A program made the position numbers and the translations under genes. From Sphingobium sp. (GTDB taxonomy: Bacteria; Pseudomonadota; Alphaproteobacteria; Sphingomonadales; Sphingomonadaceae), in the NCBI GenBank assembly GCA_022652485.1, contig JALCRK010000006.1:1-64000 (forward strand): a stretch of 64,000 nucleotides of DNA, given 5' to 3'. Shown here piece by piece: positions 1 to 64,000 of this stretch (position 1 is its first letter; each line of letters starts with the position of its first letter). Below the pieces are notes generated by a model. That model did not search any database, was not told where the DNA came from, and worked only from the letters and a program-made list of their open reading frames with translations.

Positions 1-75
1 GGCATGGCCGAACTCAACCAACCCATGATCGAGGAGGAAAATCAGCCCCTACACATCACCGCCAAAGCCGCCTGA
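1..75 (+). CDS. C-terminal end of an upstream gene (partial)
   Basis: An open frame runs in from the left edge and stops with TGA at 73-75, giving 24 residues that end in HITAKAA. There is an ATG at position 4 in the same frame, but no ribosome binding site can be seen because the window starts there. It is most simply the tail of a gene that begins outside the window. The piece is too short to assign a family, and a chance open frame cannot be excluded. Confidence 0.3.
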   Translation, partial: GMAELNQPMIEEENQPLHITAKAA

Positions 76-220
76 CGATGGCCCACGGCCACAGCCGAAA
101 TTACACCACCTTGACGGACGCGACCAGATATTTTATCGAGGTCCGGTCGTTCCGTTGGCTCTGTTACGAGTCATGGCGACCGCATTTATAATGGTATCAG
201 GTATACCGAGGGAGCGCATT

Positions 221-631
221 GTGAGCCGTGAAGCCATCATGAAAGCCGTGAATGAAACTTTTGAGGCCATGTCCGAAGGGCGCTGGGACGATGGCGAATA
301 TATCCTGCGCAACACAACGGAAGATTTTGAATGGTGGGTCGCCGGCACGACGGCGCTTTCGGGAACCTCCACCCGTGCGGCCATGATGGAGGCCTATAAA
401 ATGATGCCTTCCCTGGCTGAACGCGGCATAACGATTACGCCGACCTCTTGGATCATTGATGGGGACAATGCCGCGGTGGAGGCGGAATCCTATATGAAAT
501 TGAGGGACGGGCGGGAATATCGGAACCAGTATCACTTTGTGATCCAGATGCGGGGTGATAAAATACGCAAGATCAAGGAGTATATGGATACCACCTTGCC
601 CGAGCAGTATTTTCTGCCGCCTGCGGAGTGA
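221..631 (+). CDS. NTF2-like / SnoaL-like protein
   Basis: This 136-residue protein has the size and pattern of the NTF2/ketosteroid-isomerase fold: an N-terminal helix (AIMKAVNETFEAMSEGRWDD), a short conserved loop, and C-terminal strands in the style of EYRNQYHFVIQMRGDKI followed by KEYMDT. Family members are small cone-shaped proteins that bind or isomerise hydrophobic ligands, but many have no known substrate. I chose the GTG at 221 because GAGGGAG lies at 209-215 at good spacing; an upstream TTG at 155 would extend the frame without such a site. No operon partner is obvious. The function is not assigned. Confidence 0.7.
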   Translation: MSREAIMKAVNETFEAMSEGRWDDGEYILRNTTEDFEWWVAGTTALSGTSTRAAMMEAYKMMPSLAERGITITPTSWIIDGDNAAVEAESYMKLRDGREYRNQYHFVIQMRGDKIRKIKEYMDTTLPEQYFLPPAE

Positions 632-780
632 TCTCCGATCCGGTTTCCTCTCATGGATGGCGTTGACAGCGGGGCCGCCCGCTTCAATGCTTTTCTTTTC
701 GATCGATCGAATAGCCGAGGGAAGACTGGACCTTCTTAAGCTGCGCACCCAGATCGCGCATTTGCCGGCACCGAGGCTTG

Positions 781-833
781 CTTTTCAAGAAAATTGAAAA
801 GAAACAAAGGAATTATCTATCTGAAATAGATAA
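781..833. promoter_or_regulatory. Two tandem 21-bp palindromes upstream of doxX
   Basis: Two perfect inverted repeats of the same geometry lie side by side. The first has 8-bp arms CTTTTCAA (781-788) and TTGAAAAG (794-801) around 5 bp. The second has 8-bp arms TTATCTAT (813-820) and ATAGATAA (826-833) around 5 bp. The centres are 32 bp apart, about three helical turns, so a dimeric regulator could bind both on one face. The first contains a T-N11-A pattern typical of LysR-type sites. They lie 64-116 bp upstream of the DoxX start, and a LysR gene ends the cluster. Binding is inferred. Confidence 0.6.
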
Positions 834-896
834 GGCGCATTGGGTATCTCTCCGGCCAAGGCCTGACCCTCAGGCCAATACTCAAGGAGAAACCCA

Positions 897-1334
897 ATGA
901 ATACGATCACTGCCCCCGTATCCAATACGTTCCCCACCGTTTCATATAACAGGGACACGCCCGCATGGCTTCCGCTGGTGGGCCGCATAGGCCTCTCCGC
1001 GATTTTCGTGCTGAGTGGCCTTTCCAAGCTCGCCGCGCCAGCGGCTACAATCGGCTACATTGATTCCGTCGGCCTGCCACTGGCACCGGTTGCGCTGGGT
1101 GTTGCCATCCTGGTCGAAATCGTCGGCGGCGTGATGCTGGTGCTGGGCTACCGCGTCCGTGCTGTTGCATCGCTCCTCGCCCTGTTCTCGCTCGCGACGG
1201 CGTTTTTCTTCCACTTTGATCTCGCCGACCAGAACCAGTTCATCCACTTCTTCAAGAATATCGCGATGGCTGGTGGCCTTGCTCAGGTTGCCGCCTTTGG
1301 TGGCGGCCGGCTGAGCCTTGGCGCGCGTCGCTGA
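897..1334 (+). CDS. DoxX family membrane protein
   Basis: The 145-residue protein has the DoxX pattern: after a 25-residue soluble N-terminus come four hydrophobic segments (about residues 28-45, 60-83, 88-105 and 120-138), with the typical RIGLSAIFVLSGLSKL start of the first helix. DoxX proteins are small inner-membrane proteins linked to redox and thiol stress; their biochemical activity is poorly defined. AAGGAG at 882-887 sets the ATG start at 897. It is followed on the same strand by a nitroreductase and a LysR regulator, which suggests a redox- or electrophile-responsive unit, although the operon is inferred. Confidence 0.88.
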   Translation: MNTITAPVSNTFPTVSYNRDTPAWLPLVGRIGLSAIFVLSGLSKLAAPAATIGYIDSVGLPLAPVALGVAILVEIVGGVMLVLGYRVRAVASLLALFSLATAFFFHFDLADQNQFIHFFKNIAMAGGLAQVAAFGGGRLSLGARR

Positions 1335-1394
1335 ACCATCCCTTCATCGCACCGGCACTGAGAGGCGCCGGTGCAAATATACGGAGTATCCATC

Positions 1395-1973
1395 ATGTCC
1401 CGCCAGACTGACACAAAGTTAGATCCCATATTCCTCGAGCGCTGGTCGCCCCGTGCCTTCGATGGATCCGTCATGCCGACCTCTGATCTCATGACGATCA
1501 TCGATGCGGCCCGCTGGGCGCCGTCCGCCTTCAACTACCAGCCCTGGCGCATCCTTTATGCGCTGCGTGGCGATCAGAACTGGGACCGCTTCCTGTCGGT
1601 TCTGATCCCCTTCAACCAGGGATGGGCCAAGGACGCCTCGGTGCTCCTGTTCATCGTGAGTGATACGATCTCGGTGGGCCCGGACGGACCGACCCCGTTC
1701 TACAGCCATAGCTTCGATACTGGCGCCGCATGGGCGCAGCTGGGTCTCCAGGCGCTCAAACTGGGCTACCATACCCACGGTATGACCGGGATCGACTTCG
1801 ACACGGCCCGGTCCGAACTCGAAGTGCCCGAGCAATTCCGTATCGAAGCTGCCGTCGCCATCGGCCGCAAGGCGGACCCTTCCGTCCTGCCAGAAGGCCT
1901 GCGTGGCGGCGAAGTACCGAGCGATCGCAAGCCGATCGCAGAGATCGCCTTTGCGGGCAACTTCGTTGCCTGA
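1395..1973 (+). CDS. Nitroreductase family protein
   Basis: This 192-residue protein has nitroreductase-fold features: an N-terminal RWSPRAFDGS motif, and AARWAPSAFNYQPWR (about residues 41-55), a typical FMN-phosphate and ribityl contact region. The later HTHGMTG and the C-terminal AIGRK-type segment fit the family. Such enzymes are cytosolic FMN-dependent NAD(P)H oxidoreductases that reduce nitro compounds, quinones or related electrophiles; the substrate here is unknown. The ATG at 1395 is preferred over an earlier ATG at 1371 because ACGGAG at 1381-1386 is well placed. It lies 60 bp after doxX and ahead of a LysR regulator. Confidence 0.88.
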   Translation: MSRQTDTKLDPIFLERWSPRAFDGSVMPTSDLMTIIDAARWAPSAFNYQPWRILYALRGDQNWDRFLSVLIPFNQGWAKDASVLLFIVSDTISVGPDGPTPFYSHSFDTGAAWAQLGLQALKLGYHTHGMTGIDFDTARSELEVPEQFRIEAAVAIGRKADPSVLPEGLRGGEVPSDRKPIAEIAFAGNFVA

Positions 1974-2049
1974 ATCCCTGTGCGTCGCAGCTTGCTCCTG
2001 CGGCGCATAAGGTCTACCGCGTGCGCGATTTTGAACTGGAGTAGAGAAT

Positions 2050-2976
2050 ATGGCGGAGCCGGGAACCCCCACATTCGACCAGCTGCGGATTTTCCTGGCA
2101 GTCGTCGATGCAGGGAGTTTCGCCGCGGCCAGTCGCAGGCTGAACAGAGCTGTCTCCGTTATCAGCTATGGTATCGCCAATCTTGAGGCGCAGCTTGGTC
2201 TTCAGCTGTTCGCGCGGGAAGGAACGCGCAAGCCCCGGCTGACCGAAGCCGGGCATGCCCTGCTGGCCGAGGCACGGACGATTTCCGGGGGCATGGATGC
2301 GCTGCGCGCCAAAACGCGCGGCCTGTTGCAGGGACTGGAAGCAGAAGTCTCCCTTGTCGTGGACGTGATGCTGCCTTCGGACAAGCTCGCTGAGGTTCTG
2401 AACGAATTTGCCCACGTCTATCCAAGCGTGGCGCTGCGCCTGCATGTTGAAACGCTTGGGGCTGTCGCCGCCCTCGTCCTGAAAGGCCAGGCTTCGCTCG
2501 GCATTGCAGGCCAGATCGCCGCGCAGTTTGACGGGCTTGAGCGCCAGGCCTGCGGATCGGTGGAGCTCGTGCCTGTCGCCGCCCCGACGCACCCTCTGGC
2601 ACTGCGAGAGACATCCCTGCCGGGGGCTGTGCGCGACCATATCCAGCTCGTGCTGACTGATCGCTCGAATCTGACCGAAGGACGCGATTTTGCGGTTGCT
2701 TCGCCCCGCACCTGGCGCCTTGCGGACCTCGGCGCCAAGCATCGACTGCTGAAGGCCGGGATCGGATGGGGCAACATGCCGCTGCCGGTCGTGGAGCAGG
2801 ACCTGCGTGACCGTTCGCTGATCTGCCTCAACCTTCCCGACAGCCCTTCCGGCCGTTTCCGCTTTTCGGCCATCCACCGCGCCGATACCCCACCCGGACC
2901 AGCTACGACCTGGCTGATGAACCGCTTCATCGCTGTCATGTCGGCCAGTGAGGCAGGCCACCTACCGGATATATGA
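2050..2976 (+). CDS. LysR-family transcriptional regulator
   Basis: The protein (308 aa) is of normal LysR length. The N-terminal winged helix-turn-helix spans about residues 8-66 (FDQLRIFLAVVDAGSFAAA, SRRLNRAVSVISYGIANLE, LGLQLFAR), followed by a substrate-binding domain from about residue 92. LysR proteins act as tetramers on T-N11-A palindromes and respond to a small-molecule inducer. GGAG at 2039-2042 sets the ATG. Regulation of the upstream doxX-nitroreductase genes through the palindromes at 781-833 is a reasonable inference. The stretch ADTPPGPATTWLMNRF near the C-terminus is standard for the family. Confidence 0.92.
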   Translation: MAEPGTPTFDQLRIFLAVVDAGSFAAASRRLNRAVSVISYGIANLEAQLGLQLFAREGTRKPRLTEAGHALLAEARTISGGMDALRAKTRGLLQGLEAEVSLVVDVMLPSDKLAEVLNEFAHVYPSVALRLHVETLGAVAALVLKGQASLGIAGQIAAQFDGLERQACGSVELVPVAAPTHPLALRETSLPGAVRDHIQLVLTDRSNLTEGRDFAVASPRTWRLADLGAKHRLLKAGIGWGNMPLPVVEQDLRDRSLICLNLPDSPSGRFRFSAIHRADTPPGPATTWLMNRFIAVMSASEAGHLPDI

Positions 2977-3031
2977 CCCTGCCATCACCTCTCTACCCGG
3001 CAGCCATTGGCAGCCACAAAAGGATGATAAT

Positions 3032-3466
3032 ATGATCAGCAATGACGATTCTTCGAAGATTTGGCCGACGCTTAATCCCGTACATGTCGGGATAAGGGGG
3101 CGTTGCCCCCGCTGCGGCACGGGGAAGCTCTTTGAAGGATTTCTCAAGCTCAGATCCCGCTGCGAACATTGTGGGCTGCCTTATGCCTTTGCGGATCCGG
3201 CTGACGGCCCTGCCTTCTTCATTCTCTGCTTTGGCTGCCTTCCGGCATTTGCCTTTGCAATTTACCTTGAGGTTCGTTTTGCGCCGCCCTTATGGGTGCA
3301 CTTATTCACGTCGCTGCCTCTGGTGTTGCTGACCTGCATTCCGCCGCTCCGGCCGCTGAAGGGCTGGCTGGTCGCCGCGCAATATCACTATCGGGCTCAG
3401 GAGGCGGGTGTCGGTAACCTGGCCACATCCGATGGTGTAAACCCTGAGACGGATCCACCTGCATGA
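3032..3466 (+). CDS. DUF983 family protein (zinc-ribbon membrane protein)
   Basis: This 144-residue protein starts with a CPRCG ... CEHCGL double CxxC zinc ribbon (about residues 26-51), followed by two hydrophobic helices (about 65-85 and 92-110). That combination is characteristic of DUF983, common in alphaproteobacteria and often near cytochrome c oxidase genes, but of unknown biochemical role. AAAGGATG at 3019-3026 supports the ATG at 3032; an earlier in-frame start at 2948 would overlap lysR. It is translationally coupled (ATGA overlap) to the next small gene. Confidence 0.85.
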   Translation: MISNDDSSKIWPTLNPVHVGIRGRCPRCGTGKLFEGFLKLRSRCEHCGLPYAFADPADGPAFFILCFGCLPAFAFAIYLEVRFAPPLWVHLFTSLPLVLLTCIPPLRPLKGWLVAAQYHYRAQEAGVGNLATSDGVNPETDPPA

Positions 3467-3681
3467 ACGCACAAGAAAACATTCATACCGCACGTGACGC
3501 TGCCGCTCGCTACTTTCGCGAGAGGGGGTATGTCGGCGATGCGGAGCGAATCATCCGCGGAGAGGGCGACGACGATGCGGAAGTCCGCATCGCCCTTGCC
3601 CTGATCGCCATCATGACCCCTCCGCCCAAGGCGCCACCGACGAAACGGAATGGCCGCCGTCTTGTGGGCGAGGAGTGCTGA
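3463..3681 (+). CDS. Small hypothetical protein
   Basis: A 72-residue soluble protein, with an amphipathic N-terminal half (TARDAAARYFRERGYVGDAE) and a basic C-terminus. Its ATG overlaps the TGA of the DUF983 gene, so coupled translation is likely. I recognise no family. It is followed by 167 bp in which I see no gene, repeat or clear terminator, and then by the convergent end of bufC. Confidence 0.6.
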   Translation: MNAQENIHTARDAAARYFRERGYVGDAERIIRGEGDDDAEVRIALALIAIMTPPPKAPPTKRNGRRLVGEEC

Positions 3682-3848
3682 GCGCATCTAAGGTCTTCAC
3701 TTCCGGCATAAAGGTCCGCTTCCTTGCCGATCAGGAATTCGGCGAGAACCCGTTAGCCTCGCCCCATGCTGACCTGACAGGTGACCCAAGTGGCCGCTGG
3801 GCTGGCTGATGATGCAGTCTCGGGAGCAGCGGGGCACTGCTGCCAGGA

Positions 3849-4604
3849 TCAAGCTTCCAGAGGAAGTGTTCTTATCAGCCTGTCCGTGGTGCTCTGGGCC
3901 AACCAGGCACCTGCCGCCTGTATTCCTTCAGCCTCGCCGGACCGGCCGACCAGCCGGGCGCAGAGATCGGCGAAGGATATGCCGTGTATCGCGCGCTGAG
4001 TACTTTCCGTTTCCCAATTTTCAAGTGCTCGGAAGCAGGAGATATGCTCAGTGCGCCAGATAAGGAGCATCCTGGGTTCGGGCAGTAGCGCGGCGGGAGG
4101 GGGAGCCTGCTCGTCCGTCAATGCTGACCATATGGACGCGGCGTTAGTGGTGTGGCGCAATAACCGGGCGGTCGGAACCAGTTGAAGGATGGCCGTGTCC
4201 CAATCAATTTCGGACAGTTGATCTGGCCTCAGGGCCGGGGCATCCGGCCCGACGAACGCATCGGTCAGCGCCTGCTCCAGCATGGCCAGCTCCCCGGCTT
4301 CGGGTGCGTGGGGCAGCGCCTCCGCCAAAGCTGCGGGGAAATGCGCGGCATAATGATCGAGCGACCAGCTATCCGGCGGGCGGGCGTCGATCAGCGTGGC
4401 TGCGACGGAGCGGAACGTCTGTTCCCCGATCCACATTCGAGTCCGGGGAAAGCTCTCTGCCAGGCAGGCCATCAGCGAAGCGCGGTAATTGTTCTGATAG
4501 ACCGAAAGACCGGCCCGTGCCTCCGGAGCGAAGCGCGCGGCGGCCTCCTCGGTGCCGGAGACGAGCCAAGCGCGGAAATCCTGCTGGATTGCGGCGAGGT
4601 TCAT
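3849..4604 (-). CDS. bufC: BufC / DUF2063 partner protein of bufferin synthase
   Basis: This 251-residue protein has the DUF2063 (HvfC/BufC) pattern: an N-terminal LAAIQQDFRAWLV helix and the VYQNNYRASLMACLAESFP motif at about residues 32-50, then a variable C-terminal domain. In bufferin and related RiPP systems this protein partners the MNIO enzyme BufB and helps recruit the precursor peptide. Its ATG overlaps the bufB TGA (4601-4604). It is the last gene of the minus-strand unit. Confidence 0.88.
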   Translation of the reverse strand: MNLAAIQQDFRAWLVSGTEEAAARFAPEARAGLSVYQNNYRASLMACLAESFPRTRMWIGEQTFRSVAATLIDARPPDSWSLDHYAAHFPAALAEALPHAPEAGELAMLEQALTDAFVGPDAPALRPDQLSEIDWDTAILQLVPTARLLRHTTNAASIWSALTDEQAPPPAALLPEPRMLLIWRTEHISCFRALENWETESTQRAIHGISFADLCARLVGRSGEAEGIQAAGAWLAQSTTDRLIRTLPLEA

Positions 4605-5416
4605 GCCGCGATCCTTTGCGGGAGCAAGGCGCGCGCAATGTCCAGCTCGGCCAGAAGATCGGGGAGCGGGGGAATAGCGTCGTCGCGCTCGATCATGATG
4701 GCGACGGGGTGGCTCAGGCGCCCCATCACATGCGCGAACAGCGACCAGACTTGCTGCGGCACCGGCCGGTCGTGCGTGTCGATCAGCAACGTCTCGCCCT
4801 GGCTGTGCCCCGCGAGGTGGATCTGGCGCACGCGATCCAGCGGCAGCGCGGCGATATAGTGGTGCGCATCGAAGCCGTGGTTGACCGCGCTGACGTGGAT
4901 GTTGTTGACATCGAGCAGCAGCTCGCAGCCGGTGCGATCGCTCACGGCGCGGAGAAATTCCCATTCGGGCATCTCGGACTCCGCAAAGGTAAGATAGCTG
5001 GATGGGTTCTCGATCAGCATAGTGCGGCCAAGGGCATCCTGCGCCTGCGCGATATTGCTGCACACGATATCCAGCGCTTGCCTCGTGTAAGGCAGCGGCA
5101 GCAGGTCATGCGAGTTGAAACCGGGGGTGCGCGACCAGCTGAGGTGATCCGAAACGAACAGAGGCTCGATCTCGTCCACCAGCGCGCGCAGGCGGGCGAG
5201 ATAGGCTCGGTCCAGCCCGTGCGCGGAGCCGATCGACATCGACACGCCATGCAGCGCGACCGGATGCCGCTCTCGCACCCGGCGGAGAATGTCGCGCGGG
5301 CGTCCACCTTCGATCATGAAATTTTCGGAAATCACCTCGACGAAATCGACCGGAACGCCGGTTTCGAGAAACTGCGTGTAATGCGGCTTGCGCAGACCGA
5401 GGCCGAAACTGTGCAT
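4601..5416 (-). CDS. bufB: BufB, MNIO (DUF692) bufferin-modifying enzyme
   Basis: This 271-residue protein is a DUF692/MNIO enzyme. Members are TIM-barrel multinuclear non-heme iron-dependent oxidases that convert cysteines in peptide precursors, in bufferins to thiooxazole-type copper ligands. Visible motifs are FVEVISENFM (about residues 24-33), HGVSMSIGS, VSDHLSW, LLLDVNNIHVSAVNHGF and IHLAGHS, which supply the expected Glu, His, Asp and Asn metal ligands. The start at 5416 follows CGGAG; an earlier in-frame start at 5452 adds 12 atypical residues. The gene lies downstream of bufA2 and overlaps bufC by 4 bp. Confidence 0.93.
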   Translation of the reverse strand: MHSFGLGLRKPHYTQFLETGVPVDFVEVISENFMIEGGRPRDILRRVRERHPVALHGVSMSIGSAHGLDRAYLARLRALVDEIEPLFVSDHLSWSRTPGFNSHDLLPLPYTRQALDIVCSNIAQAQDALGRTMLIENPSSYLTFAESEMPEWEFLRAVSDRTGCELLLDVNNIHVSAVNHGFDAHHYIAALPLDRVRQIHLAGHSQGETLLIDTHDRPVPQQVWSLFAHVMGRLSHPVAIMIERDDAIPPLPDLLAELDIARALLPQRIAA

Positions 5417-5437
5417 GGCGATTGCTCCGGTTGGGCA

Positions 5438-5467
5438 ACGCCGCCGCCTCAATCGAAGCGGCGGCGT
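5438..5467 (-). other. Intercistronic hairpin between bufA2 and bufB
   Basis: Perfect 10-bp arms (5438-5447 and 5458-5467) of alternating G and C surround a 10-nt loop immediately after the bufA2 stop codon. No T-run follows, so it is not a canonical terminator. It could protect the bufA2 message or attenuate read-through into bufB-bufC. A similar hairpin follows bufA1. Confidence 0.6.
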
Positions 5468-5474
5468 GGCGCGA

Positions 5475-5747
5475 TTACTTGTGCTCCGCCTCGGTAAGGC
5501 TGCCGCCGGCGGCCTTGCACTGCTCCAGCGTCATCGTCTTGAAGCCCTGCCCCTTGCAGCTGTTCATGCCCTTGCAGTCGTTGTGCGCGGTCTTGCAGTC
5601 GGACGTGCCCTTGCATGTATTGATGCCATAGCAATGGACCTGCTTGGCGTGGTCCGCCGCGACGGACGGGGTGGCGGTCGCTGCGGCGGCGACGGCGACG
5701 ATGGCGGCGCTGGCGGCGAAGCTGATGCCGGAATGGAGGGTGTTCAT
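5475..5747 (-). CDS. bufA2: Bufferin precursor peptide, 6-Cys type
   Basis: The 90-residue product has a long Ala-rich Sec signal segment (about residues 1-30, ending near SVAAD) and a mature part with six cysteines. Three of these sit in CKG motifs: TCKGTSDCK and DCKGMNSCKGQGF, followed by QCKAAGG. Periplasmic Cys-rich peptides of this type are the substrates of the MNIO pair BufB/BufC and bind copper after modification. AGGAGA precedes the ATG at 5747. A sigma-F-type promoter lies 46-71 bp upstream, and the modifying genes follow directly. The subtype label bufA2 is from memory and less certain than the bufferin assignment. Confidence 0.85.
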   Translation of the reverse strand: MNTLHSGISFAASAAIVAVAAAATATPSVAADHAKQVHCYGINTCKGTSDCKTAHNDCKGMNSCKGQGFKTMTLEQCKAAGGSLTEAEHK

Positions 5748-5792
5748 ATCGGGTCTCCTGAAAAGTGCGAATGCCGGATGCGGCATCTGCTA

Positions 5793-5818
5793 TTCGTGCG
5801 GGGTGCGCGCCCGGTTAC
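5793..5818 (-). promoter_or_regulatory. Sigma-F promoter of bufA2-bufB-bufC
   Basis: On the minus strand GTAACC (5818-5813) and CGAA (5796-5793) are separated by exactly 16 bp, matching the GTAACC-N16-CGAA motif known for Caulobacter sigma-F. It sits between nrsF and bufA2, so the bufA2BC genes can be transcribed from here as well as from the sigF promoter. Confidence 0.85.
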
Positions 5819-5832
5819 AGCGCGCGCAAAAT

Positions 5833-6474
5833 TTACCAGCGCAGCAGGCGCGGGCCGATCAGCGCCCCCGCCAGCGCCGCGAGCGCGATTCCGAGCGTGT
5901 GCCATGTCAGTACGAAGATGGCGGAGACTTCCGGGCAATGGAGGCAGTAGAGCGTTGCGGCCCATGCTCCCGCCGTTAGCCCCGCGGTCGCGCCCGCCGC
6001 GCGAAGCCGTGTGGGCGCGAGGCGGCGGAACGACCAGAGTAGCCCGCCGAAGATCGGCAACGAGAGGAGGAAGACGATCGAGGAGCACACGCTCCAGCTC
6101 TCCCCCAGCCACATCGCGAACCACTGGGCGGGCGGCACCCGGCTCATCTCGAATATGCCGAGGGCCGCGAGCGAGGCTACAGGCAGCGCCATCACCCAGA
6201 GCCAGCCCATCCTGCCACTGTCGGGCCGGGCAAGCCGGGCCGTTGCCACCACCGCGCACAGCCCGAGGGAGAGGGTGTAGCCCCATTTCATCCAGAAGTG
6301 ATAATGGCGCATGGCGACATCGAGCTGTGGGTTAAAGCCCAGCCAGAGCGCGATGACCACCAGCGTGCCGAGGGCGCCGGCGCCGATCCCGATGGCTAGA
6401 CGCCTGCCGACCGCGTGACGGCGCACGGGCTTGATGTCTTCCACAAGTGCTGCGATGAGCTGGTCTGTATTCAC
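5833..6474 (-). CDS. nrsF: NrsF (DUF1109) membrane anti-sigma factor
   Basis: The protein (213 aa) has a short cytosolic N-terminus and about six hydrophobic segments, the layout of DUF1109/NrsF proteins that hold an ECF sigma factor at the inner membrane. Cysteines occur in transmembrane 5-6 (LYCLHCPE, about residues 175-182) and elsewhere (SWSVCSS, LGLCAVV). In Caulobacter, conserved NrsF cysteines are needed for the metal-stress response, so this CxxC pair is the candidate sensor. Translation starts at a GTG that overlaps the sigF TGA (GTGA), indicating tight coupling of sigma and anti-sigma synthesis. Confidence 0.9.
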   Translation of the reverse strand: MNTDQLIAALVEDIKPVRRHAVGRRLAIGIGAGALGTLVVIALWLGFNPQLDVAMRHYHFWMKWGYTLSLGLCAVVATARLARPDSGRMGWLWVMALPVASLAALGIFEMSRVPPAQWFAMWLGESWSVCSSIVFLLSLPIFGGLLWSFRRLAPTRLRAAGATAGLTAGAWAATLYCLHCPEVSAIFVLTWHTLGIALAALAGALIGPRLLRW

Positions 6475-7010
6475 TGCATGTCACCTCTTATGCGCGCCGC
6501 AAGAGCCTTGAGGCCGCGATGCACGGATATCTTGACGTCCGACTCCCCGATCTTCGCGCGGGCTGCCGCCTCGGATGTGCTCAGGCCTTCGAGCCGCGTT
6601 GCGCGGATGGCTTCGGCCTGCTTGGCCGGAAGCTGGTCTAGCAGCCGGTCGACATCCATGCGCGCGCCGCTGGCGTCCTCGAAGCCCTCGGTGACGAGGA
6701 TATCGCCCAGATCTTCCATCGCGCAGGTGCGGCCCACCTTGCGGAAATGGTCGATCATCTTGTAGCGGGCGATGGCGAACAGCCAGCCGCTGAACAGCCG
6801 GTCCCGGTCGTAGGTGGCCCGGCGGGCGTGCACGGCGATGAGCGTCTCCTGGATGAGATCGTCGATGTCGCCTTGCCCGTTCTGCATCCTGCGCCGGTAA
6901 AATGCCTCCAATATGGGGACCAGCGCGCGCAGCAGGCGTGCCTGGTCGGCCGCGTCGCCCTCCAGCCCGCCGATCATCCATTCTCTGAGCTGTGTTTCGC
7001 TGGCCCGCAT
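6471..7010 (-). CDS. sigF: ECF sigma factor, sigma-F type
   Basis: This 179-residue ECF sigma factor shows region 2 (GQGDIDDLIQETLIAVHARR ... FSGWLFAIARYKMIDHFRKV, about residues 46-90) and region 4 (LPAKQAEAIRATRLEGLSTS ... KISVHRGLKAL, about 125-170). The start at 7010 follows GGGAGC. It is transcribed with nrsF and its own promoter at 7029-7054 is a perfect sigma-F motif, so autoregulation is likely. The cognate regulon visible here is the two bufferin units on either side. Confidence 0.92.
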   Translation of the reverse strand: MRASETQLREWMIGGLEGDAADQARLLRALVPILEAFYRRRMQNGQGDIDDLIQETLIAVHARRATYDRDRLFSGWLFAIARYKMIDHFRKVGRTCAMEDLGDILVTEGFEDASGARMDVDRLLDQLPAKQAEAIRATRLEGLSTSEAAARAKIGESDVKISVHRGLKALAARIRGDMQ

Positions 7011-7028
7011 TCGTGCTCCCTCACACGG

Positions 7029-7054
7029 TTCGTCTGCCGAGGGCGTTTGGTTAC
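7029..7054 (-). promoter_or_regulatory. Sigma-F promoter of sigF-nrsF
   Basis: On the minus strand GTAACC (7054-7049), 16 bp, then CGAA (7032-7029). The motif is exact and its 3' end lies 18 bp upstream of the sigF start codon, which implies a short leader. It makes sigF autoregulated. Confidence 0.87.
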
Positions 7055-7086
7055 ACTTCCTCAGGGAAAATAGAAAAAATATAAAT

Positions 7087-7112
7087 GTAACCGTTCGCGG
7101 CGTGCCTCCGAA
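7087..7112 (+). promoter_or_regulatory. Sigma-F promoter of bufA1-doxX
   Basis: On the plus strand GTAACC (7087-7092), 16 bp, then CGAA (7109-7112). It is divergent from the sigF promoter with only 32 bp between the two motifs, so the two units share one control region. It is 70 bp upstream of the bufA1 ATG. Confidence 0.87.
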
Positions 7113-7181
7113 ATGCTCCTCGTCCGACGGGCCATGCCGGTCCGCGACGCACCACCCTTTCAAACCACAGGAGCAATTATC

Positions 7182-7448
7182 ATGACCATCGCCAAAGTCG
7201 CCGCAGCCGCCGCGCTCGCCTTCACCCTCGCAGGCGCCGCCGCCCATGCCGCCGACAAGCCGAAGACCGAGAAATGCTACGGCGTTGCCCTCGCCGGCAA
7301 GAACGACTGCAAGGCGGGCGCGGGCACGAGCTGCGCCGGCACCTCGGTCAAGGATTATCAGGGCAATGCCTGGAAGGCCGTGAAGGCGGGCACCTGCACC
7401 AAGATCAAGACCCCCAAGGGCATGGGATCGCTGACGCCCCGCGTCTGA
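7182..7448 (+). CDS. bufA1: Bufferin precursor peptide, DUF2282 type
   Basis: This 88-residue protein has a Sec signal (about residues 1-24, Ala-rich, ending AAHAAD) and the DUF2282 signature [17 protein letters not shown], then SCAGTS and a Tyr-Gln-Gly-Asn stretch ending in AGTCTKI. Four cysteines are spaced across the mature peptide. DUF2282 peptides are bufferin precursors, modified by BufB/BufC and exported to the periplasm to buffer copper. CAGGAG at 7168-7173 sets the start. It is divergent from sigF and shares no bufBC of its own, so it presumably relies on the pair encoded at 3849-5416. Confidence 0.9.
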
Positions 7449-7465
7449 AGCCCCCGGCCCGCTCC

Positions 7466-7495
7466 GGCCCGGACGCCGCCCCCTGCGTCCGGGCC
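7466..7495 (+). other. Intercistronic hairpin between bufA1 and doxX
   Basis: Perfect 11-bp arms GGCCCGGACGC (7466-7476) and GCGTCCGGGCC (7485-7495) flank an 8-nt loop just after the bufA1 stop. There is no T-run. Its likely role is to stabilise or partly terminate the precursor message ahead of doxX. Confidence 0.6.
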
Positions 7496-7522
7496 ATTCC
7501 CCGCACGATAAGGAGACAGGAT

Positions 7523-7993
7523 ATGACGAGGGCATTCACATCGCTTTACGGGCACGCGACCGCCCTTGCCGAGCGCCTGTTGCCGGAGTCGCTGCTGCTG
7601 CTCGTGGCGCGGCTCGGCGTGGCGTCGATCTTCTTTCTATCGGGCCGGTCCAAGGTCGAGGGCTGGTTCACCATTACCGACGGCACGTTCGACCTGTTCG
7701 CGACCGAATATGCGCTGCCTTTGCTGCCACCGCATGTCGCTGCCTATGCCGCCACGATCTCGGAGCATCTTTTCTCCGGTCTGCTGGTGCTGGGGCTGTG
7801 CACGCGGGGTGCGGCGCTTGGTTTGTTGGGTATGACGTTGGTGATAGAAATTTTCGTCTATCCCGATGCGTGGCCGACGCATTTGAGCTGGGCGGGGCTG
7901 CTGTTGCCACTGATCGCCAGGGGAGGCGGCGCGCTGTCGCTCGACCGGATATTCCGCGGGATATGGAGAACCCGCGCGCCACGCGGTTCCTGA
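7523..7993 (+). CDS. DoxX family membrane protein of the bufferin operon
   Basis: This 156-residue DoxX protein has four hydrophobic segments and the family start VARLGVASIFFLSGRSKVEG (about residues 32-51). DoxX genes are regular companions of bufferin precursor genes, where they probably take part in redox handling of the peptide in the inner membrane; the exact activity is not known. AAGGAGA at 7510-7516 sets the ATG. It lies 74 bp after bufA1 under the same sigma-F promoter and is only distantly similar to the DoxX at 897-1334. Confidence 0.88.
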   Translation: MTRAFTSLYGHATALAERLLPESLLLLVARLGVASIFFLSGRSKVEGWFTITDGTFDLFATEYALPLLPPHVAAYAATISEHLFSGLLVLGLCTRGAALGLLGMTLVIEIFVYPDAWPTHLSWAGLLLPLIARGGGALSLDRIFRGIWRTRAPRGS

Positions 7994-8021
7994 TCGATTT
8001 AACCTATATGGAACATTTCTG

Positions 8022-8050
8022 TTGACATCGTAACGCTGATATGGTTTAAG
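8022..8050 (+). promoter_or_regulatory. Candidate sigma-70 promoter of the GTA cluster
   Basis: TTGACA at 8022-8027 is a perfect -35 hexamer. TTTAAG at 8045-8050 at 17-bp spacing is a moderate -10. It is the best-looking promoter ahead of the GTA genes. A weak GC hairpin with five T residues (about 8111-8128) lies between it and the first gene and might attenuate it. Host control by a GafA-like activator cannot be seen from the sequence. Confidence 0.45.
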
Positions 8051-8159
8051 CATAGACACTGAGGAACATTGAGTCGCGCGGCATCGGCGCGAAACGGGGT
8101 CGCGGCCATCGGGCTGGCGGCCCTTTTTCATGACCGATGCGCGCGGAACGCGAGGCGGA

Positions 8160-8762
8160 ATGGCGCGGAAGGGACCGACAGATCGGAACGAGGGCAAAGA
8201 GAACAGGACAAACACCGTGAACGACACCTCCCTGCGCCTCACGCGCGGACAGGGAGGCAGGGGAGCAGGCACACGCGCACAGTTGCGCCGGGTGGGTCGC
8301 CGTATCTGGGACGATGCGCGGAAGGAAGAATTTCTGGCGGTACTCGCCGCCACCTGCAATGTGGAGGAGGCCTGCCGCGCCGTCTCCATGAGCAACCAGG
8401 GCGCCTATAATCTGCGCCTGCGCGATCCGGCCTTCGCGGCGGCGTGGAAGCGGGCGGTGGAACAGGGCTATTCCGAGCTGGAGATGCTGCTGCTGCGCCA
8501 GTCGCTGCATGGCAGCACGACCACTGAGACGGTGGAGGACGGCGAGGGCCAGTGCAAGCAGATCAAGACGGTGCACAGCTACCCGCACACCATAGCGCTG
8601 AGGCTGTTTCAGGCGCACCAGAGTACGGCAGAAGCCGTCCGCGCGGAACAGGATGCCTCTCCCGACAGCGATCAGATACGGGCCGAGATCCAGGTGCGGA
8701 TCGCGGCGATGCGCGTGCGCAGCGGCGGCGCAAAGGCCGGGCGCGAGGGCGAGGAATCATGA
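8160..8762 (+). CDS. GTA small-terminase-like protein (g1 position)
   Basis: This 200-residue protein precedes the large terminase and overlaps it by 4 bp. Residues about 58-95 form a helix-turn-helix-like segment (CNVEEACRAVSMSNQGAYNL then LRDPAFAAAWKRAVEQGY) like those of small terminases, and the C-terminus is long and helical (about 155-200). In GTAs the small terminase helps load host DNA into capsids without a specific pac site. The start is uncertain: ATG at 8160 has GAGG at 8152-8155; an ATG at 8130 and a GTG at 8217 are in the same frame. Assignment rests on fold-like pattern and position. Confidence 0.72.
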   Translation: MARKGPTDRNEGKENRTNTVNDTSLRLTRGQGGRGAGTRAQLRRVGRRIWDDARKEEFLAVLAATCNVEEACRAVSMSNQGAYNLRLRDPAFAAAWKRAVEQGYSELEMLLLRQSLHGSTTTETVEDGEGQCKQIKTVHSYPHTIALRLFQAHQSTAEAVRAEQDASPDSDQIRAEIQVRIAAMRVRSGGAKAGREGEES

Positions 8763-10084
8763 GCCGCTCGCAATGGGAGGAGCTGGCCGAGTGGCCGCAG
8801 GAACGGCTGGATGCGCTGCTCGATGCGCTGGGCCAAGCCGGGCGCGAGGCGTTGCTGCATGACTGGGCGGTGCAGGCGAGGCCCGAGCAACTGCCGCCGC
8901 CCGGAGACTGGCGCATCTGGCTGATGCTCGCCGGGCGGGGCTTCGGCAAGACCCGCTCCGGCGCGGAGTGGGTGCGCGGGATCGCCGAGCGGGACGGGCG
9001 TGCGCGCATCGCGCTGGTGGGGGCGACCCTGCATGACGCGCGCAGCGTGATGGTGGAGGGAGAAAGCGGGCTTCTCGCCATTGCTCCGCGCTGGGACCGG
9101 CCGATCTGGCATCCCGCGCTCAAGCGGCTGATCTGGAAATCGGGCGCGCAGGCGATGCTGTTCGGCGCCGCCGAGCCGGAGAGCCTGCGTGGACCGCAGT
9201 TTACGCATGGCTGGGCGGACGAGCTGGCGAAATGGCCCTATGCGGAAATGGCGTGGGACAATCTGATGATGGGCCTCCGCCTCGGCGCGAATCCCCGCGT
9301 GCTGGTGACGACGACGCCACGCCCGGTGCCGCTCGTCCGGCGGCTGGTGGGGCAGGCGGGCGTCGCCCTGACGCGGGGCGGAACGCGGGATAACCGGGCG
9401 CATCTCGCCCCCGGCTTTCTCGCGGCGATGGAACGCGATTATGGCGGCAGTGCGCTGGGGCGGCAGGAGCTGAACGGAGAGCTGATCGACGAGCCGGAGG
9501 GCGCGCTGTGGACCAGAGCGCTGATCGAGCGGCTGCGGTTGCGGCGGGAGGCGCTGTGGAATGGGGGTGACAGCCCGTTTGCAAGAGTGGTGGTGGCGGT
9601 CGATCCGCCCGCGACATCGAACGGCGACGCCTGCGGCATCGTCGTCGTGGGGCTGGGGCTGGATGGCCTCGGCTATGTGATCGAGGACGCGACCGTCGCC
9701 AAGGCACGACCGGAAGGCTGGGCGGCGGCAGTGGCGGCGGCAGCGGCGCGGCATGGCGCGGACCGGGTGATCGCGGAGGCCAATAATGGCGGCGAGATGG
9801 TCTCCTCCGTGCTGCGTGCGGCGGAGGCGGGGCTGCCGGTGCGGATCGTCCACGCCAGCCGGGGCAAAGTGGCGCGAGCAGAGCCGGTCGCGGCGCTCTA
9901 TGAGCGCGGGCGGGTTCGGCATGTCGGCGCGTTTCCCGATCTGGAGGATCAGCTTTGCGGCTTGATGATCGGTGGCGAATATCAGGGGCCAGGCCGCTCG
10001 CCGGACCGAGCCGACGCGCTCGTCTGGGCGATCACGGAACTGATGCTGGTGCGGCGCGCGCCCTATGCGGTGCGCAGCCTGTGA
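8759..10084 (+). CDS. GTA large terminase (g2)
   Basis: This 441-residue protein is the packaging motor. The ATPase domain has the Walker A-like LMLAGRGFGKTRSGAEW (about residues 56-72) and a WADELAKW segment in the Walker B region (about 154-161). The C-terminal nuclease domain starts with VVVAVDPPAT (Asp catalytic, about residue 281) and has the later acidic residues expected of an RNase H-like fold. It cuts and pumps host DNA into the GTA head. The ATG overlaps the g1 TGA. Length and motifs fit an intact protein. Confidence 0.93.
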   Translation: MSRSQWEELAEWPQERLDALLDALGQAGREALLHDWAVQARPEQLPPPGDWRIWLMLAGRGFGKTRSGAEWVRGIAERDGRARIALVGATLHDARSVMVEGESGLLAIAPRWDRPIWHPALKRLIWKSGAQAMLFGAAEPESLRGPQFTHGWADELAKWPYAEMAWDNLMMGLRLGANPRVLVTTTPRPVPLVRRLVGQAGVALTRGGTRDNRAHLAPGFLAAMERDYGGSALGRQELNGELIDEPEGALWTRALIERLRLRREALWNGGDSPFARVVVAVDPPATSNGDACGIVVVGLGLDGLGYVIEDATVAKARPEGWAAAVAAAAARHGADRVIAEANNGGEMVSSVLRAAEAGLPVRIVHASRGKVARAEPVAALYERGRVRHVGAFPDLEDQLCGLMIGGEYQGPGRSPDRADALVWAITELMLVRRAPYAVRSL

Positions 10085-10113
10085 CCATGCCGAAACGGGA
10101 CAGGAAAAGAAGC

Positions 10114-10191
10114 ATGTCCATTCTGTGCAAGGCCGATGAAAAGAGCTATGAGATGCAGGTGGGCAAGATGCAAGACAGGCCGGGGCCGTGA
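10114..10191 (+). CDS. Short ORF coupled to the luxR-type gene
   Basis: A 25-residue ORF (MSILCKADEKSYEMQVGKMQ...) starts at an ATG with AGGA at 10102-10105 and ends at TGA 10189-10191, which overlaps the GTG start of the LuxR-type gene (GTGA). An in-frame ATG at 10087 would make it 34 residues. It may be a real micropeptide or a leader whose translation feeds ribosomes to the poorly initiated GTG. I recognise no family. Confidence 0.4.
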   Translation: MSILCKADEKSYEMQVGKMQDRPGP

Positions 10192-10901
10192 ACCTCAAGG
10201 TTGCCGAGATCAGCGCGGTGGAAACCCCTGCGGAGCTGTGGCGGGTGGCGCGGCGCTATTATCACGCGCTGGGCTTCAGGGCGCTCGCCTATTTTGTCGC
10301 CAGCAGAGGCGGCACCGGCGCGCGCGGCGGTTTCAACATCATTCATCGCGGCTGGCAGTCTGAAGTGCGGAATGCCTATATCGACGAGGGCTGGGGGGAG
10401 AGGAACGTCTTTGCGCCGCTGGTGATCGCGCGCGGGGCTCCGGTGCGCTGGACGGACGTTACATCGCAGATCGTACCCGATGCGGAGCAGCAGGCGTTCA
10501 TTGACCGGATGCGCGCCGCCGAGCTCGGCGATGGCTATGCGCTCCCGGTGTTCGGGCCGATGGGGCGCAATGGTTTTCTCGCGGTTGGCCGACCATTGAC
10601 GGAGCAGGTGCTGGATGAAGCCCCTGTCGAGGAAATGCACATGGTCGCGCAGGCGACGCATATGCGGCTGCTCCAGCTGCTGCCCGAGCGGGCGCATCTG
10701 GAAAAGCCGCTGTCGACGCGGGAGCTGGAAATTCTCGACTGGGTGGCGCGCGGCAAAAGCAACAGCGTGATCGCCGACATCCTCTCGCTCTCCGGCGCGA
10801 CGGTGGATACCTATTTGCGACGGATTTACGAGAAGCTCGATGTGTCGGACAGGACATCGGCGGCGGTGGTCGGCGTCGGCATGGGGCTGATCGCCGCCTG
10901 A
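10188..10901 (+). CDS. LuxR-type regulator inside the GTA cluster
   Basis: This 237-residue protein has an N-terminal autoinducer-binding-like domain (about residues 12-150) and a C-terminal LuxR helix-turn-helix (LSTRELEILDWVARGKSNSV ... TVDTYLRRIYEKL, about 173-225). The pocket is non-canonical: where classic acyl-homoserine-lactone receptors have W-x3-Y ... DP, I read V-x3-Y ... NV, with only the later PVRW conserved. It may therefore sense another ligand or none. No luxI-like synthase occurs in the window. It sits between the terminase and portal genes in the same direction, so it is probably co-expressed with the GTA and could control it. Confidence 0.88.
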   Translation: MNLKVAEISAVETPAELWRVARRYYHALGFRALAYFVASRGGTGARGGFNIIHRGWQSEVRNAYIDEGWGERNVFAPLVIARGAPVRWTDVTSQIVPDAEQQAFIDRMRAAELGDGYALPVFGPMGRNGFLAVGRPLTEQVLDEAPVEEMHMVAQATHMRLLQLLPERAHLEKPLSTRELEILDWVARGKSNSVIADILSLSGATVDTYLRRIYEKLDVSDRTSAAVVGVGMGLIAA

Positions 10902-10923
10902 TCGGCAGATATTGATTTTCTTC

Positions 10924-11028
10924 GTCATCCCGGACTTGATCCGGGATCCAGAGTCCCACGCGCTGCGCAACTCAGCTTCCGGGATGACGCGTAGGCCAAG
11001 TAGCCTGAGACCCCAGCCTTCGCTGGGG
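10924..11028. repeat. Palindromic repeat element, g2/luxR-g3 junction
   Basis: Outer arms GTCATCCCGGA (10924-10934) and TCCGGGATGAC (10978-10988) enclose an inner hairpin CCCGGA/TCCGGG. A second hairpin follows, CCCCAGC (11011-11017) with GCTGGGG (11022-11028). The same style of element recurs at other junctions of the GTA cluster. Confidence 0.75.
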
Positions 11029-11067
11029 TGACGCGGGTGAACTTCATACTCCAACGGAGTGATTTGC

Positions 11068-12201
11068 ATGAAATTGTTCGGATGGAAGGGGGCGGCGGCG
11101 CCGCGCCCGGTGTTGTCGCGCGCGTCGTCGGTGGGCGTCGGGATGCTGGGCGAATGGCCCTCGGGATATGAGGCGCAGGTGCGTGCGGCGGTGAGCGCCA
11201 ATCCGGTGGCCCAGCGCGCGGTGCGCCTGGTGTCCGAGGCGTGCGGCGGCGCGGCGGTCATCGCCAGCGGGGCGAGCGCGACGGAAAATGCGCGGGCGCT
11301 CGATCTGGTGCGCCATGTCTCGGCCGGGCAGGGCTTGATCGAGACGCTGGCGCTGCATCTGCTGTTGCACGGCAACGGCTTCGTGCAGATCATCCCCGAT
11401 GCGGACGGCGAGCCTTACGAGCTGTTCGCGCTGCGCCCGGAGCGGGTGAGCGTCGATTATGACAATAATGGCTGGCCGGTCGGCTATATCTATCGCGTCG
11501 GCGAACGGGTGACGCGGCTCTGGGCCGAGGATGGCCGGGGTCGCACGGCGATCATGCACCTGAAGGCGATCAACCCGCTCGACGATCATCTGGGTCTTGG
11601 CTGCCTCGGCGCGGCATCCGGCCCGGTGGCGATCCACAATGCGGCAACGAGCTGGAACAAGGCGCTGCTCGATAATGCGGCGCGGCCCAGCGGAGCGCTT
11701 GTCTATGACAGCGGCAAGGATGGCGCGGTGCTCTCGGCCGAGCAGTTCGCGCGGCTGAAGGCGGAGATGGAGGCGGCCTATCAGGGCGCGATCAACGCCG
11801 GAAGGCCGATGCTGCTGGAAGGCGGCCTCAAATGGCAGGCGCTCTCCATGACGCCCGCCGAAATGGATTTCGTGGCGCTGAAGGCCTCCGCCGCGCGGGA
11901 GATCGCGCTCGCCTTCGGGGTGCCGCCGATGCTGCTGGGACTGCCCGGCGACAACACCTACGCGAATTATAAGGAGGCGAACAAGGCGCTGTGGCGGCAG
12001 ACGATCCTGCCGCTGATGACGAAGATATTGGGCGGCATCGCGCAAGGACTGCGGCCCGTCTTTCCGGGGCTGGAGCTGATGGTCGACCTCGACAAGGTGT
12101 CGGAGCTGGCGGACGAGCGCAGCGCGCTGTGGGAGCGGGTGAGCGGTGCGGCGTTCCTGAGTGACGAGGAGAAGCGGGCGATGTTGGGCATTGGGGCATG
12201 A
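11068..12201 (+). CDS. GTA portal protein (g3, HK97 family)
   Basis: The 377-residue product matches the HK97-type portal in length and motifs: SANPVAQRAVRLVSEA (about residues 45-60), an internal HLLLHGNGFVQII segment, the INPLDDHLGLG loop and FGVPPMLLGLPGDNTYANY at about 289-307. It forms the dodecameric ring through which DNA enters the capsid. CGGAG at 11055-11059 supports the ATG at 11068. It follows the repeat element rather than overlapping the upstream gene. Confidence 0.93.
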   Translation: MKLFGWKGAAAPRPVLSRASSVGVGMLGEWPSGYEAQVRAAVSANPVAQRAVRLVSEACGGAAVIASGASATENARALDLVRHVSAGQGLIETLALHLLLHGNGFVQIIPDADGEPYELFALRPERVSVDYDNNGWPVGYIYRVGERVTRLWAEDGRGRTAIMHLKAINPLDDHLGLGCLGAASGPVAIHNAATSWNKALLDNAARPSGALVYDSGKDGAVLSAEQFARLKAEMEAAYQGAINAGRPMLLEGGLKWQALSMTPAEMDFVALKASAAREIALAFGVPPMLLGLPGDNTYANYKEANKALWRQTILPLMTKILGGIAQGLRPVFPGLELMVDLDKVSELADERSALWERVSGAAFLSDEEKRAMLGIGA

Positions 12202-12217
12202 AACGCGCCTCATTCTC

Positions 12218-12285
12218 GTCATGCCAGCGGAGGCTGGCATCTCGGGGGGGCATCGGCCTGAGATCCCAGCCTGCGCTGGGATGAC
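12218..12285. repeat. Palindromic repeat element, g3-g3.5 junction
   Basis: A two-hairpin element: GTCATGCCAGC (12218-12228) with GCTGGCAT (12233-12240), then ATCCCAGC (12263-12270) with GCTGGGAT (12275-12282), with outer GTCAT and ATGAC ends. It is closely similar to the elements at 17908-17977 and 21150-21223. Confidence 0.8.
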
Positions 12286-12309
12286 AGGCGTCTCAAACGG
12301 AGAAATATC

Positions 12310-12621
12310 ATGAGAGAGGCAGATATGCTTGCGGGTCTGGTCGCGCAGGCGGAAGGGCGCGGCGGCGATCTGGTGACGATCCGCGCGCTGGTGGAGGAAG
12401 CGAGCGAGATCGGCGCGGGGCGGGCGCTCGACCGGCTGGGCCTCAGCGACCGCGCGGCGGAAGACGACGTGCGCGAATTGCGCGAGCTGCTCTCCGCCTG
12501 GCGCGACGCCAAGGCCGCGGCGAAGAACGCGATCATCGGCTGGGTCGTGCGGGTGGCGCTGGCGCTGATGCTGCTCGGCATGGCGGTGAAGACGGGGCTG
12601 GTTTCTTTGGTGCGCCCATGA
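12310..12621 (+). CDS. GTA g3.5-type small protein (DUF6127-like)
   Basis: This 103-residue protein lies between portal and protease, the place of the small g3.5 gene of the Rhodobacter GTA. It has a conserved-looking helical region (MLAGLVAQAEGRGGDLVTI, VEEASEIGAGRALDRLGL, VRELRELLSAWRDAK) and ends in one hydrophobic helix (about residues 76-98). The family label DUF6127 is from memory. The ATG at 12310 follows GGAGAAAT. It overlaps the protease gene by 4 bp. Its role in particle assembly is unknown. Confidence 0.75.
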   Translation: MREADMLAGLVAQAEGRGGDLVTIRALVEEASEIGAGRALDRLGLSDRAAEDDVRELRELLSAWRDAKAAAKNAIIGWVVRVALALMLLGMAVKTGLVSLVRP

Positions 12622-13031
12622 GTGTGGCAGAGAGCGGCGTGCGTTTCGCGGGCTATGCCGCGCTGTTCGACCGGCAGGATCGCGGCGGCGACATCATCCG
12701 CAAGGGCGCTTTCGCGCGGGCGATCGCGTGGTGGAAGGGGCGCAAGATCCCGCTGCTGTGGCAGCATCGGCCGGATAGCCCGATCGGCGTGATCGAGAGC
12801 ATGGCGGAGGACGAGCGCGGCTTGCGCGTGATCGGGCGGGTGAGGGCAGATGCCCCGGCGCAGGCGGCGGAAATGCTGAAAGGGGGGCAGGTGAACGGCC
12901 TCTCGTTCGGCTATCGCGTGGCGAGAGCGGACGGACGTTTTCCACGCATTTTGAAGGATCTGGATCTGGTCGAGGTGAGCCTCGTGACATTCCCGATGCA
13001 GCCGGGGGCGCGGGTGCATGCGGTGGAGTGA
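12618..13031 (+). CDS. GTA prohead protease (g4, HK97 family)
   Basis: The 137-residue HK97-type prohead protease shows its FAGYAALFDRQDRGGDII start, the catalytic His in LLWQHRPDSPIG (about residue 51) and the nucleophilic Ser in VNGLSFGYRV (about 97), followed by DLVEVSLVTFPM. It cleaves the capsid N-terminal scaffold during maturation. The ATG overlaps the stop of the preceding small gene. Confidence 0.93.
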   Translation: MSVAESGVRFAGYAALFDRQDRGGDIIRKGAFARAIAWWKGRKIPLLWQHRPDSPIGVIESMAEDERGLRVIGRVRADAPAQAAEMLKGGQVNGLSFGYRVARADGRFPRILKDLDLVEVSLVTFPMQPGARVHAVE

Positions 13032-13046
13032 GAGATTCTCACTGTC

Positions 13047-13136
13047 GTCACCCTGAACTTGGTTCAGGGTCCATTTCTCCCCATGCGCCGTCACACCCGG
13101 AGGCGCGATGGATGCTGAAACAAGTTCAGCATGACG
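13047..13136. repeat. Palindromic repeat element, g4-g5 junction
   Basis: Hairpin CCCTGAAC (13051-13058) with GTTCAGGG (13062-13069), then TGCTGAA (13113-13119) with TTCAGCA (13125-13131), with outer GTCA and TGAC ends. It belongs to the same general class of bipartite GTCA...TGAC elements as the other GTA junction repeats but with different arm sequences. Confidence 0.7.
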
Positions 13137-13155
13137 ATGAGGTGACGATTGAACG

Positions 13156-13182
13156 AGGCGGTCCTTTGGTCCGCCTTTTTTT
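13156..13182 (+). terminator. Intrinsic terminator-like hairpin ahead of the capsid gene
   Basis: AGGCGG (13156-13161) and CCGCCT (13171-13176) form a hairpin followed by a run of seven T residues (13176-13182). It lies 34 bp upstream of the capsid ATG and inside the GTA cluster. It could stop read-through from early genes or act as an attenuator. Confidence 0.7.
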
Positions 13183-13215
13183 GTGTCCAAACGGGCAAAA
13201 ACGCAGGAGAAGCCT

Positions 13216-14358
13216 ATGTATGAAGTGAAAGCCGATGCGCTGGAGGAGAGCTTTGACGCGCTCGCCCAGGCGGAGAAGATTACCACGCTGGAGGCGGACA
13301 TCGCCGCGCTGAAAGGCCAGGTGGCGGCGGTGCAGCGAGCGCCGATCATTCGCCCGGCGCTGGATGGCGTCAAGGGCGCGGAAGTGGACCCGGCGCGCGC
13401 GGCGTTCGTCGACAAATATCTCCGCATGGGTCTGGAGACGGGGCTGGAGCTGAAGAGCTTCACCGGGGCCAGCCAGGCTGCGGGCGGCTATGCGGTGCCG
13501 CGCGAGATCGACGCGATGATCGAGACGTTCCTCAAGGCGACCTCGCCGATCCGCAGCATCGCCAATGTGGTGAGGGTCGGCAGCGCGGGCTATCGCAAGC
13601 TGGTGACGACCGGCGGCACGCCGTCCGGCTGGGCGACGGAAACCGCCACCCGCCCCGAAACCGGCACGCCGACCTATAGCGAGATCGTGCCGCCGTGGGG
13701 CGATCTTTACGCCAACCCTTCCGCCAGCCAGACAATGCTGGATGACTCCGCATTCGATGTCGAAAGCTGGCTCGCGGGCGAGGTGGCGATGGAGTTTGCC
13801 CGTGCGGAAGGCGCGGCGTTCGTCAACGGCACCGGCACCAGCCAGCCCAAGGGGTTCCTGACCTACACCACCACCAACGAGATCGACAGCATCCGCGCGT
13901 TCGGCACGATCCAGTATGTCGCGGCGGGCGCGGCAGGCGGTTTCGTGGCATCGAACCCGCAGGACAAGCTGGTCGATCTGGTGCAGGCGTTGAAGGCGCC
14001 CTATCGCCAAGGTGCGGCCTGGGTGATGAACGCGAGCACGCTTGCGGTGATCCGCAAGTTCAAGACCTCGGACGGCGCGTTCATGTGGCAGCCCGCTCTG
14101 GCGGCGGATCAGCCCGCGACCTTGCTCGGCTATCCGGTGATCGAGGCGGCGGACATGCCGGACATCGCGGCAAACAGCCTCTCGATCGCGTTCGGCAACT
14201 TCCGCCACGGCTACGTCATTACCGAGCGCAACGAGACCAGCGTGCTGCGCGATCCCTACAGCAACAAGCCCTATGTGAACTTCTATTCGGTGAAGCGCAT
14301 CGGCGGCGCCGTGGTGAACAGCGAGGCGATTAAATTGATGAAGTTTTCGGTCTCGTAA
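13216..14358 (+). CDS. GTA major capsid protein (g5, HK97 fold)
   Basis: The protein (380 aa) has an N-terminal coiled-coil scaffold (about residues 10-40, ALAQAEKITTLEADIAALKG), a cleavage-prone linker, and the HK97 capsid body beginning at about GLELKSFTGASQAAGGYAVP. Typical later features are ETATRPETGTP, FVNGTGTSQPKGFL and ATLLGYPVIEAADMP. The protease at 12618-13031 should remove the scaffold. AGGAGA at 13203-13208 supports the ATG. It carries no obvious truncation. Confidence 0.95.
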   Translation: MYEVKADALEESFDALAQAEKITTLEADIAALKGQVAAVQRAPIIRPALDGVKGAEVDPARAAFVDKYLRMGLETGLELKSFTGASQAAGGYAVPREIDAMIETFLKATSPIRSIANVVRVGSAGYRKLVTTGGTPSGWATETATRPETGTPTYSEIVPPWGDLYANPSASQTMLDDSAFDVESWLAGEVAMEFARAEGAAFVNGTGTSQPKGFLTYTTTNEIDSIRAFGTIQYVAAGAAGGFVASNPQDKLVDLVQALKAPYRQGAAWVMNASTLAVIRKFKTSDGAFMWQPALAADQPATLLGYPVIEAADMPDIAANSLSIAFGNFRHGYVITERNETSVLRDPYSNKPYVNFYSVKRIGGAVVNSEAIKLMKFSVS

Positions 14359-14371
14359 GCGGGAATATTTG

Positions 14372-14398
14372 TTCGCGCGGAGGCGCGGAGGCGCAGAG
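14372..14398 (+). repeat. 27-nt direct repeat, copy 1 (after g5)
   Basis: A 27-nt G-rich sequence beginning TTCGCGCGGAGGCG is identical, on the same strand, to 17799-17825. It contains tandem GCGCGGAG units. Both copies lie immediately downstream of a GTA structural gene stop codon. Confidence 0.8.
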
Positions 14399-14530
14399 GG
14401 GGCGTGCGGCCTTTCTGCGTTATCCGTCGTCTCCGGGTTTTGATGGTGATGGGCCTTCGGCCCTTTGGCTCCCCTGAACTGGCCTCCTCCATTGCCCAAT
14501 GGGGGAGGTCTTTCGTTGCGGGAGGGTGGA

Positions 14531-15091
14531 ATGCAGGGGGCGCAGGCCATGAGTGTGAACATGACAGCGGTGAGCCAGCCGATCGTCGATGCGGGCATCG
14601 CCGAGACGAAGGAATGGCTGCGGATCGACACCGCGAACGATGACGCCACGATCGAGGCGCTGGTGCGCGCCGCAATCGGCATGGCGGAGGATTTCTGCGG
14701 GCAGAGGATGTTCGCCCGCGCCGGGGTGGAGGTGCTGACGCTGCCCTATGAATGGACGCGGCTGCGCGCCTGCCCGGTGAGCGCGATCACGGCGGCGCGG
14801 GCGCTGGCGGGTAATGGCACAACGAGCGCATTGGCGGGGGGCAGCTATGCGACCGACATCACCGGCGACGGCGATGGCTGGGTGCGTGTGGGTCTCTCGC
14901 GCAGCGAGACGCGGCTGGAGCTGGACATCGTGGCAGGTATGGCGGCGGACTGGCCGAGCCTGCCCGAAGCCTTGCGACAGGGGATCGTCCGCCTCGCCGC
15001 GCATCTCTTCACCGAGCGGGAGAACAGCGACCCGCCGCCCGCCATCGTGACGGCATTGTGGCGCCCCTGGCGCAGGATGCGGATCGCATGA
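14531..15091 (+). CDS. GTA head-tail connector (g6)
   Basis: This 186-residue protein fits the head-tail connector family: IAETKEWLRIDTANDDATIE and LVRAAIGMAEDFCGQRMF at about residues 23-63, then a beta-rich core. The connector binds beneath the portal ring. GGAGGGTGG at 14521-14529 is directly before the ATG at 14531; a second ATG at 14549 is possible. It overlaps the next gene by 4 bp. A GGGCC-TTC-GGCCC hairpin lies at about 14452-14464 upstream. Confidence 0.87.
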   Translation: MQGAQAMSVNMTAVSQPIVDAGIAETKEWLRIDTANDDATIEALVRAAIGMAEDFCGQRMFARAGVEVLTLPYEWTRLRACPVSAITAARALAGNGTTSALAGGSYATDITGDGDGWVRVGLSRSETRLELDIVAGMAADWPSLPEALRQGIVRLAAHLFTERENSDPPPAIVTALWRPWRRMRIA

Positions 15092-15291
15092 GAGGGGTGA
15101 TGGAAAGCGCCGCGCGCGCCGGTGAACGCAGGGCCGAGCGCCATCGCCGCGCCATTGCCGATGAGGCGGATGCGCTGCCCGGCGTTCATGCCAGTGTTGC
15201 GGGCGAGGATGTGCTGATCGAGGGGCGTGGGCTGCTCGACCGCTGGCTGAGCGACGCCCGCCTGCGGAATATCGGGAGGGCGGGGATATGA
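15088..15291 (+). CDS. Small protein in the GTA g7 (neck/head completion) position
   Basis: A 67-residue, strongly basic then amphipathic protein with overlapping start and stop codons on both sides. Its place between the connector and the DUF3168 protein is that of g7, the head-completion or adaptor protein, but it is shorter than the roughly 110 residues I recall for the Rhodobacter protein. The C-terminal part (GEDVLIEGRGLLDRWL) is the most structured-looking. The role is inferred from synteny only. Confidence 0.6.
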   Translation: MRGVMESAARAGERRAERHRRAIADEADALPGVHASVAGEDVLIEGRGLLDRWLSDARLRNIGRAGI

Positions 15292-15683
15292 ATGCGGATG
15301 CCGATATTCGCGCGGCGCTGGTGAGCCTGTTGCAGGGCGATGCCGCCCTCAATGCTCAGGTGAACCGCGTCTATGACGGCGAACCCGCCAAGGCGACGCC
15401 TCCGATGCTGGTCGTGGGGGATGTGCTGGGCAGTGACTGGGCGACCAAGGACAAGGCGGGGCGCGAGCTGCGCCTCTCCCTCACCGTTGAGGACGACCGC
15501 GAGACGCCCGCGCGGATCAGCGGGATCATGCCATTGGCCGACGCGGCGGTGCGGGGCTTGAGCGGCACGATCGGTGCTTGGCGTGTCGGCAGCCTCGTGA
15601 TGATCCGCTCCCGCCTGGTGCGGAACGGCGCGGGACGCTGGGTCGCGGTGATGGATTACCGGGTGCGGGTATTGGCGAATTAG
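15288..15683 (+). CDS. GTA tail terminator-like protein (g8, DUF3168)
   Basis: The 131-residue DUF3168 protein starts with IRAALVSLLQGDAALNAQVN and continues with PPMLVVGDV and the ELRLSLTVEDD strand. Family members cap the tail tube at the neck. The ATG overlaps the upstream TGA. It is the last gene before the opposite-strand insertion. Confidence 0.88.
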   Translation: MNADADIRAALVSLLQGDAALNAQVNRVYDGEPAKATPPMLVVGDVLGSDWATKDKAGRELRLSLTVEDDRETPARISGIMPLADAAVRGLSGTIGAWRVGSLVMIRSRLVRNGAGRWVAVMDYRVRVLAN

Positions 15684-15694
15684 ACGGCTGTGTT

Positions 15695-15762
15695 CCTGCG
15701 CAGGCAGTAACCCAGGGTAGAAGCGCACAGAATAGAATTCTGGGCTCCTGCCTGCGCAGGAG
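15695..15762. repeat. Palindromic repeat element after g8
   Basis: Perfect 14-bp arms TCCTGCGCAGGCAG (15695-15708) and CTGCCTGCGCAGGA (15749-15762) flank a 40-nt loop that itself contains CCCAG...CTGGG. It lies between g8 and the convergent minus-strand gene. Confidence 0.8.
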
Positions 15763-15778
15763 CACGGCATAGAGAGCT

Positions 15779-16084
15779 TTACCCGCCGCTGGCGAAGTTG
15801 TCGGTCATCTGGTCCATATAGCCTTTGACCTGATCTTCCACGTCTGCCGCCGTTTCCTTGTCAGACATGCCGTCTGCCTTGTCCGCAGTGGTCAGCGCGG
15901 CGCGGAATTTCTCTTCCTTGTCGGCGCATTTGGTCTTCAGGCCCGCGAGGAATTCGTCTTTCGCCATTTTCCGGTCGACGGCGTCGTTCGTGTATTGCGT
16001 GAGGCAGCCTGCATAGGCCTGCCGCGCCTTGGGGACGGCATCCGCCGGTGCGGCGGCGGCGAGAATCAGTGCGGTGAATATCAT
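15779..16084 (-). CDS. Small secreted protein on the opposite strand within the GTA
   Basis: This 101-residue protein has a short signal-like N-terminus (MIFTALILAAAAPADA) and a soluble helical body with two cysteines (GCLTQYT and KTKCADKEE), which could form one disulfide. GGAGG lies directly upstream of the ATG at 16084, so translation is credible. It is transcribed against the GTA genes, between g8 and g9. I do not recognise the family. It may be a passenger or a host-side factor. Confidence 0.72.
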   Translation of the reverse strand: MIFTALILAAAAPADAVPKARQAYAGCLTQYTNDAVDRKMAKDEFLAGLKTKCADKEEKFRAALTTADKADGMSDKETAADVEDQVKGYMDQMTDNFASGG

Positions 16085-16186
16085 AGCAACCCCTCCATAG
16101 CCCCATATGGCTGCATGAATGCTTAACGCATTTTCGCCGCCCTTTTTGATGAAATTCGCGGCTGGCGAATTTCAAACGCTGTGCCA

Positions 16187-16250
16187 GCCCACTCCCCCTC
16201 CCGACCTCCCAATAGTTTACCCTGTCGGGAGGTTGGGAGGGGGAGTGGGC
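16187..16250. repeat. Long inverted repeat with a 16-nt conserved loop (copy 1)
   Basis: Arms GCCCACTCCCCCTCCC (16187-16202) and GGGAGGGGGAGTGGGC (16235-16250) surround inner arms CCTCCC/GGGAGG and a 16-nt loop AATAGTTTACCCTGTC. The loop is the exact reverse complement of that in the element at 23922-23991. A companion hairpin (TGAAATTCGC with GCGAATTTCA, 16150-16174) precedes it. Confidence 0.8.
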
Positions 16251-16282
16251 CGGAGCCGAACCAACCAAAGGAGCATACCCCC

Positions 16283-16690
16283 ATGAGCGTCGAAAAAGGA
16301 AGCGCGTTTTTGCTGAAGATCGGCAATGGCAATGTGCCGTTGACCTACACCACCATCGCCGGGTTGAGGACCACGCAGCTCTCGGTGAGCGGCGAGGCGG
16401 TCAACATCACCAACAAGGGATCGGGCGGCTGGCGCGAGCTGCTCTCCGGCGCGGGGGTGCGCGCGGTGAGCGTGTCCGCCGCCGGGATTTTCACCGGCTC
16501 TGCTGGCGAGGTGAACATCCGCAACCGCGCGCTCGCCGGGGTGATCGACGATTATGAGCTGAGCTTCGAGAGCGGCGAGCGGATGCAGGGCAAGTTCCTC
16601 GTCACCCGGCTCGAATATGCGGGCGATTATAATGGCGAGCGCACCTACACGATCAGCCTCGAAAGCTCCGGCGTGGTGGTGAGCCTGTGA
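16283..16690 (+). CDS. GTA major tail protein (g9)
   Basis: This 135-residue protein is the tail tube subunit: KGSAFLLKIGNGNVPLTYTT at the start, LRTTQLSVSGEAVNITNKGS, and a beta-rich body ending SLESSGVVVSL. AAAGGAG at 16267-16273 supports the ATG. It forms a TGATG junction with the next gene. GTA tails are siphovirus-like, and this protein sets the tube wall. Confidence 0.92.
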   Translation: MSVEKGSAFLLKIGNGNVPLTYTTIAGLRTTQLSVSGEAVNITNKGSGGWRELLSGAGVRAVSVSAAGIFTGSAGEVNIRNRALAGVIDDYELSFESGERMQGKFLVTRLEYAGDYNGERTYTISLESSGVVVSL

Positions 16691-17007
16691 TGGAGCGCAA
16701 TCCTAACACATTGCGCGGCGAGGCGGCTCTGTTCGTGCGCGGCGAGCGGCTGATGCTGCGGCCGACCTTCTCGGCGCTGGTGGCGGCGGAAGAGGAGCTG
16801 GGGCCGCTGTTCGCGCTGGTCGAGCGCGCGGCGGCGGGCGGATTGAAGCTCGCCGAAATGGTGGCGCTGTTCTGGCATTGCCGGTTCGACTGGCCCGATA
16901 CCGTGACGCGCGAGCATGTCGGCGAGGCGGTGGCTTCGCAGGGTCTGGCTGCGGTGACGCCCGCGCTGAAGGCGATACTGGGCCAGATCCTCTCTGGTAG
17001 GGCATGA
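16690..17007 (+). CDS. GTA tail assembly chaperone (g10)
   Basis: The protein (105 aa) matches the gene-transfer-agent tail assembly chaperone family: LRGEAALFVRGERLMLRPTF, AAEEELGPLFALVERAAAGG and FWHCRF. These proteins coat the tape measure during tail assembly. Start and stop overlap neighbours on both sides (TGATG and ATGA). Confidence 0.87.
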   Translation: MERNPNTLRGEAALFVRGERLMLRPTFSALVAAEEELGPLFALVERAAAGGLKLAEMVALFWHCRFDWPDTVTREHVGEAVASQGLAAVTPALKAILGQILSGRA

Positions 17008-17219
17008 GCGGCGGCGCGGCGCACTTCGGCGAGACGGCGCTGCGGCTCGCGGGGCTGGCGGGCTGGCATCTGGGATGGAGCGCGGATCAGTTCTGGAACG
17101 CGACGCCCGCCGAGATGGAGGCGGTGATCGGCGCGATGCTGGGGCAGGATGGCGCTACAGCGGCGGCGCTCGCCCGGCCCGATATGGCAAGATTGCAGGA
17201 GATGTTTCCCGATGGATGA
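17004..17219 (+). CDS. GTA tail assembly chaperone (g10.1)
   Basis: This 71-residue protein resembles the small phage tail assembly chaperone that follows g10: FGETALRLAGLAGWHLGWSA and FWNATPAEMEAVIGAM. In phages such a pair arises by frameshift or as separate genes; here they are separate. It overlaps the tape-measure gene by 8 bp. Confidence 0.85.
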   Translation: MSGGAAHFGETALRLAGLAGWHLGWSADQFWNATPAEMEAVIGAMLGQDGATAAALARPDMARLQEMFPDG

Positions 17220-17793
17220 GGAAATCGACCGGCTGGTGATAGCCGTGCGCGCCGACACGCGGGCCTTTGCAAAGGATGTAGAGGACATGCGCGGCACGCT
17301 GGATGGCCCGCTTGCGGCTGGCGCGGACAAGGCGGGACGCACGATCGAAGCGAGCCTGCTGCGCGCGCTCCGCACCGGCAAATTCGGCTTCGAGGATCTG
17401 GCGCGGGTCGCGCTTTCGGTGCTCGATCAGATTGCGCGGCAGGTGATCCATGCCGGGCTGGACCAGATCGGCGTGTTTGGCGGCGGCGGTGGCGGCGGCG
17501 GATTACTCGGCGGAATCATGAACATTGCCGGGGCGATCTTCGGCGGCGCTCCAGGCAGGGCGACCGGCGGGCCTGTCACTGCTGGCCGCCCCTATCGCGT
17601 GGGCGAAAACGGGCCGGAGCTGTTCGTTCCCGGCAGCCACGGGCGGATCATCGCGGCGGGATCGCAGGCAGGCGGCGGGCGGGATGTGCGGGTGACGATC
17701 AACGTCAACGCGCCGCAATCGGGCGCGCCGGAGGCGCTGGCGAGAAGCGCCCGGCAGATTGCGCGGAATGTGCGGTCGGCGCTGTCGGAATAG
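17212..17793 (+). CDS. GTA tail tape measure (g11)
   Basis: The 193-residue protein is a very short tape measure, as in other GTAs, consistent with a short tail. It has an N-terminal helix (DEEIDRLVIAVRADTRAFAK), a glycine run near residues 87-97 (FGGGGGGGGLLGG), and a conserved RATGGPVTAGRPYRVGENGP motif (about 119-138). It sets tail length and probably helps DNA entry. The start overlaps g10.1. Confidence 0.87.
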   Translation: MDEEIDRLVIAVRADTRAFAKDVEDMRGTLDGPLAAGADKAGRTIEASLLRALRTGKFGFEDLARVALSVLDQIARQVIHAGLDQIGVFGGGGGGGGLLGGIMNIAGAIFGGAPGRATGGPVTAGRPYRVGENGPELFVPGSHGRIIAAGSQAGGGRDVRVTINVNAPQSGAPEALARSARQIARNVRSALSE

Positions 17794-17798
17794 ATTTT

Positions 17799-17825
17799 TT
17801 CGCGCGGAGGCGCGGAGGCGCAGAG
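17799..17825 (+). repeat. 27-nt direct repeat, copy 2 (after g11)
   Basis: Identical to 14372-14398 in sequence and orientation, beginning six bases after the tape-measure stop codon. Between this and the next element (17908) I see no gene. Confidence 0.8.
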
Positions 17826-17907
17826 AGATTGTACTGCGCTGCCGGGTTTTTCCTCCAGTCATGAGGATCAGGGACGGCTTAGCCGTCGGACAGCGCCCCA
17901 TTCGCAG

Positions 17908-17977
17908 GCCGTCATGCCAGCGGAGGCTGGCATCTGGTATCATCGCCTGAGACCCCAGCCTGCGCTGGGGTGACGGC
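17908..17977. repeat. Palindromic repeat element, g11-g12 junction
   Basis: Outer arms GCCGTCA (17908-17914) and TGACGGC (17971-17977) enclose two hairpins: ATGCCAGC with GCTGGCAT (17914-17933) and CCCCAGC with GCTGGGG (17953-17970). It is nearly the same as 12218-12285. Confidence 0.8.
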
Positions 17978-17994
17978 ATTTCTGGACAATTTCT

Positions 17995-20316
17995 ATGACC
18001 TATTGGCTGGCCTCCGCGCGGGGCGGGCAGGAGAGCGGCTTTGTGAAGCGCTTTTCGCCCGCATACTGGACGGTGAATTTTCCGCGCCCGATGATGGCGA
18101 GCGTGGTGACGACCGCGCCGGATGCGCTGCGGGTGGATACGGTGTTCTACGGCTCGGGCGATCTCTGCGGCCTCATCTGGGAGGCGGTGGATCAGTGGGA
18201 TCACCCGCTGCTCGCCTATGAGACGGCGCGGGACTTTCGCAACTGCCAGCTCAGCTTCCGCTGGCGTTCGTCTGGCATCCGCGCGCTCGATCTCGTCAAC
18301 GGGCCGACGCTCACCATCGAGGGGCGGGACGCGGGCGGCAGCCCCCGGAGCTGGTATGTGCGGTTGTGGAACTACGCGTCCGGCTCGCCCACCGACGCGA
18401 CGATCACGCTCGATTTCAATACGTTGAATGGCGGCTACCTGCTTCCGTCAGAGGCTGATCCTGTGTGGGCGGGCGATGTGGACCGCATGTTCATCTCGCT
18501 CGTCCCCACCGGCTATGACGCGGGAAGCACGCAATATGCCACCGGGCAGGCAGGCTGGGTCGAGCTGACCCAGATACGCTGCGATGGGTCCGGCTCGGTG
18601 CTGGAGATTGGTGACGTGATGCTGCCCGAACATGGGCTCGGTATCGCGACGGGCTATGACGATGCCTATAACCAGACGCCGGAGCGGGTACTGCGGCAGA
18701 TCGCGGCGCTCGGCTATCGTGGCGACATCCTGCATTATGTCGGCATGAGCCATTATATGCGGCTCGAACTCAACAGCGGCGCTTATTATGCGAGCCTTGC
18801 GGGCGGGGTGCTGTGCGCGCCGTGCGCGGCGTGGCACGCGGATTTCGCGGCGCGGGCCAAGGCTGCGGGATATGGCGTGATCTGGTCGCTTTCCTATGAG
18901 CTGCTCGATCAGCATACATGGGGCAACTGGAAGCAGCGGGCGGAGGATGGCAGCCCCGCGCTGACGGGCTGGTCTCCGCCGTCCACCTTGCTCTCGCCTG
19001 CGGAAAGCGGGGCGATGGGGTATCTGCGGCAGGTCGGCGCGGCGTTTATCGGCATTGCCGTGGCGGCAGGGCTGGCGCCGCAATTTCAGGTCGGCGAGCC
19101 GTGGTGGTGGGTGATGAGCGACGGGCGCATTTGCCTCTATGACACGGCGGCGGTGGCGGCGTTCGGCGGCAGCCCGGTGAGTATCCCGAACATCCGAGGT
19201 TCCCTGACGACCGCGCAGACCGCGCTGCTCGATCAGGCGGGGGCGCTGCTTGCGAGTTCGACGGCGGCGCTGGTGGCTGCGGTGAAGGCAGTCGCGCCCG
19301 CCACGAAGACGCATCTGCTAACCTATCTGCCGACGGTGCTCGACGCGCAAGCCCCGGAAGCCAAGCGCGCTAACATGCCGACCGGCTGGGCCAGCCCGGC
19401 GTTCGATGTGCTGCAACTGGAGGATTATGACTGGGTGACGGGCGGGCACACGGCGCTGAGCAAGGCGGGCGCGGCGGCAGCGCAGACGCGCCTCGGCTAC
19501 GCACCCGCCGCGCAGCATTATCTTGCGGGTTTCGTGCTCGATAGTGCGAGCGCCGCAACGCAATGGCCGCTGATCGAGGACGCGGCGCTGGCCGGAGCGG
19601 CGCGCGGCGTGGCGCGGAGCTTCATCTGGGCGCTGCCTCAGGTGGTGCGCGACGGCTTCACCCATTTTTCCATCGGCGCAGGAGGCAATATGCAGGCGTT
19701 TGACGATGTGCTCTTTCCGCTCTCCATCGGCAGCCAAGCGAGTGTGACCCCTGCCTTCTCGACCCAGACGGTCGAGAGCCTATCGGGCCATGAACGCCGG
19801 ACATCGGACTGGGCGGACGCGCGGCTGAAGTTCGATGCGGGGCCGGGTGTGCACTCCGAGGCGGATCTGGTGACGCTGGTGGAATTCTTCCGGGCGAGGA
19901 GGGGCGCGGCGCGGGGTTTCCGCTTCAGCGATCCGTTCGACACTCAGAGCGCGCCGCTGGGGCAGGCTGTGAGCGCGGTGGACCAGAGACTGGGGACGGG
20001 CGATGGCGTCACGAGCGAGTTCCGGCTGGCGAAATATTATGGAGCGGGTGTGGACGCGCAGCAGCGTTTCATCACGCGCCCGGTGGCGGGTACGATCCGC
20101 GTTGCGGTGAACGGCGTGGAGCAGACCAGCGGCTGGCTGCATCTGGGCGGCGGGGTGATCGCTTTCACGACAGCGCCGACGAGCGGCGCGGTGCTAACGG
20201 CAGGCTTCCGCTTCGACGTGCCGGTGCGCTTCGCCGAAGACAGCCTTGAGGTGAACCGCGCGACCTTTGCCGCAGGCGAAATGCCTTCGGTGCCGCTGGT
20301 GGAGATCCGCGAATGA
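17995..20316 (+). CDS. GTA g12-type distal tail protein with TIM-barrel-like N-terminal region (DUF2460)
   Basis: This 773-residue protein ends in a DUF2460 domain (about residues 570-770: FDDVLFPLSIGSQASVTPAF ... LVTLVEFFRARRGAARGFRF). The first ~570 residues are extra relative to the ~210-residue Rhodobacter g12. They comprise a beta-rich module (about 1-200) and a barrel-like region (about 205-560) with segments such as LRQIAALGYRGDILHYVG, GYGVIWSLSYELLDQH, FQVGEPWWWVMSDG and FDVLQLEDYDWV, which look like strand ends of a glycosidase-type TIM barrel. The WWW-flanked Glu is a possible catalytic or binding residue. A cell-surface glycan role is inferred. It overlaps g13 by 4 bp. Confidence 0.82.
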   Translation: MTYWLASARGGQESGFVKRFSPAYWTVNFPRPMMASVVTTAPDALRVDTVFYGSGDLCGLIWEAVDQWDHPLLAYETARDFRNCQLSFRWRSSGIRALDLVNGPTLTIEGRDAGGSPRSWYVRLWNYASGSPTDATITLDFNTLNGGYLLPSEADPVWAGDVDRMFISLVPTGYDAGSTQYATGQAGWVELTQIRCDGSGSVLEIGDVMLPEHGLGIATGYDDAYNQTPERVLRQIAALGYRGDILHYVGMSHYMRLELNSGAYYASLAGGVLCAPCAAWHADFAARAKAAGYGVIWSLSYELLDQHTWGNWKQRAEDGSPALTGWSPPSTLLSPAESGAMGYLRQVGAAFIGIAVAAGLAPQFQVGEPWWWVMSDGRICLYDTAAVAAFGGSPVSIPNIRGSLTTAQTALLDQAGALLASSTAALVAAVKAVAPATKTHLLTYLPTVLDAQAPEAKRANMPTGWASPAFDVLQLEDYDWVTGGHTALSKAGAAAAQTRLGYAPAAQHYLAGFVLDSASAATQWPLIEDAALAGAARGVARSFIWALPQVVRDGFTHFSIGAGGNMQAFDDVLFPLSIGSQASVTPAFSTQTVESLSGHERRTSDWADARLKFDAGPGVHSEADLVTLVEFFRARRGAARGFRFSDPFDTQSAPLGQAVSAVDQRLGTGDGVTSEFRLAKYYGAGVDAQQRFITRPVAGTIRVAVNGVEQTSGWLHLGGGVIAFTTAPTSGAVLTAGFRFDVPVRFAEDSLEVNRATFAAGEMPSVPLVEIRE

Positions 20317-21140
20317 GCCTCGCCGACACGATATTGGCGCAGGATCTCGCTGCTTTAGCCTTCTGCTGGCGGCTGGAGCGGCGCGACGGCGTGACCATTG
20401 GCCTCACCAGCCATGACCGCGATCTTGTGATCGGCGGGGTGGTCTATAAGGCCGCGCCAGGGCTGGTGCCGTCCTCCGTCACGCGCGGGATCGGGCTGGA
20501 GCCGGAGAGCATGGACCTGAAAGGCGCGCTCACCAGCGACGCGATCTCGGAGACGGACCTTGCGGCGGGCAAATGGGATGGCGCTGCGCTTGTTCTCGCC
20601 GTCACCGAATGGACCGCGCCGGGGGTGCTATGGCTGGAGATCATGCGCGGCGAACTGGGCGCGGTGGAGCAACAGGGCGAGGCGTTTTCGGTCGAGCTGG
20701 CGGGTCCGGCGGCGGCGCTGCTGAAGCCGGTCGCGCCCGAGACATCGCCGGGGTGCCGCGCGCGGCTCGGCGACAGGGCGTGCCGGGTGGACATGATGCT
20801 GCACCGGCGGGTGGTGAGCGTCTTGGCGGTGGCGAGCGAGGTGGCGAGCGTCACGGGTGGCGGCTTGACGAGTGGTGCTTATGTGTTCGGCCATCTCCGC
20901 TGGCTGGAGGGCGCAAATTGCGGACTCTCCCAGAGCATCGTCGCCAATGATGCGGCCAGCGTGACACTTGCCGAGCCGCCCGCCTTCGCGGTGGCGGCCG
21001 GGACGCGGGCGCTCCTCGTCGAAGGGTGCGACAAGCAGATGGCGACCTGCTCCGCGCGCTTCGCCAATGCGGTGAACTTTCGCGGCGAGCCGTATCTGCC
21101 GGGGATGGATCTGCTCACCCGCTACCCTGGAGCGAATTGA
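20313..21140 (+). CDS. GTA baseplate hub protein (g13, DUF2163)
   Basis: The protein (275 aa) carries DUF2163 features: FCWRLERRDGVTIGLTSHDR near the N-terminus and a conserved C-terminal GCDKQMATCSARFANAVNFR motif. Cysteines at GCRARLGDRACR (about 148-157) and GCDKQMATC (about 237-245) form the four-Cys set that, in the Rhodobacter GTA hub, is proposed to hold an iron-sulfur cluster. The ATG overlaps the g12 stop codon. Confidence 0.9.
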   Translation: MSLADTILAQDLAALAFCWRLERRDGVTIGLTSHDRDLVIGGVVYKAAPGLVPSSVTRGIGLEPESMDLKGALTSDAISETDLAAGKWDGAALVLAVTEWTAPGVLWLEIMRGELGAVEQQGEAFSVELAGPAAALLKPVAPETSPGCRARLGDRACRVDMMLHRRVVSVLAVASEVASVTGGGLTSGAYVFGHLRWLEGANCGLSQSIVANDAASVTLAEPPAFAVAAGTRALLVEGCDKQMATCSARFANAVNFRGEPYLPGMDLLTRYPGAN

Positions 21141-21149
21141 CTCATGGTT

Positions 21150-21223
21150 GTCATGCCAGCGTAGGCTGGCATCCCATGCCTTACTGCCCAGTCGCCGGAG
21201 ATCCCAGCTTTCGCTGGGATGAC
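21150..21223. repeat. Palindromic repeat element, g13-g14 junction
   Basis: GTCATGCCAGC (21150-21160) with GCTGGCAT (21165-21172), then ATCCCAGC (21201-21208) with GCTGGGAT (21213-21220), with outer GTCAT and ATGAC ends. It is the third copy of the CATGCCAGC-type element. Confidence 0.8.
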
Positions 21224-21248
21224 GGATATTTGCGCTGAGGAATATTGC

Positions 21249-21659
21249 ATGAAACGTGGAGACAAAATCGTCGCGGCGGCGCGCGGGCTGATCGGCGTGC
21301 CGTTCCGCCTGCACGGCCGGAGTGCCGCGCATGGCCTCGATTGCATCGGCCTCGCCACGCAGGCGCTTGAGCAGGCAGGGCATGACGGGCTGAGCGGCGG
21401 CATCGTGCCGGTGGCGTATAGCGTGCGCGGCGGGACGGTGGCGCGGTTCGCGGCGGGTATGAGTGCGGCGGGATTGCGGCCCGTGCGGAAGGCGCAGGCA
21501 GGCGACCTCGTGCTGGCGCAGGCGGCGGTGGCGCAGTTTCACCTGATGATCGTGACCGGCGCGGGCCATGTTCACGCCGATGGCGGGCTGGGCCGGGTGG
21601 TCGAGATGCCGGGGCCATCGCCCTGGCCGGTGATCGCGCATTTTCGATGGGGCAGATGA
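21249..21659 (+). CDS. GTA NlpC/P60 peptidase (g14)
   Basis: The 136-residue NlpC/P60-like protein has the catalytic Cys in HGLDCIGLATQ (about residue 32) and His in QFHLMIV (about 98), with a later HADGG. It is the tail-tip cell-wall peptidase that opens the peptidoglycan of the recipient. TGAGGAA at 21235-21241 supports the ATG at 21249. The end of the gene lies 3 bp before g15. Confidence 0.9.
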   Translation: MKRGDKIVAAARGLIGVPFRLHGRSAAHGLDCIGLATQALEQAGHDGLSGGIVPVAYSVRGGTVARFAAGMSAAGLRPVRKAQAGDLVLAQAAVAQFHLMIVTGAGHVHADGGLGRVVEMPGPSPWPVIAHFRWGR

Positions 21660-21662
21660 TTT

Positions 21663-23870
21663 ATGGCAACGCTTGTTTTGACGGTGGTCGGCTCGGTGCT
21701 GGGCGGGCCGATCGGCGCGGCGATCGGCGCCAGCATCGGCCAGGTGGTCGATCATGCGGTGCTGTTCAAGCCCAAGGGGCGGGAGGGGCCGCGCCTTGCG
21801 GACCTGCGCATCCAGACTTCGCGCTATGGCGACCAGATTCCCCGGCTCTTCGGCGCGATGCGGGTGGCGGGCACGGTGATCTGGGCGACGGATCTCGTCG
21901 AGCATCGCTCCACCTCGGGCGGCGGCAAGGGCAAGCCCAAGACGACGACCTACACCTATTCGACGAGTTTTGCGGTGGCGCTCTCTGCACGGCAGATCGG
22001 CAGCATCGGGCGGATCTGGGCGGACGGCAATCTGCTGCGGGGGAGCGCGGGGGATTTCAAATCGCCGATTACGAGTTTCCGCGTCTATGCCGGCAGCGAG
22101 GATCAGGCGCTCGATAGCCAGATCGCGGCGCACCGGGGCGCGAGCACCACGCCCGCCCATCGCGGCATCGCCTATGCGGTGTTTCAGGATCTGACGCTGA
22201 CGGATTTCGGCAACCGCATCCCTTCGCTCACCTTCGAGGTCTTTGCGGACGCGGCGGCGGTGCCGGTCGCCGACCTCGCCTTCGACTTGAGCGACGGGCT
22301 GATTGCGCGTGACGCGGGATCGGGCCTGCCGGCGGTGCGCGGCTATGCGGCGAGCGGGCGCTCCGTCGCGGATGCGCTCTCACCGCTGGTCGAGGGCTAT
22401 GCGCTGGGCCTGCGCGATGGGGCTTCGGGCATGAGCCTGCTGCCTGCGGGCGCTATTGAGGCGGGGATTGTCGCAGAGATGGTCGGCGCGCGGTTCAACG
22501 CTCGGGCCGAGCGCGGCGTCAAAGCCCGCCGCGCCCGCGCGGAGGATGTGCCGGTGCGGATGTCGGTGCGCCATTATGACCCGGCGCGGGATTATCAGGC
22601 CGGGTTGCAGACCTCCGAACGCGGCGGGGCCGGGCGGGTCGAGCGCGACCTCGATCTGCCCGCCTCACTCTCGGCCAGCGAGGCGCGCGCGCTCGCCGAG
22701 GCGCAGGTGCAGCAGCTCTGGACCGGCAGGCGAACGCTTGAGCTGCGGTGCGACTGGCGGGCGCTGACGCTGGAGCCGGGCGCGGTCGTCACCATTGAAG
22801 GGCAAAGCGGGCGCTGGCGGATCGAGCGCAGCGAGTGGGAGGCGATGGGCGTGCGCTTGGCCCTGCGGCAGGTGGGCGGGGCAGGTGTGCTCGCGCCGCC
22901 AGCGGATGCGGGCACGAGCATTTCGCAGGCAGATGTGCTGCACGGGGCCACAACCTTGCGGGTGGCCGATCTGCCGATGCCGGGGGATGCGCTGTTGACC
23001 GAGCCTCTGGTGGTCGCGGCGGCGGCTGGCGCTCAAGCGGGCTGGCGTGTGGCGGAGCTGTTCGTCGAGGACGCGACGACAGGCGGGCTGACCTCGATCG
23101 GTGGCACCGCGCCTTCCGCGATAGTGGGGACGGTGCTGGCGACCCCTTCGGCTGCGGCGTCGCCTGCCCTGTTCGACACGGTCTCCGCGATCGACGTGCA
23201 GTTGCTCAACGGCGTGATGACGCTGGCGAGCGCGGACGATGCCTCGCTGTTGCGCGGCGCGAATATGGCGCTGGTCGGTGGCGAGGTGATCCAGTTCGGC
23301 GTTGCGAGCCAGACCGGGCCGGATACATGGCGCTTGACGCGGCTATTGCGCGGGCGACGCGGCACCGAATGGGCGATGACCGGCCATGCTGGCGGGGAGG
23401 CGTTCCTGCTGCTCGATCAGACGAGCCTTCTCGCCATTCCCTCTTCTTACGCGGCGATGGGCTCGACGCTGCTGATGGACGCGATCGGCATCGGTGACAC
23501 CACGCCCGCCACGGCGAGCGCGTTGGTGGCGGGGCAGGCGGTGCTGCCGCTCTCTCCCGTGCATGTGCGGGCCATCCAGAGTGGTGGCGATTGGCAGTTC
23601 GGCTGGGTACGCCGCAGCCGCATCGGCTGGCAGTGGCTCGATGGCGTCGATGCGCCCCTCGGCGAGGCGCAGGAGAGCTATCGCATCGACCTCAAGCGCG
23701 CGGGCGCGGTATTCCGCAGCGCCACCGTTAGCGCGCCAGCGTGGACCTATGCCGCCGCGAGCATAACGGCGGACAATCTGGCGGGGATCACCGGCGCGGT
23801 GACAGCCGAAATCCGCCAGATCGGCGATTTCGGCGCGAGCCGCCCCGTAACCCTGAATTTCCTTATCTAG
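21663..23870 (+). CDS. GTA host-specificity / tail tip protein (g15), short form
   Basis: This 735-residue protein is the large baseplate protein. It starts with a glycine-rich hydrophobic segment (VVGSVLGGPIGAAIGASIGQ) followed by RLADLRIQTSRYGDQIPRLF, and the middle contains the phage-tail-3-like region (DYQAGLQTSERGGAG, about 318-332). It is shorter than the ~1300-residue Rhodobacter g15 and seems to lack its TIM-barrel part, while g12 here carries a barrel-like region. It probably forms the spike that contacts the recipient. Confidence 0.88.
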   Translation: MATLVLTVVGSVLGGPIGAAIGASIGQVVDHAVLFKPKGREGPRLADLRIQTSRYGDQIPRLFGAMRVAGTVIWATDLVEHRSTSGGGKGKPKTTTYTYSTSFAVALSARQIGSIGRIWADGNLLRGSAGDFKSPITSFRVYAGSEDQALDSQIAAHRGASTTPAHRGIAYAVFQDLTLTDFGNRIPSLTFEVFADAAAVPVADLAFDLSDGLIARDAGSGLPAVRGYAASGRSVADALSPLVEGYALGLRDGASGMSLLPAGAIEAGIVAEMVGARFNARAERGVKARRARAEDVPVRMSVRHYDPARDYQAGLQTSERGGAGRVERDLDLPASLSASEARALAEAQVQQLWTGRRTLELRCDWRALTLEPGAVVTIEGQSGRWRIERSEWEAMGVRLALRQVGGAGVLAPPADAGTSISQADVLHGATTLRVADLPMPGDALLTEPLVVAAAAGAQAGWRVAELFVEDATTGGLTSIGGTAPSAIVGTVLATPSAAASPALFDTVSAIDVQLLNGVMTLASADDASLLRGANMALVGGEVIQFGVASQTGPDTWRLTRLLRGRRGTEWAMTGHAGGEAFLLLDQTSLLAIPSSYAAMGSTLLMDAIGIGDTTPATASALVAGQAVLPLSPVHVRAIQSGGDWQFGWVRRSRIGWQWLDGVDAPLGEAQESYRIDLKRAGAVFRSATVSAPAWTYAAASITADNLAGITGAVTAEIRQIGDFGASRPVTLNFLI

Positions 23871-23880
23871 AATCTGTTTG

Positions 23881-23913
23881 ATCCGAAACAGGCAGCTTCG
23901 CTGCGTTTCGGAT
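23881..23913 (+). other. Hairpin after g15
   Basis: ATCCGAAAC (23881-23889) pairs with GTTTCGGAT (23905-23913), with an inner GCAGC-TTC-GCTGC hairpin. No T-run follows. It is the companion hairpin of the long inverted repeat that starts at 23922. Confidence 0.6.
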
Positions 23914-23921
23914 GATCGGTG

Positions 23922-23991
23922 CCAGCCCTCTCCCCCACCCAACCTCCCGACAGGGTAAACTATTGGGAGGTTGGGTGGGGGAGAGGGCTGG
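23922..23991. repeat. Long inverted repeat with 27-bp arms (copy 2)
   Basis: Perfect 27-bp arms (23922-23948 and 23965-23991) flank a 16-nt loop GACAGGGTAAACTATT, the exact reverse complement of the loop at 16187-16250. The element is thus inserted in the opposite orientation. It lies between g15 and the DUF2793 gene. Confidence 0.85.
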
Positions 23992-24030
23992 TGCGGCCAT
24001 CAAACCATCAACTTTCGGAGTTGGCTTCCC

Positions 24031-24531
24031 ATGAGCACCACCAACAGCGACCGTTTTGCCCTGCCCCTGTTGCAGGCAGGGCAGGCCCAGAAGGAACTGA
24101 CCCACAACGAGGCGCTGGCCCTTGTTGACATGCTGCTCCACGCGCAGGTGGAGAGCATGGCCGTGGCGACGCCACCGGGCGGAGCGGTGGTGGGGCAATG
24201 CTGGGTCGTCGCTACATCTGGCACCGGCGCATGGGCCGGGCAGGACGGCAAGCTCGCCTGCCTCACCACGGGCGGATGGCGGTTCGTCGCCCCGCGCAAG
24301 GGGCTGCAGGTGCTGAATGCCGCCGACGGGAACAGCTATGTGCATGATGGCGCCGCATGGCAGATGGGTGCGGTGCGCACCAACGGCGTCTATTTCAGCG
24401 GCAACAGGATCATCACCACGCGTCAGGGCGCGATCACCGACCCGACCGGCGGCAGCGTGACGGACACTCAGGCGCGCACCGCCATTGCATCCATACTGAC
24501 AGCGCTGCGCAATCATGGCCTGATCGCCTGA
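24031..24531 (+). CDS. DUF2793 protein at the end of the GTA cluster
   Basis: This 166-residue protein has the DUF2793 pattern: FALPLLQAGQAQKELTHNEA at residues 8-27, then a beta-rich stretch (GQCWVVATSGTGAWAGQDGK, GWRFVAPRKGLQVLNAADG). The domain occurs in GTA fibre or head-spike accessory proteins, often as an N-terminal attachment module, so a role in recipient binding is likely but inferred. After it come 259 bp without a gene up to ompA, holding only the ompA leader. Confidence 0.8.
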   Translation: MSTTNSDRFALPLLQAGQAQKELTHNEALALVDMLLHAQVESMAVATPPGGAVVGQCWVVATSGTGAWAGQDGKLACLTTGGWRFVAPRKGLQVLNAADGNSYVHDGAAWQMGAVRTNGVYFSGNRIITTRQGAITDPTGGSVTDTQARTAIASILTALRNHGLIA

Positions 24532-24790
24532 TGGCGCACGGTCAATAATCATTTGTAGCCCAAGCAAAAAATATCCGGATCGCCTCTGTTGTTGAGCGTG
24601 CGGCACCCAATTCGGCGCATGTATTTATGCACCTGAAGTGCGGGGTGATGTTCCCGGCAAGGAGAAGGCAACGCCTGTATTAACCCATTTTATGCCGGAA
24701 AATGAACTATTCTCCGGTCTTGCCATGCAACTTTCCAAGGAGTAGGGGGTTTCTGCAGTCCTTGCGACTAAACTGGAAAGGGGAAAAGAC

Positions 24791-25870
24791 ATGCGGAAGC
24801 TGGCTCTTGCAGCTGCTCTTGCAACCACGGCGATGGCGTCTCCGGCGCTGGCCCGTGACGATGCCTGGTACATTGGCGCCCATGGCGGCGCGATGAAGGT
24901 TGAGGATATCGATATCGACGTTATCGGTTCCACGGCCGCCGACGCCACGGCGAACTACAACACCGGCTTCGATGTTGACGGTGTGATCGGTTATGATTTC
25001 GGCATGTTCCGGCTCGAAAGCGAGGTCGGTTTCCGTCGCGCCTGGACCGATCATGTTGACTATCTGGGCTACAGCAGCACGCGCGGCAACGTTCGTTCGC
25101 TGAGCTTCATGATGAACGCGCTGCTTGATTTCGGTCCCGATGACGGCCTTCAGGGCTTCGTTGGTGGCGGTGCGGGCGTGGCTCGTACGCATCTTTACAG
25201 CCTCACCACCGATGATTCCGATACCGGCTTCGCGTGGCAGGCTCTTGCTGGCGTGCGGATGCCGCTGACCAGCAACCTCGATGCCGAACTGAAGTATCGC
25301 TTCTTCAACCACCGCAATCTCGACCTCGTGACGAGCAATGCGTTCGGTGGCGCCGGTGCTCCGGGTACGGCCGTCGATGCGGATGTGCGCACGCACAGCC
25401 TCCTCGTAGGCCTGGTGTACAACTTCGGCGAGAAGGCTCCGCCTCCCCCGCCCCCGCCCCCGCCCCCGCCGCCTCCGCCTCCGCCTCCGCCGCCTCCGCC
25501 TCCGCCGCCGGTGGTCGAGTGCCAGACGGGTCCGTACATCGTGTTCTTTGAATTCGATAAGTCGGATATCACGCCTGACGCTGCTACGATCCTCGACAGC
25601 GCGGTTTCGGCTTATGCCAACTGCAACAACGCGCAGATCATGCTGGCCGGCCACGCGGACAAGGCTGGACGTCCCGCCTACAACGTCGCGCTGTCTCAGC
25701 GCCGCGCCGATGCGGTCAAGGCCTACATCGTCTCGAAGGGCATCACCGACGGTGCGATCTCGACCAAGGCCTTTGGCGAGAGCATGCCGAAGGTTGAAAC
25801 TGCCGACGGTGTCCGCGAACTGCAGAACCGCCGCGTGGAGATTACCTATGGTCCGGGTTCCGGCTCGTAA
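24791..25870 (+). CDS. OmpA-family outer membrane protein with polyproline linker
   Basis: The protein (359 aa) has a signal peptide (residues 1-21, ending LARDD), an eight-stranded beta-barrel region (about 25-215), a run of 24 consecutive prolines (codons 25439-25510) and a C-terminal OmpA domain (about 245-355). The last contains YIVFFEFDKSDI, LAGHADKAG and LQNRRVEITY, which bind peptidoglycan. It anchors the outer membrane to the wall. The proline run would require EF-P for translation. A strong terminator follows. Confidence 0.93.
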   Translation: MRKLALAAALATTAMASPALARDDAWYIGAHGGAMKVEDIDIDVIGSTAADATANYNTGFDVDGVIGYDFGMFRLESEVGFRRAWTDHVDYLGYSSTRGNVRSLSFMMNALLDFGPDDGLQGFVGGGAGVARTHLYSLTTDDSDTGFAWQALAGVRMPLTSNLDAELKYRFFNHRNLDLVTSNAFGGAGAPGTAVDADVRTHSLLVGLVYNFGEKAPPPPPPPPPPPPPPPPPPPPPPPPVVECQTGPYIVFFEFDKSDITPDAATILDSAVSAYANCNNAQIMLAGHADKAGRPAYNVALSQRRADAVKAYIVSKGITDGAISTKAFGESMPKVETADGVRELQNRRVEITYGPGSGS

Positions 25871-25893
25871 GATCCGCAGCGATGCACGAAATG

Positions 25894-25924
25894 GGGGCTG
25901 GCCAGCAATGGCCGGCCCCTTTTC
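25894..25924 (+). terminator. Rho-independent terminator of ompA
   Basis: GGGGCTGGCC (25894-25903) and GGCCGGCCCC (25910-25919) form a 10-bp stem with one G-T pair and a 6-nt loop, followed by TTTT. Confidence 0.85.
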
Positions 25925-26068
25925 TTGCTCGACAGGCGTTCAGCATGGGGAAAGAATGGAAGGCCTAGAGTGCGCTGCGTTAATCTGACGCAGGCGGTGC
26001 GCTCCCTGTTTTTGGCGTCGCATCGTTTTTGCGGATCTGCCGCCTTCCCTCATCGAAAGGATGCCCCC

Positions 26069-26638
26069 ATGACCTTCCGAAATTCCCTCCGGATTGCCGT
26101 CATTCCCATTGGCATGTTCGTCGCCTCCTCCATCCCGGCGCTTGCGGCGCACGCTCATGCGCATGAGCATGGGTCTGCTATGGCTCACGCCACGCTGATG
26201 GACGCCCAAGGCGCATCAAGGGGCAGCGTTCAAGTCATGGCGAAGGATGGCGGCCTGAATGTCACCGTGGCAGCCACCGGTCTCACGCCCGGCGTGCATG
26301 GCCTCCACATCCATACCGTCGGCCAGTGCACCGCGCCCGATTTCGCGAGCGCGGGTGGCCACTGGAACCCGATGGCGAAGCATCACGGCATGGAAAACCC
26401 CGATGGCGCGCATATGGGCGATCTTCCCAACATCACCATTGGCGCGGATGGCTCCGGTAGCCTGACCTTCACCGTGCCGGGCGCGACCCTCTCGGGAGGT
26501 GAACATCCGCTGCTCGATGCCGATGGCGCTGCAATCGTCATCCATGCCGGGCCGGATGACATGAAGACCGATCCTGCCGGGAGCTCCGGGGGGCGGATAG
26601 CCTGCGGCGTGGTGAAGGTTTCCCCGAGGCCCGAATAG
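26069..26638 (+). CDS. sodC: Cu/Zn superoxide dismutase
   Basis: The 189-residue periplasmic enzyme has a signal peptide (about residues 1-26, SSIPALAAHAHA), a His-rich segment right after cleavage (HAHAHEHG), and the SodC core: GLHIHTVGQC, GGHWNPMAKHHG, IVIHAGPDD and GGRIACGVV. These supply the Cu and Zn histidines and the disulfide cysteines. It converts superoxide to hydrogen peroxide. AAAGGA before the ATG at 26069 fits. The His-rich start may store or chaperone metal. Confidence 0.95.
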   Translation: MTFRNSLRIAVIPIGMFVASSIPALAAHAHAHEHGSAMAHATLMDAQGASRGSVQVMAKDGGLNVTVAATGLTPGVHGLHIHTVGQCTAPDFASAGGHWNPMAKHHGMENPDGAHMGDLPNITIGADGSGSLTFTVPGATLSGGEHPLLDADGAAIVIHAGPDDMKTDPAGSSGGRIACGVVKVSPRPE

Positions 26639-26737
26639 GCGCCGACCCGCATGTCCGGTTTTTCTTGAATCTTTAACCTGGACATCCGATATTAGGGTTC
26701 GTTGGCAATAGCGCCAATGACAAGGAGTGATTTCACA

Positions 26738-27484
26738 ATGGCTAACTGGTCTGACCCCCGGACAGGTGGCGTAAGCTTCGGCGGTGGCGTCGCGGCGCGT
26801 CCGGCGTCCTACGACGCGGGGCTGCGGTCCTACATGCTGTCGGTGTATAACTATATGGCGAGCGGCGTGCTGCTGACGGGTATCGTCGCGATGCTGTTCG
26901 CTTCCAGCGGCGCGGTTTCCGTGCTGTTCAACGAGATGGGCCGCCCGTCGCTGCTCGGCTGGATCGTCATGTTCGCGCCGCTTGGCTTCGTGATGACGCT
27001 GAGCTTTGGTATCAACCGGCTCTCCACCGCAGCGGCGCAGGGCATCTACTGGGCCTATGCGGCGGTGATGGGCCTGTCGCTCTCCACGATCTTCCTCGTC
27101 TATACCGGAACCTCGATCGCGCAGACCTTCTTCGCGACGGCAGCCGCCTTCGCGGGCCTGAGCCTCGTCGGCTACACCACCAAGAAGGATTTGTCGGGCT
27201 TCGGCACGTTCCTGATCATGGGTCTGGTGGGCCTGATCGTGGCCTCGCTGATCAACATCTTCCTCAAGTCCAGCGTGATGGACCTCGCGATCAGCGCCAT
27301 CGGCGTGCTGATCTTCGCAGGTCTGACCGCCTATGACACGCAGAAGATCAAGGGCATGTACAGCTATGTCGCGGGCACGGAGATGGTCGGCAAGTCGGTG
27401 GTGATGGGCGCGCTGAGCCTCTATCTCGACTTCATCAACCTGTTCCTGATGCTGCTGCGCTTCATGGGCAACAACCGTAATTAA
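26738..27484 (+). CDS. Bax inhibitor-1 / YccA-like membrane protein
   Basis: This 248-residue protein has seven hydrophobic segments and BI-1 features: SYMLSVYNYMASGVLLTGI (residues 32-50), LSFGINRLS, and the C-terminal LTAYDTQKIKGMY, SLYLDFINLFLMLLRFMG. YccA-type members interact with FtsH or form ion leak channels in the inner membrane. CAAGGAGTG before the ATG at 26738 sets the start. A clear terminator follows. Confidence 0.92.
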   Translation: MANWSDPRTGGVSFGGGVAARPASYDAGLRSYMLSVYNYMASGVLLTGIVAMLFASSGAVSVLFNEMGRPSLLGWIVMFAPLGFVMTLSFGINRLSTAAAQGIYWAYAAVMGLSLSTIFLVYTGTSIAQTFFATAAAFAGLSLVGYTTKKDLSGFGTFLIMGLVGLIVASLINIFLKSSVMDLAISAIGVLIFAGLTAYDTQKIKGMYSYVAGTEMVGKSVVMGALSLYLDFINLFLMLLRFMGNNRN

Positions 27485-27520
27485 GGGCATTTGGTCCCTA
27501 TGGACTGATGACGCTTCAAG

Positions 27521-27550
27521 GCCCGGCCGGGAAACTGGCCGGGCTTTTTC
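27521..27550 (+). terminator. Rho-independent terminator of the BI-1 family gene
   Basis: GCCCGGCC (27521-27528) and GGCCGGGC (27537-27544) form an 8-bp stem, followed by TTTTTC. Confidence 0.88.
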
Positions 27551-27618
27551 TTGAGCGGCGGGTCGCTCTGTTTCCATCAGGACTTCATTTTGGTGCAATC
27601 CTTTGTTAGCCAAGCGGG

Positions 27619-28380
27619 GTGAGTCTATGGGGTCGCCTCCGCCGCAAAGCACGGTATAGCACCGGAAACTGTCGCATTTATGCGATCGGTGACGTGCACG
27701 GCTGCTTCCCATTGCTGGTTCGCCTGCTCCAGCTGATCGAGCAGGACCAGCGCGAGCGAGCGCCGCTCGAAACCCATGTCGTGCTGCTCGGCGACTATAT
27801 CGACCGCGGGCCGCAATCGCGCGACGTATGCGAGCTGCTCCATGCGATGGAAGGCTCGGCCTATTTTCATTGCCTCAAGGGCAATCACGAAGAGACGATG
27901 CTGAAGGTGCTCGACGGCAACCGGATGGCGCTGCGGTTCTGGCTCAAATATGGCGGTGAGGAGACGCTGCTGAGCTGGGGACTGGAGCCTGACATGATCG
28001 AGCGTGCAACCTTGAGCGAAGGCGGGCAGTGGCAGCTGATCGAAGCCTTTCGCGCGCAGGTGTCGCCTGCGCTGGCGCAATGGATGCGCCGCTTGCCCTC
28101 GCATCATCTTCATGCCGACTATCTGTTCGCTCATGCGGGCATCCGCCCCCGGCTCAGGCTGGAGGAACAGAGCGACGAGGACATGCTTTGGATACGGGAG
28201 CCTTTTCTCTCCAGCGACGCGCGGCACCCGTGGCGGGTGGTGCATGGCCATAGCCAGTGCGACAGCGCCGAGATTTTCCATAACCGCATCGGTATCGATA
28301 CCGGCGCCTATCGCACCGGCATGTTGACCGCGATCGGTATCGAGGATGACGAGGCCTGGCCGATCACGGCCATCGCCTGA
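27619..28380 (+). CDS. Metallophosphoesterase (serine/threonine protein phosphatase type)
   Basis: The protein (253 aa) has the PPP-family motifs YAIGDVHGC (residues 21-29), LLGDYIDRGP (57-66) and LKGNHE (about 89-94), plus later HAGIRP and VHGHSQ. They form a two-metal centre. It may be a protein phosphatase or a diadenosine tetraphosphate hydrolase-like enzyme. The start is a GTG with only a weak G-rich upstream site; no better one is in frame. Confidence 0.9.
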   Translation: MSLWGRLRRKARYSTGNCRIYAIGDVHGCFPLLVRLLQLIEQDQRERAPLETHVVLLGDYIDRGPQSRDVCELLHAMEGSAYFHCLKGNHEETMLKVLDGNRMALRFWLKYGGEETLLSWGLEPDMIERATLSEGGQWQLIEAFRAQVSPALAQWMRRLPSHHLHADYLFAHAGIRPRLRLEEQSDEDMLWIREPFLSSDARHPWRVVHGHSQCDSAEIFHNRIGIDTGAYRTGMLTAIGIEDDEAWPITAIA

Positions 28381-28401
28381 TTTGCATAAGGGACGTCCGG
28401 A

Positions 28402-29538
28402 TCAGTCCCGCGATTTGGCCGGGGCCCATGTCTGGTAGGTGCGCCCTCTCAGCGCATCCGTAACGCCGAGAAAGGTGGCCCAGATCGCCGATGCGATGCT
28501 CAACAGCATCGCGCATGGCCTGATCCGCGCCGCCGCCCCCAGCACGACCAGCACCGCTCCACCCCAGAGCAGCGCGAGCAGCATGGTCCGCCCATCCAGC
28601 CACAGTGCGAGGCTCAGCATCACGGCGGAGAGGGTAGCCAAAGGCGCGCCAAACCAGCGCAACAGCTTGTGCGACACGAATTTGTACTTGTCTGCCAGCG
28701 AAAAATGCCGCGCCATCTGCGGCCAGAGATGGCGCGAAGAGGCGAAGGAGCGGCAGGCGATGCGGCGCTTGCGGCGGAACTCGTCGCGGGGGTCAGTGGT
28801 GTTCCGCTCATAGGCGATGACGTCTTCCGCGCTGATCAGACGATAGCCGCGAAACAGCACGCTCATCGAGGCGATCATGTCGTCGAGCAGATGTGGCGGC
28901 ACTTCGGGATAGAGCGCGCGGCGGGTGGCGAAGATCGATCCGTCCGCACCCATCATGGAGCCGCAGCGCGATTCGAGCGCCTTGATCTTCTCCTCCAGTC
29001 GCCAGTAGAGCCCGCCGATGCTGGCTGTGGTGCCGTCGGCATCGTTGATGTAGCGCAGCGTGCCGGATACGCCGCCGATGGCGGGGTCGTGGAAATAGCC
29101 GAGCAGCCGCCCGACCGATTCGGGCTCCAGCAGGACATTGGCGTCCGTGAAGATGCAGATCTCGCCCTGAGCCTGCGCGACCATCTTGCGCATTCCCATC
29201 GCCTTGCCCGTGCGCTCTGTCGCGGGGATGACGCGCAGCAGATCTGGCCGGCTTTCCAGCAGGGGCAGTGTCGAATCCGTGCTCATGTCCGAATAAGCGA
29301 GGATTTCGAGAGCGGGATACTGCGCCTTGATCGCCTCCAGATTGGCGAGCTTGGCGGGCAGCGCGCGCTCCTCGTTATAGGCGGAAAACAGCAGAGTCGC
29401 GGAGGGATCCGGCAGACCGGCCTCCTTCCTCGCAACCGGACGCGCCCGCATCAGCCGCAGCGACAACGGGAAGCTGACATAGGGATGAAGAAACAGCGCT
29501 CCGGCAAGCAGCGACACTGCATAGAAGGCGAGGGTCAT
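28402..29538 (-). CDS. Glycosyltransferase family 2 membrane protein
   Basis: This 378-residue protein has an N-terminal membrane helix, a GT2 catalytic domain (LLFSAYNEERAL at 49-60, then FTDANVLLEPESV with the DxN metal site near residue 130, and LLDDMI) and three C-terminal transmembrane segments (about 295-365). It transfers a sugar from a nucleotide sugar to an unknown acceptor at the inner membrane, probably in polysaccharide or lipid-glycan synthesis. It is convergent with the upstream phosphatase and divergent from rpsT. Confidence 0.88.
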   Translation of the reverse strand: MTLAFYAVSLLAGALFLHPYVSFPLSLRLMRARPVARKEAGLPDPSATLLFSAYNEERALPAKLANLEAIKAQYPALEILAYSDMSTDSTLPLLESRPDLLRVIPATERTGKAMGMRKMVAQAQGEICIFTDANVLLEPESVGRLLGYFHDPAIGGVSGTLRYINDADGTTASIGGLYWRLEEKIKALESRCGSMMGADGSIFATRRALYPEVPPHLLDDMIASMSVLFRGYRLISAEDVIAYERNTTDPRDEFRRKRRIACRSFASSRHLWPQMARHFSLADKYKFVSHKLLRWFGAPLATLSAVMLSLALWLDGRTMLLALLWGGAVLVVLGAAARIRPCAMLLSIASAIWATFLGVTDALRGRTYQTWAPAKSRD

Positions 29539-29713
29539 TCCGATTCGCTAGCGCGCTTTGGGCGCGAAGTCCCGCAATTTTGCATCACGGCCTCTGCGGT
29601 GCGCCTTTCAGTTGACGGAAATGGCCCGAGCAGCTATGGGCCAGCCTTCGCGATTCAGGGAGCCGGCAGGTTCTCCGTAGCTCAGACATTCAGACAGGTT
29701 TTTTGAGGAACTT

Positions 29714-29977
29714 ATGGCCAATACGCCTCAGGCAAAAAAGCGCATCCGTCGCAACGCACGTCGGGCCGAGATCAACGGCAACCGCATCAGCCGCATCCGT
29801 ACGCTGGTGAAGAAGGTAGAGAGCGCCGTTGCCTCCGGGGACAAGGATAGCGCGGTCTCCGCACTGGCGTCCGTGCAGCCGGAACTGGCGCGTGGTGTTG
29901 CCCGGGGCGTGCTGCACAAGAACACGGCTTCGCGCAAGTTCAGCCGCCTGACCAAGGCTGTCAGCGCGCTCGCCTGA
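29714..29977 (+). CDS. rpsT: 30S ribosomal protein S20
   Basis: The 87-residue helical, lysine- and arginine-rich protein starts [20 protein letters not shown] and ends with [19 protein letters not shown], which is diagnostic of S20. It binds 16S rRNA early in 30S assembly. GAGGAAC at 29705-29711 is the ribosome binding site. The next gene is dnaA, as in many alphaproteobacteria. Confidence 0.96.
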
Positions 29978-30009
29978 GCCCAAACCTCTCGCTTAGCGAT
30001 ATTCATGAA

Positions 30010-30034
30010 CCCGCCGGCTGGCCGGCGGGTTTTT
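30010..30034 (+). terminator. Rho-independent terminator of rpsT
   Basis: CCCGCCGGC (30010-30018), TG loop, GCCGGCGGG (30021-30029), then TTTTTC. Confidence 0.9.
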
Positions 30035-30437
30035 CGTGCGTGGTTGAAAGGCACGTCCGGGGCATATTTATGAGCATCGAGGCTACATAAATCACAGGAG
30101 AAGAGGGCACTTCCGGAAAGCGAGGAGTTGTGCTGATTCGCTGTGAGTGCGAAATGGGTATGTGCAGAAAAATGCATATAAAACAGTGCACTAAAATAAA
30201 CCAATGCAATTCTGCGGGCTTGTGACTGTCAAATATTTTATTTCATTTTTTTGACGGTGCCCCCTCTTGATCGAATCGTTAACGACTGACTAATCCTACC
30301 TCCTCACCCGCGAAGCTGTTTCGAGATTCGCGGTATTCATGATCCGCTGGCAGCAAGCCACTTTCGGTGTTGAAAGTGGACGGGGGGTTGTTGTGCGTCG
30401 TTAATAAGGAAGCGCCGTAAAACGCCTTCCACAAAAC
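30035..30437 (+). promoter_or_regulatory. dnaA upstream region with three palindromes
   Basis: The long leader of dnaA contains an A+T-rich block (about 30160-30260) and three inverted repeats. TCGTTAACGA lies at 30276-30285 and is part of TTAA-N7-CTAA, one mismatch from a CtrA-type box. CCGCGAA/TTCGCGG lies at 30308-30333, and CCACTTTC/GAAAGTGG at 30358-30379 (8-bp perfect arms, 6-nt loop). No clear DnaA box (TTATCCACA-type) was found. The region looks regulatory; whether it is part of the origin is unknown. Confidence 0.5.
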
Positions 30438-31892
30438 ATGAAAGGCGGTCGCGTGTTTTCAGGGGGTGACACCACAGCTGTTCTCCAGCCAGACGGGCCC
30501 GCCGAAGCGGAATGCCCGGTCGAGATCGGTGCGGGCTGGGAGCAGATCAAGACGGGGCTGCGCGCCAGCGTCGGGGCGCGCATGTTCGACCAGTGGCTGA
30601 AGCCGCTCAAGCTCGGCAGCTTTTGCGCGATGACCGGCACGCTGGAACTTGCGGCAGGTTCCGACTTTTCTGCGAATTTCATCGCGAGCCAGTTTGGCGA
30701 CCGCATCCGGCTGGCGTTCCGGTCCGCCCGGATCGGCGTGGAGGATATTCGCTTCGTCCGAGCGATCCATGTGCCGGGCGTGGCGACAGCCAGCCCTCAG
30801 GCAGCGCCGCGCGAGGAGCGTGGGCGTGTGGAAGATCGCAGCCTGCCCGCGTCCACGCGCACGGCTGCGCCAGATATATTGCCCCTTCGTCACAGCTTTG
30901 CGGAGTTTGTCATCGGCGAGAGCAACCGGCTCGCCTGCACCGCCGCCAAGGCAATGGCGGGCGCGGCGGCGCCGCTGTTCAATCCGCTCTACATCCACGG
31001 CGGCACCGGGCAGGGCAAGACACATCTGCTTCACGCGATCGCGTCCGATTACCGCGCCCAATTTCCCGGACATATCATCATCTATATGTCCGCCGAGAAG
31101 TTCATGATGGAGTTCGTCACCGCGATGCGCGCCAATGACAGCATGGCCTTCAAGGCGCGGCTGCGGGCGGCGAAGCTGCTGCTGATCGACGACATCCAGT
31201 TCATCGCCGGCAAGGGATCGACGCAGGAGGAGTTCCTGCACACGATCAACGAGCTGGCCGATCAGGGCGCCCGTATCGTCATCAGTGCGGATCGCGCGCC
31301 GCAGCATCTCGACTCGGTCGATCCGCGCATCCTCTCGCGTCTTGCAGGCGGTCTGGTGGCGGACATCCAGCCTGCCGATCTCGATCTGCGCCGGGCGATC
31401 CTGGAGGCCAAGCGCGCTACCCTGCCGGACGCCGCCATCCCCGATATGGTGCTGGATTTCCTCGCCCGCTCGATCCGCACCAATGTGCGCGAGCTGGAGG
31501 GGGCGTTCAACAAGCTGCTGGCTTATGCGCAGCTTACTGGACGCGCTGTCGATATGGAGTTCGCACAGGCAATGCTGGCGGATGCGGTGCGGGCGAATGC
31601 CCGGCGCATCACGGTCGACGAGATCCAGAAGGCATGTGCCGCGCATTACCGGATCGATCCCGCCGAAATGCGGTCCAAGCGCCGTGCTCGGGCCGTGGCG
31701 CGGCCGCGTCAGGTGGCGATGTATCTGGCGAAGAAGATGACGCCGCGTTCGCTGCCCGAGATCGGCCGTATCTTTGGCGGACGCGATCACAGCACCGTGA
31801 TCCACGCCGTGCGGACAATCGAGGAGCTGCGTCAGAGCAACCCCGAGATCGATTCGGACATCCGCAAGCTGCAACGCCAGCTGGAGATGTGA
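30438..31892 (+). CDS. dnaA: Chromosomal replication initiator DnaA
   Basis: The 484-residue DnaA has domain I (about residues 30-95, WEQIKTGLRASVGARMFDQW), a variable linker, the AAA+ domain with Walker A YIHGGTGQGKTHLLHAI (about 190-206) and Walker B LLLIDDIQFIAGKG (about 248-261), and the domain IV DNA-binding motif GRDHSTVIHAVRTIE (about 448-462). It unwinds oriC. The ATG at 30438 has no good ribosome binding site, which may keep translation low. No dnaN follows. Confidence 0.97.
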   Translation: MKGGRVFSGGDTTAVLQPDGPAEAECPVEIGAGWEQIKTGLRASVGARMFDQWLKPLKLGSFCAMTGTLELAAGSDFSANFIASQFGDRIRLAFRSARIGVEDIRFVRAIHVPGVATASPQAAPREERGRVEDRSLPASTRTAAPDILPLRHSFAEFVIGESNRLACTAAKAMAGAAAPLFNPLYIHGGTGQGKTHLLHAIASDYRAQFPGHIIIYMSAEKFMMEFVTAMRANDSMAFKARLRAAKLLLIDDIQFIAGKGSTQEEFLHTINELADQGARIVISADRAPQHLDSVDPRILSRLAGGLVADIQPADLDLRRAILEAKRATLPDAAIPDMVLDFLARSIRTNVRELEGAFNKLLAYAQLTGRAVDMEFAQAMLADAVRANARRITVDEIQKACAAHYRIDPAEMRSKRRARAVARPRQVAMYLAKKMTPRSLPEIGRIFGGRDHSTVIHAVRTIEELRQSNPEIDSDIRKLQRQLEM

Positions 31893-31903
31893 GAGCCAAC
31901 CTT

Positions 31904-31957
31904 GTCATTCCCGCACAGGCGGGAATCCAGAGGGACCCGGATCAAGTCCGGGGTGAC
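31904..31957. repeat. Bipartite palindromic repeat after dnaA
   Basis: GTCATTCCCGC...GCGGGAATCC (31904-31928), followed by CCCGG...CCGGGGTGAC, makes a GTCA...TGAC element of the same style as those in the GTA cluster. It is the only copy I see outside that cluster. Confidence 0.7.
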
Positions 31958-31968
31958 GGTCGACAGCT

Positions 31969-32604
31969 TTACTTCTTTTCGGGCGGAAGCGTGATCTTCA
32001 CCGTCTCACCGGACTTGCCGGGGAAGTTGATGAACATGGCGTCGATCAGGTTCGGCACCAGATAGGTGAGTTTGTTGCTGAGCGACTGCGACTCGGCCTT
32101 GCCCTCGAACAGGCGCTGACCGCCGTTGGCGCGATCGATTCTCAGCTCTAGCGTGCCGGTATAAACGGTATAGCTCTGGATCTGGTTATAGTTGGGGCCG
32201 AACAGGAACGGATCGTAGAAGCCCCAGTGATAGGGGCGGCCCCAGTAGCCGTAGCGGCCATAGCCGTAATAGAAGGGATCGGGTGCGAAGCCGGTCGACT
32301 GCACCTTCTCGCGCCCATTGTCGACGCTGTAGCGCATCCGCACGACGAGGTCTGCACGCGCCGGATCCTGGCTCGGCACATAGCCGACGCCGCCAAGCTT
32401 ATGCTCAAGCAGCGACGCATATTGCGAGAACTCAAGGCCGCCTGCGAGACGCGGGTCATCGGCCACGATGGTGAAGGTCTGGCCCTGCGGCGCTGGCAGC
32501 TGCTGGAAGCGAGCCACGTTGGCCTGAAAGCGGTCTGCGCAGCCTGCGGTTAAAAGCAGGGCTGCGCTGGCGAGGGCAATGCCGAGGACGTTACGCTTTT
32601 TCAT
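31969..32604 (-). CDS. DUF4136 lipoprotein
   Basis: This 211-residue lipoprotein has a signal with lipobox LLTAGC (Cys about residue 22), followed by a DUF4136-like domain. A Tyr/Gly/Trp-rich segment (about 108-130, PDPFYYGYGRYGYWG) sits inside the domain, and the end EGKAESQSLS and LVPNLIDAMFINFPG is typical. The role is unknown; it is likely an outer-membrane or periplasmic envelope protein. Confidence 0.85.
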   Translation of the reverse strand: MKKRNVLGIALASAALLLTAGCADRFQANVARFQQLPAPQGQTFTIVADDPRLAGGLEFSQYASLLEHKLGGVGYVPSQDPARADLVVRMRYSVDNGREKVQSTGFAPDPFYYGYGRYGYWGRPYHWGFYDPFLFGPNYNQIQSYTVYTGTLELRIDRANGGQRLFEGKAESQSLSNKLTYLVPNLIDAMFINFPGKSGETVKITLPPEKK

Positions 32605-32725
32605 ATGGTCTCTCCTCCGTCGTGGCCGGGAGAGGAGGCGCGCGACGCAATTCAGAATGCGATACTGGTATAACGCAACTGAACCGGATTTGAACGACTT
32701 CGTGTTGCCGGAGTTTTTGCCCGGC

Positions 32726-33730
32726 CTAGCGCATCAGCCCCATCGCGTCATAAGCGGCGCGCAGCGTGGGTTCGGCGGCCGCCGCTGCCTTTTCTGCGCC
32801 TTTGACCAGGATGGCATCCAGGGCGGCCTGATCGTCTTTCAGGGCGACGTAGCGCTCGCGGATGGGATGAAGGCTGCTGACCAACAGGTCCGCCAGAGCG
32901 GGCTTGAACGCGCCGAAGCCTTGCCCGGCGAATTGGGCGCACACCTGATCCGCGCTCGTGCCGGCCATCGCCGCATAGATGCCGACGAGATTGAGCGCCT
33001 CCGGGCGACCTTCCAGCCCCTTCGCCTCCGAGGGAAGCGGCTCAGGGTCGGTCTTCGCCTTACGCACCTTCTGGGCGATGGCGTCGTCGTCGTCGGTCAG
33101 ATTGATGCGGCTCTGGTCCGACGGGTCGGATTTCGACATCTTCGCCGAACCGTCGCGCAACGACATGATCCGCGCCGTCTCCTTGGGGATGATCGGATCG
33201 GGGAGCGTAAACACCTCGCGCTCGAAATCGGTGTTGAACTTGATGGCGATGTCGCGCGTCAGCTCCAGATGCTGCTTCTGGTCCTCGCCCACGGGCACGT
33301 GCGTCGCCTGATAGAGCAGCACGTCCGCCGCCTGAAGCACCGGATAGACATAGAGGCCAATGGAAACGCCCTCGCGGTTTTTGCCCGCCTTGTCCTTGAA
33401 CTGGGTCATGCGGTTGAGCCAGCCGATGCGGGCGGTGCCGTTCAGCAACCAGCACAGCTCGGCATGGGCGGGAACCCGCGCCTGGTTGAACAGCACGCTG
33501 CGCTCCGGGTCGATGCCGCAGGCAACGAGTGCCGCCGCCATCTCGCGGACGTTCCGCAGGCGCTGTTCCCGCCCCTCATGCACGGTGATTGAGTGCATGT
33601 CGGCGAGGAAGAAGAAGCACTGCGAGGCGCTATCCATCTCGTCCTGCATCTTCACCCAGTTGCGGATCGCGCCCAGATAATTGCCGAGGTGCAGGTTGCC
33701 GGTGGGCTGAATGCCGGAAAGGACGCGCAT
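32726..33730 (-). CDS. trpS: Tryptophanyl-tRNA synthetase
   Basis: This 334-residue class I synthetase has [16 protein letters not shown] (residues 6-21, HIGH-like HLGN) and the KMSKS motif (about 199-203, [11 protein letters not shown]). It charges tRNA-Trp. The start at 33730 is the first Met of the canonical N-terminus; an upstream in-frame extension to 33916 is spurious. It lies 14 bp after murJ in the same direction, so co-transcription is likely. Confidence 0.96.
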
Positions 33731-33744
33731 GAATGTCTCTCGTT

Positions 33745-35322
33745 CTATCTGCGGCGCGTGACGAGCGCCTTGAGCTCGGACAGGCGATAGGCGCCTGTGC
33801 CGAAGATGGCGACCGCATAGACCAAAGCGCCCCCGCCGCACAACAGGGAGAGCGCGATCCCGCGGGTGAGGAAGCTGCCCGCCATATAGCGATCCGAGAA
33901 TGGCCCCATGAACCACAAGGCGACCCCCATCACCGCGCTCGCGGCGATGATCCGGGAACCACGGCTGATGAGGCGCGCGTCAGCCTGCAGATGATCGTCG
34001 CGGTGGAGCAGCCAATAGAGGATGAGGACGTTGACCCAGGCGGAAAAGGCGGTCGCGGCGGCGACGCCGACATGGCCCAGCGGCCAGATGAGGATGAGGT
34101 TGCCGATCAGGTTGAACAGCATCGAGAATAAGGCGACGCGCACCGGCGTCCTGGTGTCCTGCCGCGCATAAAAGCCGGGGGTCAGCACCTTGATGAGCAC
34201 ATAGGCGGGGACGCCGAGCGCAAACACCGCCAGCGCCGAGGCCGCGCCGATGGTATCCTGCGCGGTGAACACGCCATGCTGGAGCAGACCCCGGATCAGC
34301 GGGGTCGCGGCAACGCAGAGCGCGACGGCCGCGGGGAGCGAGAGAAACAGCGCCAGCTCGATTGCGCGGTTCTGGGTTTCCTTCGCGGCCTTCTCGTTGC
34401 CCGAACCGATCTGCCGCGAGAGCGCGGGGAGGATCGCGGTGCCGACGCCGATGCCGATCAGGCCCAGCGGCAACTGGTTCAGCCGGTCGGCATAATAGAG
34501 GTAACTGACCGCACCTTCCCTGAGGTAGCGCGCGGCGAGCGAGGTGGAGATCAGCAGGTTGAACTGGATCGCGCCCTGACCCAGCGCGGCGGGGAGAATC
34601 AGGATCAGCATCTGCTTCACGCGCGGGGTGATGCGGGGCAGGCGTGGCCATAGTACCACGCCCTCGCGCGCGCAGGCCCACATCAGCCACAAAAGTTGCA
34701 TCGCGCCCGATACGGTGACGGCGATGGCTTGCGTATAGCTCGTCTCATAGGGGGTCGCGCCCCGGAAGAACAGCACAGCGCCAATCATACAGATGTTGAG
34801 CAATATCGGCGCGGCGGCGTTGACCCAAAAGCGATCGAGCGAGTTCAATATCCCGCCCAGCAGCGACACGATCGAGATCAGCGCGAGATAGGGAAAGGTG
34901 ATCCGCGTCAGGTCCACCGCCAGCGCGAATTTCTCCGGTCCGCCATCCGGGAAGCCGCCGGTCATCGCCCAGACGATCTGCGACGCGAAAATCATCATGA
35001 TGACGGTGAAGAAGACGAGGAATGGGAACAGCACCGAAAGCACCTGCCCTGCGAACAGCACCGCCGCCGCCTTGCCGGAGCCGGGATCGTCCTTGTCCGC
35101 CTCCGCCATCGTGCGGTTGAACATGGGCACGAACACTGCCGAGAATGCCCCTTCCGCAAACAGCGCGCGGAAGAGATTGGGCAGGCGCCACGCGATCAGG
35201 AAGGCGTCAGATGCCAGACCCGCGCCGAGATAGCGCGCCACCAGCATATCGCGCACCATGCCCAGAACGCGGCTGACCAGGGTGAGCGCGCCGATAGTGC
35301 CGGAAGCGCGGATCAAACTCAT
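33745..35322 (-). CDS. murJ: Lipid II flippase MurJ
   Basis: The protein (525 aa) has 13-14 hydrophobic helices and MurJ motifs: [20 protein letters not shown] at the start, [20 protein letters not shown] (residues 46-65), and [20 protein letters not shown] (about 251-270). It flips lipid II across the inner membrane for peptidoglycan synthesis. It lies between secB and trpS. Confidence 0.96.
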
Positions 35323-35347
35323 CGCGTCGCGCCCCGGTTAATCAATT

Positions 35348-35851
35348 TCAGGCGTTTCCCGCCACTGGCTCGCCATCCTGCGCGGCCTGTTGCGCCTGCA
35401 GCTGCTGCATATAAAGACCGTTGAAATCGATCGGGTCGAGCATCAGCGGCTGGAACCCGCCGTCGCGGATGGCGTCGGCGACGATGCGGCGCGCGAACGG
35501 GAACAGCAGGCGCGGCGCTTCAGCGAACAGGAACGGGTGGATCTGGTCGTCGGGCACGTTGCGGATGCCGAACAGCCCGGCATAGGTGAGGTCTACCGCG
35601 AATGCGGCGCCCTGGCTGGCCTTGGCCTTCACCTCGATCTTCAGCGCAACCTCATAGACATCGTCGGCGGGCTTGTCCGATCCGATGTTGAACTGCACGT
35701 CGATCTCAGGCTGCTCCTGCCACTGATAAACGGCGGGCGCGTTGGGATTTTCGAACGACAGATCCTTCACATACTGGGTGAGCAGCCCGATGGTGGGGGA
35801 GGTGTCGGCACCGTTGGCGAGCGGTTCGGAGGAGGTGGCTTCGTCGGCCAT
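35348..35851 (-). CDS. secB: Protein-export chaperone SecB
   Basis: This 167-residue acidic protein has the SecB core: LLTQYVKDLSFENPNAP (about residues 23-39), FAVDLTYAGLFGI and LLFPFARRIVADAIRDGGFQ, LMLDPIDFNGLY. It holds precursors unfolded and delivers them to SecA. The start at 35851 is the first Met of the normal N-terminus; an earlier start at 35899 has no support. Confidence 0.95.
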   Translation of the reverse strand: MADEATSSEPLANGADTSPTIGLLTQYVKDLSFENPNAPAVYQWQEQPEIDVQFNIGSDKPADDVYEVALKIEVKAKASQGAAFAVDLTYAGLFGIRNVPDDQIHPFLFAEAPRLLFPFARRIVADAIRDGGFQPLMLDPIDFNGLYMQQLQAQQAAQDGEPVAGNA

Positions 35852-36053
35852 GATCGTTTCTTTCTGCTGTTGAGTGCATCCGTTGCCCACGGCGGGCATA
35901 TCTTCCGCGCGCGCTTAGCAGCACTGGCCAGCGAGGGCAATGCGGCCCTTGTGCGCGCCTCCGCGCTTTTTCCGCGGGCCGGGTTTGAAAAACGCCACGA
36001 CTTTGCCTATGTTGGGGGTTCATCGCTTTATTAACCGTGACAGGCTATAACCC

Positions 36054-36710
36054 GTGTACATGATCGTCATACTGGCTCTGGTCGCCGCTTTCCTCGCATT
36101 GCGGCTTTATTCGGTGCTCGGCCGCCGCACGGGTCACGAGCAGCAGCCCGCCCCGTTGCAGGGGGATGACCGCATCGCGCCCAAGCCTGTCCAGCCCGAA
36201 ATGCGCAACGCAGCTTCGGCGGATCGCGTGCGCTTTGCTGAGAGCATCATCGCGCCGGAAGCGGAAACCGGCATCCGTGCCATCATCAATGCCGATCGCA
36301 ATTTCGACGTGCCGCAGTTTCTCGAAGGGGCGCGCTCTGCTTATGGCATGATCCTCAGCGCATTCTGGACGGGCAAGCGCGACGAATTGCGCTGGCTGTG
36401 CGATTCGGACGTGGCGCAGTCGTTTGAACAGGCGATCGACGAGCGCGAGGCGGCGGGGCAGGTGCTCGATAACCGTCTGGTGCGGATCGAGAAGGCCCAG
36501 ATCGTCGAGGCGTCGATGGTGGGGCGCACCGCGCACATCACGCTGCGCTTCGACGCGGATATCGCCGCGATTACCCGCGACAAGGACGGTACAATCATCG
36601 CCGGTTCCATGACCGACGCGGTGCCCACGCACGACCTCTGGACCTTCACCCGTGAAATCGGCCACGCCGACCCCAACTGGAAGCTGAGCGAAACCGACGA
36701 GGCGCAGTAA
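36054..36710 (+). CDS. Tim44-like domain protein
   Basis: This 218-residue protein has one N-terminal membrane helix (residues 2-18, MIVILALVAAFLALRLY) and a Tim44/TimA-like domain from about residue 75 (FDVPQFLEGARSAYGMILSA ... WLCDSDVAQSF). Alphaproteobacterial relatives of mitochondrial Tim44 are inner-membrane proteins of incompletely known role. It is divergent from secB and overlaps mltA by one base (TAATG). Translation starts at a GTG; an ATG two codons later is also possible. Confidence 0.88.
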   Translation: MYMIVILALVAAFLALRLYSVLGRRTGHEQQPAPLQGDDRIAPKPVQPEMRNAASADRVRFAESIIAPEAETGIRAIINADRNFDVPQFLEGARSAYGMILSAFWTGKRDELRWLCDSDVAQSFEQAIDEREAAGQVLDNRLVRIEKAQIVEASMVGRTAHITLRFDADIAAITRDKDGTIIAGSMTDAVPTHDLWTFTREIGHADPNWKLSETDEAQ

Positions 36711-38020
36711 TGCGGTTCGCATCCGGTGCGGCGATAGCGGCGCGCTGCGCTGCATCGTGGCGGGTTGTGCCGTTGGTTGCGGCGCTATCGCTGCTGTCTG
36801 CCTGTGCGGGAGGCCTCATTCCCGAGGGGCATGGCCCCGCGACGCCGCCTCCGCCCAGCCATAAGCCTGCGCACAAGCCCAAGCCTGCGAAGCCGGTTCC
36901 GCCTGTCGCGCCTGCCCGGCCAGTGCCAGCGCCCCCGGTGCCTGTCGAGACGGCGTTTGGGGCGGGCGTTACGGCCGGGCCTCCGGTGAGTCAGCTTATC
37001 GCTCAGGACTCCCGCACGATTGCGGCACTCGCGGCCTTCCGTATTTCCTGCCCTTCGCTGATGCGGCGCATGGATTCGTCAGCCCTCACTCTGGGTTCGG
37101 ACTGGAACGCGGCCTGCGCCGCCGCCGCAAGCTGGCCGGACGCCAATGCCGCCGATTTCTTCGCACGCTATTTCGAGGCTGCGCAGGTCGGCACCGGCGC
37201 GGCGTTTGCGACCGGCTATTATGAGCCGGAAATCAGCGGCTCGCGCACCCAGGGTGGCGTCTATCAGACCGCGATCTACCGCCGCCCGCCGGACCTTATT
37301 GACGTCGACCTCGGCCAGTTCAGTGATGCGCTGAAAGGCAAGAGCATCCGGGGCCGTGTCGATGGGCGCAAGTTCGTGCCCTATTTCGCGCGGGCGGACA
37401 TCGTCGACAGCGGCGCGCTTACCTCCAGGGGGCTGGAGCTGGCCTGGGCGGCCGATCCGGTCGAGTTCTTCTTCCTCCAGGTGCAGGGCAGCGGACGGCT
37501 GCGCCTGCCTGATGGTTCCGTAATGCGCATCGGCTATGACGGGCAGAACGGGCGCGATTATACCGGCATCGGCAAGCTGATGAAGGATCGCGGCCTCATT
37601 CAGGCCGGATCGATGCAGGACATCATGGCCTATCTCCGCGCCAATCCCGATGAGGGGCGTGCGATCATGAACGAGAACAAGAGCTTCGTGTTCTTCAAGG
37701 AGCTGACCGGAGCAGGGCCATTGGGCGCGCTCGGGCTGCCGGTGAGCCCGGAGGCGACCGTGGCGGCGGACCCCAGGTTCGTGCCGCTCGGTGCGCCGGT
37801 GTTGCTGGTGGTGGATCGCGCCGAGGCGAACGGCATCTGGATCGCGCAGGATACTGGCGGCGCGATCAAGGGCGCGAACCGCTTCGACACCTTCTGGGGC
37901 GCGGGCGAGCGGGCGCGGACGATCGCGGGCGGCATGTCAGCGCGCGGCACGGCCTATGTGCTGGTGCCGATCGGTACGGTGGCGAGAGTGCAGGCGGCCC
38001 GTGCGGCGCCTCAGCTCTGA
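36710..38020 (+). CDS. mltA: Membrane-bound lytic transglycosylase MltA
   Basis: The 436-residue protein has an N-terminal signal and lipobox-like LLSAC (about residue 32), a long Pro/Ala/Lys-rich linker (about 45-85), the MltA barrel (FATGYYEPEISGSRTQGGVY, about 164-183; FFLQVQGSGRLRL) and the 3D domain with the catalytic Asp (IWIAQDTGGAIKGANRFDTF, about 383-402). It cleaves peptidoglycan glycan strands. It overlaps the smr gene. Confidence 0.93.
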   Translation: MRFASGAAIAARCAASWRVVPLVAALSLLSACAGGLIPEGHGPATPPPPSHKPAHKPKPAKPVPPVAPARPVPAPPVPVETAFGAGVTAGPPVSQLIAQDSRTIAALAAFRISCPSLMRRMDSSALTLGSDWNAACAAAASWPDANAADFFARYFEAAQVGTGAAFATGYYEPEISGSRTQGGVYQTAIYRRPPDLIDVDLGQFSDALKGKSIRGRVDGRKFVPYFARADIVDSGALTSRGLELAWAADPVEFFFLQVQGSGRLRLPDGSVMRIGYDGQNGRDYTGIGKLMKDRGLIQAGSMQDIMAYLRANPDEGRAIMNENKSFVFFKELTGAGPLGALGLPVSPEATVAADPRFVPLGAPVLLVVDRAEANGIWIAQDTGGAIKGANRFDTFWGAGERARTIAGGMSARGTAYVLVPIGTVARVQAARAAPQL

Positions 38021-38540
38021 GGAACAGGCAATCTGGGCAAAGCTGGCGCGCAGCGTGACCCCGCTGGCGGGACGCGCGGCTCCGCCTGAGGTGGTGGAAC
38101 GGCGCGCGGCGCTCTCGGCATCGGCCAAGGCGGTGCCTGTGGCTGCCGCTGCTATGCCAGCCAAAGTGCCTCCGCCCCAGCGCATGCCGCAGCCGGTACT
38201 TGATAGCAGTTGGGAGCGGCGGATCGGCAACGGCACGCTCGCGCCCGATGCGGTGATCGATCTGCACAATCATTCGCTCGATGCCGCGCACCAGCGCCTC
38301 AATCATGCCCTGGCGCAGGCAGTCGCCAAGGGGCAGCGCGTGCTGCTGGTGGTGACGGGCAACCCGCGCCCGGCGCAAAGCGGGCCTATCGGGCACAAGG
38401 GGCGTGGGGCGATCCGCGCCGAGATCGGCGACTGGCTCGCGCTCTCGGGCCAGTCCGACCAGATCGCCAGCGTCCGCACCGCGCACCCCCGGCATGGCGG
38501 CAAGGGGGCGCTGTATGTGATTTTGAGGAGGCGGGGCTGA
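38001..38540 (+). CDS. Smr/MutS2 domain protein
   Basis: This 179-residue protein carries a C-terminal Smr domain (about 90-178): AVIDLHNHSLDAAHQRL, VLLVVTGNP and TAHPRHGGKGALYVILRRR. Small Smr proteins are nucleases or nucleic-acid binders, in bacteria often linked to ribosome rescue. It starts at GTG 38001, inside the mltA end, so coupling is likely. Confidence 0.88.
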   Translation: MRRLSSEEQAIWAKLARSVTPLAGRAAPPEVVERRAALSASAKAVPVAAAAMPAKVPPPQRMPQPVLDSSWERRIGNGTLAPDAVIDLHNHSLDAAHQRLNHALAQAVAKGQRVLLVVTGNPRPAQSGPIGHKGRGAIRAEIGDWLALSGQSDQIASVRTAHPRHGGKGALYVILRRRG

Positions 38541-38641
38541 TTGATACCGGCCTATACGCTGTGCCTTATCGATCAGCAGTAGCGCGATCCCTGGCGGAGA
38601 ATGGCTTCAGGCGCACCGCGCTCTGATTCCGGCGCAAAATA

Positions 38642-39973
38642 TCAGCCCGCAATCCGCTGCCCACGGAGCGGCGTGACCAGCAATTTGTCGATCTTGCGGC
38701 CGTCCATGTCCACCACCTCGAAGATCCATCCCTGATCGTCGAAGCTCTCGCCCAGCTCGGGCAGATGCTTGAGCCGCCACAGCACGTGCCCCGCGACGGT
38801 GGCGTAATCCCGCTCTTCCTCAAGGGAGAGGCCAATCTTTTCGGCGAGCTGATCCATCGGCATCTGGCCTGAGACGAGCAGGCTGCCGTCTTCGCGCTCC
38901 ACCAGATCCGGTTCGTCATAGAGGTCCGCGTCGGAGGCGAAGGTGCCTGCGATGGCCGAGAGCAGATCGGACGGCGTGACGATGCCTTCGAAATGGCCAT
39001 ATTCGTCATGCACCATCACCATCGGCACCTCGGATCGGCGCAGCACTTCGAGCGCGTCCATCGCGTCGACCTGATCGGGCACGACCGCGACGGTGCGCAT
39101 CAGCGCGGAGACATCGATCTTCTCGCGCCTCAGCAGCGCCGACATGATGTCACGGGCCTGCACCACGCCGACGATCTCCTCGACGCTGCCATTGCCGACC
39201 GGAAGCCGCGTATGCGGTGTCGCGAGCAGCTTGGCACGCAGCGCCCGCGCGTCGCTCCCTATGTCGACCCAGTCGACATCGGTGCGCGGAGTCATCACCT
39301 CGCGCACCGGCCGGTCGGCGAGGCGGACGACGCCGGAAATGATCGCGCGCTCGCTCTCCTCGATCACGCCGGACTTGCTGGCCTCGGCGACGATCAGGTG
39401 CAGTTCCTCGGCGGTGACATGCGCCTCGCTTTCGCGGTTGAGGCCGAGGGCGCGGAAAATGAGCGCCGAGCAGCCGTCCATCAGCCACACCAGCGGCGCG
39501 GTCGCTTTCGCCAGCCACAGCATCGGCCGCGCCATGACGACCGCGATCGGCTCCGGTGCACGCAGCGCGAATTGCTTGGGCACCAGCTCGCCCACGATCA
39601 GCGACGCGAAGGTAGTGAGCCCGATGACCAGCGCGAAGCCCGCGCTGACGGCGCTCTCATGGTGCAGACCGAGCAATTCCAGCCGCTCGGACACCGGGCC
39701 GCCCAGGCTGGCGCCGGAATAGGCACCCGCGCCGATGCCGATCAGCGTGATGCCGATCTGCACGGTGGAAAGAAACTTGCCAGGGTCTTCCGCCAGCGTC
39801 AGGGCCACCCGCGCACCGCTCTTCCCCGCCTTCTCCGCAGCCTGAAGCCGCGGCCGGCGTGCGGACACGATCGCCAGCTCGGACATCGCGAACAGGCCGT
39901 TGAGCGCTATAAGCGCGAGAATGATGAACACATCCGCCCACGGAAAGGGCGTCAGGGAGACCGTCTGGTGCAT
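38642..39973 (-). CDS. CNNM/CorC-type membrane protein with CBS pair
   Basis: The protein (443 aa) has a four-helix CNNM (DUF21) membrane domain at about residues 10-195 (LIALNGLFAMSELAIVSARR), two CBS domains (about 215-340; VMTPRTDVDWVD, VPMVMVHDEYGHFEG) and a CorC_HlyC C-terminal domain (ATVAGHVLWRLKHLPELG). Relatives affect Mg/Co homeostasis; older annotation calls them hemolysins. It has its own divergent promoter region facing the OmpA-like gene. Confidence 0.92.
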   Translation of the reverse strand: MHQTVSLTPFPWADVFIILALIALNGLFAMSELAIVSARRPRLQAAEKAGKSGARVALTLAEDPGKFLSTVQIGITLIGIGAGAYSGASLGGPVSERLELLGLHHESAVSAGFALVIGLTTFASLIVGELVPKQFALRAPEPIAVVMARPMLWLAKATAPLVWLMDGCSALIFRALGLNRESEAHVTAEELHLIVAEASKSGVIEESERAIISGVVRLADRPVREVMTPRTDVDWVDIGSDARALRAKLLATPHTRLPVGNGSVEEIVGVVQARDIMSALLRREKIDVSALMRTVAVVPDQVDAMDALEVLRRSEVPMVMVHDEYGHFEGIVTPSDLLSAIAGTFASDADLYDEPDLVEREDGSLLVSGQMPMDQLAEKIGLSLEEERDYATVAGHVLWRLKHLPELGESFDDQGWIFEVVDMDGRKIDKLLVTPLRGQRIAG

Positions 39974-40120
39974 GGCGTTCTTTCACCATGCAGGGATTCT
40001 TGCGGAATCACAACAGGGACATCAGCCCAGGTTCAGGTGCTGTGGGGGAACATTCGCTGTACCTTTCGGGTTTTACCCTGGAAGGGCGGTTGCTTCAGGG
40101 CTGTCAAAAAGGATGAACCT

Positions 40121-40801
40121 ATGCGGAAAATCAACAAGGCTGGACTTGGCGCGCTGATGCTCGCCCTCACCACAACGGCCTGTGTCACGGACCCTACCAC
40201 AGGCCGGAAAACCATATCCAAGGCGGCGATCGGCGGCGTTGGAGGCGCTCTTGGAGGCTATCTGCTTGGAGATCTGGTCGGTGGCAAACGCGACCGGACC
40301 GAGAAGATCCTCGGCGCGGGAATAGGAGCGGTCGCGGGTGCCGGAATCGGCGCCTATATGGATGCGCAGGAGAAAAAGCTCCGCGAGCGTACCGCCGGAA
40401 CGGGTGTGGAGGTCGCGCGCAACGGCGACGACCTGCTGTTGCGGATGCCATCGGGCATCACTTTCGCCACCGACAGCGATGCGGTGCAGCCGCAGTTCCA
40501 GCCCACGCTCAATCAGGTGGCTTCGGTGCTCGCCGAATATCCCAAGACCTATATCGATATCTATGGCCATACCGACAGCGACGGGTCCGACGTTTACAAT
40601 CAGGGTCTTTCGGAGCGCAGGGCGGGTTCCGTCCAGTCCTACCTCGCGACGCATGGAATCCAATCGGTGCGCATGGCCGCCAAGGGCTTTGGCGAGAGCC
40701 AGCCCATCGCCAGCAATGGCGACCCCGTGGGTAAGGCGCAGAATCGCCGGGTCGAGATAAAGATCGTACCCGTGACGCAAAGCGACGTTTCGGCCAGCTG
40801 A
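40121..40801 (+). CDS. OmpA-family lipoprotein (YiaD-like)
   Basis: The protein (226 aa) has a lipobox TTTAC (Cys about residue 21), a glycine-zipper region (about 38-80, GVGGALGGYLLGDLVGG ... GAGIGAVAGAGIGAYMDAQ) and a C-terminal OmpA domain (IDIYGHTDSDGSDVYNQGLS, NRRVEIKIVP). It links the outer membrane and wall. AAAGGATG before the ATG at 40121 sets the start. It is followed by a terminator. Confidence 0.9.
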   Translation: MRKINKAGLGALMLALTTTACVTDPTTGRKTISKAAIGGVGGALGGYLLGDLVGGKRDRTEKILGAGIGAVAGAGIGAYMDAQEKKLRERTAGTGVEVARNGDDLLLRMPSGITFATDSDAVQPQFQPTLNQVASVLAEYPKTYIDIYGHTDSDGSDVYNQGLSERRAGSVQSYLATHGIQSVRMAAKGFGESQPIASNGDPVGKAQNRRVEIKIVPVTQSDVSAS

Positions 40802-40810
40802 AAAGAAACA

Positions 40811-40842
40811 GGGGGAGAGCGCTGCCTCGCTCCCCCCTTTTT
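40811..40842 (+). terminator. Terminator after the OmpA-like lipoprotein
   Basis: GGGGGAG (40811-40817) and CTCCCCC (40830-40836) form a hairpin followed by TTTTT. It abuts the convergent marC stop codon. Confidence 0.75.
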
Positions 40843-41461
40843 AGCGGAAGTTGGCCTGAAGCCCGTCGATCACGAACTGCACTGCCAAAGCCGCCAGCAG
40901 AACCCCCAGCAGACGGGTGATAACTGCCTCGATCTTCTGCCCCAGCACCGCCATCAGCGCCCCGGCAGAAAAAAGGGCGCCGATCATCAGCGCCAGATTC
41001 GCGCCGATTGCGCCCAACACCACCAAGCGCTCTTCCAGCCCCTCGGCCCGCGCCATCAGCAGCATGACGGTGGTTATCGTGCCCGGCCCGGCGATCATGG
41101 GCATCGCCATCGGAAAGACCGAAACGTCCTCCACCTCATGCGCTTCGATCATTTTCTGCGCGCGGTCCTCGCGGCGCTGGGTGCGCTTTTCGAACACCAT
41201 GTCCAGCGCGATCATGAACAACATGATGCCGCCCGCGATGCGGAAGCTGTTGAGTTCGATCCCCAGCGTATGCAGCAGTTGCTTACCCCATAAAGCAAAA
41301 AGCAGCAGAATCACCGCAGCGATCGCGACTGCGCGCAATGCCATTGCCCGCCTGTGGGCCGGGCTGACGCCGCGCGTGAGGCTGGCATAGATCGGCGCGC
41401 ATCCGGGCGGATCGATCACCACGAACAATGTGATGAATGCGGAAACGAACAGCGCGATCAT
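40841..41461 (-). CDS. MarC-family integral membrane protein
   Basis: This 206-residue protein has six hydrophobic helices and MarC features: FITLFVVIDPPGCAPIYASL (residues 9-28), SFRIAGGIMLFMIALDM, and PMAMPMIAGPGTITTVMLLM (about 118-137). The family is likely a transporter of unknown substrate; the name comes from an outdated resistance link. Its ATG overlaps the stop of the 674-residue protein gene. Confidence 0.9.
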   Translation of the reverse strand: MIALFVSAFITLFVVIDPPGCAPIYASLTRGVSPAHRRAMALRAVAIAAVILLLFALWGKQLLHTLGIELNSFRIAGGIMLFMIALDMVFEKRTQRREDRAQKMIEAHEVEDVSVFPMAMPMIAGPGTITTVMLLMARAEGLEERLVVLGAIGANLALMIGALFSAGALMAVLGQKIEAVITRLLGVLLAALAVQFVIDGLQANFR

Positions 41462-43482
41462 GGCGTTTTCTCCTGCTGCCGCTGCTTTTTGACGGGACTG
41501 TAACTCACCGGCTTCGTGGTGTGAGGCATAAGCGTGGGGAACAATACGTCCTTGGGAATGGAGTACAGGGCGCTGCCGTTGGTCGCGGGAAGGATGCGTG
41601 AGGCATGCTTTTGCCACAGCATTTCGTCGCGCACATAGAGCGCCAGTCCGTCCTTCAGCGCCACGAGGCGCGCGAGCGGCACCGGCGGATAATCTGCGGG
41701 CTGCACCACATAGTTGCGCGGAAAGGCGGGGGCATCGGCGCGGTGGGCATAATAATTCCATACCAATGGATGCCCCCCATAGGCTTGCCCGGGTACGCGC
41801 GGGTCGGACGGCGGGGGGAAGAGCGCCTGCTCAATGGCGATATGCCGCAAGGCGGCGGGATCGCCATTCCGGTAGCCGCTGGTCCGGTCTTCGATCTGGG
41901 TACCGATTTCGCGGCCCGCCATGACCGGATGGAAGCTGGCAGGCAATGAGAGCGCCAGACTGACCAGCAACATCGTCAGCGTCATCGCCGGGGCGGCGCG
42001 CGCGAGGATGCTTTCGCGCAGCGCAATCAGGGTCCGCCAGTAGGCGATCAGAGCAAGGATCGTCACCGGCGCAAAATCGTGCGGCGCGGAGCGGTGTTGT
42101 CCAAAATGAATGGCAAACAGGAGAAGGCCGGCGAACGCCACCGCGCGTGTAGTTCGGTCCTGCCACCGCCAGCCTAGAAATAGCGCCAGACCGGGCAGGA
42201 TACCTGCGGGCACGAACGCCCAGGCAAAGCGCATGGGCTGATTGGCCTCAATCTGCATCAGGTGGGTGATAAAGTCGGGGAGGGCATGTCCGCCCGCAGG
42301 GGCCAACCCGAGCAGATGCGGCAACAGTGCTTGCAGCATCATCATCGCGAGCACTATGCCCAATGTCAGGGTTGCCGCGCGCCACGGTGCCGGCCGCAAA
42401 AACAGCATGGCGCCGATCAGCCAGGCTCCGATCATCGGTAGTGCATCGGGAGAGGCCAAGCAGGCGAGGGCGCTGCTCAGTGCCATGCCCCACGCCCTGC
42501 CGTGCAGGAATTCCATCAGATAAGCGCAGAAGAACAGCAGCACGAGCGCGGTTCGCACCGCAGATCCGGCGAGGTCGGCGTTATAGAGATCCTGAGACGC
42601 GTTGAATGCCATGACCATCGTGAACAGCGCGAGCGCGGCGGCCAGCAAAATTCGCTCGGATATTCGCATCCGACGTCCCTGCCCAAGCTCGATGAGCCCG
42701 GCAAGCACACACACCAGCGGCACCAGCGCCAGCACATATGCAAGGCGGACAGACGCTTCATATTCGCCGAACAGCCGCACCAGCCAGGAGGCCGGGAATA
42801 TAGCCAGCCCGGATTCGATCCCCTGCCAAGTCGCGGGAACGCCCCCGCTTTCGGGCCAGAACGGCAAAGGCCGCCACAGCATCAGGCGCGCGCTCTCGAA
42901 CATGCGCGCGCCGTCGCCGTTGAAACTCTCCCAGAGGAACTTGGGCGTCAGCGTGGCGATCAGGAGCCAGCCCAGCCCCGCCGCAACACCAAGCATGGCA
43001 AGGTCGTCACGGTCGAATGCGGGCATCGCAAACCGAGCCGGCCATTCGCGGGACACGAGCCAGGACGAATGCGCGGAAACCAGAGTGCACACAAGGGCCA
43101 TAAGCCCGAACATCGCGCCGGTCAGCGGCTGACCCAATATCTCCTGCACGAGCATCGCCCCAAGCGTCAGGATGGCGAAGCTGAGGGTGAAGCCAAACGC
43201 TATCCACTCCGCCAGAGTGCGTGCGCGCCCGAGCGCGATAGCCAGCATCAATCCCGGCCCCAACAGCAACGCACATCCGCTCAATGCCACCAGCGGCGTC
43301 GCGAGATAAAGCAGCGGCGCATGACCGGGCACGAAATAGGGCGCGGGATTGTAAGCCAGCGCGTGCAGCCCGGCGGCTGCTTCGATAACAGGCGGGCCAA
43401 AGATCAGCGCGGGCAGGCCCAGCAGGATCAGTACGAAGATGAGGCGGGGCAGCGGCGCAATGCGGTCTCGCTCGCGCCGCAT
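41458..43482 (-). CDS. Large polytopic membrane protein of unknown function
   Basis: A 674-residue protein with about 13-15 hydrophobic segments up to residue ~520 and a soluble C-terminal domain of ~150 residues (IGTQIEDRTSGYRNGD ... GGHPLVWNYYAHRADAPAFP) that probably faces the periplasm. The layout resembles glycosyltransferase-type membrane proteins (GT-C), with an FNGDGARMFESARLM loop carrying an Asp, but no family is recognised with certainty. It is coupled to both ispG (1-bp overlap) and marC (ATGA). Confidence 0.75.
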   Translation of the reverse strand: MRRERDRIAPLPRLIFVLILLGLPALIFGPPVIEAAAGLHALAYNPAPYFVPGHAPLLYLATPLVALSGCALLLGPGLMLAIALGRARTLAEWIAFGFTLSFAILTLGAMLVQEILGQPLTGAMFGLMALVCTLVSAHSSWLVSREWPARFAMPAFDRDDLAMLGVAAGLGWLLIATLTPKFLWESFNGDGARMFESARLMLWRPLPFWPESGGVPATWQGIESGLAIFPASWLVRLFGEYEASVRLAYVLALVPLVCVLAGLIELGQGRRMRISERILLAAALALFTMVMAFNASQDLYNADLAGSAVRTALVLLFFCAYLMEFLHGRAWGMALSSALACLASPDALPMIGAWLIGAMLFLRPAPWRAATLTLGIVLAMMMLQALLPHLLGLAPAGGHALPDFITHLMQIEANQPMRFAWAFVPAGILPGLALFLGWRWQDRTTRAVAFAGLLLFAIHFGQHRSAPHDFAPVTILALIAYWRTLIALRESILARAAPAMTLTMLLVSLALSLPASFHPVMAGREIGTQIEDRTSGYRNGDPAALRHIAIEQALFPPPSDPRVPGQAYGGHPLVWNYYAHRADAPAFPRNYVVQPADYPPVPLARLVALKDGLALYVRDEMLWQKHASRILPATNGSALYSIPKDVLFPTLMPHTTKPVSYSPVKKQRQQEKTP

Positions 43483-44633
43483 CAGGCGACAGACCTCTCG
43501 GGAGACTGCCCTGCGCTCTGCGCCTCGATCTCGGCCGCCTTGTCCTCCACCAGCCGGACGATATGGTCGACCATGTCCGCGTCCTGCACATGATGATCGG
43601 TCACGCCGGAGAGATAGACCATATGCTTGCCATTGCCGCCGCCGGTGATGCCGATGTCGGTTTCGCGTGCTTCGCCTGGCCCGTTCACTACGCAGCCGAG
43701 CACGGACAACGACAGCGGCGTGCGGATATGCTGAAGTGCCTCCTCCAGCGCCTGCACGGTGCGGATCACGTCAAAGCCCTGCCGGGCGCAGCTCGGGCAG
43801 GATACGACGCGGACGCCGCGTGTGCGCAAGCCCAGCGATTTCAGTATCTCATAGCCGACGCGCACCTCTTCCTCCGGCTCGGCCGAGAGCGAGACGCGGA
43901 TGGTGTCGCCAATACCGGCCCACAGAAGGTTGCCGATGCCAATCGCGCTTTTGACGGTGCCGGAACGCAGACCGCCTGCTTCGGTAATGCCGAGGTGCAG
44001 CGGGCAATCCACTGCTTCGGCCAGCTGCATATAGGCCGCGACGGCGAGAAACGCGTCTGACGCCTTCACCGCAACCTTATATTCGTGGAAATCCTGATCC
44101 TGCAGCAGCTTGATATGATCGAGTGCGCTTTCGACCAGCGCATCGGGGCATGGCTCGCCATATTTTTCGAGCAGATCTTTCTCCAGACTGCCCGCATTGA
44201 CGCCGATACGGATGGAACAGCCGTTGGCCTTGGCGGCGTCGACCACTTCCTTCACCCTTGCCGCGCTGCCGATATTGCCGGGGTTGATGCGGAGGCAGGC
44301 CGCGCCCGCATCCGCCGCTTCCAGCGCGCGCTTATAGTGGAAATGGATGTCGGCGATGATCGGCACCCGTGCCGCCCGTACAATCTGGCGGAGCGCGGCG
44401 GTGCTCTCCTCGTCCGGGCAGGACACGCGTATCAGGTCCGCACCGGCTTCTTCGCAGCGGCGAATCTGGTCGATCGTCGCGGCGGCGTCCGACGTGGGCG
44501 TGTTGGTCATCGTCTGCACCGTGATCGGCGCATCTCCTCCCACGGGCACAGTGCCGACCATGATCTGGCGGCATTTTCTGCGGGCAATGTCGCGCCAGGG
44601 GCGCAAGCCGGGATTGTGGTCAGACATGGGCAT
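43482..44633 (-). CDS. ispG: 4-hydroxy-3-methylbut-2-en-1-yl diphosphate synthase
   Basis: This 383-residue enzyme has the IspG signature: [20 protein letters not shown] (residues 39-58), [10 protein letters not shown], and the [4Fe-4S] ligands in [13 protein letters not shown] (about 278-290) and [13 protein letters not shown] (about 313-325). It performs the penultimate step of the MEP isoprenoid pathway. Two Met codons are close at the start (44633 and 44627), and CGGA lies at better spacing for the second. Confidence 0.96.
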
Positions 44634-44679
44634 CGGTTCCGGTGTGAATCCGGTGCCCTATAGCCTGATCTGCCGTCAG

Positions 44680-45969
44680 TTAGAAGCGCGCAGTCACCGA
44701 CGTCGCCAGCATATCGACATTGCCGGAGCTGCGTGCCGCCGTGGTTACGTTCATCGTGTCGGGCGGCGTGTAAAAGCCGTCCGCCCGTAACAGATCCTGC
44801 CTGGCGATAAAAACATGGGCATAAGAGGCGTTCAGCGTCAGGTGCTTGTTGAGTGCATAGCTGAGGCCGGTGCTCGCCCAGGTGCGGTTTCCGTCTGGAA
44901 CACGGGTGCTGAGATAGCGGGGGTTGGTCGGCGTGCGATCATACATGGCACCTGCGCGTATGGTCAGCCGCTGGGAAAGTACGCGGTCGATCCCGGCAGA
45001 AAGGCTCCAGCTGTCGCGATAGTTGAAATCGCGGGTTCCTGTTGAGCCGGTAGAGAAATGCAGCCTCAGCGCATCGAAGCTGGACCAGCCATAATATCGA
45101 CCGGAAAACATGAGCGTCGTTTTGCTGTCAACCGGCGCACTGAGACTGGCGGTCAGCATATCGGGTAGCTTGAGCGGTGCGCGCACACCGAAGTCCTTGA
45201 CGGTGCTTCCAAGCTGCCAATGATAATCACCCTTCAACTCGTGATTGATGTGCGAGCGGTAGCCAATGCCCAGCTTCGCGCCTTTCCCCAGGTGAATGAG
45301 AACGCCGAAGTTCCAGCCAAGAGAAACGTCATCCGCCTTCATGCTGTTGACGCCATCGACGCCACCCGGCGTCAACGCCGGCATGGCGCTCGTAAGTTTG
45401 CCATAGGCATATTGCACATCGATACCGCCGCCGATCGAAATCCGGTCGTCCACCTTGTAGGCCAGGCTCAATTGGCCATTGAGCGTCAGAAGGTTGGAAT
45501 AGGTGGAATCATATCGGCCGAAGAAATCGGGATCGTAACGCAGTTTCAGGCCAAAGGGCGCGCTGAGGCCAGCCCCCAGCCACACCCGGTCGGAGAGCTG
45601 CTTGCTCGCAAAGCTCGTAGGCAGAGGAACGACCGGCGCGAACGGATTGCCGCCGTTGCCGCCGCCCACCGCCTGTGTCGGCGTGGCGCCCGGGCCGGTG
45701 CGTGTCGTACCGAGATCGCGCTGGCGGGACTGGATGAAGAGAGCGGTCGCGCCGGTGGAAATCTGCATATGCGGCAGTTCCGTCATGGCCGCAGGATTGT
45801 AGAATATTGCCGAAGGATCATCCGCGGCGGCGGCGGCGCCAGAGAACGCCCGGCCGATCTCGACCTGGGATTGTTCCTGAAGCATGAAACCGCCAGCATG
45901 AGCGGAGCTTATGGATAATGCCGTTCCAGACACCGCGCCCAGTATCAGCCCCAATCCGTGTGTGCGCAT
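44680..45969 (-). CDS. FadL-family outer membrane transporter
   Basis: The protein (429 aa) has a signal peptide ending SSAHAGG, then the FadL hatch-like AGGFMLQEQSQVEIGRAFSG (about 24-43), AAAADDPSAIFYNPAAMTEL (45-64), and a beta-barrel with a terminal aromatic (VTARF). It transports hydrophobic substrates such as long-chain fatty acids or aromatics across the outer membrane. It is convergent with nothing; 46 bp separate it from ispG in the same direction, so a read-through unit is possible. Confidence 0.92.
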   Translation of the reverse strand: MRTHGLGLILGAVSGTALSISSAHAGGFMLQEQSQVEIGRAFSGAAAAADDPSAIFYNPAAMTELPHMQISTGATALFIQSRQRDLGTTRTGPGATPTQAVGGGNGGNPFAPVVPLPTSFASKQLSDRVWLGAGLSAPFGLKLRYDPDFFGRYDSTYSNLLTLNGQLSLAYKVDDRISIGGGIDVQYAYGKLTSAMPALTPGGVDGVNSMKADDVSLGWNFGVLIHLGKGAKLGIGYRSHINHELKGDYHWQLGSTVKDFGVRAPLKLPDMLTASLSAPVDSKTTLMFSGRYYGWSSFDALRLHFSTGSTGTRDFNYRDSWSLSAGIDRVLSQRLTIRAGAMYDRTPTNPRYLSTRVPDGNRTWASTGLSYALNKHLTLNASYAHVFIARQDLLRADGFYTPPDTMNVTTAARSSGNVDMLATSVTARF

Positions 45970-46121
45970 TGATATCCCCCACTGCGACCATTTTTATACA
46001 GACCCCTGCTTGTAAAGTGGTAGGGTTAACAGAAGGCTTCATCAGCGTCTTTATCTGCTTCAATCCGGACCAAAAAACTGCACTTGCCTGCATCGGCACG
46101 CGGCACTAGACGGGGCGCTCT

Positions 46122-46204
46122 GCGGCTATGGCGAAATTGGTAGACGCGATGGTTTTAGGTACCATTGGGCAACCGTGGGGGTTCGAGTCCCTCTAGCCGC
46201 ACCA
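46122..46204 (+). tRNA. tRNA-Leu, anticodon UAG
   Basis: The acceptor stem pairs GCGGCTA (46122-46128) with TAGCCGC (46194-46200), followed by discriminator A and an encoded CCA. The anticodon stem ATGGT/ACCAT encloses the loop TTTAGGT, giving anticodon TAG. A long variable arm, the D-loop GGTAGAC-type and T-loop GGTTCGAGTC are as expected of tRNA-Leu. The next 223 bp up to tig hold no gene that I can support. Confidence 0.95.
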
Positions 46205-46427
46205 TTTTTATTGGCCCTCAAGCGCCGGGCGGTGTCGCATCCGCGACCTTGGCTCTCCTCGCATAAGCTCGGGCGGCCGTTCGGCCTTGCGAACCCTCCG
46301 GGTTCGTTGGTGCCTTTGTTTGCGCGACCGCTTCAAGAAACCCCAACCCATTTCGCGCTGGCCTTCATGCCCCCTTTGCGATATGTGGCCGCCTTTCGTG
46401 AATTCCTGAAAGCTAGAGTCTTAGAAA

Positions 46428-48005
46428 ATGCAGACTGTCGAGACATTGAACGAAGGCCTGAAGCGCGCCTACACCCTCACCATTTCCGCCAAGGACATCG
46501 ACGCCCGCGTGGACAGCGAAGTCGCGAACATCGCGCCGCAGGTCCGTATGCCCGGTTTCCGTCCCGGCAAGGTGCCCGCCAACCTCATTCGCAAGATGCA
46601 CGGCGAGCGTTTGCAGGCGGACGCGCTCAACAGCTCGATCCAGGAAGGCGTGCAGAAGGTCATCGCCGACAACAAGCTGCGTCCCGCGATGCAGCCTGCG
46701 GTGGAACTGGACGAAGGCTTCGCGTTCGGCAAGGATGCCGAGGTCAAGATCTCGCTTGAAGTCCTGCCCGAGATTGCCGCGCCCAAGGTCGAGGAACTCG
46801 GCCTGAAGCTGGAGCGTCTGACGGTTGAGGCGGGCGACGATGCTGTGAACGAGGCGGTGGAGCGCATCGCCTCTCAGCAGAATGCCTTTGCCCCTCATGC
46901 CGAGAGCCACAAGGCGAAGACCGGCGATGTCGTCGTCATGGACTTCGCCGGCAAGATCGACGGCGTTGCGTTCGACGGTGGCACCGGTGAGGGCATGAAG
47001 ATCGAGATCGGCTCGGGCGGGCTTATCCCCGGCTTCGAGGATCAGCTCGTCGGCCTCAAGACCGGCGATGAAAAGGTCGTCGAAGTGACCTTCCCCGAGG
47101 ACTACAATGTCGAGAGCCTGAAGGGCAAGCCTGCGACCTTTGACATCAAGGTGACGGCCATTCTCGACAAGTCCAAGCCGCAGGCCGACGACGAGTTCGC
47201 CAAATCGCTTGGCCTCGAAGGCATCGATCAGCTCCGCGAGCTGATGAAGGGCCAGATCGAGCAGGAGCATAACGGCCTGACCCGCACCTATATGAAGCGG
47301 AAATTGTTGGACCAGCTGGCACAAAGTCACGACTTCGACGTTCCGCCTTCTATGGTCGAAGCCGAATTTACCCAGATCTGGACCCAGCTTGAGCATGAGG
47401 CGGCTCATGAGGAAGACAAGGAAGCGGCCCTTGCCGAGCTGGAAAAGGACAAGGACGAGTATCGCGGTATCGCCGTGCGCCGTGTCCGCCTCGGTCTGCT
47501 GCTGTCCGAAATCGGCCAGGCCAATGGTATCGAGGTGAGTGCCCAAGAAATGCAGCGCCTTGTGATGCAGGCCGCGCAGCAATATCGCCCGCAGGACCGC
47601 GAGCGCTTCGTGCAGTATATCCAGAACGAGCCGATGGCCGCGGCCCAGCTGCGTGCGCCGCTTTATGAGGACAAGGTCGTCGACTTCCTGTTCGAGAAGG
47701 CCGAGATCACCGATCGCGCCGTCACCAAGGCGGAGCTGGAAGCCGCTATCGAAGCGGAAGACGGCGAGCCCAAGGGCCATGTGCATGGTCCGGATTGCGA
47801 CCATGATCACGATCATGACCATAAGCCGGCGAAGAAGCCCGCTGCCAAGAAAGCCAAGGCGGCAGATGCCGCAGATGCCGCTCCGGCTGAAGCCAAGCCT
47901 GCGAAGAAGGCTGCTGCCAAGAAGGCAGATGCGTCGGCTGAAGCGGATGCCGCGCCCAAGCCTGCCAAGAAGGCTGCAGCGAAGAAGGCCGAAAGCACCG
48001 TATGA
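46428..48005 (+). CDS. tig: Trigger factor with extended C-terminal tail
   Basis: The protein (525 aa) has the ribosome-binding domain (VRMPGFRPGKVPANLIRK motif, about 39-56), the FKBP-type peptidyl-prolyl isomerase domain (about 160-245; MDFAGKIDGVAFDGGTGEGM), and the C-terminal chaperone domain. It ends in an unusual low-complexity tail of ~75 residues: a His/Asp run (HVHGPDCDHDHDHDHK) then repeats of (P)AKKAAAKK type. It folds nascent chains at the ribosome. The tail could bind metal or nucleic acid. It overlaps the next gene by 4 bp. Confidence 0.95.
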   Translation: MQTVETLNEGLKRAYTLTISAKDIDARVDSEVANIAPQVRMPGFRPGKVPANLIRKMHGERLQADALNSSIQEGVQKVIADNKLRPAMQPAVELDEGFAFGKDAEVKISLEVLPEIAAPKVEELGLKLERLTVEAGDDAVNEAVERIASQQNAFAPHAESHKAKTGDVVVMDFAGKIDGVAFDGGTGEGMKIEIGSGGLIPGFEDQLVGLKTGDEKVVEVTFPEDYNVESLKGKPATFDIKVTAILDKSKPQADDEFAKSLGLEGIDQLRELMKGQIEQEHNGLTRTYMKRKLLDQLAQSHDFDVPPSMVEAEFTQIWTQLEHEAAHEEDKEAALAELEKDKDEYRGIAVRRVRLGLLLSEIGQANGIEVSAQEMQRLVMQAAQQYRPQDRERFVQYIQNEPMAAAQLRAPLYEDKVVDFLFEKAEITDRAVTKAELEAAIEAEDGEPKGHVHGPDCDHDHDHDHKPAKKPAAKKAKAADAADAAPAEAKPAKKAAAKKADASAEADAAPKPAKKAAAKKAESTV

Positions 48006-48952
48006 CCTATGGGGTGGGGCATGATGGCGCGCGTCCCAAGGTCGCGGTCATCCTGCCCTGCTACAACGAGGCCGTCGCCATAACGGAGACGATTTCGGGG
48101 TTTCGGGCGGCGCTACCTGACGCCGAAATCTATGTTTACGACAATAACAGCAAGGACAATACGGTAGCGGTCGCGCAGGCGGTCGGCGCCATCGTCCGTA
48201 TCGAGCGGATGCAGGGCAAGGGCCATGTGGTACGGCGCATGTTTGCCGACATCGAGGCCGATATCTATGTTCTGGCGGATGGTGACGCGACCTATGACGC
48301 CACCGCCGCGCCAGCCATGGTGCGGAAGCTCTGGGAGGAGCAGCTCGACATGGTAGTCGGCGCCCGCCAGTCCGAAGTGGTCGCGGCCTACCGCCCTGGC
48401 CATGTACTCGGCAACCGTTTGCTCACCGGACTGCTCGCCCGGATGTTCGGCCGCAGTTTCAGCGACATATTGTCGGGCTACAGGGTGTTCTCGCGCCGCT
48501 TCGTCAAGAGCTTTCCGGTGCTGTCGGCCGGTTTTGAGATCGAGACTGAAATCAGCGTTCATGCGCTTGAGCTGGCGATGCCGATCGCTGACGTGATGAC
48601 TCGCTACGGCGCAAGGCCGGAAGGCTCCACCTCCAAGCTCTCGACCTATCGCGACGGCTGGCGGATTCTGCGCACCATGATCACGCTCTATCGCTCCGAG
48701 CGGCCCACCATTTATTACGGCATCGTCGCGTTGGTATTGGCGGTTGCGGCTTTCCTTCTCGCAGTGCCGCTCCTCGTCACTTACTGGCAGACCGGGCTGG
48801 TGCCGCGTTTCCCTACCGCTATACTGATCATGGGCCTGCTGACCATTGCAGTGATATGCGTGTTCGTCGGCTTCATCCTTGATACGGTAACGAAGGGGCG
48901 TCGGGAGATGAAGCGGCTGGCCTATCTCTCGGTGCCTGCTCCCCGCGCCTGA
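48002..48952 (+). CDS. Glycosyltransferase family 2 (dolichyl-phosphate-sugar synthase-like)
   Basis: This 316-residue protein has a GT2 domain (VAVILPCYNEAVAI at 14-27, VYDNNSKDNTV, and VLADGDATYDA with the DxD at about 93-95) and two C-terminal transmembrane helices (about 238-300). The type makes undecaprenyl- or polyprenyl-phosphate sugars. It could supply the sugar donor used by the convergent membrane transferase next door. Its ATG overlaps the tig stop codon, and its 3' end overlaps the convergent gene by 80 bp. Confidence 0.88.
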   Translation: MTYGVGHDGARPKVAVILPCYNEAVAITETISGFRAALPDAEIYVYDNNSKDNTVAVAQAVGAIVRIERMQGKGHVVRRMFADIEADIYVLADGDATYDATAAPAMVRKLWEEQLDMVVGARQSEVVAAYRPGHVLGNRLLTGLLARMFGRSFSDILSGYRVFSRRFVKSFPVLSAGFEIETEISVHALELAMPIADVMTRYGARPEGSTSKLSTYRDGWRILRTMITLYRSERPTIYYGIVALVLAVAAFLLAVPLLVTYWQTGLVPRFPTAILIMGLLTIAVICVFVGFILDTVTKGRREMKRLAYLSVPAPRA

Positions 48953-50261
48953 ACCATCCCCGCATCTTTGCTGCCAACCATTCGAGCAGCACTGCTGAAA
49001 AGAAGATCAGTGGGCCATAGACGAGATAGCGATAGCGTGGCACCGGCTGGGTGACGATATAGGGCAGGACCGGTAGGACAACCGCGCACGCCGCATAGAG
49101 ATAGAGACCGCGCCGTGTCAGCAAAGCGACCAGAACGCCGCTCAAACCTGTAATCCCGAGCAGCCAGCTGGCCGCTACCTTTAACCAGGTCGCACGGCTC
49201 GTCCCATCGCCATAGATGCGCCACTGCCACTCGGGCGGAAAATAATATTGCCGGATATGGCTGAGGCAGTTCCTCATGAATGCGCCGGGATTGGCCGCAA
49301 TCCACCTCCGCGCCTCCGCGCCCATCGCATCCGCATAGGCAAGCTCGCCTCCCGCGCGCTTCAGGCGTTCAAATCCACCGCCGCCTTGCAGCGGATGGAT
49401 TGTCTCCAGACGGCTCCGGAACTGGGCAAAATCACCATTCTGGGTCGGATCGTCGGGATGATTGGCGAGCGCCAGTTCGAGCCCCATATTGCCGCGCAAG
49501 GGGATGAATCTCTGAAACACCTCATAATTGCGGAGTGTCCACGGCGTCAGGATGCAGATGAGCGCCATGATGGTGATGAAGAGCATCTGCGGCCAGCGCC
49601 TCAGAGGCACCCGGCGCACGAGCAGGATGAAAGCCGCGAAATAGATCATGAGGCCGTTGGCCGGATTGATGAAAAACAGGAGAGCTGCAAGCAGGGCAAT
49701 GATCGATGCGCGCCGCCAGCCGGTGTCGCCCTCCTGATCGCTTTTCACGATAAGGAGCAGGGTGCCTGCCCCGAGCGCTGCGGCCATAGCGCCTTCCCAT
49801 AGCCTGAAGTCCACCACCTCCACGCTCAGATTGATAGGAAAGAAACAGAAGATCCCGAGCGCGACGAGCCGCGCCCAGCGCGCGACTCCCAGCCGTTCGA
49901 ACAACAGGTAAAGAAACCAGCCAGATGTCATGGCGAACCCGATCGCCATGAGGATCAGTAGCACCTCGGATGTGGTGCTCTGGATGCCGAAAATGTGGTA
50001 GATGGTTCCGCCGATCGCCGGCAAAATCGGATTGAGATGGGCGGTGAGGCCGGTTCCCTTGCCAAAAACGTCGGCAATTTCGCCCGTTTTCGCATAAGCG
50101 ATCGCCGCATTCGCCGCTTCGCCGTGAGCATGACTCAGGTCGCTGCGCATCACCAGCCAGGCGAGGCGCTCGACGGCTCCTCCAAGCAGCAGAAGCAGGG
50201 GGAAAAGGTAGGGGCTATCGAATAGCCGAAGCCGTGACCGAAAGGGGATAGGAGAAGGCAT
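48873..50261 (-). CDS. Polytopic glycosyltransferase-like membrane protein (PMT/ArnT-like)
   Basis: The 462-residue protein has about ten hydrophobic helices with an early acidic, loop-like stretch (EAANAAIAYAKTGEIADVFG, about 47-66) and the CILTPWTLRNYEVFQRFIPL segment (about 235-254) typical of GT-C type enzymes that use lipid-linked sugars. Convergent with the GT2 gene, its last 80 bp overlap that gene. Substrate unknown. Confidence 0.8.
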   Translation of the reverse strand: MPSPIPFRSRLRLFDSPYLFPLLLLLGGAVERLAWLVMRSDLSHAHGEAANAAIAYAKTGEIADVFGKGTGLTAHLNPILPAIGGTIYHIFGIQSTTSEVLLILMAIGFAMTSGWFLYLLFERLGVARWARLVALGIFCFFPINLSVEVVDFRLWEGAMAAALGAGTLLLIVKSDQEGDTGWRRASIIALLAALLFFINPANGLMIYFAAFILLVRRVPLRRWPQMLFITIMALICILTPWTLRNYEVFQRFIPLRGNMGLELALANHPDDPTQNGDFAQFRSRLETIHPLQGGGGFERLKRAGGELAYADAMGAEARRWIAANPGAFMRNCLSHIRQYYFPPEWQWRIYGDGTSRATWLKVAASWLLGITGLSGVLVALLTRRGLYLYAACAVVLPVLPYIVTQPVPRYRYLVYGPLIFFSAVLLEWLAAKMRGWFRRGEQAPRDRPAASSPDAPSLPYQG

Positions 50262-50415
50262 TCACTCGCTCCATGCTTCGCGCGACCCTCTCCGGGAAAG
50301 AAACTATTATTATTTAGGCCCTATCCTCGCTAGCAACTATCATCGAGATCTGACTATTGAATCCTGTGGTCAGGCACATGATCTTAGAGAATGATAAGCT
50401 GGAGGCATATTTCAG

Positions 50416-51045
50416 ATGATACCCGAACACATTACGAGCGCGCTGGTTCCCGTCGTCATCGAACAATCAAATCGCGGCGAGCGCAGCTTCGACATTTATT
50501 CCCGCCTCCTGCGTGAGCGAATCATCTTCGTAACCGGGCAGGTCGAGGACCATATGGCGTCCATCATCGTTGCCCAGCTGCTGTTCCTTGAGTCGGAGAA
50601 TCCGAAAAAGGACATCTACATGTACATCAATTCGCCCGGCGGCGTGGTGACTGCGGGCATGGCCATCCATGACACCATGAAATATATCCGCCCCAAGGTC
50701 GGCACCGTGTGCATCGGTCAGGCGGCTTCGATGGGCAGCTTCCTGCTCGCGGCGGGCGAGCCAGGTATGCGCATTGCGCTTTCCAATGCGCGGATCATGA
50801 TTCACCAGCCTTCCGGCGGAGCCCAGGGCATGGCCTCGGACATTGAGATTCAGGCCAAGGAAATCCTGCGTATTCGTGCGCGCATGAACGGGCTGTATGC
50901 CCAATATACCGGGCAGCCGCTCGAAAAGATCGAATCGGCGATGGATCGCGACACCTTCCTCGAAGCGGATGAGGCCAAGGCGTTCGGTCTTGTCGATCAG
51001 GTGTTCGACAAGCGTCCGGTGCCTACTGAGGCGGAAGGCGCCTAA
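50416..51045 (+). CDS. clpP: ATP-dependent Clp protease proteolytic subunit
   Basis: This 209-residue serine protease shows [20 protein letters not shown] (residues 35-54), [17 protein letters not shown], the nucleophile in [14 protein letters not shown] (Ser about 103), the His in [11 protein letters not shown] (about 128) and the Asp near residue 177. GGAGG at 50401-50405 precedes the ATG. It forms the protease chamber used with ClpX, encoded 134 bp downstream. Confidence 0.97.
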
Positions 51046-51179
51046 GCGCCATCATAAGGGTGCGTTAATCTCGAAACGCTATTCTGCCCTTGTGGAACAG
51101 GCAAATCGCGGTTTAGGATGCCGCATCAAGCCCGGCTCACAGGGGCGGCGTCGCCCCGGCCGGGCGAGGAAAGACAGGA

Positions 51180-52448
51180 ATGACCAAGCTGACCGGCTCC
51201 GACTCCAAAAGTACGCTCTACTGCTCCTTCTGTGGCAAGTCCCAGCACGAGGTACGCAAGCTGATCGCGGGGCCAACCGTATTCATCTGTGACGAATGTG
51301 TGGAGTTGTGCAACGACATCATTCGCGAGGAGACCAAGGGCGGTCTCGTCGGCAAGAAGGATGGCGGCGTCCCGACCCCGCAGGAAATCTGCGACGTGCT
51401 GGATGACTATGTCATCGGGCAGGCGCGGGCCAAGCGCGTCCTTTCGGTTGCGGTGCACAACCACTACAAGCGCCTCAACCACGGTGCCAAGGGCGCGGAA
51501 GTGGAGCTTGCCAAGTCCAACATCCTGCTCGTTGGCCCCACCGGCTGCGGCAAGACGCTGCTCGCGCAGACGCTCGCCAAGACCTTCGACGTGCCCTTCA
51601 CGATGGCGGACGCCACAACTCTCACGGAAGCGGGCTATGTCGGCGAGGATGTCGAGAACATCATCCTCAAGCTGCTGCAGGCTTCCGACTATAATGTCGA
51701 GAAGGCGCAGCGCGGCATCGTCTATATCGACGAGATCGACAAGATCAGCCGCAAGGCCGAGAACCCCTCCATCACCCGCGACGTTTCGGGCGAGGGTGTG
51801 CAGCAGGCGCTGCTGAAGCTGATGGAAGGCACCACCGCCTCGGTTCCGCCTCAGGGTGGTCGCAAGCATCCGCAGCAGGAATTCCTGCAGGTCGATACCA
51901 CCAATATCCTCTTCATCTGCGGTGGTGCGTTCGCGGGCCTCGAGAAGATCATCGGTGACAGGCTGGAGGCCAAGTCCATCGGCTTCGGCGCGCATGTCGC
52001 CGCGCCGGAAGAGCGTCGCACCGGCGAGCTGCTGCGCCAGAGCGAGCCGGAAGACCTGCTCAAATTTGGCCTGATACCGGAGTTCGTCGGTCGTCTTCCG
52101 GTCATCGCCACGCTCGAGGATCTCGATGTCGCGGCGCTGGTGAAGATCCTGGTTGAACCGAAGAACGCTCTGGTGAAGCAGTATCGCAAGCTGTTCGAGA
52201 TGGAAGAGGTGGATCTCTCGTTCACCGAGGACGCGCTCACCGCGATTGCCAAGAAGGCGATCGAGCGCAAGACCGGCGCGCGCGGGCTGCGCTCCATTAT
52301 CGAAGGGCTGCTGCTCGACACGATGTTCGACCTGCCCTCCATGAAGGGCATCACCGAAGTGGTGGTGGACAGGGATGTCGTCGAGGGCCGCAAGGAGCCG
52401 GTCCGCGTGTTCGCGGACAAGGACGAAAAGGCCGAAGACGCGGCCTGA
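51180..52448 (+). CDS. clpX: ATP-dependent Clp protease ATP-binding subunit
   Basis: This 422-residue AAA+ unfoldase has the N-terminal C4 zinc finger (CSFCGKSQ ... CDECVELC, about residues 15-43), Walker [19 protein letters not shown] (about 116-133), Walker [10 protein letters not shown] (about 181-189) and the sensor II region ([18 protein letters not shown]). It delivers proteins to ClpP. CAGGA precedes the ATG. A terminator follows. Confidence 0.97.
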
Positions 52449-52472
52449 GTCGGCTGGACCTGATCTGGAAAA

Positions 52473-52494
52473 GGCGGCCTCGCGCCGCCTTTTT
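52473..52494 (+). terminator. Rho-independent terminator of clpX
   Basis: GGCGGC (52473-52478), CTCGC loop, GCCGCC (52484-52489), then TTTTT. Confidence 0.9.
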
Positions 52495-52520
52495 GTTATA
52501 CGCAGATCGTGGGTTGCAGC

Positions 52521-53870
52521 CTACGCCACGTTGCGGCTGAACTCGCTGGATGCCTCGCGCAGCTTGTTCAATATGCCCTGCTGGGTGCCGAAGCCCTGTT
52601 CGAGATCGTCGATCTCGCAGGCGACGACCTCGGTGTCGCGGCGGATGGCGGCGATGGTGCCCGACATCGAGTCTGCGGCTAGCGCCGTTTCATCGACGGC
52701 CGCAGTGATCATCGTCACCGTCTGCGCCTGCTGCTCCATAGAAAGGCGGATACGCTCCGCGCTGTCCTGCACATCGCTCACCGTCTCGCGGATGCGCTGA
52801 TTGGTGTCGACCGACTGGCGGGTTGAACTCTGGATCGCGGCAATCTTGCCGGCGATGTCATCGGTGGCGCGCGCGGTCTGGCTGGCGAGGGATTTCACTT
52901 CCTGCGCGACCACTGCAAAGCCGCGCCCGGCATCGCCCGCGCGGGCGGCCTCGATCGTGGCGTTGAGTGCGAGAAGATTGGTCTGCCCGGCGATATCGCG
53001 GATCAGGCTCAGGATCGATTCGATCGCCTTCGCATGTTCCGAAAGGGTGGCGGACATGGAAACCGCCTCACCTGCCTGAATGCTGGCGCGCTGGGCGACC
53101 TCTGCCGAATTCTCTACCTGTGCTCGCGTCTCATCGATGGCGCGGATCAGGCCAGCGGAGATATGGGCCGCCTCGCGCATCGCCAGCGCGGATTGCTCCG
53201 CCGCTGCCGCCACTTCCGAAACCTTGTCGAGCATACCGCGCGTGGCCTCGGCGGCGTGGTTAGCCTGATCGCGCAGGCCTTCGCCGAAGCGGGTGGCGTC
53301 GTCGACCTCGCCCGCAATACGCTTTTCGAAGATGTCGCTATAATGCTTGCGGTTGGCAATCTCGGCCTGGGCATTTTCCTCCGCGATAAAGCCGCCCATC
53401 ATTTCCGCTTCGAGCAGGCCCATACGGCTCAGGCTCTGTAGCAGCCGGTCACACTCCCCGTCGCTGTCCCTCTCTTCGCTACGGATGTTCGCGCGCAGGG
53501 TATCCGCAATCGTCTCGTGCGCAGCGCAAAGCGCCACAAGGATGGAGCGGAGCGGCACATTGTGCTTGCGGGCATGGAGCACGCATTGCCGCACGGATTC
53601 CGCCCAGGCGCGCTCGTCGAAGGCGGTGAACTTCAGCCGCATGTAGCGTTCGGTCTCGATCCGCAGCGCGTTTAGAGAGCTTTCCGAGAGCGCCGTTTCC
53701 AGATCGGAAAGCGAGATATAATAGCTATAGAAGGCGTGCGCCGGTGCGCTGTCTCCCTCGATGATAGCCCAGATCTTGCGCGCATCGGCGGCCAGGCGCC
53801 GGTTCGGGTCGAACTCCGTCAACCGTTCCATCAAATCGATAGTGGCGGATTGCACCCCAATCCCAGGCAT
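52521..53870 (-). CDS. Soluble methyl-accepting chemotaxis-type protein with a globin-like N-terminus
   Basis: This 449-residue protein has no transmembrane segment. Residues about 1-150 resemble a protoglobin-type sensor, with a possible proximal His in the [17 protein letters not shown] helix (about 110-126). Residues about 190-430 form the signalling coiled coil with the conserved hairpin [20 protein letters not shown] and [17 protein letters not shown]. It would report oxygen or redox to the chemotaxis or another kinase; the globin assignment is inferred. I chose the start at 53870, which follows AGGGA; a longer start at 53927 has no such site. Confidence 0.82.
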
Positions 53871-54056
53871 AAATTCCCTAACCGACGCTAGTGTTGATTC
53901 ATATTTGACATGCTTTGCGGCAAACATAAGCGGCGATGGTTAAGCATTCATTATCCATACCATTCCGTTGATCGATTAGCGCATGATGATTTGCACAGCA
54001 GGGGAGTGCGCGCTAAAGGGGCCTGATTCTGGTTAGTACAGGGGAATGAGGCCAGC

Positions 54057-54464
54057 ATGGCTCAGGCACAAAAAGGCGCGAAAAATCGGCCGTTATCGCC
54101 GCATCTGTCGATCTGGCGCTGGGGGCCGCATATGGCGATCTCCATCCTGCACCGCATTACGGGCAGCGGCTTGGCGACGATAGGCATGATGGGGGTCGTG
54201 TGGTGGCTGGTAGCGGCGGCGAGCGGGCCGGAAGCCTACGCAACTTTCCTGAGCGTCGCGTCGAGCTGGTTCGGCTATGTGATCATGATCGGCCTCACCT
54301 GGGCCTTTTTCCAGCATTTGCTCTCGGGGTTGCGTCACTTCGTGCTCGATATCGGCGCGGGGTATGAACTCCAGACCAACAGAACCTGGTCGCTGATGAT
54401 CCCCGCCCTGTCGATCGTCATCACCGCTGCCGTCTGGCTGCTCATTTTCGCGGGAAGGATCTGA
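54057..54464 (+). CDS. sdhC: Succinate dehydrogenase cytochrome b subunit
   Basis: The 135-residue subunit has RPLSPHLSIWRWGPHMAISI (residues 11-30), LHRITGSGLATIG with the quinone/heme-site residues, and three transmembrane helices. LSGLRHFVLDIG carries the heme-ligand His (about 98). It anchors the SDH complex. GAGG lies before the ATG at 54057. Confidence 0.95.
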   Translation: MAQAQKGAKNRPLSPHLSIWRWGPHMAISILHRITGSGLATIGMMGVVWWLVAAASGPEAYATFLSVASSWFGYVIMIGLTWAFFQHLLSGLRHFVLDIGAGYELQTNRTWSLMIPALSIVITAAVWLLIFAGRI

Positions 54465-54466
54465 TA

Positions 54467-54859
54467 ATGGGTAACGGCACTTCCATCGGCCGGGTACGCG
54501 GCCTCGGCTCCGCCAAATCGGGCACCCATCACTGGATCGTTCAGCGGTTCACGGCGGTCGGCAATCTTTTGCTGGTGCTGTGGTTCATGGTCTCGCTGCT
54601 GCATCTTTCCGGCCTCGATCATGACAGCGTGGTCGGCTGGCTTAAGCAACCTCTCGCCGCTGTGCCGATGATGCTGATGCTGGCGAATGTGTTCTGGCAC
54701 CTGCGCCTCGGCCTCCAGATCGTGATCGAGGACTATGTGCACGACGACGGCCTCAAGTTCTTCGCCGTCCTGGCTCTCAATTTCTACGCCATTGGTGGCG
54801 CCGCGCTGGGTATTTTCGCGGTCGCCAAGATTGCATTCACGGGGGGCGCTGCGGCATGA
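54467..54859 (+). CDS. sdhD: Succinate dehydrogenase membrane anchor subunit
   Basis: This 130-residue anchor has [20 protein letters not shown] (15-34), a His in [19 protein letters not shown] (about 76-94) and three membrane helices. It completes the heme/quinone site with SdhC. It starts 2 bp after sdhC and overlaps sdhA by 4 bp. Confidence 0.95.
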
Positions 54860-56670
54860 CCGAAGCCTACAAGATTATCGACCACAGCTATGACACCGTC
54901 GTCGTCGGCGCAGGTGGCTCAGGCCTGCGCGCCACGATGGGCAGCGCGGAAGCGGGCCTCAAGACCGCGTGCATCACCAAGGTATTCCCGACGCGCAGCC
55001 ATACGGTCGCGGCGCAGGGTGGCATCGCGGCTTCGCTGTGCAACAACACGCCCGATCACTGGACCTGGCACATGTACGACACCGTGAAGGGGTCTGACTG
55101 GCTGGGCGATCAGGACGCGATCGAATATATGGTGCGCGAGGCGCCTGCCGCCGTCTACGAGCTGGAGCACGCAGGCGTGCCGTTCAGCCGCAACGAGGAT
55201 GGCACCATCTATCAGCGTCCGTTCGGCGGTCACATGCAGAATATGGGTGCAGGCCCGCCGGTGCAGCGCACCTGCGCGGCGGCGGACCGCACCGGCCACG
55301 CAATGCTGCACGCGCTCTATCAGCAGAGCCTCAAATATGCGGCGGATTTCTATATCGAATATTTCGCCATCGACCTCATCATGGAGGATGGCCCGAACGG
55401 CAAGGAATGCCGCGGCGTCATCGCGCTGTGCATGGAGGATGGCAGCATCCACCGCTTCCGCTCTCAGGCTGTCGTGCTGGCGACGGGCGGCTATGGCCGC
55501 GCCTATTTCTCCGCCACCTCGGCCCACACCTGCACCGGCGACGGCGGCGGCATGGTGCTGCGCGCCGGCCTGCCGCTGCAGGATCTGGAGTTTGTGCAGT
55601 TCCACCCGACCGGCATTTATGGCGCGGGCGTGCTCATCACCGAGGGTGCGCGCGGCGAGGGCGGCTATTTGACGAACTCCGAGGGTGAGCGCTTCATGGA
55701 GCGCTATGCCCCCTCCGCCAAGGATCTGGCGTCGCGTGACGTCGTGTCCCGCTCGATGGCGATGGAAATTCGCGAAGGGCGCGGCGTCGGCCCGAACAAG
55801 GACCATATCTACCTCCACCTCGATCATATCGATCCGAAGGTGCTGGCCGAGCGCCTGCCGGGTATCACCGAGAGCGGCAAGATCTTCGCGGGCGTCGATC
55901 TCACCCGCCAGCCGCTGCCGGTCTGCCCGACGGTGCACTATAATATGGGCGGCATCCCCTGCAATTATCACGGCCAGGTCGTCACCAAGGTGGGGAATGA
56001 TCCGGAAGTTGTCATCCCCGGCCTCTATGCGGTCGGCGAGGCGGCGTGCGTCTCGGTCCACGGCGCGAACCGCCTGGGCTCCAACTCGCTCATCGACCTC
56101 GTGGTGTTTGGCCGCGCGACCGGCCTGCATCTCAAGGAGAGCTTGAAGCCCAACGCCGCGCGAAAGCCGCTGCCCAAGGACAGCGCCGACCTCGCGCTCT
56201 CCCGCCTCGATCATTTCCGCAATGCGAAAGGTGGCTCCTCTACCGCAACGGTCCGCCTTGAGATGCAGCAGACCATGCAAAAGCACGCCGCCGTGTTCCG
56301 CGACAGCGCGCTGCTTTCCGAGGGCGTCAAGCAGATGGAGGCGGTCAACAAGCGCCTGCAGGATGTCGCCGTTTCGGATCGATCGCTTATCTGGAACACC
56401 GACCTTATCGAGACGCTGGAGCTGGACAACCTCATGTCTCAGGCGGTCTGCACGATGGTCGGCGCCGAAGCGCGCAAGGAATCGCGCGGCGCGCACGCGC
56501 ACGAGGATTTCCCCAATCGCGACGACGCGAACTGGATGAAGCATACCGTCAGCTGGTTCGAAGGCTGGGGCGGAAACGCCGGCAAGGTCACGCTCGATTA
56601 CCGCCCTGTGCACGACTATACCCTCACCGACGAGGTCGAGTATATCAAGCCCAAGGCGCGCGTTTACTAA
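54856..56670 (+). CDS. sdhA: Succinate dehydrogenase flavoprotein subunit
   Basis: This 604-residue flavoprotein has the FAD-binding start [20 protein letters not shown], the histidine that binds FAD in [18 protein letters not shown] (about 44-62), [18 protein letters not shown] and the catalytic region [15 protein letters not shown]. It oxidises succinate to fumarate. A terminator follows and the next gene is ruvA, so sdhB is not adjacent. Confidence 0.97.
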
Positions 56671-56702
56671 ACACAGCACCAGCGCGTACCCCGGAATTAC
56701 AG

Positions 56703-56735
56703 ACGCCCCGCTTCTCAAAGGCGGGGCGTTCTTTT
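56703..56735 (+). terminator. Rho-independent terminator of sdhCDA
   Basis: ACGCCCCGC (56703-56711) and GCGGGGCGT (56721-56729) form a 9-bp stem, then TCTTTTT. It closes the operon before ruvA. Confidence 0.9.
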
Positions 56736-56773
56736 TGATGGAAACGAACCGGGAACATCGATAAGGTCGCGCA

Positions 56774-57397
56774 ATGATCGCGCATCTGAAGGGGGTATTG
56801 GCGTCCACGGGGTTGGATGGCGCCGTGGTGGACGTCGGCGGCGTCGGCTATATGTTCGGCGCGAGCACGCGCACGCTCAGCGCGCTGGGCCGGGTCGGCG
56901 AGGCCGTTACCGTCTACACCGAGATGCTGGTGGGCGAGGATTTCATCCGGCTGGTCGGCTTTGCGAGCGAGATGGAGCGGGACTGGTTCCGCCTGTTGAC
57001 CGGCGTGCAGGGCGTCGGCGCGCGGGTTGCTTTAGCGATATTGTCGGCGCTGGATGGCGCGGAATTGCACCGCGCGATTGTGGCGCAGGACAAGGCAATG
57101 GTGTCGCGGGCCAACGGCGTCGGGCCGAAACTCGCCGAGCGCATCGTGCGGGAACTGAAGGACAAGACCGGATCGATCGGCGGCGCGCTGAATATAGGCG
57201 CTGCGGCGGTCGCGGGTGGTATGGCGGCGGCGGCCCCGGCAGGCGGCATAGGCGCGGATGCGATCAGCGCGCTCACCGGCCTCGGTTTCAAGCCCTATGA
57301 AGCAAGCCAGGCCGTCGCGGCGGCGGAAGCGGAGCTGGGGGATGAGGCGACTCTGGATGCGCTGGTGCGGCTGGCGCTCAAGAAGGCGGCCAAGTGA
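56774..57397 (+). CDS. ruvA: Holliday junction DNA helicase RuvA
   Basis: This 207-residue protein has the N-terminal OB-fold ([20 protein letters not shown]), two HhH motifs ([20 protein letters not shown] about 75-94; [20 protein letters not shown] about 112-131) and domain III ([16 protein letters not shown], about 166-181) that contacts RuvB. It binds Holliday junctions. It is normally followed directly by ruvB; here three genes intervene. Confidence 0.96.
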
Positions 57398-57418
57398 TGG
57401 GTGATTTTCTATACCCAC

Positions 57419-57446
57419 TCGACAAATTCGTGCGAATTTGTATATT
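57419..57446 (+). promoter_or_regulatory. Promoter and operator of the parDE pair
   Basis: TCGACA (57419-57424) and TATATT (57441-57446) are -35 and -10-like hexamers at 16-bp spacing. Between them lies the perfect palindrome CAAATTCG-TG-CGAATTTG (57423-57440), placed to be an autoregulatory operator. The expected start site is at the parD ATG (57453), so the message may be leaderless, consistent with the absence of a ribosome binding site. Confidence 0.7.
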
Positions 57447-57452
57447 AATGGC

Positions 57453-57710
57453 ATGTCCCAACTCAATATCTCCATTCCGCCCGCGCTCAAGACCTGGATC
57501 GACCATCGCGTCGCCGAGGGGCGCTATTCTTCCGCAAGCGATTATGTGCGCGATCTCGTTCGGCGGGATCAGGATACGGCGCAGGAGGAAAACGAATGGC
57601 TGCGCGGTCTGATCGCCGAAGGGCTGGCATCGGGGGTGGTGGATGAGGAGCCGGAAGACGTCCTCAGAGTCATCATGGCGGAGCGGCGGGCACGGCGCAA
57701 TCCGGCTTAG
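57453..57710 (+). CDS. ParD-type antitoxin
   Basis: The 85-residue protein begins with a ribbon-helix-helix motif (MSQLNISIPPALKTWIDHRV; YSSASDYVRDLVRRDQD) and ends in a toxin-binding, acidic C-terminus. ParD proteins neutralise ParE and repress their own promoter as dimers. It overlaps parE by 68 bp. Confidence 0.9.
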   Translation: MSQLNISIPPALKTWIDHRVAEGRYSSASDYVRDLVRRDQDTAQEENEWLRGLIAEGLASGVVDEEPEDVLRVIMAERRARRNPA

Positions 57711-58002
57711 GCTGGCAGGCGCCGCCCGCGCCGATCTGGCTGAAATCGATAATTACAGCGCCGAGCAGTTCGGTGATGACGCGGCCGATCACTATGTGGA
57801 AGGCTTTTGGGAAATGTTCGCCCTCTTGCGGACTCATCCTCTCGCAGGAGCCCTAAAACCTGATTTGGGCAAACAGGTGCGTTGCTTGACACACGGGAGC
57901 CATCGCATCTTCTATCGCGTCACGCGGGATGAATTGCTCATACTCCGCATCATTCATCATGCGCGGGATGCTATGGCGGTGCTTAAGAAGGCAGCGAAGT
58001 GA
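57643..58002 (+). CDS. ParE/RelE-superfamily toxin
   Basis: This 119-residue frame contains a ParE-type domain from about residue 20 (LRLAGAARADLAEIDNYSAE ... HRIFYRVTRDELLILRIIHH). ParE toxins poison gyrase. The long overlap with parD (68 bp) arises because the only in-frame start is ATG 57643; the conserved domain actually starts later, near residue 20. A 1-bp overlap joins it to the next gene. Confidence 0.87.
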   Translation: MRSRKTSSESSWRSGGHGAIRLRLAGAARADLAEIDNYSAEQFGDDAADHYVEGFWEMFALLRTHPLAGALKPDLGKQVRCLTHGSHRIFYRVTRDELLILRIIHHARDAMAVLKKAAK

Positions 58003-58490
58003 TGGACGGATTGATTGGACTAGTTGGCGCAATAGCGGGAGCAATCTTGGCGGGCGGATTTGGCATTTACGACAGGATTTCTGAGAGGCGACTCCGCAAG
58101 CGGTCAATAACATCCCTGACCAAAGCCCATGTATCATTTCTGTGCGATGTTATTCGCGCTCAAGACTATCACAATGAGTTGCGTTTTCATGCTGAAGAGG
58201 CATTGAAAGGAGATTGGGATGGAAACCTATATACTATAGATTCATCCCAAAATTATCTTGATATATTTGACTGCGTTAAGTCGAATTGGGGTTTAATTGA
58301 AATTAATCAGGCAACTAAAATTGTCGAATTTTATAACAGATCAATGCTATTTTTTGATAGTACAAAGAGAACAGGCGGCTTCATCGAGGACAGTGAAATT
58401 CCTGAAAGAAGATCTCATGCAATAGAGGCTTATAAAAATGTTGAGAGGTTATTGTCTCTTGGCGATGAAATTATGCAGTTCGGCACATGA
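58002..58490 (+). CDS. A+T-rich hypothetical membrane-anchored protein
   Basis: This 162-residue protein has one N-terminal transmembrane segment ([20 protein letters not shown]) and a soluble domain with no recognised family. Its base composition differs sharply from its neighbours: in 58261-58320 I count 18 G/C of 60. It starts one base into the parE stop codon and its stop overlaps the ruvB ATG. It looks like acquired cargo linked to parDE. Confidence 0.75.
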
Positions 58491-59509
58491 CCTCCTCCCC
58501 CCTCCTCTCCGCGCAACGCAAGCCCGAAGACATAGACGCCGCGCTGCGCCCGAAGACCCTCGACGAGTTCGTGGGCCAGAAAGCCGCGCGCGAAAACCTG
58601 CGCATCTTCATCGAGGCGGCGCGTAATCGCTCCGAGGCGCTGGATCATGTCCTCTTCTTCGGTCCGCCCGGCCTCGGCAAGACGACGCTGGCGCAGATCG
58701 TCGCCAAGGAAATGGGCGTAGGCTTTCGCGCCACGTCCGGCCCGGTGATCGCGAAGGCGGGGGATCTCGCGGCGCTGCTCACCAACCTTGATGAGGGCGA
58801 CGTGCTGTTCGTAGACGAGATTCACCGCCTGAATCCCGCAGTTGAGGAAATCCTCTACCCCGCGATGGAGGACCGCGCGCTCGATATCATGATCGGCGAG
58901 GGGCCGTCCGCGCGCTCGGTGCGGATCGATCTGCCCAAATTCACTCTCGTCGGCGCGACCACCAGACAAGGCCTGCTCACCACGCCGCTGCGCGACCGTT
59001 TCGGTATTCCGGTGCGGCTGCAATTCTACAGCGTCGAGGAACTGGTGCAGGTGGTGACGCGCGCCGCGCGGCTGCTGGGCCTCGCCATCGCGTCCGATGG
59101 CGCCGCCGAGATCGCTCGCCGCGCGCGCGGGACGCCTCGTATCGCCGGGCGGCTGCTGCGCCGGGTGCGCGACTTCGCCGATGTCGCGGGGGCTGCCGAG
59201 GTCGATGCGCGCATCGCGGATTCCGCGCTCACCCGGCTGGAGGTAGACGGCCTCGGCCTCGATGCGATGGACCGGCGCTACCTCATGATGATCGCGGATA
59301 TTTACAAGGGCGGCCCGGTAGGCGTCGAGACGCTGGCCGCGGGCCTCTCCGAGCCGCGCGATACGATCGAGGAGGTGATCGAGCCCTATCTGATCCAGCT
59401 GGGCCTCATCGCCCGCACTGCGCGCGGTCGCTGCCTCAATGCGGGCGGGTGGAAGCATCTCGGCCTCAATCCGCCAGCCGCCAGTCAGGACGGGCTGTTC
59501 GATGCATAG
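58487..59509 (+). CDS. ruvB: Holliday junction DNA helicase RuvB
   Basis: The 340-residue AAA+ motor has Walker [21 protein letters not shown] (about 51-70), Walker [21 protein letters not shown] (about 106-125), the Arg finger region and a winged-helix C-terminus ([17 protein letters not shown]). It drives branch migration with RuvA. Its ATG overlaps the upstream unknown gene by 4 bp. Confidence 0.97.
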
Positions 59510-59566
59510 GATAATGGCGCATTTCCCTCTTTGACCCCGAGTCGCCGCTCGTTTAGAAGCGGGGCG

Positions 59567-60046
59567 ATGTCCGCGCCGTTCCCTTCCGCAAATGCGCTCT
59601 CGCCGTCTTCCGGGCGGTTCATCGAGGGCGTGCATCATTTTCCGGTGCGGATCTATTTCGAGGACACCGACGCGGGCGGCATCGTCTATCACGCCAATTA
59701 TCTGCGTTATATGGAGCGCGCCCGCTCGGATATGCTGCGCCTGCTGGGGATCGATCAGCGCGCCAGCATCGAGACAGGGGAAGGCGTCTACGCCGTTACA
59801 CGGGTCGAAATCGAGTATCGCGCACCGGCGAAGCTCGATGACGACCTCATCGTCGTCAGCCGTATGGAGCGCGTCTCGGGCGCAACCGTCACCATTGCCC
59901 AGCAGGTGATGCGCGGCGAAGTGCTGTTGACGGAAGCAGCCGTCACCGTCGCGTTCATCACGCCCGAAGGCAGGCCGAAGCGCCAGCCCAGGGCGTGGGT
60001 CGAAATCTACAAGAGCATCACCAACGGAGAACCTGTCCTGTCATGA
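59567..60046 (+). CDS. ybgC: YbgC-type acyl-CoA thioesterase
   Basis: The protein (159 aa) has the hotdog-fold catalytic motif VRIYFEDTDAGGIVYHANYL (about 26-45) with the Asp expected for 4HBT thioesterases, then YMERARSDMLRLLG. YbgC hydrolyses acyl-CoA and travels with tol-pal genes. The start at 59567 is preferred over 59531 because it follows AGCGGGG. It overlaps tolQ by 4 bp. Confidence 0.92.
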   Translation: MSAPFPSANALSPSSGRFIEGVHHFPVRIYFEDTDAGGIVYHANYLRYMERARSDMLRLLGIDQRASIETGEGVYAVTRVEIEYRAPAKLDDDLIVVSRMERVSGATVTIAQQVMRGEVLLTEAAVTVAFITPEGRPKRQPRAWVEIYKSITNGEPVLS

Positions 60047-60741
60047 CCCTGCCCGTCCTTTCCATAGCCGGAGACGCTGCCACCTTGTCGCCGGTCGCGC
60101 TGTTCCTCCAGGCGGATATCGTCGTCAAGCTGGTGATGGTCGGCCTCCTGCTGGCGAGCATATGGACCTGGGGCATCATCATCGCCTTCTGGATGGGCGC
60201 GGGCAGCGTCGCGCGCAAATGCGCCGCCTATGAGAAGGACTTCTGGCGCAGCGACGATATCGATGGTTTCTACAAGCAGCGCGGCAAGGAAGAGATCCCG
60301 AGCGCGCGAATATTCGCGGCGGCGGTGGGTGAGTGGCGCAATTCCACCCGCACCCGCACGGTGGACCGCGAGGGGACGCGGGACCGGCTCTCCACCGCGA
60401 TGTCGAGCGCCGTGGGGCAGGAGGTGGATGTGCTGGCGGACCGGCTCAATATATTGGCGACCGTCGGTGCGGTGGCGCCGTTCGTCGGCTTGTTCGGCAC
60501 CGTCTGGGGCATCATGCGTAGCTTTACAGCCATCGCCGCGCAGCAGAACAGCAGCCTCGCCGTTGTCGCGCCGGGGATTGCCGAGGCGCTGTTCGCTACC
60601 GCCATCGGCCTGTTCGCGGCCATTCCGGCGGTGATAGCCTACAACCGTTTCTCGCACCGCATCAACAAGCTGGAAGCGCGCCTTTCGCGTTTCGCTGATG
60701 GGCTGTACGCCGCGCTTTCCCGCGAGCTGGAGCGCGGCTGA
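60043..60741 (+). CDS. tolQ: Tol-Pal system proton channel subunit TolQ
   Basis: The 232-residue subunit has three transmembrane helices (about residues 25-47, 140-160, 177-200) and the conserved LATVGAVAPFVGLFGTVWGI and VAPGIAEALFATAIGLFAAI segments. It uses the proton-motive force with TolR to power TolA. The start overlaps ybgC. Confidence 0.96.
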   Translation: MTLPVLSIAGDAATLSPVALFLQADIVVKLVMVGLLLASIWTWGIIIAFWMGAGSVARKCAAYEKDFWRSDDIDGFYKQRGKEEIPSARIFAAAVGEWRNSTRTRTVDREGTRDRLSTAMSSAVGQEVDVLADRLNILATVGAVAPFVGLFGTVWGIMRSFTAIAAQQNSSLAVVAPGIAEALFATAIGLFAAIPAVIAYNRFSHRINKLEARLSRFADGLYAALSRELERG

Positions 60742-61202
60742 TGGCGATGGGCATGGCGCCCTCAGCGCGGCGTGGCCGCCGCCGTGCGCCGATGGCTGAG
60801 ATCAATGTCACCCCGCTGGTCGATGTGATGCTGGTGCTGCTCATCATCTTCATGGTGACGGCGCCGCTGCTGGTGACGGGCGTTCCGGTGAAGCTGCCGC
60901 AGAACCGGTCCAAGGCGCTGGAAACCAATGACAAGCCCTTGGTGATCTCGCTCACCGCCGGTGGCGAAACCTTTATTAACGAAACGCAGGTGAGCGCGGA
61001 GGAACTGCACGAGCGCATTGCGGACATCGCTGCGGCTCATGCGGGTGACGAACCCCCGCAGATTTTCCTGCGCGCCGATGCGCGGCTCGATTATGGCCGG
61101 GTGATGCTGGTGATGGGGGCGCTGAATGGCGCGGGCCTCAACAGGATTGCGCTCGTCAGCACCGCTGTGACGGACCAGCCCGTCAGCCCGCGTTCAGAAT
61201 AG
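60741..61202 (+). CDS. tolR: Tol-Pal system protein TolR
   Basis: This 153-residue protein has the RAPMAEINVTPLVDVMLVLL segment with the critical Asp (about 26) in its single transmembrane helix, then a periplasmic domain. It forms the proton channel with TolQ. It starts at the last base of the tolQ stop codon. Confidence 0.96.
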   Translation: MAMGMAPSARRGRRRAPMAEINVTPLVDVMLVLLIIFMVTAPLLVTGVPVKLPQNRSKALETNDKPLVISLTAGGETFINETQVSAEELHERIADIAAAHAGDEPPQIFLRADARLDYGRVMLVMGALNGAGLNRIALVSTAVTDQPVSPRSE

Positions 61203-61220
61203 GCCGCTAGGGTAGCGAAC

Positions 61221-62027
61221 ATGGAGCGCGCGGAGAAAATCGGGATAGGCGTCGCGGGCGCGGGGCATGTGCTGCTTTTCGCTGCGCTCTCGACGCACTG
61301 GCTTTCCGCCGATCCGCTGAAGATCGATACCGCGCCGGTTGAGGTGACGATCGCGGATGATGTCGCGCTGCGCTCCGCCGCTCCGAAGATCAGCGACGCG
61401 CCGCCGCCATCTCGGGTCACGGCGCCGGAGAGCATTGCCGAGCCGGAACCGGCGCCGCCCGCGCCAGCCATGCGGGAGGCGGTTCCTGAGCCAACGCCCA
61501 CGCCCAGACCCGCCCCCTCGCTCAAGCCGCCGCCAAAGCCGGCACCGGCCCAGAGCCAGCCCGCAAAGCCGGTCACGCCCGCTACCGCTGCCCCGGCCAG
61601 ACCCAAGCCCGGTCGAGGTCTGCGCCTCGACACCAGCGAATGGGCCAGCGCTTCTTCCGGGGCCAATCCGCAGGCAAAGCCCGGCGATGGCGCGCCTGCC
61701 TCTGCCCTCGGCCCGGCACAGCAGAGCGCGCTCGTTGCGGAAATCCGACGCCAGATCAAACCCTATTGGAAAGCGCCCACCGGTGCGGACGCAGACCTGC
61801 TGCGCACCACCGTCTCGGTCAAGCTGGCGCGGGACGGTTCGCTGATCGGCGATCCGCAGATCGTCGGCACCACCGGCCAGACGGCCAGCAATCGCGGGCA
61901 GGTGCGTCTGCATCAGGAGCAAGCGCTGAAGGCCGTGCGCCTCGCCGCCCCTTTCCGACTGCCGCCGGATTTGTATGATGGCTGGAAGTCCCTCAATATC
62001 AACGTCGACAAAAGGCTCTCGCAATGA
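61221..62027 (+). CDS. tolA: TolA-like energy transducer
   Basis: The protein (268 aa) has a short N-terminal transmembrane helix (about 9-25), a long Pro/Ala/Glu linker (about 50-160) and a TolA C-terminal domain (about 170-268: LVAEIRRQIKPYWKAPTGAD ... NINVDKRLS). It transmits TolQR energy to Pal and TolB. It overlaps tolB by 4 bp. Confidence 0.9.
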   Translation: MERAEKIGIGVAGAGHVLLFAALSTHWLSADPLKIDTAPVEVTIADDVALRSAAPKISDAPPPSRVTAPESIAEPEPAPPAPAMREAVPEPTPTPRPAPSLKPPPKPAPAQSQPAKPVTPATAAPARPKPGRGLRLDTSEWASASSGANPQAKPGDGAPASALGPAQQSALVAEIRRQIKPYWKAPTGADADLLRTTVSVKLARDGSLIGDPQIVGTTGQTASNRGQVRLHQEQALKAVRLAAPFRLPPDLYDGWKSLNINVDKRLSQ

Positions 62028-63346
62028 TCCGTTTCGCGCCCTTTGCCCTGCTCGCGCTGCTGCTGGTGGCCACACCCGCGCAGGCGCAGCTTTCCGTCGA
62101 CGTGACCGACGACAGCGGCACCAATTCGCTCAAGATCGCCGTGCCCGCGCTCCCCACGTCCCAGAGCGTTTCCACGCCGGCTGGCACGACCGACGAGCTG
62201 GGCGTCAAGATCGCGCAAGTGATTGCCGACGATCTGCGCAACTCCGGCCTGTTCGCGCCGACCGGGCCGGAAGGCTCCCGCACCATCACGATGTCCGAAG
62301 TCATGGCGCCGCAATATCCGAGCTGGACCGGCTTCGAGGCGCTGGTGCATGGCTTCGTCCGTTCGGCGGGGGGGGAGAGCGACATCACCGTCGGCTGCTA
62401 TCTCTATGATACGGCGCTGAAATCGGAGCTGGAGCGCAAGGGCTATGTCGTCGCCCCACGCGACTGGCGCCGCGCCGCGCACAAATGCGCCGATGCCATT
62501 TATGCCCGTCTTTCGGGCGAAAGCCCGTTCTTTGACAGCCGCATCGCCTATATCGCCGAGAGCGGGCCGAAGGACCGTCGCGTCAAGCGCCTCGCCATCA
62601 TGGATTCGGATGGCGCCAACCACCGCTTCATCACCAACGGGCAGGCCATTGCGCTCTCGCCCCGCTTCTCGCCCGATTATGGCTCGCTGCTCTATGTGAG
62701 CTATATTCAGGAGCGCGTCCGGATCTTCGTTTATAATATCGGCACCGGCAAGCAGCGGCTGGTGACGGAGAGCACCAATCCCACCTTCGCGCCCCGCTGG
62801 TCGCCCGATGGCCGCAGCATCCTTTTCTCGATGGCGATCGCTGGGAATACCGACATCTACCGCGTGTCAGCGCAGGGCGGCGTGCCGGTGCGCCTCACCA
62901 CCTCACCCGGCATCGATGTCGGCGGCAGCTGCTCGCCGGATGGCAGCCGCATCGTGTTCGAGAGCGACCGCTCGGGCAGCCAGCAAATCTACGTCATGAA
63001 CGCTGACGGCTCGAACCAGCAGCGCATCAGCCACGGCGGCGGACGCTATGCGACGCCGGAATGGTCTCCCCGTGGCGACCTCATCGCCTTCACCAAGATC
63101 ACCGGCGATTTCAACATCGCGGTGATGACGCCCGATGGCGGCAATGAACGCATCCTGACGCACGGCTGGCAGGATGAGGCGCCAACATGGTCGCCCAATG
63201 GCCGCGTGCTGCAATTCTTCCGCACCAGCCAGGGCAGCTCCGGCATCAGCCAAGTGTGGCAGGTCGATCTGACCGGCGTTAACGAGCGCCGCATCCCCAC
63301 GCCGCTCAGCGGCTCGGACCCGGCCTGGGGGCCGCTCTTGCCGTGA
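62024..63346 (+). CDS. tolB: Tol-Pal system beta-propeller protein TolB
   Basis: The 440-residue periplasmic protein has a signal peptide (residues 1-22, [10 protein letters not shown]), an N-terminal domain, and a six-bladed propeller with repeated SPDGS/WSPDGR-type motifs ([43 protein letters not shown]). It binds Pal and TolA. It completes the Tol complex. Confidence 0.96.
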
Positions 63347-63392
63347 AACCGATATTCCCTATGTTTGTTATACGAGAAAAAGGAGAAGCCGT

Positions 63393-63905
63393 ATGACTTC
63401 CTTCACCCGCGCCCTGATGATCGCGTCCGCCGTCATCGCCCTTTCGGCCTGCTCGAAGAAAGCGCCCGAAGAGCTGCCCCCGCCGCCGGTCGATACCGCC
63501 CGCCCGGCCGAGGCCACGCCGCCCGCGCCAACCGGCCCGGTGAAGGGCAGTCAGGCCGATTTCCTTGCCAGTGTCGCGGCGGACAAGATCTATTTCGACA
63601 CCGACAAGTATGACATCGACATGGCCGATCAGGACATCCTGCGCTCTCAGGCGCAGTGGCTTGCCGCTAACTCGACGGTCAAGGTGACGGTCGAGGGACA
63701 TGCCGACGAGCGCGGCACCCGCGACTATAACCTCGCGCTGGGCGAGCGCCGCGCCAATGCCGCCAAGACCTACCTCGCCTCGCTGGGCGTGGACCCCGCG
63801 CGCATCACCACGATCAGCTACGGCAAGGAACGCCCGGCAGCCCTGGGGTCGGATGAAGCCGCCTGGGCGCAGAATCGCCGCGCCGTGACGGTGACGGTGC
63901 AGTAA
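63393..63905 (+). CDS. pal: Peptidoglycan-associated lipoprotein Pal
   Basis: This 170-residue lipoprotein has a lipobox ALSAC (Cys about 20), a Pro-rich linker and the OmpA/Pal domain (about 65-168): [46 protein letters not shown]. It anchors the outer membrane to peptidoglycan and is the partner of TolA/TolB. A poorly conserved hairpin lies downstream. Confidence 0.96.
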
Positions 63906-63950
63906 GACACTGGCCCGGCTGGCCCTGATGCCTGCCGGGCGGCCGCAGCC

Positions 63951-64000
63951 TATCCCTGCGGCTCCAGCCCCGCATCGGTGAGCCAGCCGCGCGCGTGGGC
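63951..64000 (-). CDS. C-terminal end of a gene entering from the right edge (partial)
   Basis: On the minus strand a TAG stop near 63951 closes an open frame that runs to the window edge, giving about 16 residues. It is convergent with pal. Too little is visible to say what it is, and the frame may be spurious. Confidence 0.3.

Follow-up and report, generated by a model that had tools for sequence, protein, structure and literature searches.

The window, which here means the whole 64,000-base stretch of DNA that was analysed, corresponds to bases 1-64000 of contig C6 in a Sphingobium genome of 3.06 Mb and 62 contigs, and carries a GTA cluster with a luxR-type gene located inside it (Table 1). 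The luxR gene is flanked by the large terminase gene (terL, 8552-10084) on the 5′ side and by the portal gene (11059-12201) on the 3′ side, with all three being co-directional. To our knowledge, the LuxR-type GTA regulator of Rhodobacter does not lie within the structural cluster. The surrounding genes form an RcGTA-like cluster with a head and tail set that contains GTA-type tail proteins, the tail genes including TIGR02217, TIGR02218 and megatron-like genes; the matches to GTA_megatron and RcGTA_tape fall under the NCBIfam cut-offs. The original prediction of a LuxR-type regulator between GTA terminase and portal is confirmed by the ORF itself, its PF03472 and PF00196 domains, the terL and portal neighbours and the RcGTA-type tail genes. 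At the head of the cluster, the residues coded by 8220-8759 in the probable terS give no Pfam match, and the true start of terL may lie further downstream than 8552: in a number of relatives the stretch aligned with 8552-8760 is interrupted by in-frame stops, so that the annotated start may be too far upstream. The 773-aa product of gp12 (17995-20316) joins non-contractile tail sheath domains (PF23844, PF23845) to a DUF2460 distal tail domain. Upstream of the cluster, an ORF on the minus strand (6471-7535) is ECF-like, its residues 201-344 containing sigma-70 regions 2 and 4.

Table 1. Features of the GTA cluster and its luxR-type gene, in positions of the window
Feature	Position	Strand	Basis or remarks
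Conserved GTA promoter	8000..8052	+	TAACC-N5-GG, spacer, TTGACA (8022-8027), CGTnACGCT, presumed -10 region
Leader hairpin, terminator-like	8096..8124	+	GC-rich, then T run; 71-nt stretch with z-score -1.68, weak by energy alone
First cluster ORF, probable terS by position	8130..8762	+	Position conserved
Large terminase terL, g2	8552..10084	+	Terminase_6C/6N
luxR-type gene	10188..10901	+	ORF, GTG start, 237 aa
Autoinducer-binding domain	10227..10667 (aa 14-160)	+	PF03472 Autoind_bind, E=3.2e-17
GerE/LuxR helix-turn-helix (HTH)	10707..10868 (aa 174-227)	+	PF00196 GerE, E=4.4e-17
luxR-portal spacer	10902..11058	+	Inverted repeat 10923-10989 (read in the sequence), presumably REP-like
Portal, g3	11059..12201	+	Phage_portal, 3.2e-71
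Rest of cluster: DUF6127, protease, capsid, connector, tail tube, TMP, gp12, gp13, gp14, gp15	12310..23870	+	Domain matches

The combination of the two Pfam domains in one chain identifies the window protein as a LuxR-type regulator, and the alignment shows the HTH residues E178, L182 and G188 to be present, with positions assigned by eye. Among solved structures the best match is CviR (E=1.3e-12). A structure model built from 7 sequences (mean pLDDT 75, pTM 0.63) gives a predicted LuxR fold resembling CviR, LasR, RhlR and TraR, with a TM-score of about 0.5 over the full chain; normalised by target length, the score reaches 0.79 at most, for LasR ligand domains. The gene has no cognate luxI adjacent to it and classes as a LuxR solo. 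The single luxI match of the genome is found on contig C57 beside a luxR-type match, the GTA cluster being on C6, in agreement with the prediction that no synthase is encoded nearby.

Of 94 genomes of the genus, 35 have a luxR match at E<=1e-10 and 84 have a portal match, and many weaker luxR matches represent other paralogues. The fetched loci searched by tblastn place luxR at the GTA locus in 19 genomes, with a total of 20 copies since G325 carries a tandem luxR pair in its terL-portal interval (L130, 12230-14162, minus strand). Group i is composed of eight genomes, the window genome and seven others with LuxR at 61-72% identity, and group ii of 11 genomes at 41-48% identity to the window LuxR. 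The HTH is near-invariant across the GTA-sited copies and their two nearest off-GTA relatives, which are found in G146 and Novosphingobium malaysiense. The 84 portal-bearing genomes yielded 80 loci for examination (G269, G275, G276 and G296 were left out), and luxR lies upstream of the portal in 18 of them; one further genome, G123, has luxR and no portal, hence 19 genomes and 18 portal loci. The terL gene falls outside the fetched stretch in several loci, among the luxR loci in G291, G299, G274 and G303. Such a recurrence of a luxR of this family at the GTA locus, in 18 of 80 cases, is more than chance.

The terL-portal junction is a variable slot, as seen in loci L036-L063, L098-L116 and L163-L202. 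A 112-aa glycine-zipper protein is encoded upstream of the portal in 56 of the 80 loci and at 1.5-2.5 kb upstream in four more (G323, G278, G315 and G332), giving 60 of the 62 luxR-less loci with G248 and G252 as the exceptions, and no locus among the 80 has both luxR and the glycine zipper upstream of the portal. The Pfam match that gives this protein its name (E=0.0053) is under the Pfam cut-offs, as is a match to PaaA2. In group ii the glycine-zipper gene occurs at another place in 8 of 11 genomes, and in group i no match to it was found in any of the eight. The 24 GTA loci examined from other genera have no luxR; six have terL-portal gaps of 31-82 bp and others have unrelated ORFs. Among eight other slot ORFs, Pfam matches are to a ParE toxin, BLUF, an SDH-type protease, GIY-YIG and GNAT, the last two being on the opposite strand, and two have no Pfam match. 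A sporadic occurrence unrelated to GTA clusters did not emerge from this cross-genome comparison, in which the luxR loci group together on the portal tree and the gene keeps to the terL-portal junction.

The ligand pocket was compared at six positions in TraR numbering, W57 (placed by spacing), Y61, D70, P71, W85 and G113, which PMC4338825 lists as conserved. The window copy keeps three of the six, with the substitutions W57V, D70N and P71V. The original prediction of a non-canonical pocket that replaces the W-x3-Y...DP residues therefore holds for W57, D70 and P71 and does not extend to Y61, which is kept along with W85 and G113. Six of the seven closest orthologues have five of the six residues; D70 is found in 7/7, P71 in 6/7 and V57 in 7/7, making D70N and P71V private to the window genome within this set. 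The orthologue of Sphingobium sp. DEHP117, for example, retains D70-P71. None of the 20 GTA-sited copies has W57, and neither do the off-GTA relatives of G146 and N. malaysiense. Group ii copies have E or Q at position 57 and I at 71, with the exception of the G325 tandem pair, which has V57/I71 and I57/P71 and of which the copy adjoining the portal is without W57, W85 and G113. As W57 alone is lost in every GTA-sited copy, a wholesale rebuilding of the pocket is ruled out. Gan et al. (PMC4288048) describe W57V, along with further substitutions, in LuxR proteins of sphingomonads, and the words terminase, portal and phage are absent from the main text of that article. The only changes that point to a different ligand are the loss of W57 in the GTA-sited copies and of D70 in the window copy, suggesting that such a ligand may be bound. 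Having lost the W57 contact as well as D70-P71, the window protein is unlikely to act as a classical AHL receptor.

On the portal tree with 16 luxR rows, all 16 fall in one fork (SH-aLRT 86). With 18 luxR rows, the tree has two luxR groups that are each well supported, their join being unresolved and the luxR-less side having a support of 85, and no luxR-less genome is placed among the 18 luxR loci. The branching order of the luxR tree (37 rows) matches the portal tree largely, not wholly. The GTA-sited label changes twice on the luxR tree because the off-GTA pair of G146 and N. malaysiense is nested inside, and G325b forms a long branch. The gene may either have been gained or be older and have been replaced elsewhere. 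None of the 20 GTA-sited copies is truncated, their lengths being 235-240 aa. Pairwise Nei-Gojobori dN/dS, which was calculated for 19 chosen pairs at high dS and does not tell constraint before a gene loss from constraint after it, is 0.03-0.25 for luxR in 16 of the pairs; set aside are the near-identical G271/G171, the saturated G292/G268 and the off-GTA G055/G070 at 0.04. The window luxR compared with G302, G263 and G317 has values of 0.18-0.24. In the same 16 pairs the HTH gives 0.01-0.12; its constraint exceeds that of the ligand domain in 15 pairs and equals it in G313/G303. As judged from these ratios, luxR is under purifying selection.

An alignment of 19 loci covered 13 with luxR, three of Sphingobium without it and three from other genera. 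Ahead of the first gene, 18 of them share the arrangement of TAACC-N5-GG, a TTGACA-like element and CGTnACGCT with small variations, and in the remaining one, G288, the GTA promoter was found by direct search. In G317 as well as G263 the -35 is diverged. A strict sigma-70 scan of the window did not pick up this promoter. A strict form of the pattern is present in 74 of the 94 genus genomes, once in each except G315, and is rarer with luxR (11 of 19 genomes compared with 63 of 75 others, Fisher p=0.025 with relatedness ignored), suggesting that promoter and luxR may not be independent. The eight misses in luxR genomes include contig ends in G291 and G302 and near-matches in G263, G317, G274, G288, G300 and G325, and contig ends together with one-letter variants explain part of the rarity. 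A separate block directly upstream of luxR, GCTTGCTTTTG...GGCGGAC, is conserved in 8 of 10 group ii rows, and its exact motif occurs in 4 of 14 genomes, each time at luxR only. In group i, the window included, neither this own-promoter motif nor a sigma-70 site was seen upstream of luxR, and no palindrome widely common to the luxR upstream regions was found.

Four luxR genomes (G123, G274, G299 and G303) have no terS-terL at the GTA locus. In these the GTA promoter, which in G274 is a variant outside the strict pattern, lies about 290-380 bp upstream of luxR, and luxR is the first gene found behind it. The stretches between the promoter and the luxR block do not align beyond chance in the four loci and have no shared scar. 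G303 pairs on the luxR tree with G313, where a local terL is present, indicating that the local terS-terL pair was lost at least twice. A short promoter-portal distance is found in 2 of 10 measured luxR loci and in 0 of 52 others (p=0.024), the luxR figure rising to 4 of 12 (p=0.0008) once G123 and G274 are included manually; this feature goes with the missing terminase, and the count is one of genomes, not events. Each of the four genomes has a diverged terS-terL pair elsewhere (terL 41-50%), and the pairs away from the GTA locus (L205, L206, L208 and L209) have a common GTA-type promoter core, CCTTGACATCGnnACGCTGnTCTGGnACAAA, upstream. Contig C13 of G303 (L207) also contains a second GTA-like head block with terL, portal, protease and capsid at 40-53% identity. 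The loss of terL from the locus was rejected as proof of a dead GTA since all four genomes have the diverged pair elsewhere, and for the same reason only G123 and G300 are taken as broken. The portal, the protease and most of the capsid are gone from G123, the genes from portal to gp15 are gone from G300 except for a gp6 fragment, another portal match was not found in either genome, and luxR is full length in both. That luxR persists in G123 and G300 may be a sign that their decay is recent. In the split-terminase genomes GTA production may continue, with the promoter kept for the head genes.

The explanation tentatively preferred here, with a confidence somewhat short of even, is a LuxR solo that has been kept within a clade, is read with the GTA genes and acts mainly on other targets. 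A LuxR-solo-type regulator would have taken the variable terL-portal slot early in one part of Sphingobium and been inherited with the GTA cluster since. It would be co-transcribed from the GTA promoter with the late genes, and in most group ii genomes it probably also has its own promoter just upstream. The constant position of luxR behind the GTA promoter makes co-expression with the late genes plausible. The main LuxR targets would most likely be its own promoter and host genes, not the GTA promoter, in which case GTA induction would turn on a second regulon. Control of GTA expression by LuxR is not supported by the sequence comparison, since the promoter is recognisable without luxR, the slot is variable and off-GTA relatives have a near-identical HTH; with the full-length luxR in loci with deleted head genes, these points make it less likely that LuxR is essential at the GTA promoter and favour targets elsewhere. 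A dedicated GTA regulator would bind the GTA promoter or leader, act in feedback once the late genes are read and couple GTA output to a signal. This is considered unlikely, as the promoter is recognisable in luxR-less Sphingobium and in other genera, no luxR-specific element was seen in it by eye, off-GTA relatives have a near-identical HTH, and G123 and G300 keep luxR despite their deletions. Its case is made by the grouped retention within the cluster, by the persistence of luxR behind the GTA promoter at loci that have lost the terminase, by the rarer strict promoter form in luxR genomes, which could speak for GTA control by LuxR, and by GtaR, a LuxR-type protein of Rhodobacter capsulatus for which binding to the gafA promoter, as well as to the promoter of its own gene, is described (PMC6363796).

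A moron-like passive cargo, sitting in an insert-tolerant junction with its own promoter and ordinary host duties so that reading from the GTA promoter is irrelevant, would fit the glycine zipper, other ORFs or nothing found in this slot elsewhere, the conserved upstream motif of group ii and the existence of off-GTA relatives. It is rated as rather unlikely because the 18 luxR loci have no luxR-less genome among them on the portal tree and an own-promoter signal was not seen in group i. An ordinary receptor for the cell's own or its neighbours' AHLs appears very unlikely: the autoinducer-binding fold, the D70, Y61 and W85 kept in most orthologues and the one luxI match of the genome speak for it, but W57 is lost throughout the GTA-sited copies, the window copy has D70N and P71V, and the luxI gene has a luxR-type neighbour of its own. 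Autoind_synth matches are present in 70 of the 94 genus genomes, and a luxI match is absent from 8 of 19 luxR-bearing genomes compared with 16 of 75 others (p=0.08), which is a further point against an AHL receptor; six of the eight group i genomes are without one.

The preferred LuxR solo with targets outside the GTA promoter resembles other LuxR solos and the AHL-binding proteins TraR, CviR, RhlR and SdiA in its autoinducer-binding domain and GerE HTH, its fold and, as in solos, the absence of an adjacent luxI. It differs from TraR, CviR, RhlR and SdiA in the replacement of W57 in the GTA-sited copies, the loss of D70-P71 in the window copy and its site within a GTA cluster. The likeness to GtaR is that of a LuxR-type protein linked to GTA control. 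Phage-encoded LuxR receptors, which control lysis-lysogeny (PMC9894119, PMC13345283), are also carried by a phage-like element, and the Sphingobium luxR occupies the terL-portal interval of a GTA cluster. The Caulobacter GTA cluster is described in PMC11150451 as being under GafY, IHF and the antiterminator GafZ, with a putative GafZ element between -35 and -10; both systems have a promoter at the cluster start that contains an element between its -35 and -10, as well as early terminators, and by this analogy the Sphingobium promoter elements may be related to the GafY/GafZ scheme. In the titles and abstract openings of the GTA literature on LuxR, quorum sensing and Sphingobium/Sphingomonadales, no description of a LuxR gene inside a GTA cluster was found.

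A more far-reaching and rather doubtful proposal is that GTA induction in this part of the genus turns on a built-in LuxR with targets outside the particle genes, reprogramming the producer cell, and that promoter and luxR would be kept as a module after loss of terminase or head genes. GTA control is known in few hosts, and the luxR-bearing part of Sphingobium can be tested directly, with its close luxR-less relatives as a natural control. Laboratory isolates that carry the gene include Sphingobium fluviale CHR27 (L083) and Sphingobium sp. DEHP117 (L082). Comparing these loci also reveals a GTA promoter common to Sphingobium and the three other-genus loci, the variable terL-portal slot and the loci with a diverged terminase pair elsewhere.
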